DNA of 63,101 bases, taken from positions 346-63,446 of IMG/VR virus record IMGVR_UViG_3300030109_005625; one strand, written 5' to 3'. Positions within the stretch are counted from its first letter, which is position 1, and each line of letters starts with the position of its first letter. A program made the translations under genes and the position numbers. The DNA is from a virus. Below the pieces are notes generated by a model. It was not told the DNA's origin and did no database searches. It saw only the letters and a program-made list of their open reading frames with translations. Below are positions 1 to 63,101 of the stretch, in pieces.

Positions 1-3000
1 CTAAAACGTTTTTAACGGCGGCAACGTTAGACATGGCATCGTCTACAAAGTACATATCATTGTAACCTTCGTTAAACTTTTCTAACATCCACACTGCTTT
101 TGCTTCGCCAGTACTATTACCTAAACCAGTTATGTTTTTAAATGGTATTTTAATACCTTTTGATTGTAACCAACCATTAATAGCATCAGCGCTTTGTTGA
201 GGTCTTGCTGTTAAAACAAACACGTTATTAGGTCCATATTTTTTAATTTGATTACGCATTTTTTGTAATAGAGGACCTTCTTTACCGCCTCTTACTTTAA
301 CAAAATCGCTAAAATCAAAAGTATAACCTTGTTCAGTAAATTTAGGACCTTCTACAGGCCAATTAGTGCTGCTTATTTTAACTCTTTTACCAGTTCCAGG
401 CTCTATTGCTACAACAAAGTTTTTACCGTCTACAATTAAAGTTTCATCAAAGTCAAAAGTACTCATGCCTTTTGATTTTGAATAATTTGTTATAACGTTA
501 CCTTTTAAAGAAACTTCACTGTAAGTTTTGTTTTCGTTATAATTTTCTGGATATTGTATTCTTTGCTCAAAATCAAAATCTAATTCACCAGTTAATTTTT
601 TTACAATAATATCGTTAGCTTGTTTTATTGGTAAGCCATCAACTTTAAAATACTCAGCTATAGTCATATTAGACTCTGGTAAAAAATACATATTTAAATC
701 TATACGCTGACCAGTGTTAGGGTGTACAGCTACTGCTAATCTTACAATTGAAGCGTAACCGTTTGGTATTTTTAATTCTCCACTTATAATTCTAGGAACA
801 ATTTTTTCATAATAAACATCTGGCATTGTTTCTCCATATCCAGCTTTATTAACTATTGTATCATGTGGGTTTTGTTTGCTATCAAGCAAAGGTCCTTGCA
901 TGTAAGATTTACCAATGACTTGCCATACAAAATCTACTTTACCAGCTATAGCTCCAGCTAATAATGATTTACCAATTAAATTTTGAGGATCAGTATGTTC
1001 TTCAGTAACTTTTTGATCATTAACAACGCTACTGTCTCCATATACTGGATAAAACTTAAATGGTGCTAAAATTCTAGTAATTGTGTTTTGGCTTTTACTA
1101 GTGTCTCTAATCAACTCTATAAAAAACCATGCGTCACTTGGTTTTTCACTCAAATGTTTTTCTACAGATTTAAAAAACTCTAAAAGAGAATCAAGTTTTT
1201 GGTCTTCAGTTAAAGAATCATACTCTTTTAAAAAGTCTTGATTAAAACCTTTTGCTACAAATTTATCTGTAGTATATTTTTTTCTACCCGCGACTTGCTC
1301 AACACCTACACTTTCAACTAACTCATCAAACGTAAGATCTTCCTTAGGTGTTTTAGAGTCTCTTTCTGCATACAAAAACAAACCTTTATCGTAACCACCA
1401 GTAAGAGTGCTTCTTATTAAGGCTCTAAACTTTGGGTTTTGTTTTACAAATTCGTTTGTAATTCTAGTAGCACCTTCTAGTACTGTTTCTCCGGTTTCTT
1501 TATTGTTAATTATAAGTGGTGCGTTTAAATTTCTAGCAGAATATTCTTTTAACCTACCGTCTTTTCCAGATTTTCTAGTCTTTTTAATCATTGGTACTCT
1601 TCCCCAACCAACATTTTTTGCTAATTCAGTAATTGTTATTTGGTATGTTTGTTTAAAATCTTCTGCGTTATCTTTTGAAAAAAGTACTTTTGACTTACCA
1701 TCTTTTATACGATTAACATTTTCTTTTGCTTTAGCGTCAGTTTCACTTAAATTTTGCCTTACAGCTTGGTTAGTTATCATTTTACCTGTAACATTAGCTA
1801 TGGATAAAATTCTAGAAGAAGTGTTTCTATTAGTACGATCTGGCTTGCCGTCTATAATACCAAATACTTCTAAAAATTTATTTTTATCAATTTTTTTATT
1901 TTTTTCTTGTATTGGTAAACCAGCTTTACTACCCGTTTTCTTTGCTTTTGCTCTTTCTGTTTTAGTATAAAATTCTTTTAACAAGGTGTTTGGTACACCT
2001 GTAGCTGTACCGCTAACAGTAGCACCTTCTGGTAGCATTGCTATTAATAAATCTGCGTTTTTATTAATAAACATTTGCGCTGACTGCATTTCTTTACCAG
2101 ATAAATTAGCTAAAAACTTTTTGTTTTCTATAACATTACCATCTTTATCTAAACCAAAATCAGGTGTTAGTTTTAAAGGGTTTATGCCAAAAAGCTCACC
2201 AACTATATTAGGTACTTTATTTTTTAATGTTTTAAAAGTTAGCTTATCTATATCTAAATCAGGAAATATTTTATCAATTGCTTTTGAAACTTCTTTAGTA
2301 ACACCTAGTCTATCTGCTAAAACAATTTTTTTAGGTTTTGATTCTCCTTCACTTTCAACAATTTCTTCTCTAGCTTCAATAGCTTTAGCTTCTTCTACGT
2401 CAACTGTAAACTCTTCACCTAAAACACGTCTAGAAGCCTCTATAGCTCTTTTAGGTAACATGTTGTTAATAAAACCAGCTAATGGCGCTACTTTTTTATT
2501 ATTTTCTTGTTGTTTTTTAACGTAAGCTGGGTAATCTCTAATTAAATCTAATAAACCTCTTTCACCTATTTCTATTTCACTCATTAAAAGCTCTTTGTCA
2601 AAATTAGGTGCACCTCTACGTTTTTCAGCTATTCTACCAACAATAGGTTTAAATTGTTCTATAATATCTTGCTCAAAGCCTCTGTTTTTTTCTTCATATA
2701 TACGCTGTACATTATCAGAAGCGTCTTTTGAAAATTTATTAACTATATCTTTATCTTTTTCAGTAACTTTTTTTACTAAATCACCTTGTACACCTTCTTT
2801 AGCAACTTTTAATATAGCTTTATTTATTTTACCATCTTTAACGCTTTTTGTATAATCTTTTACAAAATTATAAACATCTCTACCTGTATCAAATCTTATT
2901 TCTTTACCTAAATAATCTTGTGAAAATCTTCTAATAATATCACCTATTTTAGTAAAAAAGCTTTCTTCAAACTTTAAACTACCATCTAATATAGATTCAG

Positions 3001-4900
3001 ACATTATAGTTATAGTTTCTTCACCAAAAGCGTCGTCTCTTACAAACTCGCCATCTTGATTAAAATTACCATAATTAGATAATCTTTGGCCTAAAACACT
3101 TTTGTCACCACCAAGTTTAGATACATGTTCTATTAAAGCATCGCCTAAATCGTTTCTTGTTTGTTGATTACCGTTAATCGTTCTATATAAAACAGCATGC
3201 ATAAACTCATGAGCAGCTGTACCAACCATCGGCTTATCTTTGTTTAATATTATTTCAAAATTACCGTCTGTTTGTTGTCTTATGAAACCAAACTGATTAG
3301 AAGCATATTCAGCGTCAAAACCTTCTTCTTTAATGTTAGATATTTCTTCAGAACTTAACTCAGTTACTTTACCTTTTAAACCACCTTCTTTAATCTGTTT
3401 TTTTATTGTTTCTGTATTTTTCTTTACAGTTTCTGCTTTAGCTTGATCTAATATACTTTTATTTTGTTTAATTAAATCTTCGTATTTTTCTTTAGCTATG
3501 TTTCTTTCAACGTCTGTTTTTGCGTTAGAAATAACATTTTTTACCTTATTTATTTCGTCAACATTTTTAGAGTAGTTTGTTAAAGTTTTATCTTTTAAAT
3601 TATTTAATGTTTTAGATGACTCAATTTTTAAATCTGATATGTCTTTTGATAATTCTTGTACTTTTTGATTAATAATACTTTTACCTTCTTTTGAAGATAA
3701 AGGCATAACATCTGTTAGTTCATTTATTTCTTCAACTTTAGTTTTTATTTCTTGTTTAACGTCTTCTTGCATTAAAATAGCTTCAGCCCTTTCTTTAGCT
3801 CTTGAGCCTGTATTTGCAATAGCTCCTACAGTTGAAACTTTACCACCTATTAAACTACCAACAATACCAGCGTCTCCTAATTTATATAAAAAATCTCTAT
3901 CAAGTTTTAGTTCTTTACCTAAACCACCAACACTTCTTGGTAACGCGTCTATTAACGAAGTTGTTAATTCTGTAGCCGCTTCAGATAAACCTTCACCAAC
4001 AACACCATAACCAAAAAGTTTAACTATTTGTTTAGCGCCTCCTTCTAACAATTCTTTAGCTGCTTGACCCATACCTTGACCACTTAGTAAACCAGCTCTT
4101 TTTAATAAACCTCTTGTAAACGTTTCAAACAAAGCTTCAGTTGCACCAGTAGCGCCAGCATTAGCTAATAATCTAAGAGTAGTTTCTTCAGGGTTTGCGT
4201 TAAACTCTTCTTCAAATTTATTTCCAGAAGTGCTTATACCTAAAGCCATTAAACCACCTGTTCCTGTAGCTGCAGCTATTAAGCTAACACTAGATCTTAA
4301 ACCAGCATTTACAGCTCTAAAACCAGCTTGAGCATAATTTCCTTCAAGAATATCTTGTGTAATACTTTGATTTTCGTATTCTGGTAAATTTTCTTCTAAT
4401 TTATTAACAATATTGTTAAACGACTCTGAACTACCTAGTAAATTACCACCTCGAACAGCCTTTAACATAGCTATTTTTTCTTCAGCAGTTTCCTTGCCAG
4501 GCATTAAAAGCTGCATAGCACTTAAAGTAAGAGCCTCGCTTTGTCTTTGAACACCTTGTTGAAAATCTAAAAAACTTAAACCTAAATTAGTTGCCATTGT
4601 TTCTAGCTTACTAATACTTTCTTCTTCTTCTTTTTCTTTTTTAGGTTTTAAATCTTCTTTTTTCTTATTTAAAGCTAATAATCTTTTTTCATCAAGACTT
4701 AGCGTTTGCCAAATATCTATATTTTCAGAACCAGAAACGTCGTCCCAAGTAAGCTCAACACCGTTTCTTTCAACTTTTGAATCATCAGTTTCGTTAAAGC
4801 TTTGAGGTTGTATTAAATCAGCAATAGAAACGTTTTTATTTTCTTTATTGTCTTCTTCAAAACTGGTTTTTAATAAATCACTTAATTTAACTATAGGCAT
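1..4900 (-). CDS. Giant polyvalent virion protein, N-terminal part (open at window edge)
   Basis: The frame is open from the ATG at 4900 to base 1, giving 1633 codons, and runs off the window. The start is charged and Lys/Glu-rich, followed by Ala/Gly-rich hydrophobic stretches at about residues 195-330 and coiled-coil-like sequence to about 520. A zinc-metallopeptidase motif HEFMH lies at 564-568. A HAD-type phosphatase domain sits near residue 1480 onward: DFDET (Asp1483, Asp1485), then LTARP, then FVDD (Asp1620, Asp1621). It follows two internal-protein-like genes by 2 bases, and its sequence seems to continue at 63101-60725. Large phage proteins that bundle peptidase and HAD domains are usually virion cargo injected with the DNA; that role here is inference. 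Domain motifs are seen directly. Confidence 0.8.
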   Translation of the reverse strand, partial: MPIVKLSDLLKTSFEEDNKENKNVSIADLIQPQSFNETDDSKVERNGVELTWDDVSGSENIDIWQTLSLDEKRLLALNKKKEDLKPKKEKEEEESISKLETMATNLGLSFLDFQQGVQRQSEALTLSAMQLLMPGKETAEEKIAMLKAVRGGNLLGSSESFNNIVNKLEENLPEYENQSITQDILEGNYAQAGFRAVNAGLRSSVSLIAAATGTGGLMALGISTSGNKFEEEFNANPEETTLRLLANAGATGATEALFETFTRGLLKRAGLLSGQGMGQAAKELLEGGAKQIVKLFGYGVVGEGLSEAATELTTSLIDALPRSVGGLGKELKLDRDFLYKLGDAGIVGSLIGGKVSTVGAIANTGSRAKERAEAILMQEDVKQEIKTKVEEINELTDVMPLSSKEGKSIINQKVQELSKDISDLKIESSKTLNNLKDKTLTNYSKNVDEINKVKNVISNAKTDVERNIAKEKYEDLIKQNKSILDQAKAETVKKNTETIKKQIKEGGLKGKVTELSSEEISNIKEEGFDAEYASNQFGFIRQQTDGNFEIILNKDKPMVGTAAHEFMHAVLYRTINGNQQTRNDLGDALIEHVSKLGGDKSVLGQRLSNYGNFNQDGEFVRDDAFGEETITIMSESILDGSLKFEESFFTKIGDIIRRFSQDYLGKEIRFDTGRDVYNFVKDYTKSVKDGKINKAILKVAKEGVQGDLVKKVTEKDKDIVNKFSKDASDNVQRIYEEKNRGFEQDIIEQFKPIVGRIAEKRRGAPNFDKELLMSEIEIGERGLLDLIRDYPAYVKKQQENNKKVAPLAGFINNMLPKRAIEASRRVLGEEFTVDVEEAKAIEAREEIVESEGESKPKKIVLADRLGVTKEVSKAIDKIFPDLDIDKLTFKTLKNKVPNIVGELFGINPLKLTPDFGLDKDGNVIENKKFLANLSGKEMQSAQMFINKNADLLIAMLPEGATVSGTATGVPNTLLKEFYTKTERAKAKKTGSKAGLPIQEKNKKIDKNKFLEVFGIIDGKPDRTNRNTSSRILSIANVTGKMITNQAVRQNLSETDAKAKENVNRIKDGKSKVLFSKDNAEDFKQTYQITITELAKNVGWGRVPMIKKTRKSGKDGRLKEYSARNLNAPLIINNKETGETVLEGATRITNEFVKQNPKFRALIRSTLTGGYDKGLFLYAERDSKTPKEDLTFDELVESVGVEQVAGRKKYTTDKFVAKGFNQDFLKEYDSLTEDQKLDSLLEFFKSVEKHLSEKPSDAWFFIELIRDTSKSQNTITRILAPFKFYPVYGDSSVVNDQKVTEEHTDPQNLIGKSLLAGAIAGKVDFVWQVIGKSYMQGPLLDSKQNPHDTIVNKAGYGETMPDVYYEKIVPRIISGELKIPNGYASIVRLAVAVHPNTGQRIDLNMYFLPESNMTIAEYFKVDGLPIKQANDIIVKKLTGELDFDFEQRIQYPENYNENKTYSEVSLKGNVITNYSKSKGMSTFDFDETLIVDGKNFVVAIEPGTGKRVKISSTNWPVEGPKFTEQGYTFDFSDFVKVRGGKEGPLLQKMRNQIKKYGPNNVFVLTARPQQSADAINGWLQSKGIKIPFKNITGLGNSTGEAKAVWMLEKFNEGYNDMYFVDDAMSNVAAVKNVL

Positions 4901-4902
4901 GG

Positions 4903-6297
4903 TTATGTTTTTAGCGTAAGTTGATTTTGATTTTTATTGTAAACGTAAGTTCTATCTAAAACAGTTATTTCTTGACCGTCTTTTAAATCATCTGTATTTA
5001 TTGTAGTGTTAGCTAAACTATTTAATACTTTTGCATAATCAGCTAGCTCTTGTTTTGTAGCTATACCATCTATATTCTTACCTTTTGGTAAAAAACCTCT
5101 TTCACTAAGAAGTCTTTGTACTTCTTTTATATCTTCAGAACTTTTTTGATCACTTTCAATTATTTCTTTTGCTGCTATAAGCGTTTGATTAAGCGATGCT
5201 TGTTTATTGTAAAGAATATCTTGCTTTTGTTTAAAAGTTTCTAAATCTATTTTTGATTTTTCACGAGTTAACTCTAAAGCTTTGTTTTCTTTTTCTTCTT
5301 GCTTTTGCTCAACATAACTTCTATTAGCATTAAAATAATCTCTAACTTCATCAGTTAAATCATTTATAACAAAATCATTAACGTAAACATCTTGAAACTG
5401 TAGTTTTAGTTTTTCTTGTTCATATGAATTATTTTGTTGCTTTATTTTACTAAGCTCTTCTGCGTTGTATTGATCTTCTCTAAGCTCATCTATAGGTGTA
5501 AAAGTAAAACCTTTTTCTTGTAATAACTTATCAGCGTAACCAGAGCTAAAAAACCAATTTTTTTGTTGCTCTTTACTCATAGAGTTAAACATGTTTTCAA
5601 CATCGCTTCTAGCATCTGCTTCGTTAAAGGGAAAGTTTACGTTACTACCTAAACCTTGGTATTTTACTTTTAATTGATTTTGTAAGCCCATACCCTTTTT
5701 ATCATCAGCACCTAAAATTTTTAAATTAGTTATATTTTCTCTTTGAGTACTTTGAGGGTTAAAATAACTAATACCACTATCATCAATTTTTAATTGCAAA
5801 GTACCATAATCATTACCAGCTATTATTTGAGTGTTATCTACATCAAACTCATCACCAGCACTTAAACCAGCTTTTATATTAGCACCTGCTTGTATTTTAG
5901 TAGTTTTTAAAAACTCTAAATCTTTTGAAACAGTAGACATGCTAGCTTTTATATCGTTCATAGCTTCTCTTATTTCTATACCTTTTTCTGTACCAGCAGG
6001 AAATTTACCAGCTTGAATAGCTAAATCATTATACTCTTTTTTCTTTTCTGTTAAATAATTAGTTATAGGTTTTCTTAAAGTTTCATCTACATCAGCTATT
6101 TTTATATCATCTGGAAAATCTTCAAGATATTTTGCAGTTGTAGCTTGTCTTTGTTTCTTATATTCACCTATTTTATTAACAGCATCAACAACTGTTTTTC
6201 CAACTTGTTGTATTTGTTTTGTTCTTTTAGCAGCTTTAACATTAGTACCCAAAGCTCTACCTGCTTGATAAAATAAATCTAAATTAATATTTGCCAT
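4903..6297 (-). CDS. Probable internal virion (ejection) protein, coiled coil
   Basis: 464 residues, no recognised enzyme motif. It is rich in Lys, Glu, Gln and Asn with long helical, coiled-coil-like stretches (about residues 85-135 and 270-390), as in proteins stored inside short-tailed phage heads and ejected with DNA. A short segment near the C-terminus (about residues 394-425, with a GKNIDGIATKQ core) resembles a peptidoglycan-binding-type repeat, but this is weak. It lies between the Gln/Ala-rich 249-residue protein and the giant polyvalent protein, an arrangement like the ejection-protein block of podoviruses. Function is inferred from position and composition. Confidence 0.65.
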   Translation of the reverse strand: MANINLDLFYQAGRALGTNVKAAKRTKQIQQVGKTVVDAVNKIGEYKKQRQATTAKYLEDFPDDIKIADVDETLRKPITNYLTEKKKEYNDLAIQAGKFPAGTEKGIEIREAMNDIKASMSTVSKDLEFLKTTKIQAGANIKAGLSAGDEFDVDNTQIIAGNDYGTLQLKIDDSGISYFNPQSTQRENITNLKILGADDKKGMGLQNQLKVKYQGLGSNVNFPFNEADARSDVENMFNSMSKEQQKNWFFSSGYADKLLQEKGFTFTPIDELREDQYNAEELSKIKQQNNSYEQEKLKLQFQDVYVNDFVINDLTDEVRDYFNANRSYVEQKQEEKENKALELTREKSKIDLETFKQKQDILYNKQASLNQTLIAAKEIIESDQKSSEDIKEVQRLLSERGFLPKGKNIDGIATKQELADYAKVLNSLANTTINTDDLKDGQEITVLDRTYVYNKNQNQLTLKT

Positions 6298-6314
6298 ATT
6301 TTTTGTATAATTAG

Positions 6315-7064
6315 TTAAATAGCTTCACCTACTACACCAGCCACTGTTTTAAAAACATCCATAATAGGATCATAAGCTTGTTCTGCTGCTTGCGCTGATT
6401 GTAATTGACCAGCTCTTAAACCTAAAATAGCTTGTTGTTTTTGATATTGTAAATCTCTAGCGTCTTTAGCACCAGCAAACTGCGCTACTTGTTGTGCTTG
6501 AGCACCTTGTAATATAGCAGCTTGTTGTTTTTCTTGTCCTTGTCTTTCTAATAAGTTTAACTGTTGTTGAGACTGCATACGTTGCATTTGATTTTGTCTT
6601 TCTTGTTGGCCTATACTAGCTGCAGCCTGTTGAGCACCGGTTTGTGCTGCGTTAGCCAAAGCTTGTATGTTACCAGCTGTAAAACTACCACCAGCTTGTA
6701 ATGAGCTTAATATATTTGCTTGTTGTTGAGATGCTTGTTGAGATGCAAATTCAGCTGCTCTTTGATCAATAGTAGCATCTTCAAAAACATTTTCCATACC
6801 AGAATAAACATTTTGTTGACCAGCTGCTAAATTTTGAAAGTCAGCATATAAATTATCTTCAGGTAGTTCTCTAAATTGTTGTATTTCTCCTTTTAATTTT
6901 TGTTTTGCTTTTTTAGTATCTTTTTCTATTTTACCGTACTCTGTAAGACCTAAAAAATCAGTAGCTTTACCTATAAGACCTACATGTAAAGGCGAAGTTT
7001 TTTTAAAGCTACTTGTAGTTGTTTTAAACTTAAAAGGATCCCAATTTGTTTTATTTCCTTGCAT
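6315..7064 (-). CDS. Gln/Ala-rich internal virion protein
   Basis: 249 residues. The middle (about 115-225) is very rich in Gln and Ala and should form long amphipathic helices. The ends are less biased, and the C-terminus is hydrophobic (about 232-249). The N-terminus carries DPFKFK at about residues 9-14 and SPLHVGLIG further on, related to the PFK motif on several small late proteins of this phage. Composition and position, directly before the coiled-coil protein and the giant protein, suggest an internal or ejection protein. I do not recognise the family. Confidence 0.6.
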   Translation of the reverse strand: MQGNKTNWDPFKFKTTTSSFKKTSPLHVGLIGKATDFLGLTEYGKIEKDTKKAKQKLKGEIQQFRELPEDNLYADFQNLAAGQQNVYSGMENVFEDATIDQRAAEFASQQASQQQANILSSLQAGGSFTAGNIQALANAAQTGAQQAAASIGQQERQNQMQRMQSQQQLNLLERQGQEKQQAAILQGAQAQQVAQFAGAKDARDLQYQKQQAILGLRAGQLQSAQAAEQAYDPIMDVFKTVAGVVGEAI

Positions 7065-7103
7065 CTTATTTAATTTTTTTATTATAATTACACTTTTTAC
7101 TAC

Positions 7104-7472
7104 TTATTTACTACTCTCTTGCACCTCTGCGCTAGTAGCAAAAAGCTCTACTCTATTGTTTGTTGAATCATTATTTAACATAGTAACTTCAGCAAAATAA
7201 CCTTTTATACCATCTGTATTTACAACATTGTTTTTTCTAAACATAAAAAACGCGTTAGATATTGAACGTGGAAGTATTCCAGGATCACAACTTATGACTA
7301 CTGAACTTGAAGTTTCTGTAATTGAATTTATTTCACCTACAAAGACAACATTATTACCTGTAGTGCTAACGTTAAAATTATTTAAAACATTAGTTAATGT
7401 ATAAAAAACTAAATCACCTACTTGTATAGAGACATTTATTGGTTTTTGAAAAGTTATACTTGCTGCTGCCAT
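7104..7472 (-). CDS. Small virion-associated protein, unrecognised
   Basis: 122 residues, beta-rich and Ser/Thr/Asn/Val-rich, with no signal peptide or membrane segment. It lies 2 bases after the 573-residue structural protein and before the internal proteins, so it is very likely co-transcribed with tail genes. It ends in a polar tail with the pattern ATSAEVQESSK. A small tail or adhesin-associated subunit is plausible; function is not known. Confidence 0.6.
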   Translation of the reverse strand: MAAASITFQKPINVSIQVGDLVFYTLTNVLNNFNVSTTGNNVVFVGEINSITETSSSVVISCDPGILPRSISNAFFMFRKNNVVNTDGIKGYFAEVTMLNNDSTNNRVELFATSAEVQESSK

Positions 7473-7474
7473 AA

Positions 7475-9196
7475 TTAAAAATCTAAAATGTTATCTAAAT
7501 TTAATGTTATACTTGTGTTTGCTGAACCTACAGATAATATTTGTATTGTAGCTGTAATAGTTACTTTTTGACTAGTATTAAATATTATTTCTTGTCCACC
7601 AAAACTTACAGCTGTATTAAAAACAGCTGCACCTGACGATCTATTAATATCTGTTAAAAACAAACCAGCTGTTTCAGCTTCAGCGTCATCTGCTCCTAAA
7701 TTTTCACCTATTTCAAAACCTGCAACAACTCTAGAAGAAACATTAGCGTCTGGAAACTCACCTGTATCGCTTGAAACAACTAAACCGTTTAATGAAGAGC
7801 CACTTGCAGCTGTTAAAGTAGCACTTGTGCTACTACTTGTTTCGCCAGTTATCATTGTTGTTGTGCCATCACCTTCAGGTTCTCCAGGTTGTTCATGACC
7901 ATAAACAACTGATAAGTTAGTAACGTTTATATTGTTACTATTAGCACTAATATTTGTAAAATCACTTTTTATAGGTTGTCTTCTTATAAAAGGAGCTCCT
8001 GCGGCATCAGTTGTACTAATTGGGAGTGTTAAAGTAAAAGCCTGTACGCTAGAACCTTGATCTGCTGTTTTTGTAACATCAAGACCAAAGCTACCATGAT
8101 TAGAATAATTACCAGAGTGATCAGAAGACGCTAGTGTAAAAGTTAATGTATGTGGACCTCTTTGTGTTATTGTAAACGTAGGTGTTGATGGTGTTGAGCC
8201 AAAAAATGTAGAGTCAAGCGCTGTGTTAGTTCCAGCTGTAATAGTAAATTGATAATCATCATCACTTGTTACGGTTTCAAAAGTAACGTCATCTGTATAA
8301 ACACCTGTTGAGCCTATTGTTATGTCATCTAACTTTGTTGCGCTAGCTGTAAAAGTGTCTGATGTAAAATCATAAGTTTTATCAGTAACACTGCTACTAC
8401 CAGTTAATTCACCAAGCTTTGTAACAACTAAATCAAATATAGCACCAGGATCACCAACTACACTAAACTGCCTTAAAGCAGAGCTAGAACTAAGCTCTGT
8501 TGTGTCCATAGATATTGATCTAATAGTTTTAGCTGCGCCTGGTAAATCAGCTATACTTCTATTAAAACGTATAGTATCTTTATCAAAGTTTACAGTACCT
8601 TTATTACCTCTATATATTACTTTATAATTTTTTAAAAACACTCTACCATCATTAACAGAATGTTTAAAAAGCAATTGAGTGTCAACAGGTACTGTAAAAG
8701 AACTACTAGATAAAGTTAAAGTAGTTTTTGTATCAACTGAATTTACTCTAACAAAATTTGAATCTGCTAAAGTTGTGCCATCTAATGTTGAAACTATCAT
8801 ACCTGGAAATATACCTTCTGTTGAAGTTACAACAGCTTTATTACCTGCTACTAAACCACTACCTGAATAAACACCAACATAACCTTTTACTTGAATATCT
8901 TGCGTTTGCTCAATGGAAAAAAACTGTGCGTTATCACCATCAAACTCTATTTCAGGTTCTCTAGCATAACAAAAACCACTATCAGGTTTTAATGTTCTAG
9001 TAAATATAACATTATCTTCATTAGTAGTAATTGTACCTATATAGTTTATTTTTTCTAAATTACCAGCTATAGTAGAAGATTTTTTAATATTTTTAGAAAC
9101 TGTTGTTCTACCTAAAAAATCATTAGTAGTAGACGTTTCATTGCTTAAAATATCATTTACTTCTTTTAAATAAAATTTTTTAATTTCTCTTCTCAT
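7475..9196 (-). CDS. Beta-rich virion/tail protein
   Basis: 573 residues from the ATG at 9196, which follows the upstream stop (TAA at 9200-9198) by one base. An ATG at 9232 is possible but would overlap the previous gene by 35 bases. After a helical N-terminus (about 1-25) it becomes a long Ser/Thr/Gly/Val-rich, beta-rich chain typical of tail spikes, appendages or decoration proteins. No catalytic motif is seen. It sits between the Cys-repeat protein and the small 122-residue protein in the tail block. Confidence 0.65.
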   Translation of the reverse strand: MRREIKKFYLKEVNDILSNETSTTNDFLGRTTVSKNIKKSSTIAGNLEKINYIGTITTNEDNVIFTRTLKPDSGFCYAREPEIEFDGDNAQFFSIEQTQDIQVKGYVGVYSGSGLVAGNKAVVTSTEGIFPGMIVSTLDGTTLADSNFVRVNSVDTKTTLTLSSSSFTVPVDTQLLFKHSVNDGRVFLKNYKVIYRGNKGTVNFDKDTIRFNRSIADLPGAAKTIRSISMDTTELSSSSALRQFSVVGDPGAIFDLVVTKLGELTGSSSVTDKTYDFTSDTFTASATKLDDITIGSTGVYTDDVTFETVTSDDDYQFTITAGTNTALDSTFFGSTPSTPTFTITQRGPHTLTFTLASSDHSGNYSNHGSFGLDVTKTADQGSSVQAFTLTLPISTTDAAGAPFIRRQPIKSDFTNISANSNNINVTNLSVVYGHEQPGEPEGDGTTTMITGETSSSTSATLTAASGSSLNGLVVSSDTGEFPDANVSSRVVAGFEIGENLGADDAEAETAGLFLTDINRSSGAAVFNTAVSFGGQEIIFNTSQKVTITATIQILSVGSANTSITLNLDNILDF

Positions 9197-9197
9197 T

Positions 9198-11138
9198 TTA
9201 ATAACCGCTTGTTGAACTAGTACCTGATTCACTGCTCGAAGTACCTAAGTTTGTTGATGTTCTAATAACTGCTTGTGAACCAAACGTAGCTTGATGATCA
9301 GCGTCTGACATTAAACTACCATCAGGCATATAGTGAAAACCTTCAGGAGCAGGTGGTAAACCTAAAGCTCCTTCTACTACACCTTCTTGATCGCTATCTG
9401 TAAGTCGTGGTGGTTGTTGCTCCGTGTCAGAAAAAAATATTTGTGAAGTATGTATATGAGTTTCCATTGAATAACAGTAACTACCAAAACCATTGTTTAC
9501 TATAACAGTAAACCTATATGTACCGTTTTTAATATTTTCTAGACCCGCGCCATAATCAAATTTAGTAAAAGTTTTTGTAAAAGGCCCACCACCACCTGTA
9601 GGTATGGTTGATGCTACATTAAAATAATCATCCATAATATTATGACTTATTAAGGTATTGTAACCACTACTACCACTCTTAAACTCTACTCTTAAAGTAT
9701 TGAAATAATTTGGAGTATTTCCAGTATAATAATCGCTTAGAGGTTTGTTATTATTAACAGCATCAGTAGGTATTAATTGATAATTAACTAAATAAGTATT
9801 TGTGTAATAACTACCACTTCCGCCATCTGCAACAGCTATACCATCTGCGGAATATATAGATGATGAATATAAATTCACACCACTTTGACTTACACCATAG
9901 CTATCAAAATCCCATTCAACTTTAATATCGTTAGTTCCAGGTCTTGATGTTTGAATCTTAATATTTTTATTACACAGACCCATGCAATAAGTAGGATCTG
10001 ATTGTGTTGCGCTTGGATTATAATACGGATTATCTGGATCTGTACAACCGGCAATAGCAGTATAAACACATGAATTATCGTGTATTGTTGCGTTTGGATT
10101 ATAATTTGAAGCGGGACCTGTCCAACCAGCAGGTCTTCCAGTAAAATTAGGGTTTGAACCATCGTCCATACAACCTTGAACGTCAACTGGAGGATCATCA
10201 TATGTACAAGAACCATCATCAACAGTTGCGCTTGGGTTAGTATTGTTTGCGTTTGGATCTGTACAGCCGTAAACAACAGGATATGTACAACTACCATCAT
10301 CAACCGTAGCAGTAGCATCATAATTTGTTGCATCTGGATCTGTACAACCTTTTATTACTGTAGAACCACTACTATACCGACAACTTTCATCATCAATTGT
10401 TGCGTTAGGATCATAATTATCTGCATTTGGATCTGTACATCCAAGAGTTGAGTAATTACATGTCGCTTGAGTATTAGCGTTAGGATCATAATTATTAGCA
10501 GGACCTGGAATTGCATTTGAAGGTCTACCTGGAAAAGAAGGGTTTGTACCATCATCCATACATCCACGTATTGGAAGAATACAACTACCATCATCAATTG
10601 TTGCCGCTGGATTATAATTTAAAGCCTCTGAGTCTGTACACCCTGGAATTACTTCTGTAACTAAATCTATATCTAAATCTATTTGAACACTTGAAGGTCC
10701 AGCGTTTAAAAACGAAGGAAGCATAAAAATTTGCAAAATAAATCCTATTGGAAAATCAGCAACATCATACTCTTCGGTTAATATTATATAATCAATATTT
10801 TTACTTTGAAAAGAAGGATTAGCTTCAAAAACATAAGAAGTAAAACAAACGTCTGTTAACGCGCTAGTTCTTAAATCTAAATGATCGTAAGATGTAGCAA
10901 CGTTATGAGGTGAGATAATTGCGTTAGAGTTAGGGTAACCAACACTACCGTCAGCTATAACACCAGCTATATTATCTATTTTAAAATCACCCCCTATAAT
11001 TTGTTCACCTGTATTAGGTGTTATATACATTTGATATTCAAAATTATAACCACTAGGAGTTGGATTATTATCACCACCTGACGAGTCTGTAACAGTGCTT
11101 ACAGTATATTTATTATTTAAATTTCTTGTAAATGTCAT
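9198..11138 (-). CDS. Virion protein with seven Cys-paired GCTDP repeats
   Basis: 646 residues. Residues 166-385 hold seven copies of a repeat with core GC(T/M)D...NY(N/D)P.AT.DDGSC, each starting and ending in Cys. Copies 2 and 6 are longer versions carrying a Gly/Pro-rich insert (GRP...GPA). The N-terminal 165 and the C-terminal 260 residues are beta-rich. Repeats of this GCTDP/DDGSC type are frequent in secreted and surface proteins of Bacteroidetes, where the Cys pairs and Asp residues suggest disulfide and calcium stabilisation. In a phage tail block it may be an adhesin or spike. Repeats are seen directly; the role is inferred. Confidence 0.75.
   Translation of the reverse strand: MTFTRNLNNKYTVSTVTDSSGGDNNPTPSGYNFEYQMYITPNTGEQIIGGDFKIDNIAGVIADGSVGYPNSNAIISPHNVATSYDHLDLRTSALTDVCFTSYVFEANPSFQSKNIDYIILTEEYDVADFPIGFILQIFMLPSFLNAGPSSVQIDLDIDLVTEVIPGCTDSEALNYNPAATIDDGSCILPIRGCMDDGTNPSFPGRPSNAIPGPANNYDPNANTQATCNYSTLGCTDPNADNYDPNATIDDESCRYSSGSTVIKGCTDPDATNYDATATVDDGSCTYPVVYGCTDPNANNTNPSATVDDGSCTYDDPPVDVQGCMDDGSNPNFTGRPAGWTGPASNYNPNATIHDNSCVYTAIAGCTDPDNPYYNPSATQSDPTYCMGLCNKNIKIQTSRPGTNDIKVEWDFDSYGVSQSGVNLYSSSIYSADGIAVADGGSGSYYTNTYLVNYQLIPTDAVNNNKPLSDYYTGNTPNYFNTLRVEFKSGSSGYNTLISHNIMDDYFNVASTIPTGGGGPFTKTFTKFDYGAGLENIKNGTYRFTVIVNNGFGSYCYSMETHIHTSQIFFSDTEQQPPRLTDSDQEGVVEGALGLPPAPEGFHYMPDGSLMSDADHQATFGSQAVIRTSTNLGTSSSESGTSSTSGY
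9984..10643 (-). repeat. Seven tandem GCTDP...DDGSC coding repeats
   Basis: Minus-strand coding repeats inside the 646-residue protein. DNA copies are diverged: the repeated CATCATC-rich patches on the plus strand encode Asp-Asp, and the copies share codons for NY.P.AT. The units are 21-36 codons long. Copies 2 and 6 (GCMDDG.NP.F.GRP...) are the most alike long versions, which suggests growth by duplication of larger blocks. Confidence 0.85.
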
Positions 11139-11141
11139 AAT

Positions 11142-14100
11142 TTAATCTGTATCGTTTAAATCTTTAATTTGTAACTTATAACTTCTAACAGGTCCTTGTT
11201 GACTAGTAGCTTTACCTATACCTTGATAGTTAAATATATCAGGTTCTATTTTTACAGTATCACCAGGATTAGCTAGGACTTTAACTTCACCTCTAATCCA
11301 GTTAAACCATTTGTTCTCTTTATTAACAAACTCTTTAACAGAGCCCTCGTCTTGATCAGTAGTTATTTCTTTAGCAAACCAACCTAGTTTATTAGAAATA
11401 TTATAATGACCACGCATGTTTGGACTTGTGTTCATTACAACTCTACCTTGCGTGCCTTCATAGTTTAAAGTGTTAAAACTTTTTATAACACTAGGTTCAT
11501 CGTTAAATATAAAAGTAACACTTGAATCTTTTGTTTCATCATCTATTCTTATAGGACCACTAGCATAAAAAGTATTATAAGTATTTGGTATATGATGTTT
11601 AAATATTTGCCCGTTTTTAAAAGTATAATATTCATTACTAACAGAAACACCTGTTTCAGGGATAAAAGACTTAAAGCTTGTCCAACCTTTTACATTTTCT
11701 TTAAAACTTAAAGTATATTTTTCTGAATTTTTTAATCTTAATGTTATATTGTATTCGTCTTTTTTACCATCATAACTACCTATTAAACCAGGTATGTTTT
11801 CATAAATACCATTACTATTAGCATGTGCAGGATTAGTTAAAAGTATATGGTCTTTAAACCAGTCTTTCATACCAGCTTCAGCTATATCTGTTAAACCATC
11901 TCTTGATAATCTTAACACAGCGCCTCTTTGCTTGTCAGTAAAATAAGCTCTAAAGTTTTCTTTTGCAAAAGATTCTGGGTTTTGTGATATACCATAATCA
12001 CCAGCAAAAGGTCTTGATTGACCTAACACTCTATTAGTAGCTACTAACTGAGGATTACCATCAGCGTTAAATACAGCGTCTTTATCTGCTAGTATTTGCA
12101 CTATTTTGTCTTCACATAAAGCTATTAAATCTGAATCTCTTGTATATAATTTTTGAATACTACCATAGTTAGGATCTAAATCTTTTGTTATACCTAAAGA
12201 AGATATAAATTGATTTAAATTATTTATACTATTTTTACCGTTATATATACCAGAAAATATTAAACCACTTGATAATCGTTGTTCACTATATGCGTTTTCT
12301 ATTACTGTAGAAACTTTAACACCTTTATCTATTCTTGGTAAATTAAAAGTATCTCTTATTCTATCAGACTCTACACCATTATTAAAAGAAAAACAATTAA
12401 ACCAGTTTAATTCTCTAGCGCCATTTTCACCAGGTTCAAATCTTATAGTATTAGTATTAGTAGTATCTTCAGCAACATCTAAAACCATTAAACAACCAGT
12501 GTTAGGATTTTTAAAAGTAACAACGTTACCATCAAACAAAACTAAACCACCACTATTATTTATATTATTAATAGTTATCTTATCACCTTCAACTTTTGTT
12601 ACTATCATTTTTTTAGTACCATCTTGATCTATACCTGCTATAGGATTTGGTGAAGCGCTAGCATTACCAGCACCACTAGAAACAACAGATATTGTACTTA
12701 AAGGTCCTGTAGTAAGAAGTAGCTCACTACCAATTGGTACAATTAATTGAGCGTTTTCTTCAGTAAATCTTAAAGGATAATTTTTATCTACTTCATAATA
12801 TATATCTAAACCAATATCTTCTTTAGGTTCTGTTTCAAATATAGCTGGAGATCTAGATAATTCTTTTTGCTCTGGAAAAGTTTCTTGAAAAGCTGATATT
12901 ATCTGCAAAGTAGCAGTGTCTTCATCAACTTCTGGATTTTGTGTAGAAGGTGTTAATATAGCGGCAGACTCTGCACCAATATCATCATCTAAATGCAGTC
13001 TATAAGTAACTCTTCTTTGTTGAGGTATAGTTATATCTCTATCATGAAGATTAGCAGCATCATTATTAGCGTTAACAAACTCAGCTCTAGCAACCGCAAC
13101 TATTTGAAATCTTTTTGTAGAGTTTGTAAATTTTACAAAAGAACCAGGTACTAATTTACTAGTAAATTCAGCTTGATTAGACGGTAAAACAAAGTTATCA
13201 TCATCTATATAGCTAAAAGATATATCTATACTAGAAACAGCATCTTGAATAGGCGTATTAGATCTTATAGCTGCAGGTAAATGATTACTATAAGTAGTAG
13301 CACTTCTTATACCGTGGTTTTTATATCCACCTATTACATTAACATTAGAATTGTTAACGTTAAACGAGATAATTGTAGCTGTAGCTGTACTTATTAAACC
13401 AGTGCCGTTAGGATCATAAGCAGATTTTCTATAACTTAAACCAAAATCTAAATCATCTAAATGGTAGCCGTATCCTAAATTAGCAGGTAAACCAGAATCT
13501 GCATCTGCAACAAATTTAATAATAGTTTGTCCTCCACTACTAACTTGAACTTTTCTTGCTACACCGTAATAATAAGCTTCGTCAATAAACCATCTACCTA
13601 CAGCTGATACAGTGTTGTTTTGATTAGCAAAATCAAGCCAATGTTCAACTGAATCTAAATCATTAGCTACACTAGAACTACCATTTTTTGTACTAGCTGA
13701 TAAATCTGTCTTTAAAGTATCAAAGTTTGTAGAAACATAAAACAAGTTGTTAGTAGCTAAAATTTCATCTTCGCCTATTGTATCTAGTATGTTATTTATA
13801 ACATTAATATCTGCTTCTATTTTAACAAAAAACCTACCAGAAAACTCAGGTTTATTTATTTCTTTGTAATCCCAAAGCTCTATTGAACACTCAGGAAAAC
13901 CGTTAACATCACATTTATAACCACCTAAACCTTGCGCAGCCATAGTGTTTTGGTTTGCTGTAGTTACAGATAATATAGTGTTATTGTTATATCTAGAATT
14001 ATAAGTAGCAACACCAGGTGTTTCCATAATAAAATGACCTAAAGAGTTGTTGCTAGAGCCAACGTCTTTTTGTATAGGTTCTTCTAATTCTATATTATAT

Positions 14101-17009
14101 CTTAAAGGACCACTTTCATCACTAAAACCCTCTGCTTCATTCATACTAAAACTTGGTGTACTAGGTATAATAGATAAAATTTTATAAAATTTAGATGTGT
14201 CTGCAGTAACGTTATCTACAAATCTTAACCTAAATATACTAGTACCTAAAAACTTAGATGGATCATTGTTTCCACCAAAACCACTAAATCTATTTTCACC
14301 AAAGTTTATTGTAGCAAAACCTTCTTGACTTTCAGTCGTTAAGCTACCTGTAAAGTTATTTAACGAAACAGTTAAACTTGTAACAGCATCTAAAGTTAAA
14401 GAACCACTACTAAAATCACATGGAGTTCTTGGAAACTTTCCTTCTCCACTCGTTACTCCAGTATCACTACCTTGTAAATCAAAGAATAAATCTTTATTAT
14501 TTGTAGCTGGAAAGTGAACTGTTTCGTTATGTATAGGTATTTTACCTAATAATTTTTTTCTTGTTTTTATAAAACTAGGCGCTTCGTTAGATATTGCTAG
14601 TACTTTATATTTTTTATTACTATCTATAGATCTACTAGCATCAGAACCTTTTTTCAAAGACAAATAAGTATCTTCATCTATTTTGTTTCTATCAGCAGAA
14701 GGAAAACTAACCCAAACATTTCCATCTTCAGCATTATAAAGTCTATCTACTACTAAATTGTAATATTCGTTAGAAGTTTCTTTTATGTAAAACTTATAGT
14801 ATTCTATTTCTTTATTACTAGGATGTTTACTCGGTTGAACTACAAGTCTATTGTTAAATTCAGAAGCTATTTTAGGGTGTCTATAAGAAGCTTCAAAAGC
14901 TGTAAAAACTGGAGTTTCTCTACCATAAGTATCTCTGTAAACAATACCTAGTTGATACTCTCTCATTGTTTTTATTGAAGGCGATCCAATGTTTTTAAAT
15001 ATATTTTCGTTTGTATAATCATTAACTGTAAATCTTTGACAACGAAAGTCAAAAGGCTCTAAACTAGGTTTTGTTACTAAATCATAATCTTTAACATAAT
15101 TACCGTATATAATTCTATTAGCTGTCATTTCTTGGCCTAAAGCTTTTCTAGGCACATCATCAAATGTTCTAACTATATCATCGTTAGGTAAAATTTTAAA
15201 TATAGTTTCTGATCTTATTTCGTAACTACCTTTTATAGAGCTTTCACTAACAGTTATTGTAGTGTCATCAAAACTTAAATCATTAACAGATCCAAAAGAG
15301 TTCCAATGATTTTTACCTAAAGGTGTAGGATTGTCTTTGTAACTAACTGTATCTACAATATATATTTGAGGTGAAATAGATTCTTTAAATAACAAATCAA
15401 CTTCAACAACATTTTCAGGCATGTCAGGTGTGATAAAATCTTGAAGAGTTATATCATAAGCTGTATTTTCCATACCTAAATTATAACCTGTAGTAGGTGT
15501 AAAGTTGTAAATACCAGGATTAAAAATAGGATTTGTAAAAGGTGAAAATGTAGAATATTCTCCGTCTCTATACCTCCACCTATAAGCAAATCTAACAAAT
15601 TTATCTTTAAATAAATTTTCTTCTTTTTCTTCTTTTTGACCAGCAAGAGAAACGTCTGTTGCTATAGACATATCAGGGTTAATTGATTGAATAGTAACGT
15701 TTACGTTTATTTCTGTACCAACACCAGGTGCGTTTGGTACTGAAGAAGAAAAATTATTAAAAACAACTCTTACATCTGGACTTTTTATTGGAAAAGTACC
15801 TGCAGTAGAGCTACTTTCTAACGTTTTAAGTAATAATATATCACCTTCAACTAAATCTAAATCTCGATCGTCTACTTGATTAACTAAAGTTAACCATTTA
15901 TTGTCACCTTTTTCAAGTAAACTACCACTAGAATTTATAAACCTCATTGTTGTTTCTCCTGATCTAGACGTTAAAAAAAACTTATTGTTTTTTTCATTTG
16001 TTGCCTGTACTTTTACGTGTAAAGGATTTAAAGGTGAAGGTCTTAAAACTGTAATATGCTTTTCTTGTAAATGTATGTTAGAGCTATAGTTTATGTCTCT
16101 TTGTGGGACTATTAATCTTGTTGGTGTAGTAAAAGTATGTGTACCTTCTTTACAGAGTGGTATGTTTATTTTTTTAGGTTCTGTTTCATTATCAGTCCAA
16201 TATAAATAATCATCAACAATATTTAAACCTGTTATTAAGTTATTTCTTTTAAAGTTTAAAGTTTTTTTACTTACAAGTCTAAAACCAACTGGCGTAAAAG
16301 CAATACCTGCTGGATTAAATAAATCATCATACGTTAAGTTTAAGTTACTAAAAAAAACTTCAATTTTAGCAAAACCACCACCGGTGTTTACTAAATTTAA
16401 ACTTTTGATTTTTACATTTTTATTTTCTAATGTATTAATATAAACAGGAACGCCGTCATCATAAAAACCCCAAAGCTGTATTTCCATACCAACTTTAAAA
16501 TACGTAACTTGATCAGCAGGTATATCATTTATTTCAAAAAACTCTACACTACTATTACTATTTATACCGCCAGCTAAATTTGTAAAATCAAGATGAATAT
16601 CAAATTGATAAGCGTCTACAACAACTGGTTTAACAATTCCACCTTTAGATAGCTCAGCTATAGTATCTACACGTATATTTTGTAATATATGTTTTTGTTC
16701 CCAAGAAGAAACATCTTCGTCTATATTATTAAACTCTTGATTTCTATAAGAGTGTATTAACCAATAAACAGAATCTGTAGACTCATTTTCTACAGCACCC
16801 ACACACTGTAAGCTAGAATATTCATCAACAGGTATAGCTGGTGGTATATGCGCGTTACCTAAAATATTCTGCACAACACCTACATCTGAACTTTCAGATG
16901 TTGAAACCTGAATATTCATCGCATCTCTGTATTCACCATTTGCTATTAATCTTTCATCGAGGTCTTTATTCATTTTACCTCTTGAAAAACCTGATTTAAT
17001 TTCTGGCAT
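11142..17009 (-). CDS. Very large tail/stabilization protein, crAss-like type
   Basis: 1955 residues. The N-terminus (about 1-60) has the pattern MNKDLDERL.ANGEYRDAMN, then VSTSE.SDVG...N.LGN, which I recognise from the large so-called stabilization or tail proteins of crAss-like phages and marine relatives. The rest is beta-rich with no catalytic motif. The segment around 1590-1720 (about 12230-11850), including DLIALCEDK and GISQNPESFA, resembles beta-propeller-like baseplate or hub proteins. It overlaps or abuts its neighbours (stop 3 bases before the next gene) and follows the two connector or ring proteins. Assignment rests on family memory plus gene order. Confidence 0.7.
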   Translation of the reverse strand: MPEIKSGFSRGKMNKDLDERLIANGEYRDAMNIQVSTSESSDVGVVQNILGNAHIPPAIPVDEYSSLQCVGAVENESTDSVYWLIHSYRNQEFNNIDEDVSSWEQKHILQNIRVDTIAELSKGGIVKPVVVDAYQFDIHLDFTNLAGGINSNSSVEFFEINDIPADQVTYFKVGMEIQLWGFYDDGVPVYINTLENKNVKIKSLNLVNTGGGFAKIEVFFSNLNLTYDDLFNPAGIAFTPVGFRLVSKKTLNFKRNNLITGLNIVDDYLYWTDNETEPKKINIPLCKEGTHTFTTPTRLIVPQRDINYSSNIHLQEKHITVLRPSPLNPLHVKVQATNEKNNKFFLTSRSGETTMRFINSSGSLLEKGDNKWLTLVNQVDDRDLDLVEGDILLLKTLESSSTAGTFPIKSPDVRVVFNNFSSSVPNAPGVGTEINVNVTIQSINPDMSIATDVSLAGQKEEKEENLFKDKFVRFAYRWRYRDGEYSTFSPFTNPIFNPGIYNFTPTTGYNLGMENTAYDITLQDFITPDMPENVVEVDLLFKESISPQIYIVDTVSYKDNPTPLGKNHWNSFGSVNDLSFDDTTITVSESSIKGSYEIRSETIFKILPNDDIVRTFDDVPRKALGQEMTANRIIYGNYVKDYDLVTKPSLEPFDFRCQRFTVNDYTNENIFKNIGSPSIKTMREYQLGIVYRDTYGRETPVFTAFEASYRHPKIASEFNNRLVVQPSKHPSNKEIEYYKFYIKETSNEYYNLVVDRLYNAEDGNVWVSFPSADRNKIDEDTYLSLKKGSDASRSIDSNKKYKVLAISNEAPSFIKTRKKLLGKIPIHNETVHFPATNNKDLFFDLQGSDTGVTSGEGKFPRTPCDFSSGSLTLDAVTSLTVSLNNFTGSLTTESQEGFATINFGENRFSGFGGNNDPSKFLGTSIFRLRFVDNVTADTSKFYKILSIIPSTPSFSMNEAEGFSDESGPLRYNIELEEPIQKDVGSSNNSLGHFIMETPGVATYNSRYNNNTILSVTTANQNTMAAQGLGGYKCDVNGFPECSIELWDYKEINKPEFSGRFFVKIEADINVINNILDTIGEDEILATNNLFYVSTNFDTLKTDLSASTKNGSSSVANDLDSVEHWLDFANQNNTVSAVGRWFIDEAYYYGVARKVQVSSGGQTIIKFVADADSGLPANLGYGYHLDDLDFGLSYRKSAYDPNGTGLISTATATIISFNVNNSNVNVIGGYKNHGIRSATTYSNHLPAAIRSNTPIQDAVSSIDISFSYIDDDNFVLPSNQAEFTSKLVPGSFVKFTNSTKRFQIVAVARAEFVNANNDAANLHDRDITIPQQRRVTYRLHLDDDIGAESAAILTPSTQNPEVDEDTATLQIISAFQETFPEQKELSRSPAIFETEPKEDIGLDIYYEVDKNYPLRFTEENAQLIVPIGSELLLTTGPLSTISVVSSGAGNASASPNPIAGIDQDGTKKMIVTKVEGDKITINNINNSGGLVLFDGNVVTFKNPNTGCLMVLDVAEDTTNTNTIRFEPGENGARELNWFNCFSFNNGVESDRIRDTFNLPRIDKGVKVSTVIENAYSEQRLSSGLIFSGIYNGKNSINNLNQFISSLGITKDLDPNYGSIQKLYTRDSDLIALCEDKIVQILADKDAVFNADGNPQLVATNRVLGQSRPFAGDYGISQNPESFAKENFRAYFTDKQRGAVLRLSRDGLTDIAEAGMKDWFKDHILLTNPAHANSNGIYENIPGLIGSYDGKKDEYNITLRLKNSEKYTLSFKENVKGWTSFKSFIPETGVSVSNEYYTFKNGQIFKHHIPNTYNTFYASGPIRIDDETKDSSVTFIFNDEPSVIKSFNTLNYEGTQGRVVMNTSPNMRGHYNISNKLGWFAKEITTDQDEGSVKEFVNKENKWFNWIRGEVKVLANPGDTVKIEPDIFNYQGIGKATSQQGPVRSYKLQIKDLNDTD

Positions 17010-17012
17010 ATT

Positions 17013-18380
17013 CTAGTGTTTTATCCACTTAGATTTACCTCTAAGTGTTTGAGTTATTTCTTCTATCTTCATATTAGAAAGCCTTAATTTAGCTTTTCTA
17101 GTTTCAGCAAACCTTTCTTTTTTTAATCTTCTTATAACATATTCTGGAACATCAGCTCTTCCCGACGCTAAAGCATACATTATATGTTTGTACATTGCTT
17201 CTTCAGCAAACTTATGTATATATATTCTATCAGTAGAGTTACTTGCAAATCGCCCTGTAAAATTTAAACCGTCACTTATATAACAAAGAACTAAAGTTTT
17301 ACCCGCAACATTAGAACTTAAGTATATATAACCGTTGCTTATATAATAAGTACCATTTACTTGAGCATGCTCTGGATCTAATCCATATCTTTCACCAACT
17401 ACTAAATCATAAGTACCATCATCATACCTGTTCATGTTATCACTTGGAGTATATGATCTATATTTACTAAATGTTTTTGATATTAAATTTTTACTATTTT
17501 GATTTTCTTCGCCGTTTCTAAAAAGTATAAACTTAGATAAACTACCATTAAAAAGAGCGCTACTAGTATTACCAACAGTAGTTGATTCTATTACTATAGT
17601 GTTAGTTATATCTTCTGTATGCGCTTGTACTCTATAATTGTCAGGTGAAAACACAAATCTATTAGTCGCAGTACCTGTACCGGTATGAGATGACGCTCTG
17701 TTATCACTAGCTTGTACAAATTTAAAACCTTTTGGCCCATATACCGTAACTCTAAGAGCACCTGTTACAGAAGGTCTTATACCACTTATACCTGGTGTTA
17801 GTTGGTCGTTGCTTATATCAAAACTAAAATAATATCTTTCATTATTTTTAATATCAAAATTTAAAGGTATACTTATTTTATTTCCTATAGCAACGTCTCT
17901 ACCTGATATAGCTCCTGTTGATGTTCCTGATGGAGTTTCGCTAAAACTAAAACCAGTGTCAAGAGTAAAGCCATCAGCACTTTCTTGTAAGTCGTTTGTT
18001 ATTTGATTAATGTTTATGCTTTGTGGATTTTTTGTTTTACCTTTAACAGGATACAAAGGATGTATTATACCAGCGTCATCAGACCAACCTATTTTAGTAT
18101 GGTTAACGAAATCTTGTGGTAATTTAATTCTAAGAGAAGGTGGAACTACATACTCTGCATCAAGATATGAATTTAAAGTATCGTAGTTTAATTCTTGTAC
18201 AGCTCTCATAGCGTGAAACTGCACGTCTACTTTTCTAGCTCTTGGTATTATTTTGTCTTCACCTACGTAAACATAATAAAATTGTTCTATTAAACTATCT
18301 AAATCAACTTTTGTATAATCTTGGATAGCAGAATTTTGATCATTTCTGTAATATTCATCTGGAAAGTAATTTAAACCCAT
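17013..18380 (-). CDS. Tail tube/ring (connector) protein, crAss-like type
   Basis: 455 residues. The N-terminal 60 residues carry the pattern YYVYVGEDK.I.RA...DV.FHAMRAVQELNYD, a signature I associate with ring or tail-tubular proteins of crAss-like phages. The C-terminus is basic (about 410-455), including RRLKKERF and LRGKSKWIKH. It lies between the 312-residue connector and the 1955-residue tail protein, which is the expected order for head-to-tail completion. No enzymatic motif is seen. Confidence 0.7.
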   Translation of the reverse strand: MGLNYFPDEYYRNDQNSAIQDYTKVDLDSLIEQFYYVYVGEDKIIPRARKVDVQFHAMRAVQELNYDTLNSYLDAEYVVPPSLRIKLPQDFVNHTKIGWSDDAGIIHPLYPVKGKTKNPQSININQITNDLQESADGFTLDTGFSFSETPSGTSTGAISGRDVAIGNKISIPLNFDIKNNERYYFSFDISNDQLTPGISGIRPSVTGALRVTVYGPKGFKFVQASDNRASSHTGTGTATNRFVFSPDNYRVQAHTEDITNTIVIESTTVGNTSSALFNGSLSKFILFRNGEENQNSKNLISKTFSKYRSYTPSDNMNRYDDGTYDLVVGERYGLDPEHAQVNGTYYISNGYIYLSSNVAGKTLVLCYISDGLNFTGRFASNSTDRIYIHKFAEEAMYKHIMYALASGRADVPEYVIRRLKKERFAETRKAKLRLSNMKIEEITQTLRGKSKWIKH

Positions 18381-18383
18381 TTA

Positions 18384-19322
18384 TTATATTTTTTGTTGTT
18401 GAACTGTTTTTGTTTCTTCTTGTGAGCCTATTGGATATAATTCCTTACCCATAGATATACCAGCAAGTTGTAATATTTCGTAAACTAATCTTGACGCTTC
18501 TGATTCGTGTAGTTCAAAACTAGTAGCTTTGGTTTGATCATATAAAGCGTGTTCACCTACAACGTTATAACCCCAGACAACTTTTTTTGGTGTTTTATAG
18601 TATATTATTAAAGTAGGTGCTACAACTTGTCCAGTGTAGCTATCTACAACTCTAACAATATTATTAGTTACATTAGCTATTGGTCTCTCATTGTTTGGTG
18701 ATATTTTTTGAAGATTTTTACGCGATGAAAATTTTCTAACATTTAAAAATTCAGATATGTTTAGTATTTCGCAATCAGCGCCTGGATTAAAAAAAGTACC
18801 AGGTACACTATTACTTCTTTCTTCTTCAATCTCAACTATTTCATTTTCAAGAAATAATTCGTTATCTGTGTCGTACTCGTAGTTTTTTGGTTTTTCATTT
18901 TGCTGACTTGCTCCTAATAAAGCATTGTCTAAAATCCTTATTGTGTCTCTCATTAAAATAGAGTCAGTACCATAAACATCTTGTCTTTCTATTTTTTTAA
19001 CTCTATATATATAAGTTGGTAATTTTAAACCTCTACTTATAGCATCGTTTATTATTGTATAGTTTCTAGCTATTTGAACTAAACCATCTACTCTTTCAAA
19101 TATTTGTAGTTTTTGTTCTATTATATCTACCTTGTCGCTTGAAAATGTTTCGTTACCTCTAGCTCTTAATGCTTGGTCTAAATCATAAAAATAACCTTCA
19201 TATATAGACATTTGTGCTTGATTAGCGTACAAATTAAATTCTAGAGGTGTTATATAACCTCTTTGTTCTTTATTAGCTATTGCTAATACTCTTTGATATA
19301 TAGTATCTACGTTTACAGCCAT
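18384..19322 (-). CDS. Head-tail connector (structural) protein
   Basis: 312 residues, start at 19322. The N-terminus has a YQRVLAIANKEQRGYITPLEF pattern followed by a helical ANQAQ segment, which I recall from conserved structural genes downstream of the capsid gene in marine Bacteroidetes phages and crAss-like phages. The fold is probably the helical type of adaptor proteins. A strong hairpin lies 20 bases upstream of its start (19342-19365), so its expression may be uncoupled from the capsid genes. Confidence 0.65.
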   Translation of the reverse strand: MAVNVDTIYQRVLAIANKEQRGYITPLEFNLYANQAQMSIYEGYFYDLDQALRARGNETFSSDKVDIIEQKLQIFERVDGLVQIARNYTIINDAISRGLKLPTYIYRVKKIERQDVYGTDSILMRDTIRILDNALLGASQQNEKPKNYEYDTDNELFLENEIVEIEEERSNSVPGTFFNPGADCEILNISEFLNVRKFSSRKNLQKISPNNERPIANVTNNIVRVVDSYTGQVVAPTLIIYYKTPKKVVWGYNVVGEHALYDQTKATSFELHESEASRLVYEILQLAGISMGKELYPIGSQEETKTVQQQKI

Positions 19323-19341
19323 ATTATTTTTTTATTGTAGT

Positions 19342-19365
19342 GTAATCGCCCCGTAGGGCGATCAC
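19342..19365 (-). terminator. Hairpin with UACG tetraloop between two head genes
   Basis: On the minus strand a 10-pair stem (GTGATCGCCC with GGGCGATTAC) closes a TACG loop. One pair is G-U on the minus strand but A-C on the plus strand, so the RNA structure is meant for the leftward transcript. No U-run follows, so it may be a processing or stability hairpin rather than a true terminator. Confidence 0.6.
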
Positions 19366-19378
19366 CTCTACAGTTTGA

Positions 19379-20191
19379 TTAATTATTTAATCGTTTTTCT
19401 ATATTTGCATATATTTCCATACCTTCATCAGTTTTAAACCAATGCGCTAAAGCAGTGTATGGATGCTCGTCAAAAGGAACTGTCATTATTTGTCTATCAT
19501 TAGATCCCCATAAAAAATGTCTTTGATCTTTTGATAACTTAATAATTCCAAGTTCAGCTGCTTTAATACCAAAGTTTCTAAGTTGAACATTATCATCAGT
19601 AGCTAATTCTAAGAATAAAGCAGGGTTTCTTCTAGCAAACACTAATAAATCACGTTTAAGCTCTTTAGAACTCATCTCTGATACTTTAGAACCAATCTCT
19701 ACTCTCATAATAGCTTCTGCCATTTCTATTTCCATATCTCTAGCTATAACTATTGCATCTGCTTCTAATTCTAGTGTATCAATTTGCTCTTTAGCTTCTT
19801 CAACAGGGTTATATTCATAATAAACACTGTCTTTGTGAGGGTGATATAAAGATAAAAGTTTTTGTAATACTGTTTTTTCTTTTTCTACAAATAAAGTTCC
19901 GTTTCTAAAAATAATGTGATCTAATCTTTGATCTCCTTTCATTTCATCTACAAAAGGTGTTCTTTGATTTTGACAATATTTTAATTCTCTTTCATAACCT
20001 TTTTCTTCATCAAACCAAAATATATTAGAAGATCTAATCATTTTTGATAAAGGTTTTAAATTACCTTTTAAATAGTAAACCCTATCTCTTAATTCCCATT
20101 TAGGTTTTGCAGGTTCAACTTTTTTTAGTTTTGGTGTTTCAGCAACCTGTGGTGTTTCTTCAACTTCCACTTTTGTTTTCTTTTTTGCCAT
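19379..20191 (-). CDS. Conserved head-associated protein, unrecognised
   Basis: 270 residues. A Lys/Glu/Pro-rich flexible N-terminus (1-35) is followed by a compact mixed domain with FWFDEEKGYERELKYC at about 58-73. The middle (about 130-190) is an acidic helical region, and the C-terminus has FLWGSNDRQIM. It lies directly downstream of the major capsid gene, separated by a hairpin, and upstream of the connector. The position suggests a head completion or head fibre role; the family is not identified. Confidence 0.6.
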   Translation of the reverse strand: MAKKKTKVEVEETPQVAETPKLKKVEPAKPKWELRDRVYYLKGNLKPLSKMIRSSNIFWFDEEKGYERELKYCQNQRTPFVDEMKGDQRLDHIIFRNGTLFVEKEKTVLQKLLSLYHPHKDSVYYEYNPVEEAKEQIDTLELEADAIVIARDMEIEMAEAIMRVEIGSKVSEMSSKELKRDLLVFARRNPALFLELATDDNVQLRNFGIKAAELGIIKLSKDQRHFLWGSNDRQIMTVPFDEHPYTALAHWFKTDEGMEIYANIEKRLNN

Positions 20192-20220
20192 AATATAATA
20201 TATAATAAAATTAATAAAAT

Positions 20221-20246
20221 AAAGTCGAGGCCGAAGCCCCGACTTT
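20221..20246 (-). terminator. Terminator with UUCG tetraloop after the capsid gene
   Basis: On the minus strand an 11-pair stem (AAAGTCGGGGC with GCCTCGACTTT, one G-U pair) closes a TTCG loop and is followed by T-rich sequence (TTTATTTTATT). It lies 12 bases past the stop codon of the major capsid gene. It probably terminates or stabilises the abundant capsid mRNA, with partial read-through to the tail genes. Confidence 0.75.
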
Positions 20247-20257
20247 TAAATAATGAT

Positions 20258-21820
20258 TTACTTCATTAACATAAAGTTGTTAGCACCTTGAGTGATTAAA
20301 CATCTTTCTGATAAGAAGTGTAGTTGCATTGCATCTAAAGCAGATGTAGCAGCACCTACAGAACCAGTAACCCAAGTTTTCATTCTTCGGTCATCAGTTT
20401 GTGAAGCTCTAAATCTTACATGTAAGAAAGGTCTCTTCATACTAGCACCAACAGTTTGATCATAAACTGAAGAAGTACCAGCAGGAATCATAACACCTCT
20501 AATAGCATTAGCACCAGCAGCAGCATTAATACCACCTCTTGTTGCTAAGTCATTTAAGTATCTGAAGTCAGATTTGTAGAAGTCATAAGAACCTCTTCTG
20601 AAACCAGTAAAACCTAAATTTAACGCCATATCTTCAGAGTTGTTAAATACACCGTAAGATGTACCACCAGCTCCGTAAGAATTCATTGAAGCTAACATAT
20701 CGTCAATAGCTAAGCTAGTTCCTCTGTTAACAAACATCATGTATTCTTCAATAGCACCTTGCTTATCAAACTCAGCTAAAATTGCATCGAACTCAGCTAA
20801 ATCAGTAGAAGCGTTAACACCAGTAACACCAGAAGTTACGTTACCTCTAGTTTCAATAGCGTCAAATAAACCTTGAGTACCTGTTGCAGTACCAGCAGTT
20901 AAATCAAAAGCATCGTCAGTTAAGTCAGCAGCACCAACAACTGGGTGACCAGTAGCACCTGCATTAGCAGCACCTCCCATTTTTGCTTCTAGCATTGACA
21001 TTTCTAAGTAATCAGTAAACCTAGCTCTTGTATCAGCTTCAGCTTTTAAGTACCATAGGTAACCTGATTGTCCGTTTTCAGCAGAAACTTCAACCCAACC
21101 GATTCTTGAAGCGTCAGATCCTGATACTTCGTAGTAATCTTTTAGTATAATAGGTTTATTCATGAAAGACTTGAACTGAGGCTCATTTGCACCTCTACTA
21201 TCAGTTTGCGTTACAGCGCTAGCTGTACCTACGTTAGTATTAGGGTTGTAACTTCTTCCTTTTTGGAATTCAGAACCATAAACTAATATAGTAAGTGCTT
21301 GACCACTAGTTTCAGTAATACTAGCTGCGTTTAAAGAAGCTACACCATAAGGAGCAACTTCAATTTCACCAGCAGTAGCACCAGCTTCAGTAACTAAAGC
21401 TTTAACAACACCACTAGCACTAGCAACGATAACAGTATCATTAACTCTAATACCATCGTCACCAGCAGTAATAGCGTTACCATCAATGTCGTGAGTGATT
21501 TCAATAATACCACCACTTACGATAGTACCACCAGCAGCTTGTCCTGATTTTACATTTCCTTTATAAGATAGATGTAATCTACCTTGCTCAGACCAAACAA
21601 CTTGATCAGCTGTCATAGCCTCTTCAGCTCCAATTTGTGATAAAAAACCTGAAATAGTTCTCGGTCCGAAAACTTCAGCTTCTTTCTCCATTAGATCTGG
21701 TACATATTGTTGCGCCCAACCTGCTCCAGCAGTAGTCGCAAGATCTAGGTAGTTTGTAGATAGTGCAGCCTGCGTAGGAGCTGGAACACTATTTAAAACT
21801 GAACCATTTGTAATTGCCAT
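20258..21820 (-). CDS. Major capsid protein
   Basis: 520 residues, Ala/Gly/Thr-rich, no Cys-rich or membrane segments. It begins with MAITNGSV.NSVPAP and contains a conserved N-arm-like region (about 20-75) and a core ending in RPFLHVRFRASQTDDRRMKTWV. Such sequences are typical of HK97-fold capsids of crAss-like and related marine phages. It follows an acidic scaffold gene by 20 bases and is followed by a strong terminator, as expected for the most expressed late gene. Its size and neighbours (portal, scaffold, connector) make the call likely even without a database match. Confidence 0.8.
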   Translation of the reverse strand: MAITNGSVLNSVPAPTQAALSTNYLDLATTAGAGWAQQYVPDLMEKEAEVFGPRTISGFLSQIGAEEAMTADQVVWSEQGRLHLSYKGNVKSGQAAGGTIVSGGIIEITHDIDGNAITAGDDGIRVNDTVIVASASGVVKALVTEAGATAGEIEVAPYGVASLNAASITETSGQALTILVYGSEFQKGRSYNPNTNVGTASAVTQTDSRGANEPQFKSFMNKPIILKDYYEVSGSDASRIGWVEVSAENGQSGYLWYLKAEADTRARFTDYLEMSMLEAKMGGAANAGATGHPVVGAADLTDDAFDLTAGTATGTQGLFDAIETRGNVTSGVTGVNASTDLAEFDAILAEFDKQGAIEEYMMFVNRGTSLAIDDMLASMNSYGAGGTSYGVFNNSEDMALNLGFTGFRRGSYDFYKSDFRYLNDLATRGGINAAAGANAIRGVMIPAGTSSVYDQTVGASMKRPFLHVRFRASQTDDRRMKTWVTGSVGAATSALDAMQLHFLSERCLITQGANNFMLMK

Positions 21821-21840
21821 AATTTTTAATTTTAAATTTG

Positions 21841-23019
21841 TTATTTATTGTTTTTAATTTTAAACTTAAAATCATTAGAGTTATCGCCTAATACTTTCAC
21901 TTTAACACCTCCAGTTTCAACACCACCAAAAGCTTGTCTTGGTGACATATCAACGTTTTTAGATTTAGCTATACTTTGTTTTAAAGCATCAGCTTTACCT
22001 TGTTCATAGAAGTGTTTAGCAATAGCATCAGGGTTCATTGCTGTAAATAAACTTTTGTGATAACCTGCAGCATCTGACATTGTACCTGTTTTATCTAGGA
22101 ACTTCCCAACAAAATTAGTAATATCGCTTTGATTTTCTTTTACTTCATTTACGTTTTTAACATTAAACCTATACTTTTTTTCACCGACGTCATAATTAAA
22201 ACCCTTAAAGTCTTTATTAAAAAATCCATCAGTTTTTATTTTAAAAGCTTCAGTTCTTGTTTTTGTCTCTTCTGATTGTTTATTGTATCTATTAAAGAAA
22301 TCAACAGCTTTCTGTTGTTCAGAGGTCAACTTTGACCCAGCTTTAATTTCTTCATAGTATTTAGACTTTTGCCCGTCTAAATAGGCTCTAGCGCTGGCAA
22401 CTTGCTCTTTTAACGCTAATTTTTTTCTTTTTATATCTCTTGGCTCGTCTTCTTCTTCATTATAATCAAAATTATCTTCCATCATAAAGTTTATTTCTTC
22501 TAAACTTAAATGTGGTTTTGTTTGTTTATAATACTCGTATAATAAATCTTGATTATCTAGTTTTGAATAATCTTGATTAAGACGAACGTAATCGTTTATA
22601 TCACCACCTGTTTCTTCCATAAAGTCGATTAACTTTTGCACATTTTCTGGAAGCGGTTTACCTGTTTGTTGAGCTTCAACTATAGCTTCTTTAGTTTCTT
22701 CAACTAACTCTTCTACTTTTTGATCAACTTCCTCTTCTGTTACTTCCTCAATAACGGGTGTGTCATCTTGAACTTCTTCGGAGACTTCTTCTCCGGTAGG
22801 TTTTTCATCTGTTGCTTCGACGTTTTCTTCGAGTACTTTTTCGCTAGTTTCGGATTCGTCGCGTACAGGAATCTCATCTGTGCTTTGCTCTGGAACGGCA
22901 TCTTCTTCTTTTTTTGGTGGGTTATTTAAATCTACTTTGATGATATTATCATCTGTTGTTTCTTGTTTTGCACTAAGATCTACCTTAGTAACATTATCTG
23001 TTTCTTGTTTTTTTGCCAT
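21841..23019 (-). CDS. Probable capsid scaffolding protein
   Basis: 392 residues. The first 120 are extremely acidic (Glu/Asp/Val/Thr-rich). A helical centre follows (about 125-290) and then a more basic C-terminus (about 370-392, KVKVLG...FKFKIKNNK) that could bind the capsid inner surface. It lies immediately upstream of the major capsid gene and downstream of the portal, the usual place of scaffold genes. No protease motif is visible. Confidence 0.65.
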   Translation of the reverse strand: MAKKQETDNVTKVDLSAKQETTDDNIIKVDLNNPPKKEEDAVPEQSTDEIPVRDESETSEKVLEENVEATDEKPTGEEVSEEVQDDTPVIEEVTEEEVDQKVEELVEETKEAIVEAQQTGKPLPENVQKLIDFMEETGGDINDYVRLNQDYSKLDNQDLLYEYYKQTKPHLSLEEINFMMEDNFDYNEEEDEPRDIKRKKLALKEQVASARAYLDGQKSKYYEEIKAGSKLTSEQQKAVDFFNRYNKQSEETKTRTEAFKIKTDGFFNKDFKGFNYDVGEKKYRFNVKNVNEVKENQSDITNFVGKFLDKTGTMSDAAGYHKSLFTAMNPDAIAKHFYEQGKADALKQSIAKSKNVDMSPRQAFGGVETGGVKVKVLGDNSNDFKFKIKNNK

Positions 23020-23047
23020 AATATAATATAATAATAATTAATAAATT

Positions 23048-25471
23048 TTATCTAGGTGTAAAACTACCTAAATCAAAACCTCCTCCAAGTATATCATTAC
23101 CTGAAGACTCAAACTTTTTAGGTAGATTATCACCTTTTCTTTGTGCTATTAGCTCTGATTGTTGAGTAGCTTGTATTCTAGTTCTTTCATCTTTTCTATC
23201 TTCTTTTGTTTTTTCTCTAGACTTCATACCTTCAACTTCTAAATTTTTAAGCTGCAAGTTCATTTGAAACTCTAACTGCATTAGCTCTTTTTTATACTGA
23301 ACTTCTTGAGCCATTTTTTGTTGCTCTAGCTGAGCTTTTATTTGTTCAAGTTGACTTTCAGTTTGTGCGTTAGCTTGATTTTTTTGTATTTCAGCTTGTG
23401 CTGCAGCTTGAGCAGCTTGTTGATTTGTTTGTGACTGCATTTGCATATTTTGTTGTTGCAACTGCTGATCTCTTTGTATTTTCTTTTTTCTTCTAATCTT
23501 TAATAACTGATTAGCTAGTTTAACGTTTTTAACTTCTCTTAAATCTATAGCGTCTTCTAAGTCTATAGTTTGTTGCTGTAAAGCCACTTGAATATTATTT
23601 TCTAGTTTAGCTTTTTCTTCTTCATCAGGCATTAACTCTATAAATATACCAAAATCATATAAATGTAAACTAGATAACTCTTCAAGTGTAGCTACATTAT
23701 GAACACCAATAGCATGTATAAAAGCTTCTTTTGTTGGTGAGTATTCTATAATATCAGATATTCTAAGTGATAATTGTTCTGCAACTTCAGTAGTTAAAAA
23801 TAAACCAGCGTTTAATATATGTCTTGTAGCTGTATTGCTATTTGCTGCAGCTAATTTTTGTACACCAACTAAAGCGTTTGGATCTGGTGTACTACCGTCT
23901 CTTGCTTCATTTAAACCTGTTGTATCTCTTATTAATTGTAAGTAATAATTATAATTACCTATAAGAGCGTTAATTTTATTACCACCACTACCACTTGTTA
24001 TTTCTTGTATTGGTACTTTACCTGGGTTCATATCACCATCTTGTGTAAACGATCTACCAATAACACTACCTGTTTGAAAGAACATGTTTAAAGCTTCTTG
24101 TGGGTTATAGTTTGTACCATTACCTAAATCTATTTCAGCTAAACCATCAGCATCAAGATAAACACCATCTGGCACCATACGAGCCATAACTTGTTGTAGT
24201 TTTAAGTGTGTAAGCTGTATCATATCAGCAAAACCAGTAATACGTCTTACTAAACTTTCAATTTTACCTTTATACATACGAGGCGCTACAATTGAGTAAT
24301 TCATTTTTACTTTATTGTAATCGCTTTTAGGCCTCATCATGTTTTTAGCCATTTCCCATTTTAAAAGTTTATTAGTGCCTAGTATTAAAGCACCTTCATA
24401 TAAAACTTCTATAGCTCTTTGTAATCTTGTAAAATTACCTTCTTTATCTTGAGGTGGATTAAATTGATCATCTTTAGGTATTAATTTTTCAGCACCACTA
24501 CCAACTTCTTTTACTTTATAAACTTCGTTCATATATGTTTTATAATTAAAATATAAAATCTGAACTTTGTTATTATCTATTTCTTTGTATTGTGCTGAAC
24601 CTTGATCGTAATTTGTTTGGTGATAGTTTTTGTTTTTAATTATATCTTCTAAATCTTCTTGCTCTAAAAATGGAAACTCTTTTGCTAGTTCGTTGACTGG
24701 TATTTTTTTAACTTCACCTACATAATATATATCATCAAAATAAGGTGACTCTGTATAAGAATAAACTAAATCAGCTGGATCAACATACTCTACTTTTACA
24801 CCTTCTGATGTAGTAAAATTAGTTTTAACAGCACCAATACCTAATACTGTTAAGTCGTAATAAAAACGTTTTTTAATTAAATCATAATTACTACCTTGCA
24901 TTAAAACGTTTATAGCTTGCTCTTCTGCTATTTCTGTAGCTTGCTTATAAGTTAACTGCATATGTAGTTGTAACTCTTCTTCAGACTCTGGTAATTTTTC
25001 AGGGTCTGTATCTGATAACTGTATATTAAAAGCTTGTCTTGAAAAAGCATCTAAATCTTTAGTACGCATATCTATCAATATGTTTTCCATATACTCAGTT
25101 CTTTTTTCAACACCAAACTGATCTTGTGAAAAAGCTTTTACGTCATACATACGCTCAGATATACCGTTTACAACTATATCAACAAATTTAGGTATAATAG
25201 GTACAGGTTTCCAGTCAAGATTTAAATAGCTTAAGTCACCATTTATTGATAACTCATCTTTATACTTTTGTATTGATTGTTCACCTCTAGCGTATAACCT
25301 TAAGTTATGATAATTGTTTTTATTAGTTGTATATCTTGTTTGATTGTAATCGTTGTAAAACCACTCTGTTTCGATAGCTTTAGCAACTTTTAAACCATAG
25401 TCATAGCTTAACTTTTCAGCATCACTTACAACTTGACTTGGAAAATAACTTTTTACCGCAGACTCTGCCAT
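23048..25471 (-). CDS. Portal protein
   Basis: 807 residues. The N-terminal 110 residues have the crAss-like portal pattern YHNLRLYARGEQS, then NLDWKPVPIIPKFVDIVVNG at about 82-101. The C-terminal 150 residues (about 650-770) are a Gln-rich coiled coil, matching the barrel region of portal proteins. It sits 4 bases after the terminase gene and before the scaffold and capsid genes. It should form the dodecameric DNA entry channel. Confidence 0.85.
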   Translation of the reverse strand: MAESAVKSYFPSQVVSDAEKLSYDYGLKVAKAIETEWFYNDYNQTRYTTNKNNYHNLRLYARGEQSIQKYKDELSINGDLSYLNLDWKPVPIIPKFVDIVVNGISERMYDVKAFSQDQFGVEKRTEYMENILIDMRTKDLDAFSRQAFNIQLSDTDPEKLPESEEELQLHMQLTYKQATEIAEEQAINVLMQGSNYDLIKKRFYYDLTVLGIGAVKTNFTTSEGVKVEYVDPADLVYSYTESPYFDDIYYVGEVKKIPVNELAKEFPFLEQEDLEDIIKNKNYHQTNYDQGSAQYKEIDNNKVQILYFNYKTYMNEVYKVKEVGSGAEKLIPKDDQFNPPQDKEGNFTRLQRAIEVLYEGALILGTNKLLKWEMAKNMMRPKSDYNKVKMNYSIVAPRMYKGKIESLVRRITGFADMIQLTHLKLQQVMARMVPDGVYLDADGLAEIDLGNGTNYNPQEALNMFFQTGSVIGRSFTQDGDMNPGKVPIQEITSGSGGNKINALIGNYNYYLQLIRDTTGLNEARDGSTPDPNALVGVQKLAAANSNTATRHILNAGLFLTTEVAEQLSLRISDIIEYSPTKEAFIHAIGVHNVATLEELSSLHLYDFGIFIELMPDEEEKAKLENNIQVALQQQTIDLEDAIDLREVKNVKLANQLLKIRRKKKIQRDQQLQQQNMQMQSQTNQQAAQAAAQAEIQKNQANAQTESQLEQIKAQLEQQKMAQEVQYKKELMQLEFQMNLQLKNLEVEGMKSREKTKEDRKDERTRIQATQQSELIAQRKGDNLPKKFESSGNDILGGGFDLGSFTPR

Positions 25472-25475
25472 ATAC

Positions 25476-27686
25476 TTATTTTATTATTTTAGAACTATAA
25501 CCAGTATTAGTATACTTAGCTATATTTATATTTACTTTATTTTTTTCTTTGTTAACGTTTGGTGTATATAAATGTCTATTACAAGCCATAACAGCTAAAC
25601 CGCTACTAATTGTTGCGTCAAACTTTGTACGTTTATTTATATCAAACTTACTCCAATCGTTTAAAGTTGTATTAAAATACATGCTACCATAACTACCTTC
25701 TTGTTTCTGTCCAACGTGACTCTGTATATACATCTCTACAGCAGCAGCATGAGCTTGTTTTATATCTTCACTTGAGTTTGGTATACCACCTATTTCTTTC
25801 TCTGTAACAGATAGTTTATTCCAAACTCTATCAGGTCTGTTCATACTATAACCTCTATAACCTCTACGTCTTAAATGATATAGTAATCTTGGTTTGTTGT
25901 TTTCAGCAAGTAACGGCATACCGTAAAACACTAAAGCCATAAGCACGTCTTCAAAAAATATTTCAGCTGTTTGTGGTCTAGCTATATACTCTAAAAAAAA
26001 TTGGTTTGGTGGAGCATCTTCCATGCTAAACTTAGTTAAACCATGCAAAGCTCCTTTTGAACCTTTACCGTCTACAGTACCGCTAATGTCGTAGCTGTCG
26101 CAGCCAAAAGCGCCCATATGATTATTGCCAGGGTATTTGATTCCATTTTTTAATATAATTTTATTTTGTAAGTTTGATGGTGGCACCCAACTAATATTAA
26201 ATCTACCTTTTGGATCTGGATAAAATATTACTTGTGTATCTTTTATACCGTTAATCCATTGAAAATTACCTGTATTAACCGGTGGTGCTACACCTTCGTT
26301 ATAATCTATTTGTTCGTATATTTTAACTAAATTAAATATACTATTTTTTGCTTCATCTCTAAACGCATGTTCTTCAGTTCTTGGAAACTGTCTATAAAAT
26401 TCGTTTAATGCGTCTTGATCATTTTTTAAACCATCAGCTTCGTTTTTCCAATGATCTATAATTCCGTAATCTATTAATTCACCGTCTGGTCCGTATACAT
26501 CATCACTTGGATTATTAAAGACTGGATGTCCGTGTTCATCAATAAATCCTTCGTAGTTCCACTCCATTGGGATAAAGAGAGAATAAAGCCCAGACTTTGT
26601 CTGTCCATTACGGTTTCGTCTATTAACATCTGAGTCATTGTATAGTTTTTTAAAGTTATCACCTCCTTTATCTAAAGAGTTACTAGTACTACCCATCATA
26701 CACTTACCAACTATTCTACTACCAAGTCTTAAACAAGTTTTTGTTACACGCCAGTTGTTTAATATATTGTCAGGCCTTTCCCATTTACCACTTTCATCGT
26801 GAACTAGTAAGTTTAACTTTTCACCGTCGTAACTATTATCACCAGTATTTTTCCAGTCTATAGTTGTATCTAGTCCTTGTAAGTCTTCTTGCTTTTCGTT
26901 TGCAGTAATTTTTCTACGAGTAAACTTACTCGCAGGTACACGGTAAGCAAGCTCAGACTTAGGTCTATCCATACCATCTTGTATCGGTTTAAAGAAAAAC
27001 GGATAGTTAACAGATATTGGTACAACTTTGTCTGTAAACATTTTCTTTGCATCACTTCCACTTTTTGATAATATACCATATCTACTATCACTTGATATTG
27101 TAGCTAAGTTAACTGTTTCGGCTGATGACATAAAAGAAAAACCAGATCTTCTATTTTTTAAATAGCACATACCGTAACATCTTTTATCAGCTTTACATGC
27201 TTCCCAGAATATATAAAATAATCTATTAGCTTCTCTAAAATCAGGTGCACCTACGTCTATTTTACTCCACTGTAAATACATATAGTGACTACCTGTTATA
27301 TAAGTTGGTTTACTATTGTTGTTAAACCAAAAACCTTCATCTCTTCTTTTAAACTCTTCGTCTATATAATCATACCATTGATCTTTAGCTTCTTCAGCAT
27401 AACTACGCCAATCAAATATATTTTTTAATTTAGATAATTCTTTTGGATATTCTAGCTTTTGCCATTTTTGTTTGACATGCACATGCACGTTGGTTGGCAA
27501 CTTTGGTAGCGCAATACGTAAACCTTGCATTTCAAGTATTTCGCCAATTTTTCCAGTTTTTGATATAATGACAACATCATGTTCTTTATTGTATCCATAT
27601 TTCCATTTTTTACCTTTATTCATACGAGTTATAGTCGTACGTTTTACAGGTTCAATTATTTTAACTAATTTCTGTTCGTAACTCAT
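25476..27686 (-). CDS. terL: Terminase large subunit (DNA packaging ATPase/nuclease)
   Basis: 736 residues, start overlapping the upstream gene by 4 bases. The ATPase half has a Walker A-like segment KNRRSGFSF at 177-185, which lacks the classical GKS/T, and a Walker B LLVHDE at 293-298 (Asp297, Glu298). The nuclease half contains GAFGCDSYDISG, with Asp residues expected for the RNase H-like active site. This unusual Walker A type is what I recall for crAss-like and related terminases. It works with the portal to pump DNA into the prohead. Confidence 0.88.
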   Translation of the reverse strand: MSYEQKLVKIIEPVKRTTITRMNKGKKWKYGYNKEHDVVIISKTGKIGEILEMQGLRIALPKLPTNVHVHVKQKWQKLEYPKELSKLKNIFDWRSYAEEAKDQWYDYIDEEFKRRDEGFWFNNNSKPTYITGSHYMYLQWSKIDVGAPDFREANRLFYIFWEACKADKRCYGMCYLKNRRSGFSFMSSAETVNLATISSDSRYGILSKSGSDAKKMFTDKVVPISVNYPFFFKPIQDGMDRPKSELAYRVPASKFTRRKITANEKQEDLQGLDTTIDWKNTGDNSYDGEKLNLLVHDESGKWERPDNILNNWRVTKTCLRLGSRIVGKCMMGSTSNSLDKGGDNFKKLYNDSDVNRRNRNGQTKSGLYSLFIPMEWNYEGFIDEHGHPVFNNPSDDVYGPDGELIDYGIIDHWKNEADGLKNDQDALNEFYRQFPRTEEHAFRDEAKNSIFNLVKIYEQIDYNEGVAPPVNTGNFQWINGIKDTQVIFYPDPKGRFNISWVPPSNLQNKIILKNGIKYPGNNHMGAFGCDSYDISGTVDGKGSKGALHGLTKFSMEDAPPNQFFLEYIARPQTAEIFFEDVLMALVFYGMPLLAENNKPRLLYHLRRRGYRGYSMNRPDRVWNKLSVTEKEIGGIPNSSEDIKQAHAAAVEMYIQSHVGQKQEGSYGSMYFNTTLNDWSKFDINKRTKFDATISSGLAVMACNRHLYTPNVNKEKNKVNINIAKYTNTGYSSKIIK

Positions 27687-27958
27687 CTTGATCTACCTTC
27701 AGCAAAACCTTTAAATACTCTATCTTTTTTTTCAGTTTCTTTACCTTCAAGTATATTCTCTTCTTCTTGTATTCTGTTTAGTATTTCAAACGCGTCAAAT
27801 ATAGCTAGCTTCTTTGTAGCCGCAGCGTTTTTTAATCTATCAGCACTAACATCATCTTCTGTGTTAGTTATTATTTTTTCTTTAGCAACGTTAATCAGCT
27901 CTTCAACTGCTCTGTGCCCAGCTTGGATTATAAGCTTCTTCGTGTCCTTGATATTCAT
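27683..27958 (-). CDS. Probable terminase small subunit
   Basis: 91 residues from the ATG at 27958. An ATG at 28015 is possible but overlaps the previous gene further. The protein is helical and charged, with a central pattern SADRLKNAAATKKLAIFDAF and a basic end (KGFAEGRSR). Small helical DNA-recognition subunits typically sit just upstream of the large subunit, as here with a 4-base overlap. The assignment is by position and size. Confidence 0.6.
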   Translation of the reverse strand: MNIKDTKKLIIQAGHRAVEELINVAKEKIITNTEDDVSADRLKNAAATKKLAIFDAFEILNRIQEEENILEGKETEKKDRVFKGFAEGRSR

Positions 27959-28493
27959 ATTTAATTGTAATAAATTTAGTGTACACTCTGTATAATAATT
28001 CACCATCAATAACAAACTCGTAATTAGATATTGGTGTAAAACCTACAAGATCTTTAACCTTAAAACTACCATCAGTATATTTAATAACACCAACATTTTC
28101 TTGAGTTTCACTATTAGCGTATTTATCTTTGTTTTTTATAGGTTTAACCCAACAAAAACCTTTTAGTGAGTGCCATTTCCAAAACTTTTTATACAAAAAT
28201 ATTTGATCTGGATGTACTATATAAGTGTTTTCGTTAAAATAGCTTTTACTATTTTTCTCTACACCTTTAACATCATGCCAACGTCTAAACACGTTGTGAT
28301 GTAATATAACATCGCTACCTACGTCTATATCTGTATCACCAATAATAGGAGTTGATATTACTTTTGCTTTTCTGTTAACGTATTGATGGTTGAAGATCTC
28401 AGTGTTAAGTATTAACTCTTTATCTCCAACCTTCTTTACATTATTATATCTTTCTCCTATTGGCTTTACAACAAAGTTGTAAACGCTTTTCAT
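27903..28493 (-). CDS. Unrecognised head-gene protein, possible GroES-like fold
   Basis: 196 residues, Lys/Tyr/Val-rich, no membrane segment. Residues 42-75 have the pattern AKVISTP...DIDVGSDVILHHNVFR, which recalls the G-x-V...VGD-x-V rhythm of GroES-type beta barrels, but the similarity is weak. The start overlaps the previous stop by one base (28493) and the end overlaps the small terminase gene. A structural or chaperone-like role is possible; no function can be assigned. Confidence 0.55.
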   Translation of the reverse strand: MKSVYNFVVKPIGERYNNVKKVGDKELILNTEIFNHQYVNRKAKVISTPIIGDTDIDVGSDVILHHNVFRRWHDVKGVEKNSKSYFNENTYIVHPDQIFLYKKFWKWHSLKGFCWVKPIKNKDKYANSETQENVGVIKYTDGSFKVKDLVGFTPISNYEFVIDGELLYRVYTKFITIKYEYQGHEEAYNPSWAQSS

Positions 28494-28714
28494 TAATACT
28501 CTAGATTATATTCTACTGATACCGCCATATTTTTGTTAAAGTCTTTCCAAGGCAAAATATCTTTATTTTTTCTAATATATATTGAAAACTTTTCGTCTTC
28601 TTCTATTATATCAGATATAGTATGTCCACCGTAAACTTCCTGACCAACAGCATAGTGCATAGCGTCGTTTTTATAATCTTTACCTATACTAATCTTCCTT
28701 ATTAACTTCGCCAT
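28493..28714 (-). CDS. Small unknown late protein
   Basis: 73 residues, charged, beta-rich, no motif recognised (contains YAVGQEVYGGHTISDI at about 21-36). It overlaps both neighbours by 1-26 bases, showing tight translational coupling in the late block upstream of the terminase. The pattern VGQ.V..G..I.DI could be a small beta-barrel, but this is speculative. Confidence 0.55.
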   Translation of the reverse strand: MAKLIRKISIGKDYKNDAMHYAVGQEVYGGHTISDIIEEDEKFSIYIRKNKDILPWKDFNKNMAVSVEYNLEY

Positions 28715-28970
28715 TTTCAGGATATTGTATTGTACCGTCTTCTATATTAATATTTACCGTGCCGTAATCTTTTTCAAGCTCGTCTTGTATTTTTCTAAGC
28801 TCATCTTGCAAATTAACTACTTGATGAGAAATCATATGTTTAGACGTTTCAAGTCTACCTATTTCCATTTGAGCTTTATTAATATTGCTTACAATTGTTT
28901 GTATTTTTTCTAACTGCGACGCAGTTACTTTTTCTGGTTTTAAGTCAACCAACTTTTCTTTTTTTGTCAT
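28689..28970 (-). CDS. Small coiled-coil protein
   Basis: 93 residues. Residues 15-70 form a continuous amphipathic, coiled-coil-like helix (SQLEKIQTIVSNINKAQMEI and onward). A short beta pair follows (VNINIEDGTIQYPE). It overlaps the next gene by 26 bases. It may be a structural spacer or assembly factor; no family recognised. Confidence 0.55.
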   Translation of the reverse strand: MTKKEKLVDLKPEKVTASQLEKIQTIVSNINKAQMEIGRLETSKHMISHQVVNLQDELRKIQDELEKDYGTVNINIEDGTIQYPENGEVNKED

Positions 28971-29000
28971 TTTTATTTAATTTAAGTTAATTTAATTTAT

Positions 29001-29780
29001 TTATTTTTCAAACGAAAATATAAAAGTCATTGGTGTTGTGTTAACAACAAGTTTGTCTTCCGTGCTTATGTTTGCTAAATTATCTTCCATAATAATTTTT
29101 GTTGCTGAATCAACACTTTTAACTGTTCCAAACAACAAACCATCTTCATCTCTTAATATATCACCTGGACCAACACCTGAAAGTACTGGTGATAAATCAG
29201 CTACAGGTAAAACAGGGCTAGTTGTTGCAGCTCCTGCGTCAACAGTCATTGTTGATGGTCCAAACGTAGTAACACCAGTTTTAGCTAATCCAGCTACATA
29301 TATCTTATCAAAACCAACATTAATACCTGTATGAGGTTCACCTTCAAGAATTAAACCATTGTTTATAGGTTTATTGTTTTCGTTAGTACTACCAGTAGTA
29401 CCACCACCAGGCGTACCTGCTACTATTACGTTGCCCATTATTAAATCACCATCATTAGCTCCATTACTACCATCAATAAAAGTTTTACCTATAATATTAG
29501 GGAACCAACCGAAAGTATCTACCGCAGCCCCATCATCACCTAAAGTTGTAGGTGCAGTACCGTTAATAGATTTAGCAAAAAACAACTCAATATCATTTGA
29601 GGTTTGATCAACACCGTTTTTTCCTGTTTTAAGAAGCGTAACACCTAGTAATTTAGAAGCTCCTTTTGGAACGTCAAAACCAAACCAATCAAAGATTATC
29701 TCCGCATCAGTAAAGTCTCCTGCTTGAATAGCAGCAACATCTATTGTAGGTTTTACTGTTACTGTAAAATATTTTCCCAT
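29001..29780 (-). CDS. Beta-rich virion surface-type protein
   Basis: 259 residues, Gly/Thr/Asp/Val-rich, no signal peptide. It starts MGKYFTVTVKPTID and contains a Gly/Asn/Thr-rich loop at about 125-145. Composition is like capsid decoration or appendage proteins. It lies between the holin-like gene and the coiled-coil gene. A decoration function is an inference from composition and context. Confidence 0.6.
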   Translation of the reverse strand: MGKYFTVTVKPTIDVAAIQAGDFTDAEIIFDWFGFDVPKGASKLLGVTLLKTGKNGVDQTSNDIELFFAKSINGTAPTTLGDDGAAVDTFGWFPNIIGKTFIDGSNGANDGDLIMGNVIVAGTPGGGTTGSTNENNKPINNGLILEGEPHTGINVGFDKIYVAGLAKTGVTTFGPSTMTVDAGAATTSPVLPVADLSPVLSGVGPGDILRDEDGLLFGTVKSVDSATKIIMEDNLANISTEDKLVVNTTPMTFIFSFEK

Positions 29781-29785
29781 AATTT

Positions 29786-30178
29786 TTATTTTTTTACTTT
29801 TTCTAGTGATCTACCGCCAAAGTAAGCACCGATCACTGTTATTAATACTAATTGTAAAAGATCTACGTATGAGTCTTTTACGTTAAAATTTATTGCACCA
29901 GCATCTATAAATACTAATAACACTGTGCTTACTACTAAGAACACTAATACTAGCGGTCTTATATTTTTGCTTAACCATGAATCACTGTTCATATCAAGCT
30001 TCCATCTCTCAGTTACTTGCTTTTGCATTTCAGCTTCGTAACTCATTATCAAATCTTTTATTTTTGCTTCAGCTGCTAGCTTTTCTTCTTTAGTAGTAGT
30101 TAAGTTATCTAAAACTCCACCTACATTTTTTACAAGTTCACCAGCACCAGCTGAAAATATTTTTCCTAATATACTCAT
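29786..30178 (-). CDS. Holin-like membrane protein
   Basis: 130 residues. An amphipathic N-terminal helix precedes a charged region ending in ERWKLDMNSDSWLSKNIRP, then two transmembrane helices at about 70-88 and 101-121 (VIGAYFGGRS) and a basic tail (LEKVKK). The layout and the W..D..S.SWL..N.RP segment match a group of phage holins. It would sit in the inner membrane and time lysis with the M15 endolysin at 52246. It is located far from that endolysin but in the same leftward direction. Confidence 0.65.
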   Translation of the reverse strand: MSILGKIFSAGAGELVKNVGGVLDNLTTTKEEKLAAEAKIKDLIMSYEAEMQKQVTERWKLDMNSDSWLSKNIRPLVLVFLVVSTVLLVFIDAGAINFNVKDSYVDLLQLVLITVIGAYFGGRSLEKVKK

Positions 30179-30187
30179 AACTTAATT

Positions 30188-30493
30188 TTAACCTGGGTTT
30201 GGAAACCTTCCTGACTCTTCAGTATCTAACATAGTAGGTTTTCTTCTTAATTTACCGAAGTTAAATTCGTTACTTTTTTTTTTTTTAGCTTCAGCAATTG
30301 AAACTCCGTCACCTATAAACTCAGTGGCGTCTTTTTTGCTAAAACCAGCTTTTGTAAAAGCTTTTAATTTTTTCTCATATTCCTGTCTACTCATATCAGC
30401 TCCTTCAAACGCAGGTTCAAAGTCTTGATTTTTTTTAACAGGTGAATTACCAAAGCCACTAAAGCCTCTCATTTTAAATGGTTTTTGTTTCAT
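30188..30493 (-). CDS. Small basic late protein with PFK motif
   Basis: 101 residues, basic. The N-terminus reads KQKPFKMRGFSGFGNSPVKK, containing the PFK motif seen on several late proteins of this phage. The rest is helical and charged, with SRQEYEKKLKAFTKAGFSKK at about 35-54. It lies 2 bases after the stop of the HExxH protein. The shared N-terminal motif suggests a common targeting or assembly signal; function unknown. Confidence 0.55.
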   Translation of the reverse strand: MKQKPFKMRGFSGFGNSPVKKNQDFEPAFEGADMSRQEYEKKLKAFTKAGFSKKDATEFIGDGVSIAEAKKKKSNEFNFGKLRRKPTMLDTEESGRFPNPG

Positions 30494-30494
30494 T

Positions 30495-30932
30495 TTATGT
30501 ATTTGTTTTTAAACCGTTACCGTTGTTAGCGTCTTCTTCCCAAGGGAAACCGTCATCACCAGCTTCCTTAGCTACGCCATCAACTATTATCATATCTTTA
30601 CCGTTCATAGTAACTCTTGGATATACGTTACCGTTCCACTTTACGTAATTATCACTATAAGCTAACTTACCTATTTTCATATCAGTGGAGTGTCTCATTT
30701 CGTGATTTATTACTTGTCTTTCTTCATAACTACCAGGTTGTATTTTATCACTAATATAAATGCTACCATCCATATTAGCTTCACCCATAACACCTGGTTC
30801 TAATGGTTTTCTAACTATAGGTGTACCAGGTACTGACGTTTCACCACCAGCTTCTTTACTAAAAGTAAGCTTAGTACGTATGTTACCGTTTGTCATATAC
30901 GGTTTGTAACCTTTACCTAGTTTGTATGCCAT
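30495..30932 (-). CDS. Protein with HExxH metallopeptidase-like motif
   Basis: 145 residues. Residues 77-81 are HEMRH followed by STD, so His77, Glu78, His81 and Asp84 could form a zinc site of the HExxHxxD type. The region before it (about 40-70) is beta-rich. It overlaps the next gene by one base and stands among small late proteins. It could be a prohead or lysis peptidase, or an inactive structural domain. The motif is seen; activity is inferred. Confidence 0.55.
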   Translation of the reverse strand: MAYKLGKGYKPYMTNGNIRTKLTFSKEAGGETSVPGTPIVRKPLEPGVMGEANMDGSIYISDKIQPGSYEERQVINHEMRHSTDMKIGKLAYSDNYVKWNGNVYPRVTMNGKDMIIVDGVAKEAGDDGFPWEEDANNGNGLKTNT

Positions 30933-31141
30933 TATCTTCTTTTATTTGATGCTAATTTACCAAACTTTTGAGAGTATGGCGTTACACCTTCTCTTTGTAC
31001 TTTTTGTATTTTCATTGGATCTTCATAACCAGGTGTAAAAGATTTTCCACCTTCTCTTATAGTAAGATCTCTTTTAACTTTTCTTTTAGTTGCAATAGGC
31101 CCAACAAGTTTTCTTTTCATTTTAAATGGTCCTTTTTTCAT
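30932..31141 (-). CDS. Small basic late protein with PFK motif
   Basis: 69 residues, strongly basic (Lys/Arg about one quarter). The N-terminus reads MKKGPFKMKRKLVGP, containing the PFK motif. It ends in GKLASNKRR. It overlaps both neighbours by 1-4 bases. It may bind DNA inside the head or be targeted there; function unknown. Confidence 0.5.
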   Translation of the reverse strand: MKKGPFKMKRKLVGPIATKRKVKRDLTIREGGKSFTPGYEDPMKIQKVQREGVTPYSQKFGKLASNKRR

Positions 31142-31578
31142 CTTGTATTATCTTTTATCATATCGTCAATAGCTTTATTGTAAACTTTATCTGTATATGA
31201 TTTATTATTAAAAAAAGTACTACGCTCAGATATAGGTAAATCTTCTTCACCTAGTAATACTCTATATATTCTACTTATAAGTTGAGAACATTTAAATGAT
31301 GTTTTAAATACTGAATATTTAATTGTTGTTCTGTTACGATGCCTCCAAGCTTCGATCCAACCATCACGTCTTAATCGTTCCCATCTGTTTTTATCCCATG
31401 AGTATGTATAAACTCCGTCAATAAAATCGTTTCGTGTAAATCTTTTTTTACAATCTAAATAAATTAATAATTCTAAATCTGCATCTTTTAACCCGTAAGT
31501 TTTACAGGCCCATTTTCTAACGAGCCTGTAATACTTAAGGATATTCATTTCACGCAAATCTTGCGCGGTTAATCGCAT
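31138..31578 (-). CDS. Probable winged-helix DNA-binding protein
   Basis: 146 residues, rich in Lys, Arg, Trp and Tyr. Residues 8-80 have the pattern of a winged helix: helices around MNILKYYRLVRKWACKTYGL and LELLIYLDCKKRFTRNDF, then a recognition-helix-like WDKNRWERLRRDGW and a basic wing (AWRHRNRTTIKY). I recall this as a conserved gene of marine phages. It could regulate late genes or act in assembly. No effector domain is seen. Confidence 0.6.
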   Translation of the reverse strand: MRLTAQDLREMNILKYYRLVRKWACKTYGLKDADLELLIYLDCKKRFTRNDFIDGVYTYSWDKNRWERLRRDGWIEAWRHRNRTTIKYSVFKTSFKCSQLISRIYRVLLGEEDLPISERSTFFNNKSYTDKVYNKAIDDMIKDNTR

Positions 31579-31581
31579 ATG

Positions 31582-32463
31582 TTAGGATCTAGCTGTAGAT
31601 ACTATTCCGCAACCGTAAATAACTATATTGTTATCTAAAAATGATTTGTGAACATTTTGTCCATTGTAGTCAAGTTCATGAACAGTAATTAACTCATCGT
31701 AATTATTGCCATTGTAAAACTCTTGCATAATTTGCATTATTTCTTTAAATTTACCAGCGCTGTGCTTTAGCCTAACAATATCTTTAGCATTAGCACTATC
31801 ACCAGATTTAAAGTATAGTTCAGTAATATCCATAGCATCACCATTCCAGTGAATACCATTGTCATCACCAGAACCAGTAAGGCTACCGTTACCTGCGTCT
31901 TGCGCGATTGTTTGTGCACCTAAAAAGTTTTTAGCTGCTACAACAATGTCTTGGCCAGCCGCGTTTAAAGGTGTACTACCACTTGCTACAAGTTTTGTAT
32001 CGTGTACCCAAACACTATCAGCAGTTGTTAGTGTAGCTCCAGCAGTAGTACTACCGTCACTAGAAGCATCTTTAATAGTTACAACCCCACTACTAACTGA
32101 ATAACCTTCATCTAATAATAAAGTTACTTCATCAGCAACGTGGTTAGCTGGCGTGCCGTAAGGTAAAGTTGCGTCTGAAGTGTCTAAAGCTCCTACTTGA
32201 GCTGTAAATAAATCTCCAAATTCAACCCCTATATGAGAGTTTGCAGCGGTATAAGAACTACCTCTTTTACCAGATCCAGCGGTGTGTACTCTATATACTA
32301 CTTGTAAACCTAAAGCATCTCCATCTCCAGCTGAGGCGTTAACAGGTATAAAACCTCCATTTGCTACAGTTATTTCTGTTAAAGCTTGATCACCAGTAGA
32401 TGGCGCAACACCTGCTTGAGAATAATACCCTTTTCTTCCAAAATATAAATATTGTGATTTCAT
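31582..32463 (-). CDS. Virion surface-type protein of the YLYF group (long form)
   Basis: 293 residues, Gly/Ala/Ser/Thr-rich, beta-rich. The N-terminus MKSQYLYFGRKG resembles those of the next two genes (Y(L/M)YF). Its C-terminus contains YNGQNVHKSFLDNNIVIYGC. It is the first of three consecutive genes with this N-terminal pattern (longest). Composition points to capsid decoration or a fibre; no family recognised. Confidence 0.6.
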   Translation of the reverse strand: MKSQYLYFGRKGYYSQAGVAPSTGDQALTEITVANGGFIPVNASAGDGDALGLQVVYRVHTAGSGKRGSSYTAANSHIGVEFGDLFTAQVGALDTSDATLPYGTPANHVADEVTLLLDEGYSVSSGVVTIKDASSDGSTTAGATLTTADSVWVHDTKLVASGSTPLNAAGQDIVVAAKNFLGAQTIAQDAGNGSLTGSGDDNGIHWNGDAMDITELYFKSGDSANAKDIVRLKHSAGKFKEIMQIMQEFYNGNNYDELITVHELDYNGQNVHKSFLDNNIVIYGCGIVSTARS

Positions 32464-32475
32464 TTTTTAATAATT

Positions 32476-32835
32476 TTAAGAATTCATTGTTATAGCGACA
32501 CTTACTATATCAGTTGAATTAGGGTTAATACTATTTAGCGTATCAAAAGCAACAACGTGTCCGCCTCTATTTACTGAGTTAGCTAAACTTACCATAGTGC
32601 TTATTGCACTTTTTTTATGTGTGTAATCTAATTGATCAGTTGCACCGTTAGTGCAAGTGATAGCTACTTTGTCAGGAGCATCGTTATCTCCAACGTGATC
32701 TTCAAAATACATAGTAACTTCATTAGCTCCAGTAGTATCTATTGCTAATAAAGCGTTGTTGTTAAAAGAAGTTGAAATACCAGTTCCGTTAGAAGTAGCG
32801 TTATCATTAAAATACATGTAATTTATTTGTTTCAT
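32476..32835 (-). CDS. Virion surface-type protein of the YLYF group (short form)
   Basis: 119 residues, beta-rich, Asn/Ser/Thr-rich, start MKQINYMYFNDN. It shares the N-terminal pattern, size and a HKK/HKE..T followed by a helix with the 116-residue neighbour, so the two probably arose by duplication. There is no signal peptide or enzyme motif. It is probably a small capsid-associated protein. Confidence 0.6.
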   Translation of the reverse strand: MKQINYMYFNDNATSNGTGISTSFNNNALLAIDTTGANEVTMYFEDHVGDNDAPDKVAITCTNGATDQLDYTHKKSAISTMVSLANSVNRGGHVVAFDTLNSINPNSTDIVSVAITMNS

Positions 32836-32852
32836 AATTTTTGTTTTTTAAA

Positions 32853-33203
32853 TTAAGCTCCTGTTGTTACTACACTAACACCATCTACCTTACCAGCAAA
32901 CTCATTAGCATATACAGCGTTTACGTCATCTGCAATTACTATTAGTTTACCTTTAGCAGGATTAGCTATAGCTTTATGGAACCTGGTTATTACTTCTTTG
33001 TGAATATCAGAGTCAGCTGAAATGTTTGCATGAGTTAGTACTACATGCGAATGTGCATTGCTGTTATCAATATCTTTAAATCTAATTTTAGTTGTAGTAG
33101 CACTTGCAGCATCGCAACCTGTTACTCTAGAAACAGGAACAACAAAACCACCACCATCAGTAGTTAAAGCATCAGCAAAATATAAATAATTTTCTGCGTT
33201 CAT
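32853..33203 (-). CDS. Virion surface-type protein of the YLYF group (short form)
   Basis: 116 residues, start MNAENYLYFADA. It has the same layout as the 119-residue neighbour: Y(L/M)YF near the start, a central conserved region, a helix with V(I/M).(R/L)..(K/N) at about 70-85, and a closing V.VVTT strand. It follows GroES by a 71-base AT-rich gap, in which I see no clear hairpin. Confidence 0.6.
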   Translation of the reverse strand: MNAENYLYFADALTTDGGGFVVPVSRVTGCDAASATTTKIRFKDIDNSNAHSHVVLTHANISADSDIHKEVITRFHKAIANPAKGKLIVIADDVNAVYANEFAGKVDGVSVVTTGA

Positions 33204-33274
33204 TTTTTTAATTTATAAATTAATAATTTTGTTTATTGTTTTTAAGTTTAAGGTTTTTGATTTATGGTTTAGGT

Positions 33275-33532
33275 TTAATCTATTAGTACAACGTCACCAG
33301 ATCTGATAACGCCGTAAAATTTATCTTTATGTTGTATACCGTGGCCTGCATGTTTATCGTAATATACAGTATCACCTTCTTTTATTCCTTCAACTAAGTT
33401 ACCAACAGATACAACTTTAGCTTTTAAGTACCTATTGTCACTGTCTACATCTTCTGTTAAAATAAGACCAGCAACTTTTTTAGGTTGTTTTTTTATTAAA
33501 TCTATTATTATATAGTGATTAACTGCTTTCAT
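33275..33532 (-). CDS. groES: Phage GroES-like co-chaperonin
   Basis: 85 residues, slightly shorter than the usual 95-100. It has the GroES order of beta strands: a first strand at about 4-12, the mobile-loop region (KQPKKVAGLILTED, about 14-27), then AKVVSVGNLVEGIKEGDTVYYDKHAG and a closing strand GVIRSGDVVLID. It overlaps the end of groEL by 14 bases, so the two are translationally coupled. It should cap a GroEL ring to help fold capsid or tail proteins. The gene order, groEL before groES, is reversed compared with bacterial operons. Confidence 0.88.
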   Translation of the reverse strand: MKAVNHYIIIDLIKKQPKKVAGLILTEDVDSDNRYLKAKVVSVGNLVEGIKEGDTVYYDKHAGHGIQHKDKFYGVIRSGDVVLID

Positions 33533-35084
33533 TTACTCTTATGTTTGAAATTACACAATCAGCAGATATAATAGTAGTTACAACAGAAACAGCATTTTTA
33601 AGTGCAGACTTAGTAACAAGTACTGGATCTATAATTCCAGCTTCAATCATGTTAACATCTTCACCTGTTGTAACATCTAAACCTATACCTTTATCAGGTC
33701 TAATACCTGTTTGCTCAAAACCTGCGTTTGCAAGTATTGTATCAAAAGGTGATCTTATAGATTTAAATAATATTTCTTCACCAGTGTTATCAGCTTTTAA
33801 GTTTTGCGATGCGTTTAACAAAGCAACACCACCACCTGATACTATACCTTCTTGTAAAGCAGCTTTAGTAGCATATATAGCATCTTCAACTCTATCTTTC
33901 TTTTCTTTCATTTCAACTTTAGAGTTTGCACCTACTTTAACAACACCAACACTACCAGATAACATAGCTAATCTTTGTTGATGTTTTTTCTTTAAAAAAG
34001 GGTTTTTATCTTCTTTATCTATAATTTTTTGTATAGATTTAATTCTTTCACTAAGATCTTGCTCTGGTACATCAACAGTTAACACTGTAGTTTTATCATT
34101 TGTTATAGCTGTATGAGCTTGACCTAAACAGTCTATGTCTATTAAATCAAGATCATCACCAAGTTCTTCGTTTATTACTTTAGCTCCAACTAGAAAAGCA
34201 AAATCTTCACATGCATCTAGCTTAGTAGGACCAAAGCCTGGTAAATCAACTATATTAACTTTTATATTACCTTTAACTTTATTCATCATTAAAGCAGCTT
34301 TAACTTGCTGCTCTACAGGCGCTACTATTAATAAAGCATGTTTATTTTTTATTACATGCTCTAATATTTTCTGTATACGTCTTATATTAGGTATTTCAGA
34401 TGTTACTATTAAAATTAAAGGATTATCTAGTTCACAGATTTGTTTATCTTTGTCAGTTACAAAGTGTGGTGATGTAAGGCCACTTTCTATTTGTACTCCG
34501 TCTACAACATCAACGTACGTTTCTTCAGTTGGTGACTCTTCCATTAATACTACACCGTCTTTACCTACTTTATCATAAGCCTCTGCTATAATTTTTCCAA
34601 GCTCATAATCGTTGTTACAACTTATTGAACTTACAGATCTCAGCATATCGCCTTCAATCTTGACAGCAGACTTGTTTAAGTAAGTGTTTATTTTATCTAA
34701 ACCAGATTTAATACCTGTTTTTATATCTCTTATGGAAGCTAGTTTACTGTTTAGAACGTTTTTTAACAACGATTCAGCAAGAACAGTAGCTGTGGTAGTA
34801 CCATCACCTGCTTCTTTTACAGTATTTCTTGCAGATTCTTTAATTAATGTAGCTCCCATGTTTTCAACCGGATCATACAAGACTACGCTTTCCGCAACGG
34901 TTACACCATCTTTTGTAATTACCGGATTACCACGAGCGTCTTCGTAAATTACACACTTACCAGACGCTCCTAATGTGGATTTTACTGCTTTTGCAAGCTT
35001 TTCTACGCCTGCAATAATTTTATTTTTAGCATTTTCGCCAAAATTTACATCCTTGACGAACTCGCTAGGTTGATTATATTCCAT
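33519..35084 (-). CDS. groEL: Phage GroEL-like chaperonin
   Basis: 521 residues, near the usual 540. Conserved motifs are present: KSTLGASGK (position of the nucleotide-site P-loop), AGDGTTTATVLAE with the catalytic Asp, and RVEDA.YATKAALQEGIVSGGGVALL with the second catalytic Asp. The Gly-Gly-Met tail is missing; the protein ends IRVNESS. It is the first gene after the small 95-residue gene in the leftward block and overlaps groES. It probably folds capsid and tail proteins. Phage-encoded chaperonin pairs are uncommon outside large or marine phages. Confidence 0.95.
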   Translation of the reverse strand: MEYNQPSEFVKDVNFGENAKNKIIAGVEKLAKAVKSTLGASGKCVIYEDARGNPVITKDGVTVAESVVLYDPVENMGATLIKESARNTVKEAGDGTTTATVLAESLLKNVLNSKLASIRDIKTGIKSGLDKINTYLNKSAVKIEGDMLRSVSSISCNNDYELGKIIAEAYDKVGKDGVVLMEESPTEETYVDVVDGVQIESGLTSPHFVTDKDKQICELDNPLILIVTSEIPNIRRIQKILEHVIKNKHALLIVAPVEQQVKAALMMNKVKGNIKVNIVDLPGFGPTKLDACEDFAFLVGAKVINEELGDDLDLIDIDCLGQAHTAITNDKTTVLTVDVPEQDLSERIKSIQKIIDKEDKNPFLKKKHQQRLAMLSGSVGVVKVGANSKVEMKEKKDRVEDAIYATKAALQEGIVSGGGVALLNASQNLKADNTGEEILFKSIRSPFDTILANAGFEQTGIRPDKGIGLDVTTGEDVNMIEAGIIDPVLVTKSALKNAVSVVTTIISADCVISNIRVNESS

Positions 35085-35115
35085 ATTTGATTAAATTTAA
35101 TTAAATTTTGATTTA

Positions 35116-35403
35116 TTAGAACGTTTTTACAACTTTTGGCCCTTTCGTAGCCTCTAATTTTTTAGAAAAGTGATCAATACTGCCATCAATTGCAGCTTCT
35201 GCACCTTCTATTGTTTCTCTACGTGTAACATCGTGCCAATTTTTATCATTTTCTGGATCATTTACCTCAGTTTGATAAAAACCGTTAGGTAATTGTGTAA
35301 TTCTCCAGTTTTTTTTGTCAGCTAAATGCTTCCACTGTTCTATAGTTTTTTCATTTGGTTTAAAATTGCCAGTTGTACTGGTCTTGTAATATAAATACGT
35401 CAT
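35116..35403 (-). CDS. Small conserved late protein, unrecognised
   Basis: 95 residues, no membrane segment. It contains a WRITQLPNGFYQTEVNDP region and a helical HDVTRRETIEGAEAAIDGSI stretch, ending GPKVVKTF. I recall such proteins next to chaperonins or terminases in marine phages, without known function. It sits 31 bases before groEL. Confidence 0.55.
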   Translation of the reverse strand: MTYLYYKTSTTGNFKPNEKTIEQWKHLADKKNWRITQLPNGFYQTEVNDPENDKNWHDVTRRETIEGAEAAIDGSIDHFSKKLEATKGPKVVKTF

Positions 35404-35435
35404 AGTTTTTGGTTTTATATTGGTTAATAAATAGG

Positions 35436-35454
35436 TATAGGGTGTTTCCCTATA
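35436..35454 (-). terminator. Hairpin at the end of the PFK-like gene
   Basis: A perfect 7-pair stem (TATAGGG/CCCTATA) with a 5-base loop covers the stop codon (TAG, 35452-35450) of the gene ending here. It has no clear U-run, so it may be a weak terminator or mRNA-end stabiliser in front of the groEL block. Confidence 0.45.
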
Positions 35455-35791
35455 TCATCAATCTTTCTCTTCTTATTATTGCTCCTCCTGTTTGACTTGC
35501 CGCTGCTGATCTAGCACCTTTAAATTTCTTTTTAGATGCAGGAGACGGCGCATCTTTTCTTAATACTATTTGTCCAGTATCGCTTTTAAAAACTTTACCT
35601 CCTTTAGCTATGTGATCTCTAGTTGCTTTGTTACCTTTAGTTTTATACTCTTCTGTAACATCTGTTCCTTGAGCTCTTTTTCCAACAACTTTTACTTGAT
35701 CTAAAACTTTTTTAGTTGGTGATATACCCATTAATTTAGATACGCTAGGTTTGTTGCCTGATTTTAGTTTAAATGCACTATCTTTTTTCAT
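35450..35791 (-). CDS. Small basic late protein with PFK-like motif
   Basis: 113 residues from the ATG at 35791. An ATG at 35827 would add 12 residues and overlap the previous gene by 50 bases. It is Lys/Arg/Ser-rich, with a DSAFKLKSGNKPSVSK N-terminus related to the PFK motif (AFKLK). The C-terminus is basic (AAASQTGGAIIRRERLMI). It probably binds nucleic acid or is a head protein. It is the second leftward gene after the divergent region, so it may be expressed first. Confidence 0.5.
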   Translation of the reverse strand: MKKDSAFKLKSGNKPSVSKLMGISPTKKVLDQVKVVGKRAQGTDVTEEYKTKGNKATRDHIAKGGKVFKSDTGQIVLRKDAPSPASKKKFKGARSAAASQTGGAIIRRERLMI

Positions 35792-36026
35792 TGTTTTCGT
35801 TTTTTGTACCACGGCCAAAATTACCACGGTTATTCTTAATACTTGTTCTTATAACCTTACCACTTGTGTGGTGTAAGTCACTGTTTGATCTTTGACCGAT
35901 GCGTTGGTTCTCTGCTTTGCGTGCCTTGCGGAGCGCTGTCTTTGCCATAGCAACATCTCTTTTCTTCTTAGCTACAGCTGCTTTCGGTGATAATTTTTGT
36001 TTTAATTTTATAGGTGAACCATTCAT
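35778..36026 (-). CDS. Small basic protein, first gene of the leftward block
   Basis: 82 residues, Lys/Arg-rich with a long helix AAVAKKKRDVAMAKTALRKA (about 15-34). The N-terminus GSPIKLKQKLSPK is related to the PFK motif. It is the first leftward gene beyond the 337-base divergent control region, so its start is probably close to the late (or leftward) promoter. It may be a DNA-binding or head-targeted protein. Confidence 0.55.
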   Translation of the reverse strand: MNGSPIKLKQKLSPKAAVAKKKRDVAMAKTALRKARKAENQRIGQRSNSDLHHTSGKVIRTSIKNNRGNFGRGTKNENNEKR

Positions 36027-36289
36027 AGTACTATTATTACATAGAAAAAAATATATTTACTAATATAGAGGTAATGTGTTGCCCCCTACCCTCCAGCACC
36101 TGGCCCAAACTGCAAAATGCTTTTGTAAACGCCACCGGCCCCGTTTTATATACGTTGCACGCAAATGTTTTTACGTTTTACTTACGTACATATTAAAACG
36201 TTTTAACTATTTTTTTACATTTTACAAAACTATTTTTAAAATAGTGACAATTGCTTGTTACTCTATTTTACTTAATAAGCTAATGTCAC
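36027..36289. promoter_or_regulatory. Divergent control region between leftward and rightward blocks
   Basis: The 337-base gap between divergent genes contains no convincing gene. It holds a perfect 14-base palindrome TTAAAACGTTTTAA at 36193-36206, an interrupted inverted repeat CTATTTT-T-AAAATAG at 36230-36244, a direct repeat AACTATTTTT (36205 and 36228) and two unusually G+C-rich patches (about 36075-36115 and 36130-36145). It ends in the first early-promoter-like element. It is a plausible site for opposing promoters, a regulator operator and possibly a replication origin. Confidence 0.55.
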
Positions 36290-36320
36290 ACAAAGTAAAT
36301 ACTACTACATGTGGATAATA
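36290..36320 (+). promoter_or_regulatory. 31-base early promoter-like element, copy 1
   Basis: ACAAA-N6-ACTA-N8-GGATAATA. It has one change from the consensus ACGA (ACTA). It lies 43 bases before the first rightward gene. Confidence 0.7.
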
Positions 36321-36363
36321 TAAATGTAAAACAAATTAATACTAACTAAATAAAATAAACAAT

Positions 36364-36573
36364 ATGAAATTAAATACTAAAAGATTTGTAATAAGAAAAT
36401 CATTAATAGGTAAAAAAGCAATCATCACTTTCACAACTAAAAAAGGTAATGAAGTAACATACAATCACGATGAAGTGTATACTAAAAACAAAAAAAGATT
36501 TGAAAGTATGAACTGTTTCCAGAAATACAAATCATATACTAATTCTAATAATATCCCAACTTTTTGTAGATAA
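36364..36573 (+). CDS. Small early protein A
   Basis: 69 residues, Lys/Asn/Thr-rich. The core KRFVIRKSLIGKKAI and TYNHDEVY and the C-terminal NNIPTFCR are shared with the later gene at 37023 (A'), so they are paralogs. It is probably beta-rich with no membrane segment. It is the first rightward gene and lies behind copy 1 of the promoter-like element, so it is probably expressed immediately after infection. Function unknown. Confidence 0.7.
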   Translation: MKLNTKRFVIRKSLIGKKAIITFTTKKGNEVTYNHDEVYTKNKKRFESMNCFQKYKSYTNSNNIPTFCR

Positions 36574-36592
36574 TATTATTAAAATAATTTTC

Positions 36593-36630
36593 TTGAGTGG
36601 ACAAGTGACGGGCAATACTTGTCTACTCAA
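36593..36630 (+). other. Long hairpin after early gene A
   Basis: A 14-pair stem (36593-36606 with 36617-36630) with one G-U pair encloses a 10-base loop GACGGGCAAT. The stem and loop are more G+C-rich than the flanking AT-rich DNA. Without a U-run it is not a classic terminator. It could stabilise or process the gene A mRNA or act as a small regulatory RNA. Confidence 0.6.
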
Positions 36631-36661
36631 ATTATTATGTAAACAAATAGTATACTTTTAT

Positions 36662-36692
36662 ACAAACTAAAAACGACTTACATTGGATAATA
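36662..36692 (+). promoter_or_regulatory. 31-base early promoter-like element, copy 2
   Basis: ACAAA-N6-ACGA-N8-GGATAATA, perfect in all conserved blocks, 14 bases before gene B. Confidence 0.75.
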
Positions 36693-36706
36693 TAATAAAT
36701 TAAACT

Positions 36707-36946
36707 ATGAATAAAATAAAAAATAATAAATTAAATATAATAAAATTAAATAATAAAATTTATATACCTTTTAAAATACACCAACTACCTAAATATTATA
36801 ATAAAAATTTAGAACAATTTAATTTAAAAGGTTATATATATATAAGTTTAAATTCTATAAAAGAATACTCACCAAACTTTAATTATAGAAATTTTTTAAA
36901 CACACTGGTATTTCACCACACTTTAAACAATAAAAATTGTAGGTAA
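36707..36946 (+). CDS. Small early protein B
   Basis: 79 residues, very Asn/Lys/Ile-rich. The core N.IKLNN.IY....I..LP and a later FN.KG...Y are shared with the 50-residue gene at 37635 (B'). There is no signal or membrane segment. It lies behind copy 2 of the promoter-like element. Function unknown. Confidence 0.6.
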   Translation: MNKIKNNKLNIIKLNNKIYIPFKIHQLPKYYNKNLEQFNLKGYIYISLNSIKEYSPNFNYRNFLNTLVFHHTLNNKNCR

Positions 36947-36952
36947 AATAAT

Positions 36953-36983
36953 ACAAAATAATTACGAACTAGTTTGGATAATA
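36953..36983 (+). promoter_or_regulatory. 31-base early promoter-like element, copy 3
   Basis: ACAAA-N6-ACGA-N8-GGATAATA, perfect in the conserved blocks. A tiny ATG reading frame (MKTMLN then stop) starts 4 bases after it. The real gene starts 39 bases on at 37023. Confidence 0.75.
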
Positions 36984-37022
36984 ATAATGAAAACAATGTT
37001 AAACTAAATAAATATAAATAAT

Positions 37023-37277
37023 ATGAAAGAAAAAATATCAACTCAAACAATTCAATCAAAAAGATTTGTAGTAAGAAAATCACTAATTGGTAAAAATGTA
37101 ACAATTGAATTTAAAAATAAAAAAGGTAATACAATAACTTATAATCACGACATAGTGTGGGGTATTATGAAAGATAAACTAAGTGTAATGCCATGTTGGT
37201 TAAAGTACAAAAGTTATACTGCTACTAATAATATTCCAATGATATGTAGAAATACTGACTTAGTAGAAATGATATAA
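37023..37277 (+). CDS. Small early protein A' (paralog of A)
   Basis: 84 residues. The core KRFVVRKSLIGKNVTIEF, TYNHDIVW and the end region NNIPMICR align directly with the 69-residue gene A at 36364. It has a longer N-terminus (MKEKISTQTIQS) and a C-terminal extension (NTDLVEMI). It is behind copy 3 of the promoter-like element. The paired duplication A-B-A'-B' suggests one block copied to another. Function unknown. Confidence 0.7.
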   Translation: MKEKISTQTIQSKRFVVRKSLIGKNVTIEFKNKKGNTITYNHDIVWGIMKDKLSVMPCWLKYKSYTATNNIPMICRNTDLVEMI

Positions 37278-37469
37278 TCTACTGGTTTCTTTATAACTCG
37301 GACTCGATAAATACCTCGATTGAAGTACAGATTAGGTCGAAGTGAGTCAAGACATAGTTCGACTTGTTTAGTGTCTTATAAATAATGTGAACAAGTAAAA
37401 GGTAGATACAGACTTCTAAGTGGTGTACATGTGGAATCGAAGACCACCCTACTACTAAAATATAATACT
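37278..37469 (+). other. Structured non-coding interval between A' and the next gene
   Basis: 192 bases without a convincing protein gene but with many complementary segments: AAGACA/TGTCTT (around 37349-37377), GACTTGTT/AACAAGT (around 37361-37397), TCGAA/TTCGA and GTGGT/ACCAC (around 37420-37447). Base composition is less AT-rich than the flanks. It may be a small RNA or long structured leader. It lacks tRNA hallmarks. Confidence 0.5.
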
Positions 37470-37583
37470 ATGATTATAATAAATAAAATTACTGGAAGAG
37501 ATATATCTCGTGAGTACCTCGCTTTAATGAAAGGTATAATAACTAGTGAAGAGTTTGAGTTAATAACAATGACACTTAAATAA
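37470..37583 (+). CDS. Very small early protein
   Basis: 37 residues (MIIINKITGRDISREYLALM..., ending TMTLK). It follows the structured interval directly and precedes copy 4 of the promoter-like element by 6 bases. It is a short hydrophobic/charged helix with no known family. It is too short for confidence, but it is in a clear gene slot with no competing frame. Confidence 0.5.
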   Translation: MIIINKITGRDISREYLALMKGIITSEEFELITMTLK

Positions 37584-37589
37584 TTTATT

Positions 37590-37620
37590 ACAAATTAAAT
37601 ACGAATAAACTTGGATAATA
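37590..37620 (+). promoter_or_regulatory. 31-base early promoter-like element, copy 4
   Basis: ACAAA-N6-ACGA-N8-GGATAATA, perfect in the conserved blocks; 14 bases before gene B'. Confidence 0.75.
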
Positions 37621-37634
37621 AAATAAAATTAAAT

Positions 37635-37787
37635 ATGAATACAATAAAATTCCTTAAAAATAATAATATCAAACTAAATAATACAATATACAAAGCATAT
37701 ACTATATGTGAGTTACCACCAAAGTTTGGTACAGATGAAATAACTACATGGTTTAACTATAAAGGCTTTACTTATGTCGCAGAATAA
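37635..37787 (+). CDS. Small early protein B' (paralog of B)
   Basis: 50 residues, MNTIKFLKNNN then KLNNTIYKAYTICELPPKF, matching gene B in the KLNN.IY...I..LP core and the FNYKGFTYV end. It overlaps the next gene by 14 bases (start at 37774). It is behind copy 4 of the promoter-like element. Confidence 0.6.
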   Translation: MNTIKFLKNNNIKLNNTIYKAYTICELPPKFGTDEITTWFNYKGFTYVAE

Positions 37788-37935
37788 AAAACAAAATAAA
37801 GAAAAATACAAAGTAACTAAACAAAGTAACTCTGAAGCTCAAGCAATATTTGCTATGATACAAATGGAAAAGCAGCGTAAAGCAAACAAACCGCCTGCTG
37901 CTTGGCCTAATAATAATAGAGATGGACTAGATTAA
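37774..37935 (+). CDS. Small early protein, Lys/Gln/Asn-rich
   Basis: 53 residues, MSQNKKQNKEKY..., with a helical centre (EAQAIFAMIQMEKQRKA) and a Pro/Asn-rich C-terminus (PPAAWPNNNRDGLD). It overlaps the previous gene by 14 bases, so it is likely translated by coupling. Function unknown. Confidence 0.55.
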   Translation: MSQNKKQNKEKYKVTKQSNSEAQAIFAMIQMEKQRKANKPPAAWPNNNRDGLD

Positions 37936-37944
37936 ATATAAATT

Positions 37945-38202
37945 ATGCAAAAAGTAAAACAAAATTATGTAGCAGAGTTCATAGTTGCAGGTGCAGTAGC
38001 AATGGCATTGTTAACTTCATGCGAAGTAGGTACAAAATCTAACGCAATGCCAGCTGTTCACCCGTTATACAATGAATTTAGCGAAGAAGAAAAAGGAGTT
38101 TATAACACGCTTAACGCAAAAGATAGAGAAGTTATTAACAGAAATACTGAAATTTATCAACTACGTCAAGCGCTAGATACAAATTTTCATTATGACTGGT
38201 AA
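37945..38202 (+). CDS. Phage-encoded lipoprotein 1
   Basis: 85 residues. A hydrophobic segment (12-25) ends in ALLTSC with Cys26 in a lipobox (LLTSC), followed by a polar domain with a coiled-coil-like C-terminus. It should be lipid-anchored in a host membrane, probably the outer leaflet side of the periplasm. Overlaps the second lipoprotein by 11 bases. Early phage lipoproteins often act in superinfection exclusion or envelope modification; that role is inference. Confidence 0.7.
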   Translation: MQKVKQNYVAEFIVAGAVAMALLTSCEVGTKSNAMPAVHPLYNEFSEEEKGVYNTLNAKDREVINRNTEIYQLRQALDTNFHYDW

Positions 38203-38350
38203 AATAATAACAATATTAGCAATAATTGCACTCTGCTCTTGTAAGACTACAAAAAAAGAGCCTGTAAAGTGCTGTAATAAAGAAACTGCCCACGCTTTGT
38301 GGGATTGTGGTGAAGAAATAGATTATAAACATAAAGAATTAATTAAATGA
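38192..38350 (+). CDS. Phage-encoded lipoprotein 2
   Basis: 52 residues, MTGKIITILAIIALCSCKTT, with Cys17 in a lipobox-like ALCSC and a mature part of only 36 residues containing three or more Cys (KCCN...WDCG). It overlaps its neighbours at 11 and 4 bases. An adjacent pair of tiny lipoproteins suggests a joint envelope function. Rz1-like lysis proteins are an alternative but the gene is early and on the other strand from lysis. Confidence 0.65.
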   Translation: MTGKIITILAIIALCSCKTTKKEPVKCCNKETAHALWDCGEEIDYKHKELIK

Positions 38351-38538
38351 TGAACTATATAACAGTGTTGGACTTTGAAACAGGTCAAGTATGTCAATAT
38401 AATATTGGATTTCAAGTAAATAAACTTGGTTGGAATCCTGATGCTGAAAGTATGGAAGAATACTTAACAAGCAAAGGTCACAACTTAAATAACTGTGAGT
38501 GGATGTGTCACAAAACAAATACGATACACCACGGATAA
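38347..38538 (+). CDS. Small early protein, unrecognised
   Basis: 63 residues, MMNYITVLDFETGQV..., with an acidic middle and Cys/His near the end (NNCEWMCHKTNTIHHG). It starts with ATGATG. The stop (TAA) lies inside copy 5 of the promoter-like element, so the end of this gene and the next gene's promoter share DNA. Function unknown; a single CxxxC...HH could bind a metal. Confidence 0.6.
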   Translation: MMNYITVLDFETGQVCQYNIGFQVNKLGWNPDAESMEEYLTSKGHNLNNCEWMCHKTNTIHHG

Positions 38539-38540
38539 TA
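38510..38540 (+). promoter_or_regulatory. 31-base early promoter-like element, copy 5
   Basis: ACAAA-N6-ACGA-N8-GGATAATA, perfect in the conserved blocks. It overlaps the end and stop codon of the previous gene and lies 16 bases before the zinc-finger gene. Confidence 0.75.
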
Positions 38541-38556
38541 TATATAAATAATAAAT

Positions 38557-38769
38557 ATGAACTGTATAAAATGTAATGCTATAATACCTTCAGGCAGAGT
38601 TAATCTTGGCTACAAAACCTGTGTCAACTGTTCTACTGTCGAGCAATATGGCTGTGCGCCAATCACTTATCATAAAACTGGTAATTCTATCCAGATTATG
38701 TCGGCAAGTGACGCAGCTAAAATTGCTAAGTTAACTCAGCGAAGAGGTTATGGTACAATGTTAAAATAA
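38557..38769 (+). CDS. Small DksA/TraR-type zinc-finger protein
   Basis: 70 residues. The N-terminus has CIKCNAIIPSGRVNLGYKTCVNC (Cys3, Cys6 and a second pair at about Cys22, Cys25), similar to the C-terminal zinc finger of DksA/TraR (CxxC..IP..R.......CxxC). The rest is polar and ends in RRGYGTMLK. DksA-type proteins act on RNA polymerase, so it may modulate host transcription. Zinc motif seen directly; role by family analogy. Confidence 0.7.
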   Translation: MNCIKCNAIIPSGRVNLGYKTCVNCSTVEQYGCAPITYHKTGNSIQIMSASDAAKIAKLTQRRGYGTMLK

Positions 38770-38778
38770 TTAAGTAAT

Positions 38779-39324
38779 ATGAAAACAATATACAAAGGCG
38801 ACACCCGCTATGAAAAGGTGTATGAACAAATGCAACTACTTGGTATTCAAGATGTTAGCACTGAAAGACAAGTAAAAAATGGTACAATAGTCTGGAGACT
38901 ACCAATACTATCAGACAAGCCAGGTGAGTACGTAGAATATGCTTCATTTAAAAGTGGCTACGTACGTAATCAAGGTGTTGACTGTCATAGTAATTGGCAA
39001 ATTAATAAACGTTGTATGAGTGAACCAATGTACTACCCAGAATATGAGTGGAAAAACGGTTATCAAGTAAAAACAGGTAAATATTTAAAATATCAAGTTC
39101 GTACTTGTGAAAAAATACTAGTAGAAATTGATAGATTAGAGTATATGTTAAAGTATATCATTAAAAACGAGTACATTAAAAAAGCTAACAGAGTACAAGA
39201 AGGTAAGTTTGTACCAAAATGGAAGTACGATGATTTACAAAAAAGTAAAAAAATTGGCTGGAATTATGGTAATCAAGATGAAATATCAGTAACTATTAAC
39301 GGTCATAGATATAATTTAACATGA
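38779..39324 (+). CDS. Early protein, unrecognised
   Basis: 181 residues. The N-terminal half is mixed, with a Cys-containing loop, a Trp/Tyr-rich motif (EPMYYPEYEWKNGYQV at about 92-107) and a long helix (KILVEIDRLEYMLKYIIKNE). It overlaps the next gene by 4 bases (ATGA). No domain is recognised. Confidence 0.65.
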   Translation: MKTIYKGDTRYEKVYEQMQLLGIQDVSTERQVKNGTIVWRLPILSDKPGEYVEYASFKSGYVRNQGVDCHSNWQINKRCMSEPMYYPEYEWKNGYQVKTGKYLKYQVRTCEKILVEIDRLEYMLKYIIKNEYIKKANRVQEGKFVPKWKYDDLQKSKKIGWNYGNQDEISVTINGHRYNLT

Positions 39325-39440
39325 GTCCGTGGAAATTAGTAGCTCAACTCGGTATATATACTGATGAGCAAATAGAAGAAATGACGTGGGCTGAGTGCGT
39401 TGAAATATTAGAAGCAGAAGCAAATGAAACTAAACAATAA
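39321..39440 (+). CDS. Very small early protein
   Basis: 39 residues, MSPWKLVAQLGIYTDEQ..., mostly helical and acidic. It starts inside the stop of the previous gene and ends 16 bases inside the next gene. Coupled frames support it, but function is unknown. Confidence 0.5.
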   Translation: MSPWKLVAQLGIYTDEQIEEMTWAECVEILEAEANETKQ

Positions 39441-39573
39441 ACACAAAAGAGCTGTCAAAAGGCGAGTAGATCTCGAGCAAGGTGTTAGACCACCTGGCAG
39501 CTCTGTGTTTGTAAATAAAAAGAAATATAATAGAAAAAATAAACACAAACAAAATACGACTGAAGAAGGATAA
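39424..39573 (+). CDS. Very small basic early protein
   Basis: 49 residues, strongly basic (Lys/Arg/Asn-rich), MKLNNKHKRAVKRRVDLEQG..., ending TTEEG. Its stop lies inside copy 6 of the promoter-like element. It could bind nucleic acid. Function unknown. Confidence 0.5.
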   Translation: MKLNNKHKRAVKRRVDLEQGVRPPGSSVFVNKKKYNRKNKHKQNTTEEG

Positions 39574-39575
39574 TA
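39545..39575 (+). promoter_or_regulatory. 31-base early promoter-like element, copy 6
   Basis: ACAAA-N6-ACGA-N8-GGATAATA, perfect in the conserved blocks. The stop codon of the previous gene is in its GGATAAT. The next gene starts 39 bases on at 39615. Confidence 0.75.
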
Positions 39576-39614
39576 ATAATATAAACAAATGTCTAACTAA
39601 TTAAATTAAATAAA

Positions 39615-39980
39615 ATGATAAAAGATTTAGAAAACAAAAAAGCTGCGTTAGAGCTTTTACAAAACGAAACTAACGAAAAACTAAATGATTATAAGCAACA
39701 AGTATCTATAATACAAAAGCAAATAGAAGATTATAATAAACCAGAGCTAACACCAAAACAGCTAGATGATATTCAAGAAGCTATTGAAGATGCTGTAGGT
39801 ACTTATAGCTTTGATAATGTAGACGATTATGATGTAGAGTTTTGCTTAGATTATGACGGTAGAGTAGCATTAGATAATATTAGCTTAAACGACACATACG
39901 ATTTAGTAGAAAGAATAGTAAGAAGAATACATAGCTTATTTAAAGAAGCTGATGCACCTAAAGAAACTGAAGATGCTTAG
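39615..39980 (+). CDS. Early coiled-coil protein
   Basis: 121 residues. Residues 1-55 are an amphipathic coiled-coil helix (MIKDLENKKAALELLQNETN and onward). The C-terminal half is acidic with a helix-rich DDYDVEFCLDYDGRV region. It lies behind copy 6 of the promoter-like element and before the two structured RNAs. Function unknown. Confidence 0.6.
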   Translation: MIKDLENKKAALELLQNETNEKLNDYKQQVSIIQKQIEDYNKPELTPKQLDDIQEAIEDAVGTYSFDNVDDYDVEFCLDYDGRVALDNISLNDTYDLVERIVRRIHSLFKEADAPKETEDA

Positions 39981-39994
39981 TTAGCATTGTTTTC

Positions 39995-40067
39995 AAAGAG
40001 GCAGGGCGCGAGGTGAGTAACCGCGGCGTAAGCAAAGGTATCTGACTCGCTTGCCTGTCTCTTTTTT
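39995..40067 (+). ncRNA. T-tailed structured RNA 1
   Basis: An 11-pair outer stem (39995-40005 with 40054-40064, one G-U) continues into GCGAG/CTCGC (40008-40012 with 40046-40050), with a 33-base top containing a GTAA loop flanked by GC/GC. It ends in TTTTTT, a typical terminator-like 3' end. The interval has no ORF and is far more G+C-rich than its flanks. It could be an independent small RNA or a structured terminator behind the coiled-coil gene. Confidence 0.6.
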
Positions 40068-40074
40068 ACAAAAT

Positions 40075-40142
40075 AAAACGACAGGTAGTGTACTAGTAAG
40101 TGTCTCCTAGGCTCGCACCGAACGGCACTAACCCTCGTTTTT
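40075..40142 (+). ncRNA. T-tailed structured RNA 2
   Basis: A 14-pair stem of 7, 3 and 4 pairs: AAAACGA/TCGTTTT (40075-40081 with 40135-40141), then GGT/ACC and AGTG/CACT. It ends in TTTTT. It follows RNA 1 by 7 bases and leads into promoter-like copy 7. The sequence at its 5' side (ACAAAATAAAACGA) resembles the start of the promoter-like element, one base shorter and lacking GGATAATA. Confidence 0.6.
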
Positions 40143-40173
40143 ACAAATTAAATACGAATACTAACGGATAATA
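40143..40173 (+). promoter_or_regulatory. 31-base early promoter-like element, copy 7
   Basis: ACAAA-N6-ACGA-N8-GGATAATA, perfect in the conserved blocks, only 5 bases before the next ATG. Confidence 0.75.
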
Positions 40174-40178
40174 TAAAT

Positions 40179-40472
40179 ATGAAAAATAAAAAATACCTTA
40201 CACCAAAACACGTGTTAGAATATTTTCTACACAGGTCAAATGAACCAATCAGACATTGCCACAAAGCACTAGCTGCTGCTTGCAATGATATATCTAACGA
40301 ATTAGATTATGATAATCCACTAGACATGTTAAAGTTATTATGCTTTAATGATGAAATACCTAGCTTACATACACATAGCTATGGTTTTCATACTGCAACT
40401 GGTAGAAATATAATAACCTCGTTACAAGATCACTATTACGAAGTAAAAGACATAACACCAATACAAAAATAA
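40179..40472 (+). CDS. Early protein, unrecognised
   Basis: 97 residues, His-rich (HTHSYGFHTATG at about 67-78) with several helices. Start chosen because it is 5 bases behind promoter-like copy 7. It is followed by the next gene with a one-base gap. No family recognised. Confidence 0.6.
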   Translation: MKNKKYLTPKHVLEYFLHRSNEPIRHCHKALAAACNDISNELDYDNPLDMLKLLCFNDEIPSLHTHSYGFHTATGRNIITSLQDHYYEVKDITPIQK

Positions 40473-40473
40473 T

Positions 40474-40836
40474 ATGGCAACAAGAAGTATAATAAGATTT
40501 GCTAAACGTGAAGACGGAGTATCGTTTAGTGAGCATCCAGATAGTTTTGATGCGCAATTTTATGCACACTGGGACGGTTATCCTGAACATAGAGGTATAG
40601 AAATAGCTAAGTCAATACTAAATAGCTCAAAAATAGAAGGTTGGGAAATAGATTTTTTATCTACAAGACACTGTGATTTAGAGTATTGTTATTATGTTTG
40701 GCAACATCCACTCAAAGAAACTTGGATAAGTATATTTGAAGGTTATGGTGTAGCTGAAGATTTAAAATGTATATTCGTAGGTAAACCACAAGAGTTAATT
40801 GATAAATACAAAGAAGATACGAACGATGACGGATAA
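40474..40836 (+). CDS. Early protein with a TRSIIRF ... HWDGYPE pattern
   Basis: 120 residues. The pattern MATRSIIRF, then YAHWDGYPEHRG (about 31-42) is typical of a family of small phage proteins of unknown function (MATRST..., WDGYPEG). A C-terminal IFVGKPQELIDKYK helix follows. The end EDTNDDG and stop lie in copy 8 of the promoter-like element. Function unknown. Confidence 0.6.
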   Translation: MATRSIIRFAKREDGVSFSEHPDSFDAQFYAHWDGYPEHRGIEIAKSILNSSKIEGWEIDFLSTRHCDLEYCYYVWQHPLKETWISIFEGYGVAEDLKCIFVGKPQELIDKYKEDTNDDG

Positions 40837-40838
40837 TA
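40808..40838 (+). promoter_or_regulatory. 31-base early promoter-like element, copy 8
   Basis: ACAAA-N6-ACGA-N8-GGATAATA, perfect in the conserved blocks, inside the end of the previous gene and 11 bases before the next ATG (40850). Confidence 0.75.
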
Positions 40839-40849
40839 ATATAAATAAA

Positions 40850-41134
40850 ATGACTGAAAAAGAATTAAATATGTTAGCAACTAAAATTGTTAGTCGTATG
40901 ATGAAAATAAAGTCTATGGAAGACTGGTTTAATCATATAGAGTCTACTGCTCAAGCAGCTAACAGTGACTATAGCCAGTTAAACTTGTCTGAAGAAGTTG
41001 AAGCTTTAGGTGAAGCTGCAAAGCTTATGACACTAATGAATATACTACAAGAAGATGAAGAGTACGAAAAATGTGCTATAATTAAAAGACGTATGAAAGT
41101 TGTTAACAAAATACTAAATAAATATAAAAAATGA
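40850..41134 (+). CDS. Small early helical protein
   Basis: 94 residues from the ATG at 40850, chosen because it follows promoter-like copy 8; an upstream ATG at 40799 would lie inside the previous gene. It is helical with an acidic middle (SEEVEALGEAAKLMTLMNIL at about 46-65) and a basic end (MKVVNKILNKYKK). It overlaps the ligase gene by 4 bases. Function unknown. Confidence 0.6.
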   Translation: MTEKELNMLATKIVSRMMKIKSMEDWFNHIESTAQAANSDYSQLNLSEEVEALGEAAKLMTLMNILQEDEEYEKCAIIKRRMKVVNKILNKYKK

Positions 41135-42012
41135 TGAGAAAAAAACCAATGCTAGCTTACCCGGTAAGCGATAAACCAATTAACTATGATGAACCAGTAT
41201 TTATGCAACCAAAGCTTGATGGCGTTAGATGTTTGATACAAGCTGATAAAAGAGGTGACAAAAGCCAGTTAGGCTATTTAAAAGTTACAGCATATTCACG
41301 TACTGGTAAAGAGTGGAAAAATATTGACCACATACTAAACCAGCTTACACCTTTCTTTGATAAACACCCTAATGTTATACTCGATGGCGAGTTGTATAAT
41401 CATGATTTTAAAGATGATTTTGAGTCTATAATATCTATGGTCAGAAAAACAAAACCAACAGACGAGGACAGGCTTATATCAGCTAAGAACGTACAGTTTC
41501 ATTGTTATGATATAGTTGATGAAGTACTCACGTTCGATCAACGTATACATTTTGTAAAAAACTCTTTAATGTTATTAGGTGATAGTATACATACTGTGCA
41601 TACTATGAGTATTTCATCTCATGAAAACGCATTAACCTTTCACGAAAGCTACAAAGCTGGCGGTTACGAAGGTTCTATTGTACGTACTAACGATACTTAT
41701 CAATGTAAGCGTTCTCATAATCTACGTAAGTTCAAAGACTTTAGCGATACTGAAGCTACTATTATAGGTTTTGTCGAAGGTAAAGGTAAACGTAAAGGTA
41801 CACTAGGTAAATTCCTTATGTGTGATGCTGATGGTATAGAGTTTGGTTGTCCACCAGGTAAAGGCTACAATTACAAAGATTTAAAAGCTTTATTACATAG
41901 AGCTCAATGGTATGTAGATCACAAAGCAACAGCTACATTTACATACTTTGAAAGAACTAAAGCAAATAGCTACAGGCATCCATTATTTAAATGTATTAGA
42001 GATTATGAATAA
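41131..42012 (+). CDS. ATP-dependent DNA ligase
   Basis: 293 residues, a small ligase. It has the nucleotidyltransferase motif PKLDGVR with catalytic Lys28 (KLDG), motif III-type GEL, YEGSIVR, and an LRKFKDF segment of motif V. Only a minimal C-terminal OB-like region follows. It seals nicks in replicating or recombining phage DNA. It is one gene after promoter-like copy 8, so it is likely an early or middle gene, and it overlaps the next gene by 8 bases. Confidence 0.88.
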   Translation: MMRKKPMLAYPVSDKPINYDEPVFMQPKLDGVRCLIQADKRGDKSQLGYLKVTAYSRTGKEWKNIDHILNQLTPFFDKHPNVILDGELYNHDFKDDFESIISMVRKTKPTDEDRLISAKNVQFHCYDIVDEVLTFDQRIHFVKNSLMLLGDSIHTVHTMSISSHENALTFHESYKAGGYEGSIVRTNDTYQCKRSHNLRKFKDFSDTEATIIGFVEGKGKRKGTLGKFLMCDADGIEFGCPPGKGYNYKDLKALLHRAQWYVDHKATATFTYFERTKANSYRHPLFKCIRDYE

Positions 42013-42133
42013 AAAATTAAAACAAAGAATTAAAGAATTTAATAAAATTAAATTTAATAACAACAATAGTAAAAGAATAATAGTCGCATCGTTAAAACCA
42101 AATGTGACAAAAGCTATTGAGACTAATAAGTAA
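42005..42133 (+). CDS. Very small basic protein
   Basis: 42 residues from the ATG at 42005, which overlaps the ligase end. It is very basic (Lys/Asn/Ile-rich: MNKKLKQRIKEFNKIKF...). An upstream in-frame ATG at 41948 lies inside the ligase and is less likely. It could bind nucleic acid. Function unknown. Confidence 0.5.
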   Translation: MNKKLKQRIKEFNKIKFNNNNSKRIIVASLKPNVTKAIETNK

Positions 42134-42140
42134 CAGGCTA

Positions 42141-42767
42141 ATGTCACAAAGAAACCTTAAATACCTTAACACTAACCGTATCGTATATAGACGATTGCCA
42201 CTCACAGACAAACCAACGCAAGAAACTGATGTGTATATGTATTATGAAAATGGTACATACCAATGCTATGAGTTGTTTAGGTCATCAGCAAAGATAACTA
42301 CTTATAAATCTTTGAAGTGGCATTTGTTAGTGTTATGGTATTTAAACCCACAACTTGATCAAGACCAGTTTGCGGCACTAGCTTTTTGCTTATGCACTAA
42401 ACATAATGGTTTTGTATCTTTTAACATACATGATAATTTACTACGTAAAATTATATATGAAGTTAGTATGATGGATTTAGATGCGGCTCCTAAAAATAGA
42501 CTACGTAAAGTTATATTTAAACCATTTACAGGTTTAACAAAAGAGGAAAAACTTAAAATTGTAGGCTCATTAATAGGTAGGTCTAAACGTATACACCCTG
42601 ATGATATATACGAGTGTATGTTAGATTTAAATGACATGGGTAAAAAAATAACTATAGGTAGAGTAGCAGATTTATTAGACTGCTCAAAAAGAACAATACA
42701 TAGAAATATGTGTGTAGAATTAAAAAGAGAAAAAGAATTATTAAACAAACAAAATGAAAAAGTATAA
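42141..42767 (+). CDS. DNA-binding regulator-like protein next to the sigma gene
   Basis: 208 residues from the ATG at 42141, seven bases after the small basic gene; an ATG at 42117 would overlap it. The N-terminal part is mixed. The C-terminus (about 175-195) has a helix-turn-helix pattern VADLLDCSKRTIHRNM followed by a basic helix. It overlaps the sigma gene by 14 bases, so the two are co-regulated. It may control or assist late transcription. The HTH is seen; the role is inferred from context. Confidence 0.65.
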   Translation: MSQRNLKYLNTNRIVYRRLPLTDKPTQETDVYMYYENGTYQCYELFRSSAKITTYKSLKWHLLVLWYLNPQLDQDQFAALAFCLCTKHNGFVSFNIHDNLLRKIIYEVSMMDLDAAPKNRLRKVIFKPFTGLTKEEKLKIVGSLIGRSKRIHPDDIYECMLDLNDMGKKITIGRVADLLDCSKRTIHRNMCVELKREKELLNKQNEKV

Positions 42768-43503
42768 TATAAAAAACTATATTAGATATAAATTAGATTT
42801 AGAAAGAGCTATTAAAAGATTAGATGAAACTAAACAATGGCATGAGTTAAATAGATCAGATTTAATAACAAGCTTTATGCCGCTTGTAGAAAACATAGGT
42901 AGAAAATTTGCTACATCACAACAAGCTAGTGGCGTTATGAGTATATTAGATATACTACAAGAAGGTAATGCTGGTCTTACTAAAGCTATAGATAAGGTTG
43001 ATTGGGAAGTTGTATATGACTCTGATGATCCTGAAAAAACTATTAAATCTTTTTTATCTAAAAGAATTAAAGGTGCAATACGTAGAGGTATTGATAAAAA
43101 CAGAGGTAGCATGCGTTTACCTGAACATAAACTAAACGAAATACGTAAGTCAGACGGTAAGAAAGCTGTTGAGTTATTTTTTAACTCTGTGTTTACAAGT
43201 ATTGAAGAGCAAGAGCAAGACAGTAAAATATTTCAAATACCAGATAACTCAAATGAATATAACAACGCGATGTTAAACACTTACTTATTAAGTATACTTA
43301 AATTACATTTAGATATTAAAGAGTATGATGTGCTACGTATGAGTTATGGTCTTGACTGTGATAAATGTAATGCTACTAAAATAGCTAATCATTTAGGTAT
43401 ACAAGGTAGCAGTTCTTATGTACGTGTTTCGCAATTAAAAAAGCAAGCAATACAAAAACTTATAGATAACGTTGACGCTTCGCAAGTGATTGATTTTCTG
43501 TAA
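42754..43503 (+). CDS. Phage RNA polymerase sigma factor
   Basis: 249 residues. Residues 35-95 have a sigma-70 region 2-type pattern (LITSFMPLVENIGRKFA, then SILDILQEGNAGL.KAIDK). Residues 190-240 have a region 4-type helix-turn-helix (YDVLRMSYGL, then KIANHLGIQGSSSYVRVSQL). Middle region 3 is short. It should direct host RNA polymerase to phage promoters, probably late ones. The promoter-like element may instead be read by host or an early factor; which sigma reads it is unknown. Confidence 0.8.
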   Translation: MKKYNIKNYIRYKLDLERAIKRLDETKQWHELNRSDLITSFMPLVENIGRKFATSQQASGVMSILDILQEGNAGLTKAIDKVDWEVVYDSDDPEKTIKSFLSKRIKGAIRRGIDKNRGSMRLPEHKLNEIRKSDGKKAVELFFNSVFTSIEEQEQDSKIFQIPDNSNEYNNAMLNTYLLSILKLHLDIKEYDVLRMSYGLDCDKCNATKIANHLGIQGSSSYVRVSQLKKQAIQKLIDNVDASQVIDFL

Positions 43504-43564
43504 GTTATATAATTAAAAGTGAATAATTAATGTGTAACTATATATATACAAACCCAGTAAACCT

Positions 43565-44146
43565 ATGAAAGAACTAAACCAAAAATTAGCTCAAATACAA
43601 ACAGAGCTTAAAGTTAAAAAATCGAGTTACAACTCGTTCGGTAAATATTATTTCCGTAAAGCAGAGGATATACTAGAAGCAGTAAAACCTTTTTTACTTA
43701 AACACGAAGTTTCAGTAACAATAGACGAGGATATACTAGCAACAGATCCTGTTCCAATGCTAAAATCAACAGCCATTATTTCCGATGGCAAAAATCAAAT
43801 ACAAACAACAGCAATAGTCGGTGTAGACTTAAATCAAAAAGGTATGCAAGCAGCACAACAGTTTGGCGCAGCATCATCTTACGGTAAAAAGTATGCACTT
43901 GGTAATTTGTTTTTAATCGATGATACACAAGATGCCGACGGTAATAATAACCACGGTAAATCTAAAGCTGTGTCTAAAATTAAACAAGCGGCTAAGTCTG
44001 AGATTACTAGAAATCAATTTACTAAAGCTGTTGACTATGTTAAATCAGGTGGTGATATTGAAACTATAAAAACAAAATACAAGATTACCACCGATCAAGA
44101 AAATTATTTAAATGAACAAAGAAAAGATACTACAAAAGCTTCGTAA
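43565..44146 (+). CDS. erf: ERF-family single-strand annealing recombinase
   Basis: 193 residues. It has the ERF pattern: an N-terminal helix with ELNQKLAQIQTELK, then YYFRKAEDILEAVKPFL, then the core QFGAASSYGKKYALGNLFLIDD followed by Asp-rich DTQDADG. A variable, helix-rich C-terminus follows (about 140-193). ERF proteins anneal ssDNA for phage recombination and replication. It overlaps the exonuclease gene by 35 bases, forming a classic exonuclease-annealing pair. Confidence 0.85.
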   Translation: MKELNQKLAQIQTELKVKKSSYNSFGKYYFRKAEDILEAVKPFLLKHEVSVTIDEDILATDPVPMLKSTAIISDGKNQIQTTAIVGVDLNQKGMQAAQQFGAASSYGKKYALGNLFLIDDTQDADGNNNHGKSKAVSKIKQAAKSEITRNQFTKAVDYVKSGGDIETIKTKYKITTDQENYLNEQRKDTTKAS

Positions 44147-44858
44147 TGATGAAGACTATTACGGTGATTTTGGTAATCAATTTTTATCTAACTCACATAT
44201 AGGTAAATTACTAAAAGATCCGCTAAGAGCTTTTGAACCTAGCAAACCATCACCTGCATTTTTAATAGGCGGTTATTTCCATACTTGTATACTAGAACCA
44301 AATAAACTAAACAAGTACAAAGTTGTTAAGTCAACTACGAGAAACACAAAAGAATATAAAGACGTAAGTGGCGGTGAGCTTTGTTTATTGCAAAAAGAAG
44401 TTGATGAAATAGAATTAATGAGAGAAAAACTAATGTCAAACGATATATGTAAAGATCTTATACAAGGCTCAACATTATTTAATGCGCCTGTAGATTATGA
44501 AGTTCCAATGGTTACAGAGTTATTCGGTAACAAATGGAAAGGCAAAGCAGATATAGTTAATCATGAAGAAAAATTAATTATTGATTTAAAAACAACAGCT
44601 GATGTTGAAAAGTTTAAATGGTCAGCTAGTAAGTTTAACTATGACTCACAAGCATACATATACAGCAAGCTGTTTGGTTATGAAATGTTATTTATAGTTA
44701 TTGATAAAACTACACAGCAACTTGGTGTGTTTGACTGTTCACCAGAATTTTATGAACGCGGAGAAGATAAAGTACGTAGAGCAAGCGAAGCTTATGACTT
44801 GTTCTATAAGACTAAGGACTTTGATCCTAAACAGTATTTCATAAGCAAAACCTTATAA
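44112..44858 (+). CDS. PD-(D/E)XK exonuclease, RecE/Cas4-like
   Basis: 248 residues. The catalytic core is KGKADIVN...KLIIDLKTT, with Asp of KAD and the DLK triad of PD-(D/E)XK enzymes. A SNSHIGKLLKDP start segment and AFLIGGYFHTCILEP fit exonucleases of the YqaJ/RecE class. It overlaps ERF by 35 bases and is followed by an SSB-like gene, so it probably makes the 3' single-stranded ends that ERF anneals. Confidence 0.8.
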   Translation: MNKEKILQKLRNDEDYYGDFGNQFLSNSHIGKLLKDPLRAFEPSKPSPAFLIGGYFHTCILEPNKLNKYKVVKSTTRNTKEYKDVSGGELCLLQKEVDEIELMREKLMSNDICKDLIQGSTLFNAPVDYEVPMVTELFGNKWKGKADIVNHEEKLIIDLKTTADVEKFKWSASKFNYDSQAYIYSKLFGYEMLFIVIDKTTQQLGVFDCSPEFYERGEDKVRRASEAYDLFYKTKDFDPKQYFISKTL

Positions 44859-44867
44859 ATTTATAAT

Positions 44868-45173
44868 ATGGCAAGTATAATAAAAGCAAGTATTAACCTT
44901 AACGAGATACCTAAAGATAAAATCTATGTAGGTAAAAAAGGTAAATACTTACCAATTACAATTACATTAAATGATGAGCTAGATCAATTTGGCAATCAAG
45001 GCCCTGTAGTTGTAGAGCAAACTAAAGAAGAAAGAGATGCTAAAGAACCAAAGACTTACCTTGGTAATGTTAAGGTTGTTTGGACTAATGGAACTAATGT
45101 TGAACCAGCACCAAGGACTGATACACCAGCGCCTGCAACAGCTGCGGCTCCTGCTGATGATTTACCGTTTTAA
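44868..45173 (+). CDS. SSB-like protein with acidic DDLPF tail
   Basis: 101 residues. The beta-rich N-terminal two thirds are followed by a Pro/Ala/Thr-rich linker and end in DDLPF, the interaction tail typical of SSB proteins. It lies between the exonuclease and the primase-helicase. It probably coats ssDNA and recruits partners at the fork. The OB fold is inferred; the tail is seen directly. Confidence 0.65.
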   Translation: MASIIKASINLNEIPKDKIYVGKKGKYLPITITLNDELDQFGNQGPVVVEQTKEERDAKEPKTYLGNVKVVWTNGTNVEPAPRTDTPAPATAAAPADDLPF

Positions 45174-45175
45174 TT

Positions 45176-46891
45176 ATGCAGACAGTAGAGATCAATGGAT
45201 TTACGATTGACAAGTTCAATCAATACGGTTTAAAAGAAGGCAAGGCACAGGGAACGTGTCCGTTATGCTCTCATACTAGACAACCTAAAAATCGTAATGC
45301 ACAATGTGCTTCTTACGACTGGGAACGTGGTCTCGGTACCTGTCACAATTGTAATACTACTTTTCAACTTCATACTTATCAACGCAAAGGTGCAAGCGAG
45401 AAGGTTTATGTTAGACCTACCAAGCCTACAGACTTTAAAGAGGTAAGTACGAAGATTGAAGAGTGGTTTGCTAAACGTGGTATATCTAAGCAAACACTTA
45501 GTGATTTAAATGTTACTGAAGGTTTAGAGTTTATGCCACAAACAGGTAAACAAGAAAATACTATTCAGTTTAACTATACAATGGGTGATCAGCTCATTAA
45601 TATTAAATACCGTGATGGTAGAAAAAACTTTAAGTTATTTAAAGGCGCTGAAAAAGTATTTTACAATATTAACAGTATTGTAGGTTATGACTGGTGTGTT
45701 GTAACAGAAGGTGAAATAGATGTGTTAGCACTACATGAAGCTGGTATACCAAATGTAATATCAGTACCTAATGGTGCTACATTAAATAATAATAATTTAG
45801 ATTATCTTGATAACTGCATTGATTACTTCGATGATAAACAAAAGATAATACTAGCTGTTGATGCTGACGATCCTGGCCAAATGTTAAAGCAAGAGCTTGT
45901 GCGTAGGTTAGGTGCTGAAGTATGTTATCTTGTAGATTTTAACGGTGAAAAAGATGCAAATGATTTTTTACTTAAATATGGCAAACAAGAGCTGTGCGAT
46001 GCTATACACGCAGCACGACCAGTACCACTTGAAAATGTATCAACTTTAAAAGATGTAGAAGATGAACTTAGAGACTTTGTTAAAAATGGCTTCAAACCAG
46101 GGTACCAAATCGGTATTGAAAACTTCGACAAGATTTTTTCTACTTACACTGGGCAGTTTATTACTGTCACTGGTATCCCTAGTTCTGGTAAGTCTGACTT
46201 TGTTGACCAAATGGTTGTTGGTTATAATAATCTGTACGGTTGGAAAACTGCGTACGCTAGTCCAGAAAACCAACCAGTATATCTTCACGCGCACAAGTTA
46301 ATGCGTAAACACTGGCAAGATATGCCAGGCGTTAGTGATATTGGAAACAATAAATGGCAACAAGTAACTAATCATGTTAATGATAATTACTTTTTTATTG
46401 ATATGGATAAGTATAGCTTAGAATCAGTATTACGTAAAGGTGCTGAGCTAGTTAAACGTAAAGGTATTAAATGTTTAGTTATTGATCCTTTTAATAAGAT
46501 TAGAGATGTTGATGCTAAATCAGACGACGTAAACCGTTACACAATGGATTATTTAGCTAAGATCGAAGCTTTTTGTAAAAAATACGACGTATTAACTTTT
46601 ATTGTAGCGCACCCAACTAAAATGTATAGAAACCAAGATGGTAAAATTGAAGAGCCAACTATGTACAATATTAAAGGTGGTGGTGAATGGTATGATGCTA
46701 GTTATCACGGCTTGTTAGTACATAGAGATTATGAGGCTAAAACAACTAAAGTTAAGGTGCTTAAAGTTAAGTTTCAAAACTTAGGTGAAAACGGTGCTGA
46801 AGCTTATTTTACTTGGGAACCAAGATCTGGTACATTTGTTTCTAACGAAAAAGTTATAAGTGAAGACGAACCAATGCCCTGGGATAAATGA
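45176..46891 (+). CDS. Primase-helicase (T7 gp4 type)
   Basis: 571 residues, bifunctional. An N-terminal zinc domain has Cys28, Cys31, Cys56 and Cys59. A TOPRIM region has VVTEGEIDV (Glu178) and AVDADDPG (about 227-234). A RecA-like helicase core has Walker A GIPSSGKS at 333-340. It should unwind DNA and prime the lagging strand, and probably works with host DNA polymerase, as no polymerase gene is present. It follows the SSB-like gene by 2 bases. Confidence 0.9.
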   Translation: MQTVEINGFTIDKFNQYGLKEGKAQGTCPLCSHTRQPKNRNAQCASYDWERGLGTCHNCNTTFQLHTYQRKGASEKVYVRPTKPTDFKEVSTKIEEWFAKRGISKQTLSDLNVTEGLEFMPQTGKQENTIQFNYTMGDQLINIKYRDGRKNFKLFKGAEKVFYNINSIVGYDWCVVTEGEIDVLALHEAGIPNVISVPNGATLNNNNLDYLDNCIDYFDDKQKIILAVDADDPGQMLKQELVRRLGAEVCYLVDFNGEKDANDFLLKYGKQELCDAIHAARPVPLENVSTLKDVEDELRDFVKNGFKPGYQIGIENFDKIFSTYTGQFITVTGIPSSGKSDFVDQMVVGYNNLYGWKTAYASPENQPVYLHAHKLMRKHWQDMPGVSDIGNNKWQQVTNHVNDNYFFIDMDKYSLESVLRKGAELVKRKGIKCLVIDPFNKIRDVDAKSDDVNRYTMDYLAKIEAFCKKYDVLTFIVAHPTKMYRNQDGKIEEPTMYNIKGGGEWYDASYHGLLVHRDYEAKTTKVKVLKVKFQNLGENGAEAYFTWEPRSGTFVSNEKVISEDEPMPWDK

Positions 46892-47160
46892 AACGGTGGA
46901 AAAAACTACCAAGAAAAAAAGCACCAACAAAACCTTGGGATGAAGATCAAATGAAAGTAGTAGGTTGGTGTATGAGTAATAATATAAACATAGGTATTAC
47001 ACCAGACTTTGATAATGAATATAGTCTTTGGCAAATAGAAATACGTATAAACGGCACTGTACACGTAGATCCAAAGAGATATGATGAAGATGTTTTAGAA
47101 AAAGTTTATGAATATTATAAGTATTACTATCACAAATATAATACGAATAAAGAAGGATAA
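46888..47160 (+). CDS. Small early protein, unrecognised
   Basis: 90 residues. Basic, Trp/Pro-rich N-terminus (MKRWKKLPRKKAPTKPW), then mixed, then a Tyr-rich helix (VYEYYKYYYHKYN). The start overlaps the primase-helicase stop (ATGA). Its end and stop codon lie in copy 9 of the promoter-like element. Function unknown. Confidence 0.55.
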   Translation: MKRWKKLPRKKAPTKPWDEDQMKVVGWCMSNNINIGITPDFDNEYSLWQIEIRINGTVHVDPKRYDEDVLEKVYEYYKYYYHKYNTNKEG

Positions 47161-47162
47161 TA
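47132..47162 (+). promoter_or_regulatory. 31-base early promoter-like element, copy 9
   Basis: ACAAA-N6-ACGA-N8-GGATAATA, perfect in the conserved blocks, inside the end of the preceding gene and 5 bases before the ATG of the thymidylate synthase-family gene. Confidence 0.75.
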
Positions 47163-47167
47163 AAAAC

Positions 47168-47824
47168 ATGATAAACACAATAAATAATAAAAAGTTTAAA
47201 ACAGCTAATGAGGCTTATGAATACTTACACGATGCTATTATACAGCACGGTATAGAATTTAGTAATACAAAAGCTTTATTTAATGTAGGTTTTTACATTA
47301 CAAACCCTTTAGCTAATGCAATAACAAACAAAGAACGTAACTGGAAACTAGATTACGCTGAAGCTGAATGGCAGTGGTATTTGTCTGGCGACCGTAATAT
47401 AACTAAGCTAGGTAAAATATACGGTAAAATACCCTCTATATGGATTAAAATGGCAGATGTAAATGGTAATGTAATATCTAACTATGGTTGGCAATGGCAA
47501 CGTAATAGTCAGTTAAAAAAAATAATACAAACATTACGAGATAATAAAAATTCAAGACAAGCCTGTATATCTATTTATGATGGTAAAGAAATAAACGACT
47601 ATCGCAATGACACACCATGTACATATGCGGTACAATTTACAATACTACATGATAAACTAGATATGTGTGTTGTTATGCGTAGTAACGATTTATGGTATGG
47701 CTTTTGTAACGATCAGTATTGTTTTTCAGAGTTACAAAAACTTGTAGCTGAAGAGCTTAATATTGAAGTTGGTGTGTATTACCACTTTGCTCATAACATG
47801 CACTTATATAACGATAAAATATGA
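47168..47824 (+). CDS. Thymidylate synthase family enzyme, possibly dCMP hydroxymethylase
   Basis: 218 residues from the ATG at 47168, right behind promoter-like copy 9. It has the family pattern SNYGWQW, then NDTPCTYAVQF with the catalytic Cys151, then MRSNDLWYGFCND. The last segment matches the T4 gp42 dCMP hydroxymethylase pattern (MRSND...GF.ND). In thymidylate synthase Asn at this position recognises dUMP, while dCMP hydroxymethylase has Asp; here Asp182 aligns with it. The gene is shorter than ThyA (about 264). It overlaps the next gene by 4 bases. Either 5-methylation of dUMP or 5-hydroxymethylation of dCMP is possible. Confidence 0.78.
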   Translation: MINTINNKKFKTANEAYEYLHDAIIQHGIEFSNTKALFNVGFYITNPLANAITNKERNWKLDYAEAEWQWYLSGDRNITKLGKIYGKIPSIWIKMADVNGNVISNYGWQWQRNSQLKKIIQTLRDNKNSRQACISIYDGKEINDYRNDTPCTYAVQFTILHDKLDMCVVMRSNDLWYGFCNDQYCFSELQKLVAEELNIEVGVYYHFAHNMHLYNDKI

Positions 47825-48669
47825 TGTATTATTTATACCATATACCGGGTGAGAAAATAGGTGTAACAAAAAACCTTGAAGAAAGAGTTGAACGTCAACA
47901 AGGTTGTTATCCTGATGAATATGAAGTTATAATGTCAACAGAAAACATAGATTTAATATCAGAAAAAGAGTTGCAACTTCAAAAACATTATGGATATAAA
48001 GTAGATGAAAGATTATATAAACAATTAAAATTTAATAAAATGAAAATAAACGTAACTGATATGACAACTACGTTTCCATGTCCTGTACATAAATTAAAAG
48101 GCAGGCTTACAGATAATGTAGGTATGAAATGGAAAACTAATTTTGGTGAAGTTGTATTAACGACTAAATCAATAGAGTGGGTTATGCAAAATGTTAAACC
48201 ATCACAGTATGACAATAGTAGATCATATGTATACAATAGAGCTTTTGCTAGATGGTTTGATAATAATGATCCAAACCAAACTAGCATGTATGAAGACACT
48301 GTAACAGGTGCTTTAATGCCAACGGCTAGTAAATATAAACAAAATGGTTATAATATGTATAATAGGCCTAAATTACAAACTCAATACTTTGATTTAATTA
48401 GAGAGTGGGCTGATGAAAGAGGTTTGTACGAGTACGGTGATAGTAAAACACAAGTAGTAAAACTTGTTGAAGAAGTTGGTGAGATATGCAGAGCTGTATT
48501 AAAAGATAATCACAGTGATGTTGAGGATGGTATTGGTGATGCTGTGGTTGTATTAACTAATTTAGCTGAACTACAAGGTACAACTATAGAAGGCTGTATC
48601 GAACGTGCTTACAACGAAATTAAAGATCGTACAGGTCATATGAATAACGGAACATTTAAAAAAGATTAA
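47821..48669 (+). CDS. GIY-YIG-like domain fused to MazG-type pyrophosphohydrolase
   Basis: 282 residues. Residues 1-60 have a GIY-YIG-like start (YYLYHIPGEKIGVTKNLEER). The C-terminal third has the MazG pattern: EEVGE (Glu217, Glu218, Glu221) and EDGIGD (Asp236, Asp240). The middle is unassigned. MazG-type proteins hydrolyse nucleoside triphosphates or (p)ppGpp-like nucleotides. The fusion with a nuclease-like domain is unusual. It overlaps the ThyA-family gene by 4 bases, pointing to nucleotide metabolism. Confidence 0.72.
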   Translation: MMYYLYHIPGEKIGVTKNLEERVERQQGCYPDEYEVIMSTENIDLISEKELQLQKHYGYKVDERLYKQLKFNKMKINVTDMTTTFPCPVHKLKGRLTDNVGMKWKTNFGEVVLTTKSIEWVMQNVKPSQYDNSRSYVYNRAFARWFDNNDPNQTSMYEDTVTGALMPTASKYKQNGYNMYNRPKLQTQYFDLIREWADERGLYEYGDSKTQVVKLVEEVGEICRAVLKDNHSDVEDGIGDAVVVLTNLAELQGTTIEGCIERAYNEIKDRTGHMNNGTFKKD

Positions 48670-48670
48670 T

Positions 48671-48937
48671 ATGAAAAGAGAATATAGTTTTAGAGATCCA
48701 GTAGTTAGAAACGTTGTAGATAAATTTGTTAAACGTTCTGATGTTGGTTATGAAAAATATAATAATACGTTAGATGATGAACGTAGACTTAAAATGAAAA
48801 ATTTACAAGGTTATTTAAACGATATACAAGAAGAGCTTATGGATGCAATATTGTACATACAAGCCGCAAGAGATGAGCTACAAGATATGTCTGAAGAAGC
48901 TATAGTTGATAGGTTTAAAAATAATGAAGAAATTTAA
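48671..48937 (+). CDS. Small all-alpha (MazG-like) protein
   Basis: 88 residues, all helical, with YLNDIQEELMDAILYIQAAR at about 47-66, reminiscent of small MazG-type all-alpha NTP pyrophosphohydrolases (Glu-rich EExxx...D). The N-terminus has a conserved-looking VVRNVVDKFVKRSDVGYEKY. It lies one base after the MazG fusion, so it may modify nucleotides or stabilise its partner. Confidence 0.6.
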   Translation: MKREYSFRDPVVRNVVDKFVKRSDVGYEKYNNTLDDERRLKMKNLQGYLNDIQEELMDAILYIQAARDELQDMSEEAIVDRFKNNEEI

Positions 48938-49370
48938 GCGAAAACGTGGTCCCGTAAGAGCTAAAAAAGTCACATACGACGGGATACAATTTGCTTCTGG
49001 TTTAGAGCGTTATATGTATCAAACATTAAAAAAAGCTAAAATACACGCCGATTATGAAGGCTGTACGTTTATACTACAAGAAGATTTTATGTTTGATAAT
49101 AAAAGTTATGAAAGACAAAGCAACGGTAAAGGTGAAATGTTAAATAGAGGTTGTAAAAAAATACTACCAATAAAATATACACCAGACTTTGTAGGTAATA
49201 ATTTTATTATTGAGTGTAAAGGTAGAGCTAACGAAAGCTTCCCACTACGTTGGAAAATGTTTAAAAAATATGTTAATCATAAAATGAAACATGTAACTTT
49301 ATATAAACCTCAAAACCAGAAAGAGTGTGACGAAGTTATTAACTTAATAAAAAATAATTATGATAAATGA
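48924..49370 (+). CDS. T7 endonuclease I-like Holliday junction resolvase
   Basis: 148 residues from the ATG at 48924, which overlaps the previous gene end by 14 bases. It has ASGLERYMYQTLKKA near residues 23-37, then YTPDF and FIIECKGR (the PD-ExK site) as in T7 endonuclease I (SGLE, YTPDF, ETKG). It should cut four-way DNA junctions before packaging, and may also degrade host DNA. The N-terminus is basic (MKKFKRKRGPVR). Confidence 0.8.
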   Translation: MKKFKRKRGPVRAKKVTYDGIQFASGLERYMYQTLKKAKIHADYEGCTFILQEDFMFDNKSYERQSNGKGEMLNRGCKKILPIKYTPDFVGNNFIIECKGRANESFPLRWKMFKKYVNHKMKHVTLYKPQNQKECDEVINLIKNNYDK

Positions 49371-49506
49371 TTGGGAGTTAAGCTTTGGTACGTTTCCTGG
49401 TTTACTTTTAGGCGTAAGATCTTACGTCGAAGAATACAGAACAAATCACGTTCTGTACTTAGGATTCATAGACATTTGCTTAACACTATATAAAAATAAA
49501 CAATGA
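49360..49506 (+). CDS. Very small conserved-looking protein
   Basis: 48 residues, MINDWELSFGTFPGLLLGVR..., with a hydrophobic middle and an aromatic/hydrophobic end. It lies between the resolvase and RNR genes and overlaps both by 4-11 bases. I recall small proteins like this next to RNR genes of marine phages; function unknown. It might be membrane-associated. Confidence 0.6.
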   Translation: MINDWELSFGTFPGLLLGVRSYVEEYRTNHVLYLGFIDICLTLYKNKQ

Positions 49507-51374
49507 CAAAATTAAACAATAAAATATTATCTGATATTACAGTGCATATGAAATATGCGAAGTATATACCTGAGTTAAAAAGACGTGAAACTTGGGAAGA
49601 ACTTGTTGATAGAAACAAAAACATGCATATACGTAAATATCCAGATTTAGAAGAAGATATAAACAACTATTACAAATATGTATATAATAAAAAAGTTTTA
49701 CCATCAATGCGTAGTTTACAGTTCGGTGGTAAACCAATTGAAATATCACCCAATAGATTATATAACTGCGCTTATTTACCTATTGATCACATAGACGCTT
49801 TCAGTGAAGTTATGTTTTTGTTATTATCAGGTTGTGGTGTAGGTTACTCTGTACAGCTACATAGCATAAAAAAATTACCTGAAATTATACAACCACATAC
49901 TAAACGCAATAGGCGTTTTGTTATTGGTGATAGTATTGAAGGTTGGTCTGATGCAATAAAAGTATTAATCAAGTCTTATTTAGGTTCTAAGAGATCATCT
50001 AAGATAAAGTTTGATTATTCTGATATTAGACCAAAGGGTGCGAGGCTTGTGACTTCTGGCGGTAAAGCCCCAGGACCACAACCATTGAAAGAGTGTATTG
50101 TAAAAATTAAAGGAATATTAGATGCAAAACAAGATGGAGAAAAAATTAAAAGCATTGAAGTTCACGATATTATCTGCCATATTGCAGATGCTGTACTTGC
50201 GGGAGGAATCAGAAGAGCAGCTCTTATATCGTTATTTAGCGCGAAAGATGATGAAATGGTTTCCTGTAAATCAGGAAACTGGTGGGAAATAAACCCACAA
50301 CGAGGTAGAGCTAATAACTCAGCTGTATTAATGAGACATAAAATAACTAAAGAATTTTTTATGGATCTTTGGAAACGTATTGAGTTATCAGGAAGCGGTG
50401 AGCCTGGTATTTATTTTAATAACGATAAAGACTGGGGTACAAATCCTTGTTGTGAAATAGCATTAAGGCCTTTTCAGTTTTGTAACTTGTGTGAAGTAAA
50501 CGTATCAGATGTTGAAACACAAGAAGAATTAAACGATAGAGTTTCAGCTGCAGCGTTTATTGGCACGTTACAAGCTGGGTATACAGAGTTTCATTATCTT
50601 AGAGAAATATGGCAAGAAACAACTGAACGCGACGCTTTAATAGGTGTATCAATGACTGGTATAGCTAGCGGTAAAGTTTTAAAACTTAATATGGAAGAAG
50701 CTGCTAAACAAGTTAAACTAGTAAATAAAACTGTAGCAAAAGCTATAAGTATTAATTCAGCAGCACGTACAACATGCGTAAAACCTGCAGGGACAACATC
50801 TCTAGTACTTGGAACAAGTTCTGGTATTCATGCATGGCACAATAAACATTATATCCGTAGATTACGTGTAGGTAAAAATGAAGCTATATATAATTATTTA
50901 AAAAATAATCATAAAGAGCTATTAGAAGATGAATACTTTAGACCACACGATACGGCAGTAATTAGTATACCACAAGTAGCACCTAAAGGTTCTATAGTTA
51001 GAACTGAATCTGCTTTTGATTTGCTTGAAAGAGTTAAACAAGTAGCAACTCAATGGGTTAAACCAGGTCATAACAAGGGTAGTAACACGCATAATGTTTC
51101 AGCTACTGTAAGTTTAAAAGAAAATGAGTGGGAAAAAGCAGGTAGTTGGATGTGGGAAAATAGAAATAACTACAATGGTTTATCAGTATTACCTTATCAT
51201 GGCGGTACTTATACACAAGCTCCTTTTGAAGATATAAATAAAAAGAAGTTTGATGAAATGAGTAAAACTTTAAATGATATTAATTTAACTAAAGTAGTTG
51301 AAGATTTTGATGATACAGATCTATCAGGTGAATTAGCTTGTGCCGGTGGATCTTGTGAAATAACAAGCTTATAA
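49503..51374 (+). CDS. Ribonucleotide reductase, class II (B12-dependent)
   Basis: 623 residues, monomeric-type class II. It has the glycyl/thiyl core pattern (NPCCEI...CNLCEVNVSDV), SIS/RTT and KPAGTTSLVLGTSSGIHAW. It ends with a redox pair CAGGSC near the C-terminus. No separate R2 gene is present, so adenosylcobalamin should be the radical source, common in marine phages. It supplies dNTPs. The reaction is ribonucleotide to deoxyribonucleotide. Confidence 0.9.
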   Translation: MTKLNNKILSDITVHMKYAKYIPELKRRETWEELVDRNKNMHIRKYPDLEEDINNYYKYVYNKKVLPSMRSLQFGGKPIEISPNRLYNCAYLPIDHIDAFSEVMFLLLSGCGVGYSVQLHSIKKLPEIIQPHTKRNRRFVIGDSIEGWSDAIKVLIKSYLGSKRSSKIKFDYSDIRPKGARLVTSGGKAPGPQPLKECIVKIKGILDAKQDGEKIKSIEVHDIICHIADAVLAGGIRRAALISLFSAKDDEMVSCKSGNWWEINPQRGRANNSAVLMRHKITKEFFMDLWKRIELSGSGEPGIYFNNDKDWGTNPCCEIALRPFQFCNLCEVNVSDVETQEELNDRVSAAAFIGTLQAGYTEFHYLREIWQETTERDALIGVSMTGIASGKVLKLNMEEAAKQVKLVNKTVAKAISINSAARTTCVKPAGTTSLVLGTSSGIHAWHNKHYIRRLRVGKNEAIYNYLKNNHKELLEDEYFRPHDTAVISIPQVAPKGSIVRTESAFDLLERVKQVATQWVKPGHNKGSNTHNVSATVSLKENEWEKAGSWMWENRNNYNGLSVLPYHGGTYTQAPFEDINKKKFDEMSKTLNDINLTKVVEDFDDTDLSGELACAGGSCEITSL

Positions 51375-51388
51375 CTAAAATAATTATT

Positions 51389-51814
51389 ATGAAAAATGTT
51401 TTTATGATTATTGCTATTGCAATATCATGTATTGTAAATGTTAACGCTCAAACTTGTTGCGTAACAGAAAAAGGTGACTGGTACGTTGGTACTGGTGACA
51501 TTGCTAACTCTGCTTGGACAGAGTGGTCAATAACACCTACAGTTGGTTATGCGTTTACTAACAACCTTATGGTTGGAGTAAATGTATCTCAAGCAGATTC
51601 TACAGTAGAAAGAGTATTAGATTTATATGCTAGATATTTTTGGAACGGTTTGTTTGGCTACGTTTCTGCGCCTAACTTAGATACAGACTTACTAACAATT
51701 GGTGTTGGTAAAATGTTTACATTTCATAGAGGTGTATACGTAGATCCAAAAGTAGTATATGATACAAACATGAAGACTACTAACCTAACACTAGGTGTTG
51801 GTCTTAAATTTTAA
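51389..51814 (+). CDS. Outer-membrane beta-barrel-like protein with signal peptide
   Basis: 141 residues. A signal peptide is clear (MKNVFMIIAIAISCIVNVNA, cleavage about after residue 20). The mature part is made of alternating polar/hydrophobic strands and ends in LGVGLKF with the C-terminal Phe typical of outer-membrane barrels. It would be inserted in the host outer membrane. Exclusion of other phages or permeability change is possible. The gene stands between RNR and the Hc1-like gene. Confidence 0.65.
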   Translation: MKNVFMIIAIAISCIVNVNAQTCCVTEKGDWYVGTGDIANSAWTEWSITPTVGYAFTNNLMVGVNVSQADSTVERVLDLYARYFWNGLFGYVSAPNLDTDLLTIGVGKMFTFHRGVYVDPKVVYDTNMKTTNLTLGVGLKF

Positions 51815-51839
51815 TATTAACAATTAAATTAAATTAAAT

Positions 51840-52043
51840 ATGTATTCAGAAAATGAGGTTATGAAATTATTAACCAAGATGGGTCAAGAGTTTGACTCTA
51901 TTGAAAGAAACGCAGAAAAATTTGTTGAAGGAAATAACTCCGCAGGAACTAGACTAAGAAAACAGATGCAGATGATAAAAAATTTAGCTCAAGACGTTAG
52001 GTTAGAAGTTCAAAAGCAAAAAAACACTGCAACAGTATTTTAA
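51840..52043 (+). CDS. Histone H1-like Hc1-family protein
   Basis: 67 residues. The central NNSAGTRLRKQMQMIKNLAQ segment followed by DVRLEVQKQK resembles the Hc1 histone H1-like proteins common in Bacteroidetes (NKAAGTRVRKGMQ.LKN.AQ.IR.EVQ). It could bind DNA or condense host or phage DNA. It is the last rightward gene and ends just before a strong terminator, which suggests it is well expressed. Confidence 0.75.
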   Translation: MYSENEVMKLLTKMGQEFDSIERNAEKFVEGNNSAGTRLRKQMQMIKNLAQDVRLEVQKQKNTATVF

Positions 52044-52047
52044 AATA

Positions 52048-52075
52048 AAAGGGAGCTTAACGGCTCCCTTTTTTT
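52048..52075 (+). terminator. Bidirectional terminator between convergent blocks
   Basis: A 9-pair G+C-rich stem AAAGGGAGC/GCTCCCTTT with a 6-base loop is followed by TTTTTTT on the plus strand and T-rich sequence (TTTTATTTT) on the minus strand. It lies 4 bases after the Hc1-like gene and ends the rightward block. It also faces the leftward transcripts after the endolysin. Confidence 0.85.
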
Positions 52076-52151
52076 ATATTGCTACTAAAAATATAGTGAT
52101 CATCATTACTATATATACTAGCGGACTAAGATCTAATTGTTTTGTTTCCAT
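52074..52151 (-). CDS. Tiny membrane peptide downstream of the endolysin
   Basis: 25 residues: METKQLDLSPLVYIVMMITI with a hydrophobic end (FLVAI). One possible transmembrane helix. It is the last leftward reading frame before the terminator and follows the endolysin gene by 94 bases. It is short, so chance cannot be excluded, but its charge-helix layout is that of a small membrane peptide. Confidence 0.35.
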   Translation of the reverse strand: METKQLDLSPLVYIVMMITIFLVAI

Positions 52152-52245
52152 AACTATATTATTACTAAACAATGTAAGTATTTAATATATATTACATTAA
52201 CAAATTGTTAAATAATACGCTTTAGTTCTTTATCTTTTATCTTTA
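52152..52245. other. Short gap with palindrome between endolysin and tiny membrane peptide
   Basis: The gap holds a perfect interrupted palindrome TTAACAA-A-TTGTTAA at 52197-52211 and an inverted repeat AATGTAA/TTACATT (52171-52177 with 52192-52198). I see no gene. It may be a late regulatory or transcript-end site. Confidence 0.4.
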
Positions 52246-52704
52246 TTAACCAATTACAGCGTATTTTGTTTTTCCATTTTTTTTGTATGCTTTTAAACAT
52301 CTATTTCTATTTTTTTTAGGTGAAACATAACTAATATGAACCCAGTCTGGGTTATCATCATCTCCAAACTCCCATATCATTTGATCAAAGTCTAAGTAAT
52401 TTTTTATATGACAAAACATTTCAGCATTAGTTAAATGACCATAAGTATCATCAATGTCTATAGCTTGACCTTGACAATGTTGTGACTTTTCACTACCACC
52501 AATAGCTTTGTTTAATTCTGGTGATCTAAAAAAACTATTTATTTTTATAGGACCGTTTGCGTAAACACGTAAAGGTTCAAATACTTCCTCAGCTAACAAC
52601 TTCATGTTTTTTAACTGTTTTATGCTAGGTTTATTGTTTATTCCAAGGCGTAACGCTGTTCTGCTATACACGCCTTCTTTATCGCTAATGTGTTTGCTAA
52701 TCAT
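52246..52704 (-). CDS. M15-family peptidase (endolysin)
   Basis: 152 residues. The zinc-binding pattern of peptidase M15 D-Ala-D-Ala-type enzymes is present: SQHCQGQAID (His76, Asp83) and DWVH (His123). It has no signal peptide or membrane segment, so it likely needs a holin for export (29786 is a candidate). It should cleave the peptide cross-links of host peptidoglycan. It follows the tail fibre gene by one base and is near the end of the late block. Confidence 0.85.
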   Translation of the reverse strand: MISKHISDKEGVYSRTALRLGINNKPSIKQLKNMKLLAEEVFEPLRVYANGPIKINSFFRSPELNKAIGGSEKSQHCQGQAIDIDDTYGHLTNAEMFCHIKNYLDFDQMIWEFGDDDNPDWVHISYVSPKKNRNRCLKAYKKNGKTKYAVIG

Positions 52705-52705
52705 A

Positions 52706-55700
52706 TTACCATTTTATTTCTACTGAAGCGCTTATAAATGCTTTACCACCAATACTATCACTATCACCTTTAGCCATAATCATTAAATGACTACCAGCAG
52801 GTAAAGCTGTATTATCTATATCTCCAACTGCTACGGCTACTGTTTTTACTTTGTTATTATTATTATTTGAAGCTACTACAACTTCCTCAAAAACTGTTCT
52901 TGGATGATCAACTTGATCTGCAGCTAATTCAGAAGGTCTATACTCAACTAAAGCTATAGTAATGTTACCAGTATTATTACAAGTTACTTGCATGTTTATA
53001 GCATTTAAATTACACGCTACTGGTACGTGAAAACCAGCTGATCTAAACATTTTTGATTGATTAACTTCTGTACTACTGCTAATTGTTGCGCTGCCATAAT
53101 CTTCTGCCATTTCATAAGGCGCTAATGTATCTTCACTATCTTCGGCATATTGATAATTAGCAGCTAACGTACAAAAACCTTTTATATTTATAAACTGTGC
53201 ATATATACCTGTAGATGTTGATGGTGTGCTAACAGTTAAATTTCCAGTAATTATAGAATTACCAGAAACATGAAGTTTTTCAGTAGGTGCAATACCTACA
53301 CCAAGTTTTCCTCCATCACTAGCGCTTGTAATTTGTATACCTGCGGTAGCTGTACCACCAGTGTTTGAAATATAAGCTATAGAGTTCCTAACACCAAAAT
53401 AAAAAGTAGTGTCATCATCAGTCATTTGTATTTGAGCCGTATCATCAGTAGATAAAAATCTAGCCACAACATTTTCACCTGCTGAATTAACATCAAGCTT
53501 GTAACTCGGGCTTGAAGTACCCACACCGACGTTACCTGCGGAAATATGGTTGTCTGTACCATCAGTGTAAAAAGCTATTTTTTCAACACCACCGTCATAC
53601 ATGTGTAATCTTGCTCCGTCAGTAGATTTTTCACCTACTTTAAATATTATGTTAGTATTAGTATTACCTTCTATAGATATACCAGAATTAGCGCTACTAA
53701 AACTATTTGATTTTACCGTTAAAGGAGAGGTCATTGAAGTTAAACCTATACCTACTAAACCCTCACTATCAATACGCATACGTTCACTAGAAACAGTATC
53801 GTCATTTTGATCTACTGGTGCTGTACCAAAAGTTAAATGACCACCTTTATCTCCAGTAGTATGACTTTCTGCCGCATAAGAAGCTATATATGCAGACGCT
53901 TCTAAACTTGAAGATGGTACGTTACCGTCTGTAGAATCAAAACCTATAGCACCTAATAAATCGCTACCTGCAGTAGAAGTATCGTCTCTTACAATTAAAA
54001 TACCGTTATCATTATCTGCACCATCATGATAAACAGTTAAAGTGTTTTTAATATGTGAAATAGCATCAAAATCTTTACCAACAGATAAAAATCCACTAAG
54101 TTTATTATACTCATCTGCATCTAATTTAATACCAAATTTAGTACCTACAGTTCCAGTGTAGTTACCATAAAACAGTCTACCTGTAGTTATTGTACCGCCA
54201 TTTTGATCTATTAAAGAGTAAATACCGTTTGCTGTAGTTATAGTTCCAGAGTCTGCTTCTACTTCACCTCTAATACCCATAGCTTCAGTTATAGTACAAG
54301 TAAGTCCAGATTGTATTTCAACTTGCCCCCATACCCCTTGAGCACTAGATATTGTATCATCGTAAGCACTAGAAGCTTTTATATGGTTAAAGCTTCCTGT
54401 AACTCTACTTATATCACCTGTTTCAGCTTTACTAATGAAGATATCGTTGTTTGTACCTTCAACGGTAGTTACAGCGCCACCAGTATTAAGAATATCTATA
54501 TCGTTATGAATACCTCTTGTTGTAGTTACAGTACCTGAGCTTTGCTCTACGTCTATTTGATTACTAATACCAACTATTAAATCTGAATCACCAGACACGT
54601 CTAACGTCATTAATATATTATTAATTCTATGCTCATCAGTTGTAGTACCACCTGTATAAGTAGAATCAGTATCTAATCTAAGGTTAACATGAGTAGCATC
54701 ACCAGTCATAGAATCACTACCTGACATATTACAGTCAAACACAACAGCCGCGCCACCAGTGTTAGGTGCGTCATCATTTTTAGTAACTCTTAAATTTTCG
54801 CTGTTAGTATAAAAGCTTGAGTTAGTTGTACCAAGTCTTGTTGCGCCAGCTAAGTAATTAAAGTCTACATTAGTGCATTGAACACCAAAACTATTACCAC
54901 TTACAGTACCGGTTGTAGCTCCAAAAAATTGATAAGCATTGGTTAAAGTTCCTCCATTATGATCAATTACACTTCTTACACCATAACCATTAGTTATTGT
55001 TCCTGCGTCTAGTTCAATTTCACCAACTACACCGCTAGCACTAGATATTGTACCGCTGCTAGAACTAGCTATATCACTTCTAAAATAACCACCGTAAGAA
55101 AAATTAGTTGTTGTATTAGCAGCTGCGTTTAATTGAGCTACACCAAAAACACCATACATATTAGTTATTGTTGGCCCAGCTGTGTTTACAAAGCTTTGAA
55201 AATGTCCACCAAAAGAGTTTGTACAAGTACCAGCGCTACCATTTTGGTATGTTTGTCCTTGAACAGCCCTCGCGTTAGTTATAGTTACAGCACTAGTGTT
55301 AGCGAGCTGTGTAACACCATCAAAAGAGTTAATATCATCTGGATCACCATCTCCACTTGCAATAGTTGATGATAAAACACCAACTACTCTATGTTCGTCA
55401 CTTGTATCACCACCAGTAGCTTGAGTTGTTGTGCTAACACTTATACCTCTTTGTTCTATATCACCAGTCACAGTATCACTACCTGTAATATCAAAATCTA
55501 TTTCAAAAGCTTTAAAAGGAGAAGCAGCATTTGTACTATTAGCATCTAAAAAAACTGGCTTAAACATATCTATTCTTTCAGCACCACCATCAATAGTTAG
55601 GTATTCTGTAGTTCCACCACTACCATTATCACATTTAAATATAATATCTTTATCATCACCAGCTTGTACAATTTCTAAATGACTACTATCTTGTTGCGCT

Positions 55701-56320
55701 TTTATTAAAGAACGAGTGTTAGTGTTATCATAACCAATTATAAAGTCATTATCAGTACCAAGGTGAAGGTATGTATCATCAGGTAATTGTATACCGTGGC
55801 TAAAATCAAATCTATCATCAGAAGCATCCCACAGAAGAGTGGCATCAGTTGAAGAGTTTACAGCGTCTTGTATTGTAATACCAGCACCGTCCGCTGTAGA
55901 TGAAGAATCACCAGTGCTATAGTTTATTGTTATGTTTTTATCTTCTACGTTTAAGTTCGTAGTATTTATTGTTGTTGTTGTACCGCTTACAGTTAAGTTA
56001 CCTGCTATATTAACATCACCTGTATCACCTTTAATAGTAAGTCTGTTAGTAGCTCCTCCTGCTCTAAATATTAAATCTTTGTTAGCCGTAACGGTACCAA
56101 TGTATAAGTGATCGCCTTTACTTGCTATTTCATTTTGATCTATACCTATACCAGCACCAGTGTCAGTACCAATTAATATTCCAGCGTTACCTAAGCTACT
56201 CCAACCTATACTTCCAGGTGGAACGGTATGAAGTTTTGCACTTGGATTATCGGTACCTACACCAACGTTCTGACGAAAGCTAGCTACTAGATCGAATATA
56301 TTTTGACCGATAAATTTCAT
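52706..56320 (-). CDS. Tail fibre/spike protein
   Basis: 1204 residues. The N-terminal region (about 1-140) contains a VGVGTDNPSAKLH repeat and a NLTVSGTTTTINTTNLNVED segment common in phage tail fibres. The middle (about 250-700) consists of repeated Gly/Thr/Asn-rich segments with the form of T.G.(I/V)..(I/V) ... GTITT, and the C-terminus (about 900-1204) has another NVGVGTSSPSYKLDV repeat then a beta-rich tip. It should bind the host. The next gene is the endolysin and the previous are three small beta-rich proteins. Confidence 0.8.
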   Translation of the reverse strand: MKFIGQNIFDLVASFRQNVGVGTDNPSAKLHTVPPGSIGWSSLGNAGILIGTDTGAGIGIDQNEIASKGDHLYIGTVTANKDLIFRAGGATNRLTIKGDTGDVNIAGNLTVSGTTTTINTTNLNVEDKNITINYSTGDSSSTADGAGITIQDAVNSSTDATLLWDASDDRFDFSHGIQLPDDTYLHLGTDNDFIIGYDNTNTRSLIKAQQDSSHLEIVQAGDDKDIIFKCDNGSGGTTEYLTIDGGAERIDMFKPVFLDANSTNAASPFKAFEIDFDITGSDTVTGDIEQRGISVSTTTQATGGDTSDEHRVVGVLSSTIASGDGDPDDINSFDGVTQLANTSAVTITNARAVQGQTYQNGSAGTCTNSFGGHFQSFVNTAGPTITNMYGVFGVAQLNAAANTTTNFSYGGYFRSDIASSSSGTISSASGVVGEIELDAGTITNGYGVRSVIDHNGGTLTNAYQFFGATTGTVSGNSFGVQCTNVDFNYLAGATRLGTTNSSFYTNSENLRVTKNDDAPNTGGAAVVFDCNMSGSDSMTGDATHVNLRLDTDSTYTGGTTTDEHRINNILMTLDVSGDSDLIVGISNQIDVEQSSGTVTTTRGIHNDIDILNTGGAVTTVEGTNNDIFISKAETGDISRVTGSFNHIKASSAYDDTISSAQGVWGQVEIQSGLTCTITEAMGIRGEVEADSGTITTANGIYSLIDQNGGTITTGRLFYGNYTGTVGTKFGIKLDADEYNKLSGFLSVGKDFDAISHIKNTLTVYHDGADNDNGILIVRDDTSTAGSDLLGAIGFDSTDGNVPSSSLEASAYIASYAAESHTTGDKGGHLTFGTAPVDQNDDTVSSERMRIDSEGLVGIGLTSMTSPLTVKSNSFSSANSGISIEGNTNTNIIFKVGEKSTDGARLHMYDGGVEKIAFYTDGTDNHISAGNVGVGTSSPSYKLDVNSAGENVVARFLSTDDTAQIQMTDDDTTFYFGVRNSIAYISNTGGTATAGIQITSASDGGKLGVGIAPTEKLHVSGNSIITGNLTVSTPSTSTGIYAQFINIKGFCTLAANYQYAEDSEDTLAPYEMAEDYGSATISSSTEVNQSKMFRSAGFHVPVACNLNAINMQVTCNNTGNITIALVEYRPSELAADQVDHPRTVFEEVVVASNNNNNKVKTVAVAVGDIDNTALPAGSHLMIMAKGDSDSIGGKAFISASVEIKW

Positions 56321-56623
56321 TTAATTTATTATTACTGATACGTTTGCAGTACTACTAGCAGGCGTTAGTTTTATAAATAAACTAAGCCCACTTGCACTGT
56401 TATTAAATTTAACTGAATTGTGATCTAACACTAAAGTAACTTCAGTAGGTATATCTACATCTTTTATTATAAAGTAATTGTTTACACCATCACTTAAAAA
56501 CAGTTGAGCCGCTACTGTTACCGTAGCGTTGTTACATAGTGATATAGAGTTAACTTTAACATTATCACCTCTTGTTAACAGAGATGTAATTGAAGAGCTA
56601 GTTACGTTTTTGTAAACAGCCAT
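56321..56623 (-). CDS. Small virion/fibre-associated protein
   Basis: 100 residues, beta-rich, Ser/Val/Asn-rich, MAVYKNVTSSSITSLLTRGD. It overlaps the previous gene by one base and precedes the fibre gene directly. With the next two upstream genes it forms a group of small structural proteins. Function inferred from location; a fibre-associated or capsid surface protein is plausible. Confidence 0.55.
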   Translation of the reverse strand: MAVYKNVTSSSITSLLTRGDNVKVNSISLCNNATVTVAAQLFLSDGVNNYFIIKDVDIPTEVTLVLDHNSVKFNNSASGLSLFIKLTPASSTANVSVIIN

Positions 56624-57024
56624 TATTCATGAAATATAGCGTACTCAAGAGTCATAGATGTAGAAGCGCTTGGTGTTATTTTTATATCATTATCAGCGTC
56701 ATGTGCACCGTAAGGTATAAACAACCAATCACCACCATATAATCTACCAAGTTCTTCAGCGTTTATATGAACAGTCATATACTCCATATTAGAGCTAGAC
56801 ATGTTTTTTAAATAAACTTTGTGAGCTTTACTAGCAGTGTAATCACCACCATTATAAAGAACGTACTGAGAGTTTGATGTAGTAGTTTTTCTACCAACAC
56901 CTTGAGTTTGATCTAAACCTTCATTACTATCAGCTTTTGTTAATGTAGCTGTAGTAGATAAAGATAAAGTATCACCCGTTATATCAGAACTAGCAAGTGT
57001 TATTGTTGCAGTTGTTGTTGCCAT
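56623..57024 (-). CDS. Small virion protein, paralog of its neighbour
   Basis: 133 residues. Its N-terminus MATTTATITLASSDI..D.LSL.T..TLT is similar to the 131-residue neighbour (MATVTAEINLSSNDLLTDVLSL), and both share (V/I)YLKN and a G(G/W)(D/A)W(L/A)F(I/L)P segment, so they look like duplicates. It is beta-rich with no enzymatic motif, probably a capsid or fibre-linked protein. Confidence 0.6.
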   Translation of the reverse strand: MATTTATITLASSDITGDTLSLSTTATLTKADSNEGLDQTQGVGRKTTTSNSQYVLYNGGDYTASKAHKVYLKNMSSSNMEYMTVHINAEELGRLYGGDWLFIPYGAHDADNDIKITPSASTSMTLEYAIFHE

Positions 57025-57048
57025 TTGTAATTATTTTTTATATTAATA

Positions 57049-57444
57049 TTAAGCTTCTGTACCAAATACCATAAACTCTACTACAGTACCTGATGTTGCA
57101 GCATAAGCTTTTAAATTTTGCCCATTCATTATAGGTAAAAAAGCCCAACCGCCACCTGGTATATATAGTATGTCTACATCACCACCTGCGTCGTCATAAA
57201 CTGTAACATAGTCTGTTGATGTAGTATCAGTATTTTTTATATAAATATAGTTTGGAGAAGTGTAAACACCAGATGGTGCTAATTCCACTTGACCGCTAGA
57301 TGTACCTTTTGCAGTAGAAGTTATCGTTTTTCTTGATAATCCACTAGCTGAAGAAGCAGTTAAATCAACGCTTGTGTTTAGACTCAAAACGTCTGTTAAC
57401 AGATCATTGCTCGAAAGGTTTATTTCCGCTGTTACTGTTGCCAT
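57049..57444 (-). CDS. Small virion protein, paralog of its neighbour
   Basis: 131 residues, beta-rich. It shares the N-terminal pattern and the Gly-Gly-Trp-Ala-Phe-(Leu)Pro segment with the 133-residue gene. It is likely a product of duplication. A structural role is inferred from context with the tail fibre. Confidence 0.6.
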   Translation of the reverse strand: MATVTAEINLSSNDLLTDVLSLNTSVDLTASSASGLSRKTITSTAKGTSSGQVELAPSGVYTSPNYIYIKNTDTTSTDYVTVYDDAGGDVDILYIPGGGWAFLPIMNGQNLKAYAATSGTVVEFMVFGTEA

Positions 57445-57472
57445 AGTTATTTTATTATTTTTAGTTAGTTAT

Positions 57473-57757
57473 TTATTTTTCGCCGCATTTTTTACTTGGA
57501 TTAGCAACCTGTCTCCAGTCTTGCTTTACCCAAGTTTTTAAGCTACCTCCACTACTAGTACCAGTAACGTTACTTTTACTAGAACGTTTGTATTTACCAG
57601 CTTTTCCAGCTTTCCTTTTAGCGCGTATAACAGCTTGTCTTTCAGACGCGCTCATACTAGCTATTTTAGCTTTAGGTAAGCATACTTTTGTAGTACCACC
57701 ACCTTTAGCTTTAGTACGTTTTACTTTTTTAAAAGGGTTACTTTTTTGTACGTACAT
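57473..57757 (-). CDS. Small basic late protein with NPFKK motif
   Basis: 94 residues, highly basic. The N-terminus MYVQKSNPFKKVKRTKAKGG has the PFK motif. A central ERQAVIRAKRKAGKAGKYKR helix and a Ser/Gly/Lys-rich end (DWRQVANPSKKCGEK) follow. It overlaps the next gene by one base. It probably binds nucleic acid or is packaged in the head. Confidence 0.55.
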   Translation of the reverse strand: MYVQKSNPFKKVKRTKAKGGGTTKVCLPKAKIASMSASERQAVIRAKRKAGKAGKYKRSSKSNVTGTSSGGSLKTWVKQDWRQVANPSKKCGEK

Positions 57758-58131
57758 TATTTTTTCTTATGACCCATTTTAGCTGGAGACTTATGACCCA
57801 TTTTAGCAACAGACTTTTTCATTTTCATTTTCATAACTGTTGCTTTTTTCATAGTAGCCATAGACTTTTTCATCATAGCCATAGACTTTTTAAGTTTCAT
57901 AGAAGACTCTTTCTTTAGTTTCATTGCAGCTTTTTTCATTTTAGCAGCAGAACCTTCAGATTTTTTAATAGCAGCTAATAAACCTGGATTTAATTTAGCT
58001 TTTTGTTTGTCTGTAACTTTAGCCATTGAAGCTTTTTTCATTAAAAATGCTGGTATTTTTTTACCAGTTTTTTCATCTATTTTCATAGGCATTTTTTCAC
58101 CTTTTTTCTTTGCCATTGATTTTTTTTTCAT
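57757..58131 (-). CDS. Lys/Met-rich basic protein (histone-like composition)
   Basis: 124 residues with extraordinary Lys (about one third), Met and Ala content. The C-terminal half repeats MKK/MKM units (KSMAMMKKSMATMKKATVMK) and ends with two SPAKMGHK(K)K-like copies (KSVAKMGHK, SPAKMGHK). It is probably unstructured and DNA-binding, like histone H1-type tails. The function is inferred from composition. It is between the 94-residue basic gene and the PAP2 gene. Confidence 0.55.
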   Translation of the reverse strand: MKKKSMAKKKGEKMPMKIDEKTGKKIPAFLMKKASMAKVTDKQKAKLNPGLLAAIKKSEGSAAKMKKAAMKLKKESSMKLKKSMAMMKKSMATMKKATVMKMKMKKSVAKMGHKSPAKMGHKKK

Positions 58132-58132
58132 T

Positions 58133-58675
58133 TTAAATTTTGTTTTTTATATAGTTATACATTTTTTTACCTATTTTTTTACCAAACTCACTATCGCTTT
58201 TATAGTGAGCATGTGCAACATTTCTACTATCAGATATATTATTAGCTGTTCTCATGAAAGCTTTTCTTGATCTAGGATACTTATCACTTAATACTAAACC
58301 AATTAACATACCTTGTGTAGAATGTCCTGAAGGATAAGAAGGTGTTTTCATTGAAGACATTTCAATATCTTTCATTTTAATATTCATTTTTTTAGCCAAT
58401 ACTTTTGGTCTTGGTCTATTAAAATGTTTTTTTAATTTCATAATAATAGGTGCAGATTTTTCTATTAATTTACCTGCCATACTATTATCATAATCTTTTA
58501 TACCTTCTCTTTCAGCTGTTTGTTTAAAAGCTTTTTCTTGATTATCAAACTTTTTTACAAAACTTTTTTTTATAGGTATTTTTTTTAATGCTTTAATTTC
58601 TTGCATAGTGTCAAAAGTATTATTACCTGGCGGCTTCATCTTTTTAAAACTACTTATATCAAAATCTTTAAACAT
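58133..58675 (-). CDS. PAP2-superfamily phosphatase
   Basis: 180 residues. All three motifs are present: KxxxxxxRP (around residues 80-90), PSGH at 115-118 and SRx5Hx3D (Ser140, Arg141, His147, Asp151). It lacks signal peptide and clear transmembrane helices, so it is soluble or virion-linked. It would remove phosphate from lipids, nucleotides or other esters through a phosphohistidine intermediate. It overlaps the next gene by 8 bases. Its presence in a late block is unusual. Confidence 0.8.
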   Translation of the reverse strand: MFKDFDISSFKKMKPPGNNTFDTMQEIKALKKIPIKKSFVKKFDNQEKAFKQTAEREGIKDYDNSMAGKLIEKSAPIIMKLKKHFNRPRPKVLAKKMNIKMKDIEMSSMKTPSYPSGHSTQGMLIGLVLSDKYPRSRKAFMRTANNISDSRNVAHAHYKSDSEFGKKIGKKMYNYIKNKI

Positions 58676-59123
58676 TTTTTCTTGTTTTTCTTATCGCTTC
58701 TTTACCACGTTTAAATATTGCAGCAACTTGAGTCTTTTTCATGACTTTTGCTCTCTGCTCCCCTACAGTCAATATTTGTATCTTACGTGCATAAGGCTTA
58801 TTTATTCTTTTAACTTTAGCTACGGTCGCCCTAGCATCACTAGGGGTGGCAAATTTAATACCTACAGTATCTTTTGGGTTTTCGTCTGTATATAAACGTC
58901 TACTGCTGCCTTTTGGTTTTTTACCAGTACCTACAACTGGATCTTTACGTTTAACAGGTGAAGGTCTATTAGTCTGCATGTTAATAAACCAGTTACATAA
59001 TTGTTTATCTCTAGCCGTAGCACCTCTTCTAGCTTTTAAACGTCTACACTTGTTAACAGTAACATCACCACCATATACTTTATTTATTCTAGCTTTTAAT
59101 ACGCCTCTATAAGCTTTACTCAT
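58668..59123 (-). CDS. Basic late protein, unrecognised
   Basis: 151 residues, Lys/Arg-rich throughout, with a Cys-containing N-terminal segment (NKCRRLKARRGATARDKQLC, Cys about 26 and 43) that could be a metal or redox pair, and a helical C-terminus (KKTQVAAIFKRGKEAIRKTR). It overlaps the neighbours by 8 bases. It could bind DNA in the head. Function unknown. Confidence 0.55.
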   Translation of the reverse strand: MSKAYRGVLKARINKVYGGDVTVNKCRRLKARRGATARDKQLCNWFINMQTNRPSPVKRKDPVVGTGKKPKGSSRRLYTDENPKDTVGIKFATPSDARATVAKVKRINKPYARKIQILTVGEQRAKVMKKTQVAAIFKRGKEAIRKTRKNV

Positions 59124-59388
59124 CTTTTTTCTTACCTAAACGTTTTCTAACTATATTCATAGTTCTTTTCATTTTAGCTGCGTAACTAGGATTTTTACCT
59201 CTATTAAAAACAACTTGTTGATTTAAACTACTTATTATTCTAGACAAGTTACCTTTACGAGACTTTATCATCCAACTTGCTAAACCAGATGCTGATAAAC
59301 TTTTAAATTTACCTTTAGCGTCTGGTGCGTCAGAGTGTTTAAAATCACCCATACGTTTTTTAAATGGATTATTACTTTGCGTATACAT
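59116..59388 (-). CDS. Small basic late protein with NPFKK motif
   Basis: 90 residues, basic. The N-terminus MYTQSNNPFKKRMGDF holds the PFK motif, similar to the 94-residue protein at 57473 (MYVQKSNPFKK). The C-terminus KMKRTMNIVRKRLGKKKDE is very basic. It directly follows the 82-residue basic gene. Probably head- or DNA-associated. Confidence 0.55.
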   Translation of the reverse strand: MYTQSNNPFKKRMGDFKHSDAPDAKGKFKSLSASGLASWMIKSRKGNLSRIISSLNQQVVFNRGKNPSYAAKMKRTMNIVRKRLGKKKDE

Positions 59389-59637
59389 TTAACACTTACC
59401 TTGTCTCTGCGTTTTAGCAGCCCACATATTAGCGTATGCAGATGGATATACTTTAAATTTTCTTTTTGCAGCCGCTTTACAACTAGCGCTAAGCTTAGCT
59501 AAAGCAGGTGACTTTTTTAATTTTAATGCTGATGCTTTATTTTTTATCATATTATCTATTTGTTTAGCTTGATTAGCGTGAGCTTTACTAGCTTTTTTTA
59601 ACTTACCGGATATAGCTTTTAATTTTACTTTACTCAT
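59389..59637 (-). CDS. Small basic helical protein
   Basis: 82 residues, Lys/Ala-rich (MSKVKLKAISGKLKKASKAH...), Cys near residues 50-82, ending with RQGKC. Mostly helical, like histone-type linkers. It abuts the next gene at one base and overlaps the holin-like gene by 4 bases. Function unknown. Confidence 0.5.
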   Translation of the reverse strand: MSKVKLKAISGKLKKASKAHANQAKQIDNMIKNKASALKLKKSPALAKLSASCKAAAKRKFKVYPSAYANMWAAKTQRQGKC

Positions 59638-59843
59638 GACTTTTTTCTTATGTATTCTAAAATTATATCTATTTTATTTTTTATTTCTTCCATGTTAGCA
59701 GCGTTTTTTTCATGATGTTTAGAAAACGTATTTTTAACTTCATGTATACTAAAAAAGAAAAATTTATACAAAGCGTATAAAGCACCTAACAATAATACTA
59801 AAGATAAACCGTAATTTTCTATTAATCCTAAAATATCTTCCAT
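59634..59843 (-). CDS. Small membrane protein (holin-like or accessory)
   Basis: 69 residues. One long transmembrane segment (about 10-32, YGLSLVLLLGALYALYKFFF) followed by a basic, coiled-coil-like cytoplasmic or periplasmic tail. It overlaps the next gene by 4 bases. It could be a lysis accessory or a holin subtype. The call is only by topology. Confidence 0.5.
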   Translation of the reverse strand: MEDILGLIENYGLSLVLLLGALYALYKFFFFSIHEVKNTFSKHHEKNAANMEEIKNKIDIILEYIRKKS

Positions 59844-59848
59844 TATTT

Positions 59849-60064
59849 TTAGTTTTTACAACCTTCTAGTTTAGCTAAATCTTTTTCAAGCTCTACTATA
59901 CGGTCTTCGTTTTCATTAATAATTTTTATTTTCTTTTCAAGTCTGTTTTCTAATATCTTTATATCTTCTCCTAACTGTGCTATTTGACTATACGCCATGC
60001 CCATACTAAAGATAATACCCATTATCCAAATTATATTTCCTATGCTTATTGTCATGTCTTTCAT
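59849..60064 (-). CDS. Small membrane/coiled-coil protein
   Basis: 71 residues from the ATG at 60064, a start that avoids overlap with the previous gene (an ATG at 60079 is possible). One transmembrane helix (about 5-25, including IIWIMGIIFSMGMAY) followed by a coiled coil (LGEDIKILENRLEKKIKIIN) and a final Cys. The layout resembles an inner-membrane spanin or accessory lysis protein. It is coded just before the 69-residue membrane protein. Confidence 0.5.
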   Translation of the reverse strand: MKDMTISIGNIIWIMGIIFSMGMAYSQIAQLGEDIKILENRLEKKIKIINENEDRIVELEKDLAKLEGCKN

Positions 60065-60066
60065 AC

Positions 60067-60471
60067 CTAACATCTCCAACGTCTACGTGCAGCTAAGCCT
60101 CTTTCACTTTTCCAGCTTCTTGATCTAGCACAAAACGATTTACGTCTTGCCGCATCTTTTTTTGATGGATTTTTACCAGTCACAGCAGTTTTTAATTTAC
60201 TACCTGGGTTTTTACGTTTGTATTCTCTAACACCTTTTTCAGTCATACCACCACCAGCAGCTCCACCTCTTGCTTTTTTATTTTTCGTTACTTTATTAAA
60301 GTTTTTACCTCTACCTATAGTTCTACGTGGCTCAGCTTTTTCAAAAGGACTTTCTTTTGTACGGTCTTCGCTAGGCTGATTTATCTTCTTTACAGCGTTT
60401 TTCATCATAAACGATCTACGTCTACCACAACTAGTAACAGGAAAAGGATTATTTTTTTGTTCGTAAGCCAT
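60067..60471 (-). CDS. DUF6321-type basic late protein
   Basis: 134 residues. The C-terminal half (about 75-134) has the pattern GMTEKGVREYKRKNPGSKLK, then KKDAARRKSFCARSRSWKSE and a RRRWRC end, which I recall as the DUF6321 family found in marine phage genomes, function unknown. The N-terminus has NNPFPVTSCGRRRSF, related to the PFK motif. Very basic, probable nucleic acid or virion protein. Confidence 0.7.
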   Translation of the reverse strand: MAYEQKNNPFPVTSCGRRRSFMMKNAVKKINQPSEDRTKESPFEKAEPRRTIGRGKNFNKVTKNKKARGGAAGGGMTEKGVREYKRKNPGSKLKTAVTGKNPSKKDAARRKSFCARSRSWKSERGLAARRRWRC

Positions 60472-60516
60472 TACAGAAACAATAATATTAGTAGTAATAT
60501 TTTTTTCATAAGTGTT

Positions 60517-60669
60517 TTATTTATCAAATTTTGCAAACTTATATATAGTAAAAAGTATTGCAAGCAAAAGAGATACAAAAGTTAATATCTCATTTACTTG
60601 CGCCATACTTAATCCTATAGCGCTAAAGTTTGCCACACCAACTTGGAGTGTGTCTTTTATCTCGCCCAT
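60517..60669 (-). CDS. Small membrane protein between giant gene and DUF6321 gene
   Basis: 50 residues: MGEIKDTLQVGVANFSAIGL followed by a polar stretch and a transmembrane segment (about 29-43, LTFVSLLLAILFTIY) and a short basic tail. The protein may be a holin-like or accessory membrane protein. It lies 55 bases after the giant gene's stop and 45 bases before the DUF6321 gene. Confidence 0.55.
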   Translation of the reverse strand: MGEIKDTLQVGVANFSAIGLSMAQVNEILTFVSLLLAILFTIYKFAKFDK

Positions 60670-60724
60670 TTTAATTATTTATATAGTTTATAATATTACT
60701 TGTTTTTCACTCTTTTTAATTAAG

Positions 60725-63101
60725 TTAATCATGGTAATAACAAAACCCGGATTTATTACTTGTTTTCATTTTACATCTTTTTCCATCAGCTTTTATGTGT
60801 TTACATTGTACTTTTTTACCATCGTTTCTTTGAGCGACCTTAGCATGTATAGTGCAGTAGTTACCCTCTACAGCGTCATTACTACATCTTTCACCACCGC
60901 TGGTTATAGCAACACATCTACTATCTTTCTTTTTTATATTTTCTTCTTCTTGTTTTTTATTTTTTTCTTGTCTTATTATTTTAGACTCTTCTCTTTTTTT
61001 CTTTTGTTTTTCTTTTCTTTCTTTATCTTTTCTAGCTTTTATTTCTTTTTCTACAGATATTATGTCTTGATCTTCTATACCTAAATCCCAAGTATTCCAA
61101 CCCATAATTAAAGCTAGTCTTTCTAAAGGTGTAATATTTTCTGTTAAAGCAGCGTCTATATTATCAACTTTTTTAACTAATCTGTCAAGAGGTATATTTG
61201 TAGCACCAGAAATTACATTAGCAATAGCGCCATAAGCTGGGTTATCAATATTAAATACACCCATTTCTTTTATAACATCTCTATTAAACCTTTCTGTTTG
61301 TATACCAGTATAAATTCTTCTTAACTTACTACCTATTGTTGGAGATAAACTAGCTATAGATAACATTGTATATGTGTGATCAGTACCCCAGTCTTTATTT
61401 CTTTGTCTTAAATACTCCATTAAAGAGTTTTTAACTGTAACCGCTACATTACCAGCAAAACCTAAACCACCAAGAACAGAGTCAATCATACCATTTATAA
61501 TTCTCTCTTGTTTTTTAGTTTTTTGCTCTTCATCTTCATCATCACCTATTAAAGAACCTAACGCTGCTTGTAAACCGTTAAATATTAAGTTTTGTACAAC
61601 ACCGTAATATATTATTTTGCTTACATTAGACTTAAAGTCACCTCTGTTATTTGCTAAATCAAGTACTGCTTTTTTCATTAATCTAGCATACTGCATAGGT
61701 GTATTTTTAAAAGCTAATATATATCTACCAAGTGGTGAAGCTTGTTGTTGACTAATCATATCAGGTCTTGCAGACTGCTGACCTTCTTCTGTTATTTCTT
61801 GAAAGTCATTAAAAGCTTTTGACTCAGCTTCTGATTGTGATAAGCCTTGTTTTAAATAACTTTTAACTCTATTTCTATACATTAAAGCACCACCAGAAGC
61901 TATAGCAAAACTATCAGCTATTTGCGTAGGTAAAAAACCTTTTGTTAATAACCAATGTAGCATTGCTTTAGCTTTATTTTTAGAACCAGCTATAGACTCT
62001 GCTAATTCAGCTTCATTAATACCACGCTGTTGACCACCTCTTCTTTGTTTTAATAAATCAGAGTTAAATATCATAGTAAAGTCTTTTACAAACTGTGGAA
62101 AGTTAGCTAAAGCAGCTCCAGCTTTCAACGGATTATTATCAGACCAATTTAAATAATTTACAGAAGATATAGTCTGTAACAAAGCAGATCGCATGTTAAA
62201 GAACATGATAGCACCAACAGATTGATTAGCCCAGTTATTAAAAGCATTTACTAATCTATTATTACCAGCTTCTCTTTTTCTACCATACTCCATACGATAT
62301 AAAATATCTTCTAAAGCTTCTTTAAATCTAGTACCGTATATAGCTTCTATTTTATTTATATTATCACCAACTAACTTACTACCTTGCCATTTACCAAATA
62401 TTTTCTCTCTGTTTTGTTTGAACTCTTGTAAGGCTTCATCTCTACTAACTTCAACATTTATTTTGTTTATATCACTAGCTGTTGTTTCTGCTAACCAAAA
62501 CTCAGTTGGTTGTAAATAACCGTCTGGTTGATTAGTTAAATTACCTAACGATTCAGCAAAAGACTTAGCTTCTGAATTATCTTTAAAATATTTTTTTACA
62601 AAGTTTAAATCTCTTTTAGATAAACCAGGAACTTCAAAACCTGCTTTATCAAACAAATATATTCTAACAGCTTGATCTAAAGTAAAGTTGTTACCAACTT
62701 GTTTGTTTAACTTGCTTTTAATTTTAGGAAATTGTTTTAACAAAGCTCTGTAACCACTTTCTAACGATTGTCTATCAGCGTTCATACGTTGATAAGCTCT
62801 ATTAAAAGGATCAAATAAAGATTTTTTAAAAAACTCTAATTGTTGCTCACCAGTTTTACCTTTACCTAAAAATCTATATATTAAACCTTTAAAATCTTCA
62901 GCTGATGGCGGTACAAAAAACCCAAACTTACCTTTTTTACTACCACGTATTTTAGCTTGTGCTTCAGAAAAACGTGCTTCTTCCTTTACTCCAGTTGTTT
63001 GTTCTATTATTTTGTTAATATCAAGCTCACTTTCAACATTTGAATCTAAATTGTTATTAAAAGTTTTATTTATGTCTTTGCTAAATTGTATTTTAGCTTG
63101 T
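60725..63101 (-). CDS. Giant polyvalent virion protein, C-terminal part (open at window edge)
   Basis: 791 codons, open to base 63101 without a stop; the first in-window Met is at 62785 but the frame clearly runs upstream. It contains a helical core, a hydrophobic region around a SPLGRYILAFKNTPMQYARL segment (about 61738-61679) and NVSKIIYYGVVQNLIFNGLQ. A Lys/Glu coiled coil (about 61045-60915) and two C-terminal Cys/His units (C-x9-C-x9-C-x2-H and C-x9-C-x10-C-x2-H) close the protein. These are zinc-binding-like modules similar to DUF5763. It probably completes the protein that starts at 4900. It may be packaged and injected. Confidence 0.8.
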   Translation of the reverse strand, partial: QAKIQFSKDINKTFNNNLDSNVESELDINKIIEQTTGVKEEARFSEAQAKIRGSKKGKFGFFVPPSAEDFKGLIYRFLGKGKTGEQQLEFFKKSLFDPFNRAYQRMNADRQSLESGYRALLKQFPKIKSKLNKQVGNNFTLDQAVRIYLFDKAGFEVPGLSKRDLNFVKKYFKDNSEAKSFAESLGNLTNQPDGYLQPTEFWLAETTASDINKINVEVSRDEALQEFKQNREKIFGKWQGSKLVGDNINKIEAIYGTRFKEALEDILYRMEYGRKREAGNNRLVNAFNNWANQSVGAIMFFNMRSALLQTISSVNYLNWSDNNPLKAGAALANFPQFVKDFTMIFNSDLLKQRRGGQQRGINEAELAESIAGSKNKAKAMLHWLLTKGFLPTQIADSFAIASGGALMYRNRVKSYLKQGLSQSEAESKAFNDFQEITEEGQQSARPDMISQQQASPLGRYILAFKNTPMQYARLMKKAVLDLANNRGDFKSNVSKIIYYGVVQNLIFNGLQAALGSLIGDDEDEEQKTKKQERIINGMIDSVLGGLGFAGNVAVTVKNSLMEYLRQRNKDWGTDHTYTMLSIASLSPTIGSKLRRIYTGIQTERFNRDVIKEMGVFNIDNPAYGAIANVISGATNIPLDRLVKKVDNIDAALTENITPLERLALIMGWNTWDLGIEDQDIISVEKEIKARKDKERKEKQKKKREESKIIRQEKNKKQEEENIKKKDSRCVAITSGGERCSNDAVEGNYCTIHAKVAQRNDGKKVQCKHIKADGKRCKMKTSNKSGFCYYHD

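Follow-up and report, generated by a model that had tools for sequence, protein, structure and literature searches.

Phage sigma regulons are an already known type of system, described for phiEco32 (sigma factor gp36) and Salmonella phage 7-11 (gp47), podoviruses in which a phage-encoded sigma factor redirects the host core polymerase to promoters found only in the phage (PMC8948821). phiEco32 additionally has a helper, gp79, and the promoters of 7-11 are bipartite, of the form GTAAtg-16-aCTA (PMC8948821). The window analysed here, a stretch of 63,101 nucleotides, makes up most of a 63,446-base IMG/VR record and encodes terminase, portal, muzzle-domain and GroEL/GroES proteins, the complement of a podovirus with crAss-like capsid and tail genes. 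Judged by terminase, the named phages closest to it are MW202828 (65%), the Flavobacterium elemo phages (46%) and Cellulophaga phages (~38%), and no similarity of the window to named phages was found at the DNA level. As in phiEco32 and 7-11, a phage sigma factor and phage-only promoters occur together, with redirection of the host core predicted and a candidate partner protein alongside. The sigma factor is however no close relative of theirs, and the consensus differs from that of their promoters (PMC8948821): the element here has three rigidly spaced blocks and occurs at many sites per genome, most of them in a rightward array; leaderless mRNAs are predicted for a quarter of all sites, and the partner matched no relative in the named phage records searched. 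With the Crassvirales (phi14:2, crAss001) the phage shares a Bacteroidetes-type host and related genes for capsid and tail, with crAss muzzle domains among them, but where those phages have a virion RNA polymerase, no polymerase was detected in the window and a sigma factor is present instead. Finally, Bacteroidetes sigma-A promoters (TTG / TAnnTTTG) are used by the presumed hosts for their own genes, whereas the element lacks the TAnnTTTG -7 box and falls outside that class.

The pattern ACAAA-N6-ACGA-N8-GGATAATA occurs nine times in the window without a gap at any copy, always on the plus strand (Table 1). The first-pass annotation had described this set, and our search recovered it completely: eight copies are exact and only copy 1 carries a single mismatch, ACTA. 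It also placed an ATG 5–43 bases after each element; at copy 1 there is in addition an ATG 3 bases on, which reads ATG-TAA, and the probable start codon of this copy is 43 bases past the element. With up to three mismatches allowed, the window contains ten matches against 0.39 expected, and none of 100 shuffled sequences reached ten. The tenth match, at 47516 (three mismatches, intragenic), is probably due to chance. Strong hairpins are also found between small rightward genes at 36580-36640, 39436-39515 and 39990-40075 (z -6.2, -5.0 and -3.9, respectively). These could be terminators or small RNAs; no Rfam family was matched in the window.

Table 1. Copies of the element and the two associated genes in the window. 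Transcription starts (+1) are predicted.
Feature	Coordinates	Strand	Remarks
Promoter copy 1 (one mismatch, ACTA)	36290..36326	+	+1 = G36326; leader ~38 nt to ATG 36364
Promoter copy 2 (exact)	36662..36698	+	+1 = A36698; ATG 36707
Promoter copy 3 (exact)	36953..36989	+	+1 = G36989; ATG 37023
Promoter copy 4 (exact)	37590..37626	+	+1 = A37626; short ORF, ATG ~37635
Promoter copy 5 (exact)	38510..38546	+	+1 = A38546; ATG 38557
Promoter copy 6 (exact)	39545..39581	+	+1 = A39581; ATG 39615
Promoter copy 7 (exact)	40143..40179	+	+1 = A of ATG 40179 (leaderless)
Promoter copy 8 (exact)	40808..40844	+	+1 = A40844; ATG 40851; final copy ahead of ligase-partner-sigma gene run
Promoter copy 9 (exact)	47132..47168	+	+1 = A of thymidylate synthase ATG 47168 (leaderless)
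Partner protein, 208 aa	42141..42767	+	C-terminal helix-turn-helix (weak match); adjoins sigma, in the same records; possible co-recogniser
Phage sigma-70-superfamily factor, 249 aa	42754..43503	+	Proposed promoter reader (profile, fold, co-occurrence)

The conserved element extends beyond these blocks. A T precedes ACAAA in 85% of sites, AAAT precedes ACGA, T or C precedes GGATAATA, and a TAAAT[A/G] tail ends in a base that is always a purine, giving the extended consensus wTACAAACTAAATACGA-N7-(T/C)GGATAATA-TAAA(T/C)-[A/G]. Exact matches are present in at least 117 IMG/VR stretches. Within each of 48 motif records the sites share one strand, apart from rare single sites on the opposite one, and a control read backwards was nearly empty. 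Between the left half and GGATAATA, 200 cases have a spacer of 8 bases, two have 7 and a single one has 0 (41 stretches, namely 40 loci and the window, with at most one mismatch allowed in each half). A profile of the kind proposed in the first-pass annotation, built on 34 columns, found 244 sites scoring at least 16 bits and none in reversed sequence; some of these sites served to train it, and sites from related phages do not count as independent observations. Within the profile GATAATA is near-invariant, and in one stretch (L251) offset 1 has changed from C to T in 92% of the sites. Dozens of marine phage records thus carry the element, almost always on a single strand and with effectively invariant spacing. 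The phages that carry it form a large, uncultured marine group that probably infects Flavobacteriaceae. No description of the element was found in the literature searched, mainly open-access papers.

Two features place the likely start of transcription at the element start + 36. At offset 36 from the first A of ACAAA a purine is found in all 241 unique sites (A 63%, G 37%), and it is preceded at offset 35 by T or C in 82% of them and never by G. If GATAAT is taken as the -10 box (-12 to -7), offset 36 becomes +1, the ACAAA block spans -36 to -32, the ACGA block spans -25 to -22, and the two invariant bases of GATAAT, A and T, land on -11 and -7. These are the bases that sigma region 2 needs most. 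The second feature is the phasing of start codons. An ATG lies at offset 36 in 64 sites and opens a long frame in 62 of these (62 of the 244 sites), compared with at most 11 open-frame ATGs at any other downstream offset; at offset 34, by contrast, 55 sites have an ATG, of which 30 are ATG-stop and just 4 are open. Measured from the predicted start to the first open-frame ATG, leaders are 0 nt in 62 of the 244 sites, 1–8 nt in 20, 9–15 nt in 27, 16–25 nt in 74, 26–50 nt in 37 and longer in 18, with no ATG in 6; the median nonzero leader is 20 nt. For about a quarter of the sites, the A of the ATG is thus the predicted first transcribed base, and these sites would yield leaderless mRNAs. Copies 7 and 9, already singled out as nearly leaderless, have their ATG precisely at this offset. 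Some of the 'leaderless' genes may use an upstream start codon: an ATG is present at offset 21 in 17 of the 64 leaderless sites and 28 of the 180 others (p = 0.06, not significantly enriched), in some cases sharing a frame with the ATG at offset 36.

The product of the gene at the end of the ligase-partner-sigma run belongs to the sigma-70 superfamily, outside every named subgroup tested. It scores 57.7 bits against NCBIfam TIGR02937 (cut-off 42.9) and 23.8 against Pfam Sigma70_r2 (cut-off 24), for which the sigma of another stretch, L288, reaches 25.4. In the predicted structure, of moderate confidence (pLDDT 76), the region-2 part aligns with sigma-70 structures over ~99 residues (Z ~12, rmsd 2.2–2.7), and matches to the whole model have a large rmsd owing to domain placement. 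The score of 50.9 bits against RpoD/SigA, where 354 is needed, places it outside the primary sigmas. FliA/sigma-28 promoters have the form TAAA / GCCGATAA, and the element shares with them a GATAA core at -10, just as region 2.4 of the phage protein (KRIKGAIRR) recalls group 3 sigmas; the protein nevertheless scores far under the FliA/WhiG cut-off (35.4 vs 189.6 bits). The region contacting -12 departs from that of primary sigmas (WWIRQAIT to KRIKGAIR), in agreement with the G at -12 of the element. No close relative was found in named phages, the best having 25% identity. The partner has a confidently predicted structure (pLDDT 86), for which a fold search returned common helix-turn-helix matches alone, to the C-terminal region (Z <6), a list too weak for naming a family.

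Element and gene pair are found together whichever of them is used for the search. Sigma and partner are present together in the same 39 of the 48 motif records, and the nine records without them are shorter (32–56 kb) and likely fragments. In the reverse direction, the motif was present in 27 of the 29 records found through the partner protein, and in the two others the partner sits at a contig edge. A site lies upstream of the sigma gene, on the same strand and within 6 kb, in 37 of the 39 sigma-holding stretches; where an upstream site is included, the distance from the nearest one to the gene is 0 to 5.3 kb, and the sigma ATG of one stretch (L257) has its A exactly at the predicted +1. The motif is absent from five named relatives; neither sigma nor partner was found in MW202828, no sigma-profile match in elemoF, phi38:1 or phi13:2, and a weak one in Gundel_1 (E 4.6e-5). 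Co-occurrence of motif and gene pair may merely reflect shared ancestry, with both marking one clade. Column-by-column covariation of motif variants with sigma or partner residues was set aside as confounded by relatedness.

The sites, their rigid spacing, the purine at offset 36, the ATG phasing and the co-occurrence were all computed directly, and the element they describe, widespread and real, is best read as a sigma-type promoter, most likely that of a phage sigma regulon. As a whole, the explanation that it is a phage-specific promoter read by the phage sigma factor has, in our estimate from sequence comparison, a probability of about 0.74. Host RNA polymerase core carrying the phage sigma would read the element, possibly assisted in recognition by the helix-turn-helix partner, and would drive numerous small transcription units in the rightward block, including the run leading to the sigma gene. 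Since this run reaches the sigma gene, positive feedback would be likely. In the window the gene lies downstream of the promoter array, and the sequence ahead of it yielded no convincing host promoter; the first sigma may be supplied by the virion, by read-through or by a weak host promoter. Window matches of the TAnnTTTG type, considered as host sigma-A promoters ahead of the array, were at chance level (12 vs 11.3). Early timing is plausible from gene order, and with the sigma gene downstream of the array at least part of the class could be delayed-early or middle. Sigma factors do not normally contact the positions -25 to -22, where the ACGA block lies, and this counts against a sigma promoter. 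A more speculative scheme, which we consider doubtful, is split recognition, in which sigma would read the -10 and the partner the tandem TACAAA/TACGA half-sites, giving fixed geometry and often leaderless mRNAs, and in which a few Flavobacteriales genomes would carry the promoter before their own genes as infection-triggered switches.

The upstream blocks could also be read without the phage sigma. In a scheme like that of MotA in T4, the partner or another phage DNA-binding protein would bind TACAAA/TACGA and bring in host RNA polymerase together with the host's own sigma, leaving the phage sigma for another class of promoters; the partner is linked to the motif as tightly as the sigma, and the TAC half-sites are 11 bp apart, one helical turn. 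We think this unlikely, given that GGATAATA differs from the Bacteroidetes -7 box TAnnTTTG and that conservation at the -10 equals that upstream. A promoter for a phage RNA polymerase, either T7-like or the virion polymerase used by crAss-like relatives (PMC8375218, PMC10136315), with transcription starting at the GG of GGATAATA, would suit the rigid, monolithic spacing and the resemblance by eye of AATACGA to part of the T7 promoter. It is nonetheless improbable: no polymerase family was matched among the scanned window proteins, and window frames of at least 150 aa showed neither a DxDGD nor a T7 motif-C-like signature, both searches being confined to the window, which lacks 345 bases of the record and in which the record ends interrupt a giant ORF. 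A start at GG explains neither the invariant purine at offset 36 nor the ATG peak there, and a T7-like start at this position was rejected for leaving that purine unaccounted for.

Reading by a host alternative sigma factor appears very unlikely. F. psychrophilum does have one sigma-54 and seven ECF factors, but its six motifs (TAnnTTTG variants and the -24/-12, TAnnTTGY and CGT types) all differ from the element (PMC9723704). The motif is moreover nearly absent from cells: across 84,980 cellular genomes a stricter pattern matched six stretches, and with at most one mismatch the motif occurs in 3 of 397 Flavobacteriaceae genomes, which makes a host regulon of this kind unlikely. The first-pass annotation had offered a promoter for an unusual factor or a conserved translation signal; the former fits the comparative data, and the latter is at odds with leaders that vary widely. 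A translation or RNA-level leader signal would account for every copy lying just upstream of genes, in a host phylum without Shine-Dalgarno use. It is nevertheless the least credible reading, as the distance to the start codon varies at most sites, an open-frame ATG at fixed distance is found at just 62 of the 244, the ATG is phased to the predicted transcription start, and ATGs at offset 34, just upstream of that start, are almost never open.

If the phage sigma reads the element, these starts would define the transcription programme of a large uncultured marine phage group with crAss-like capsid and tail genes, in which a sigma factor apparently stands where crAss-like phages have a virion polymerase. 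The exact predicted starts could be tested by one mapping experiment or in existing marine metatranscriptomes, and the promoter offers a simple marker for locating such phages. In Flavobacterium psychrophilum 5.5% of mRNAs are leaderless (PMC9723704), and a class of ~25% would provide a natural test of Shine-Dalgarno-free translation in the hosts.

Among the six cellular matches, one stretch (L305) holds relatives of the rightward-block proteins of the window. In two Flavobacteriaceae MAGs (L303, L304, L308, L309) the motif and a conserved leader precede a gene for a small secreted protein (MKTKITIATLLFGFTVNA), an arrangement found twice in one MAG, 18 kb apart; these loci may be host genes placed under the phage promoter, or else a repeated element. 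In L300 (4720-4790), at a contig end, the motif directly follows an apparent chromosomal tRNA-Asp gene and has an ATG at offset 36; it is possibly an integrated element. In a Flavobacteriales MAG (L302, 324-354) the motif precedes a TerB-like gene, with parA/parB-like genes nearby, and offset 36 is C. A single-cell genome of Prochlorococcus has one motif in a contig (L301), perhaps co-sorted phage DNA.

Elsewhere in the window, minus-strand frames at 2-4900 and 60725-63100 encode pieces of 1633 and 791 aa that may belong to a single giant gene interrupted by the record ends; the 1633-aa piece matched nothing in named phages, and MW202828 has an 11.6-kb gene in the corresponding place. A sigma-A-like match at 60563 (minus strand), 63 bases upstream of the leftward run from 60471, is possibly due to chance. 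The relatives have repeats of their own. Over 44263-55154 of MW202828 (L089/L090), a rightward block, the palindrome GTGTCGTTAACGACAC occurs in thirteen exact copies and one variant, many directly preceding an ATG, and constitutes that relative's own repeated element. In phi38:1 (L227, 11974-29673) eight copies of AACACTATCAAA lie on the strand of the leftward genes, several soon followed by an ATG, and the similar AACACTATCATGG is found twice in MW202828.
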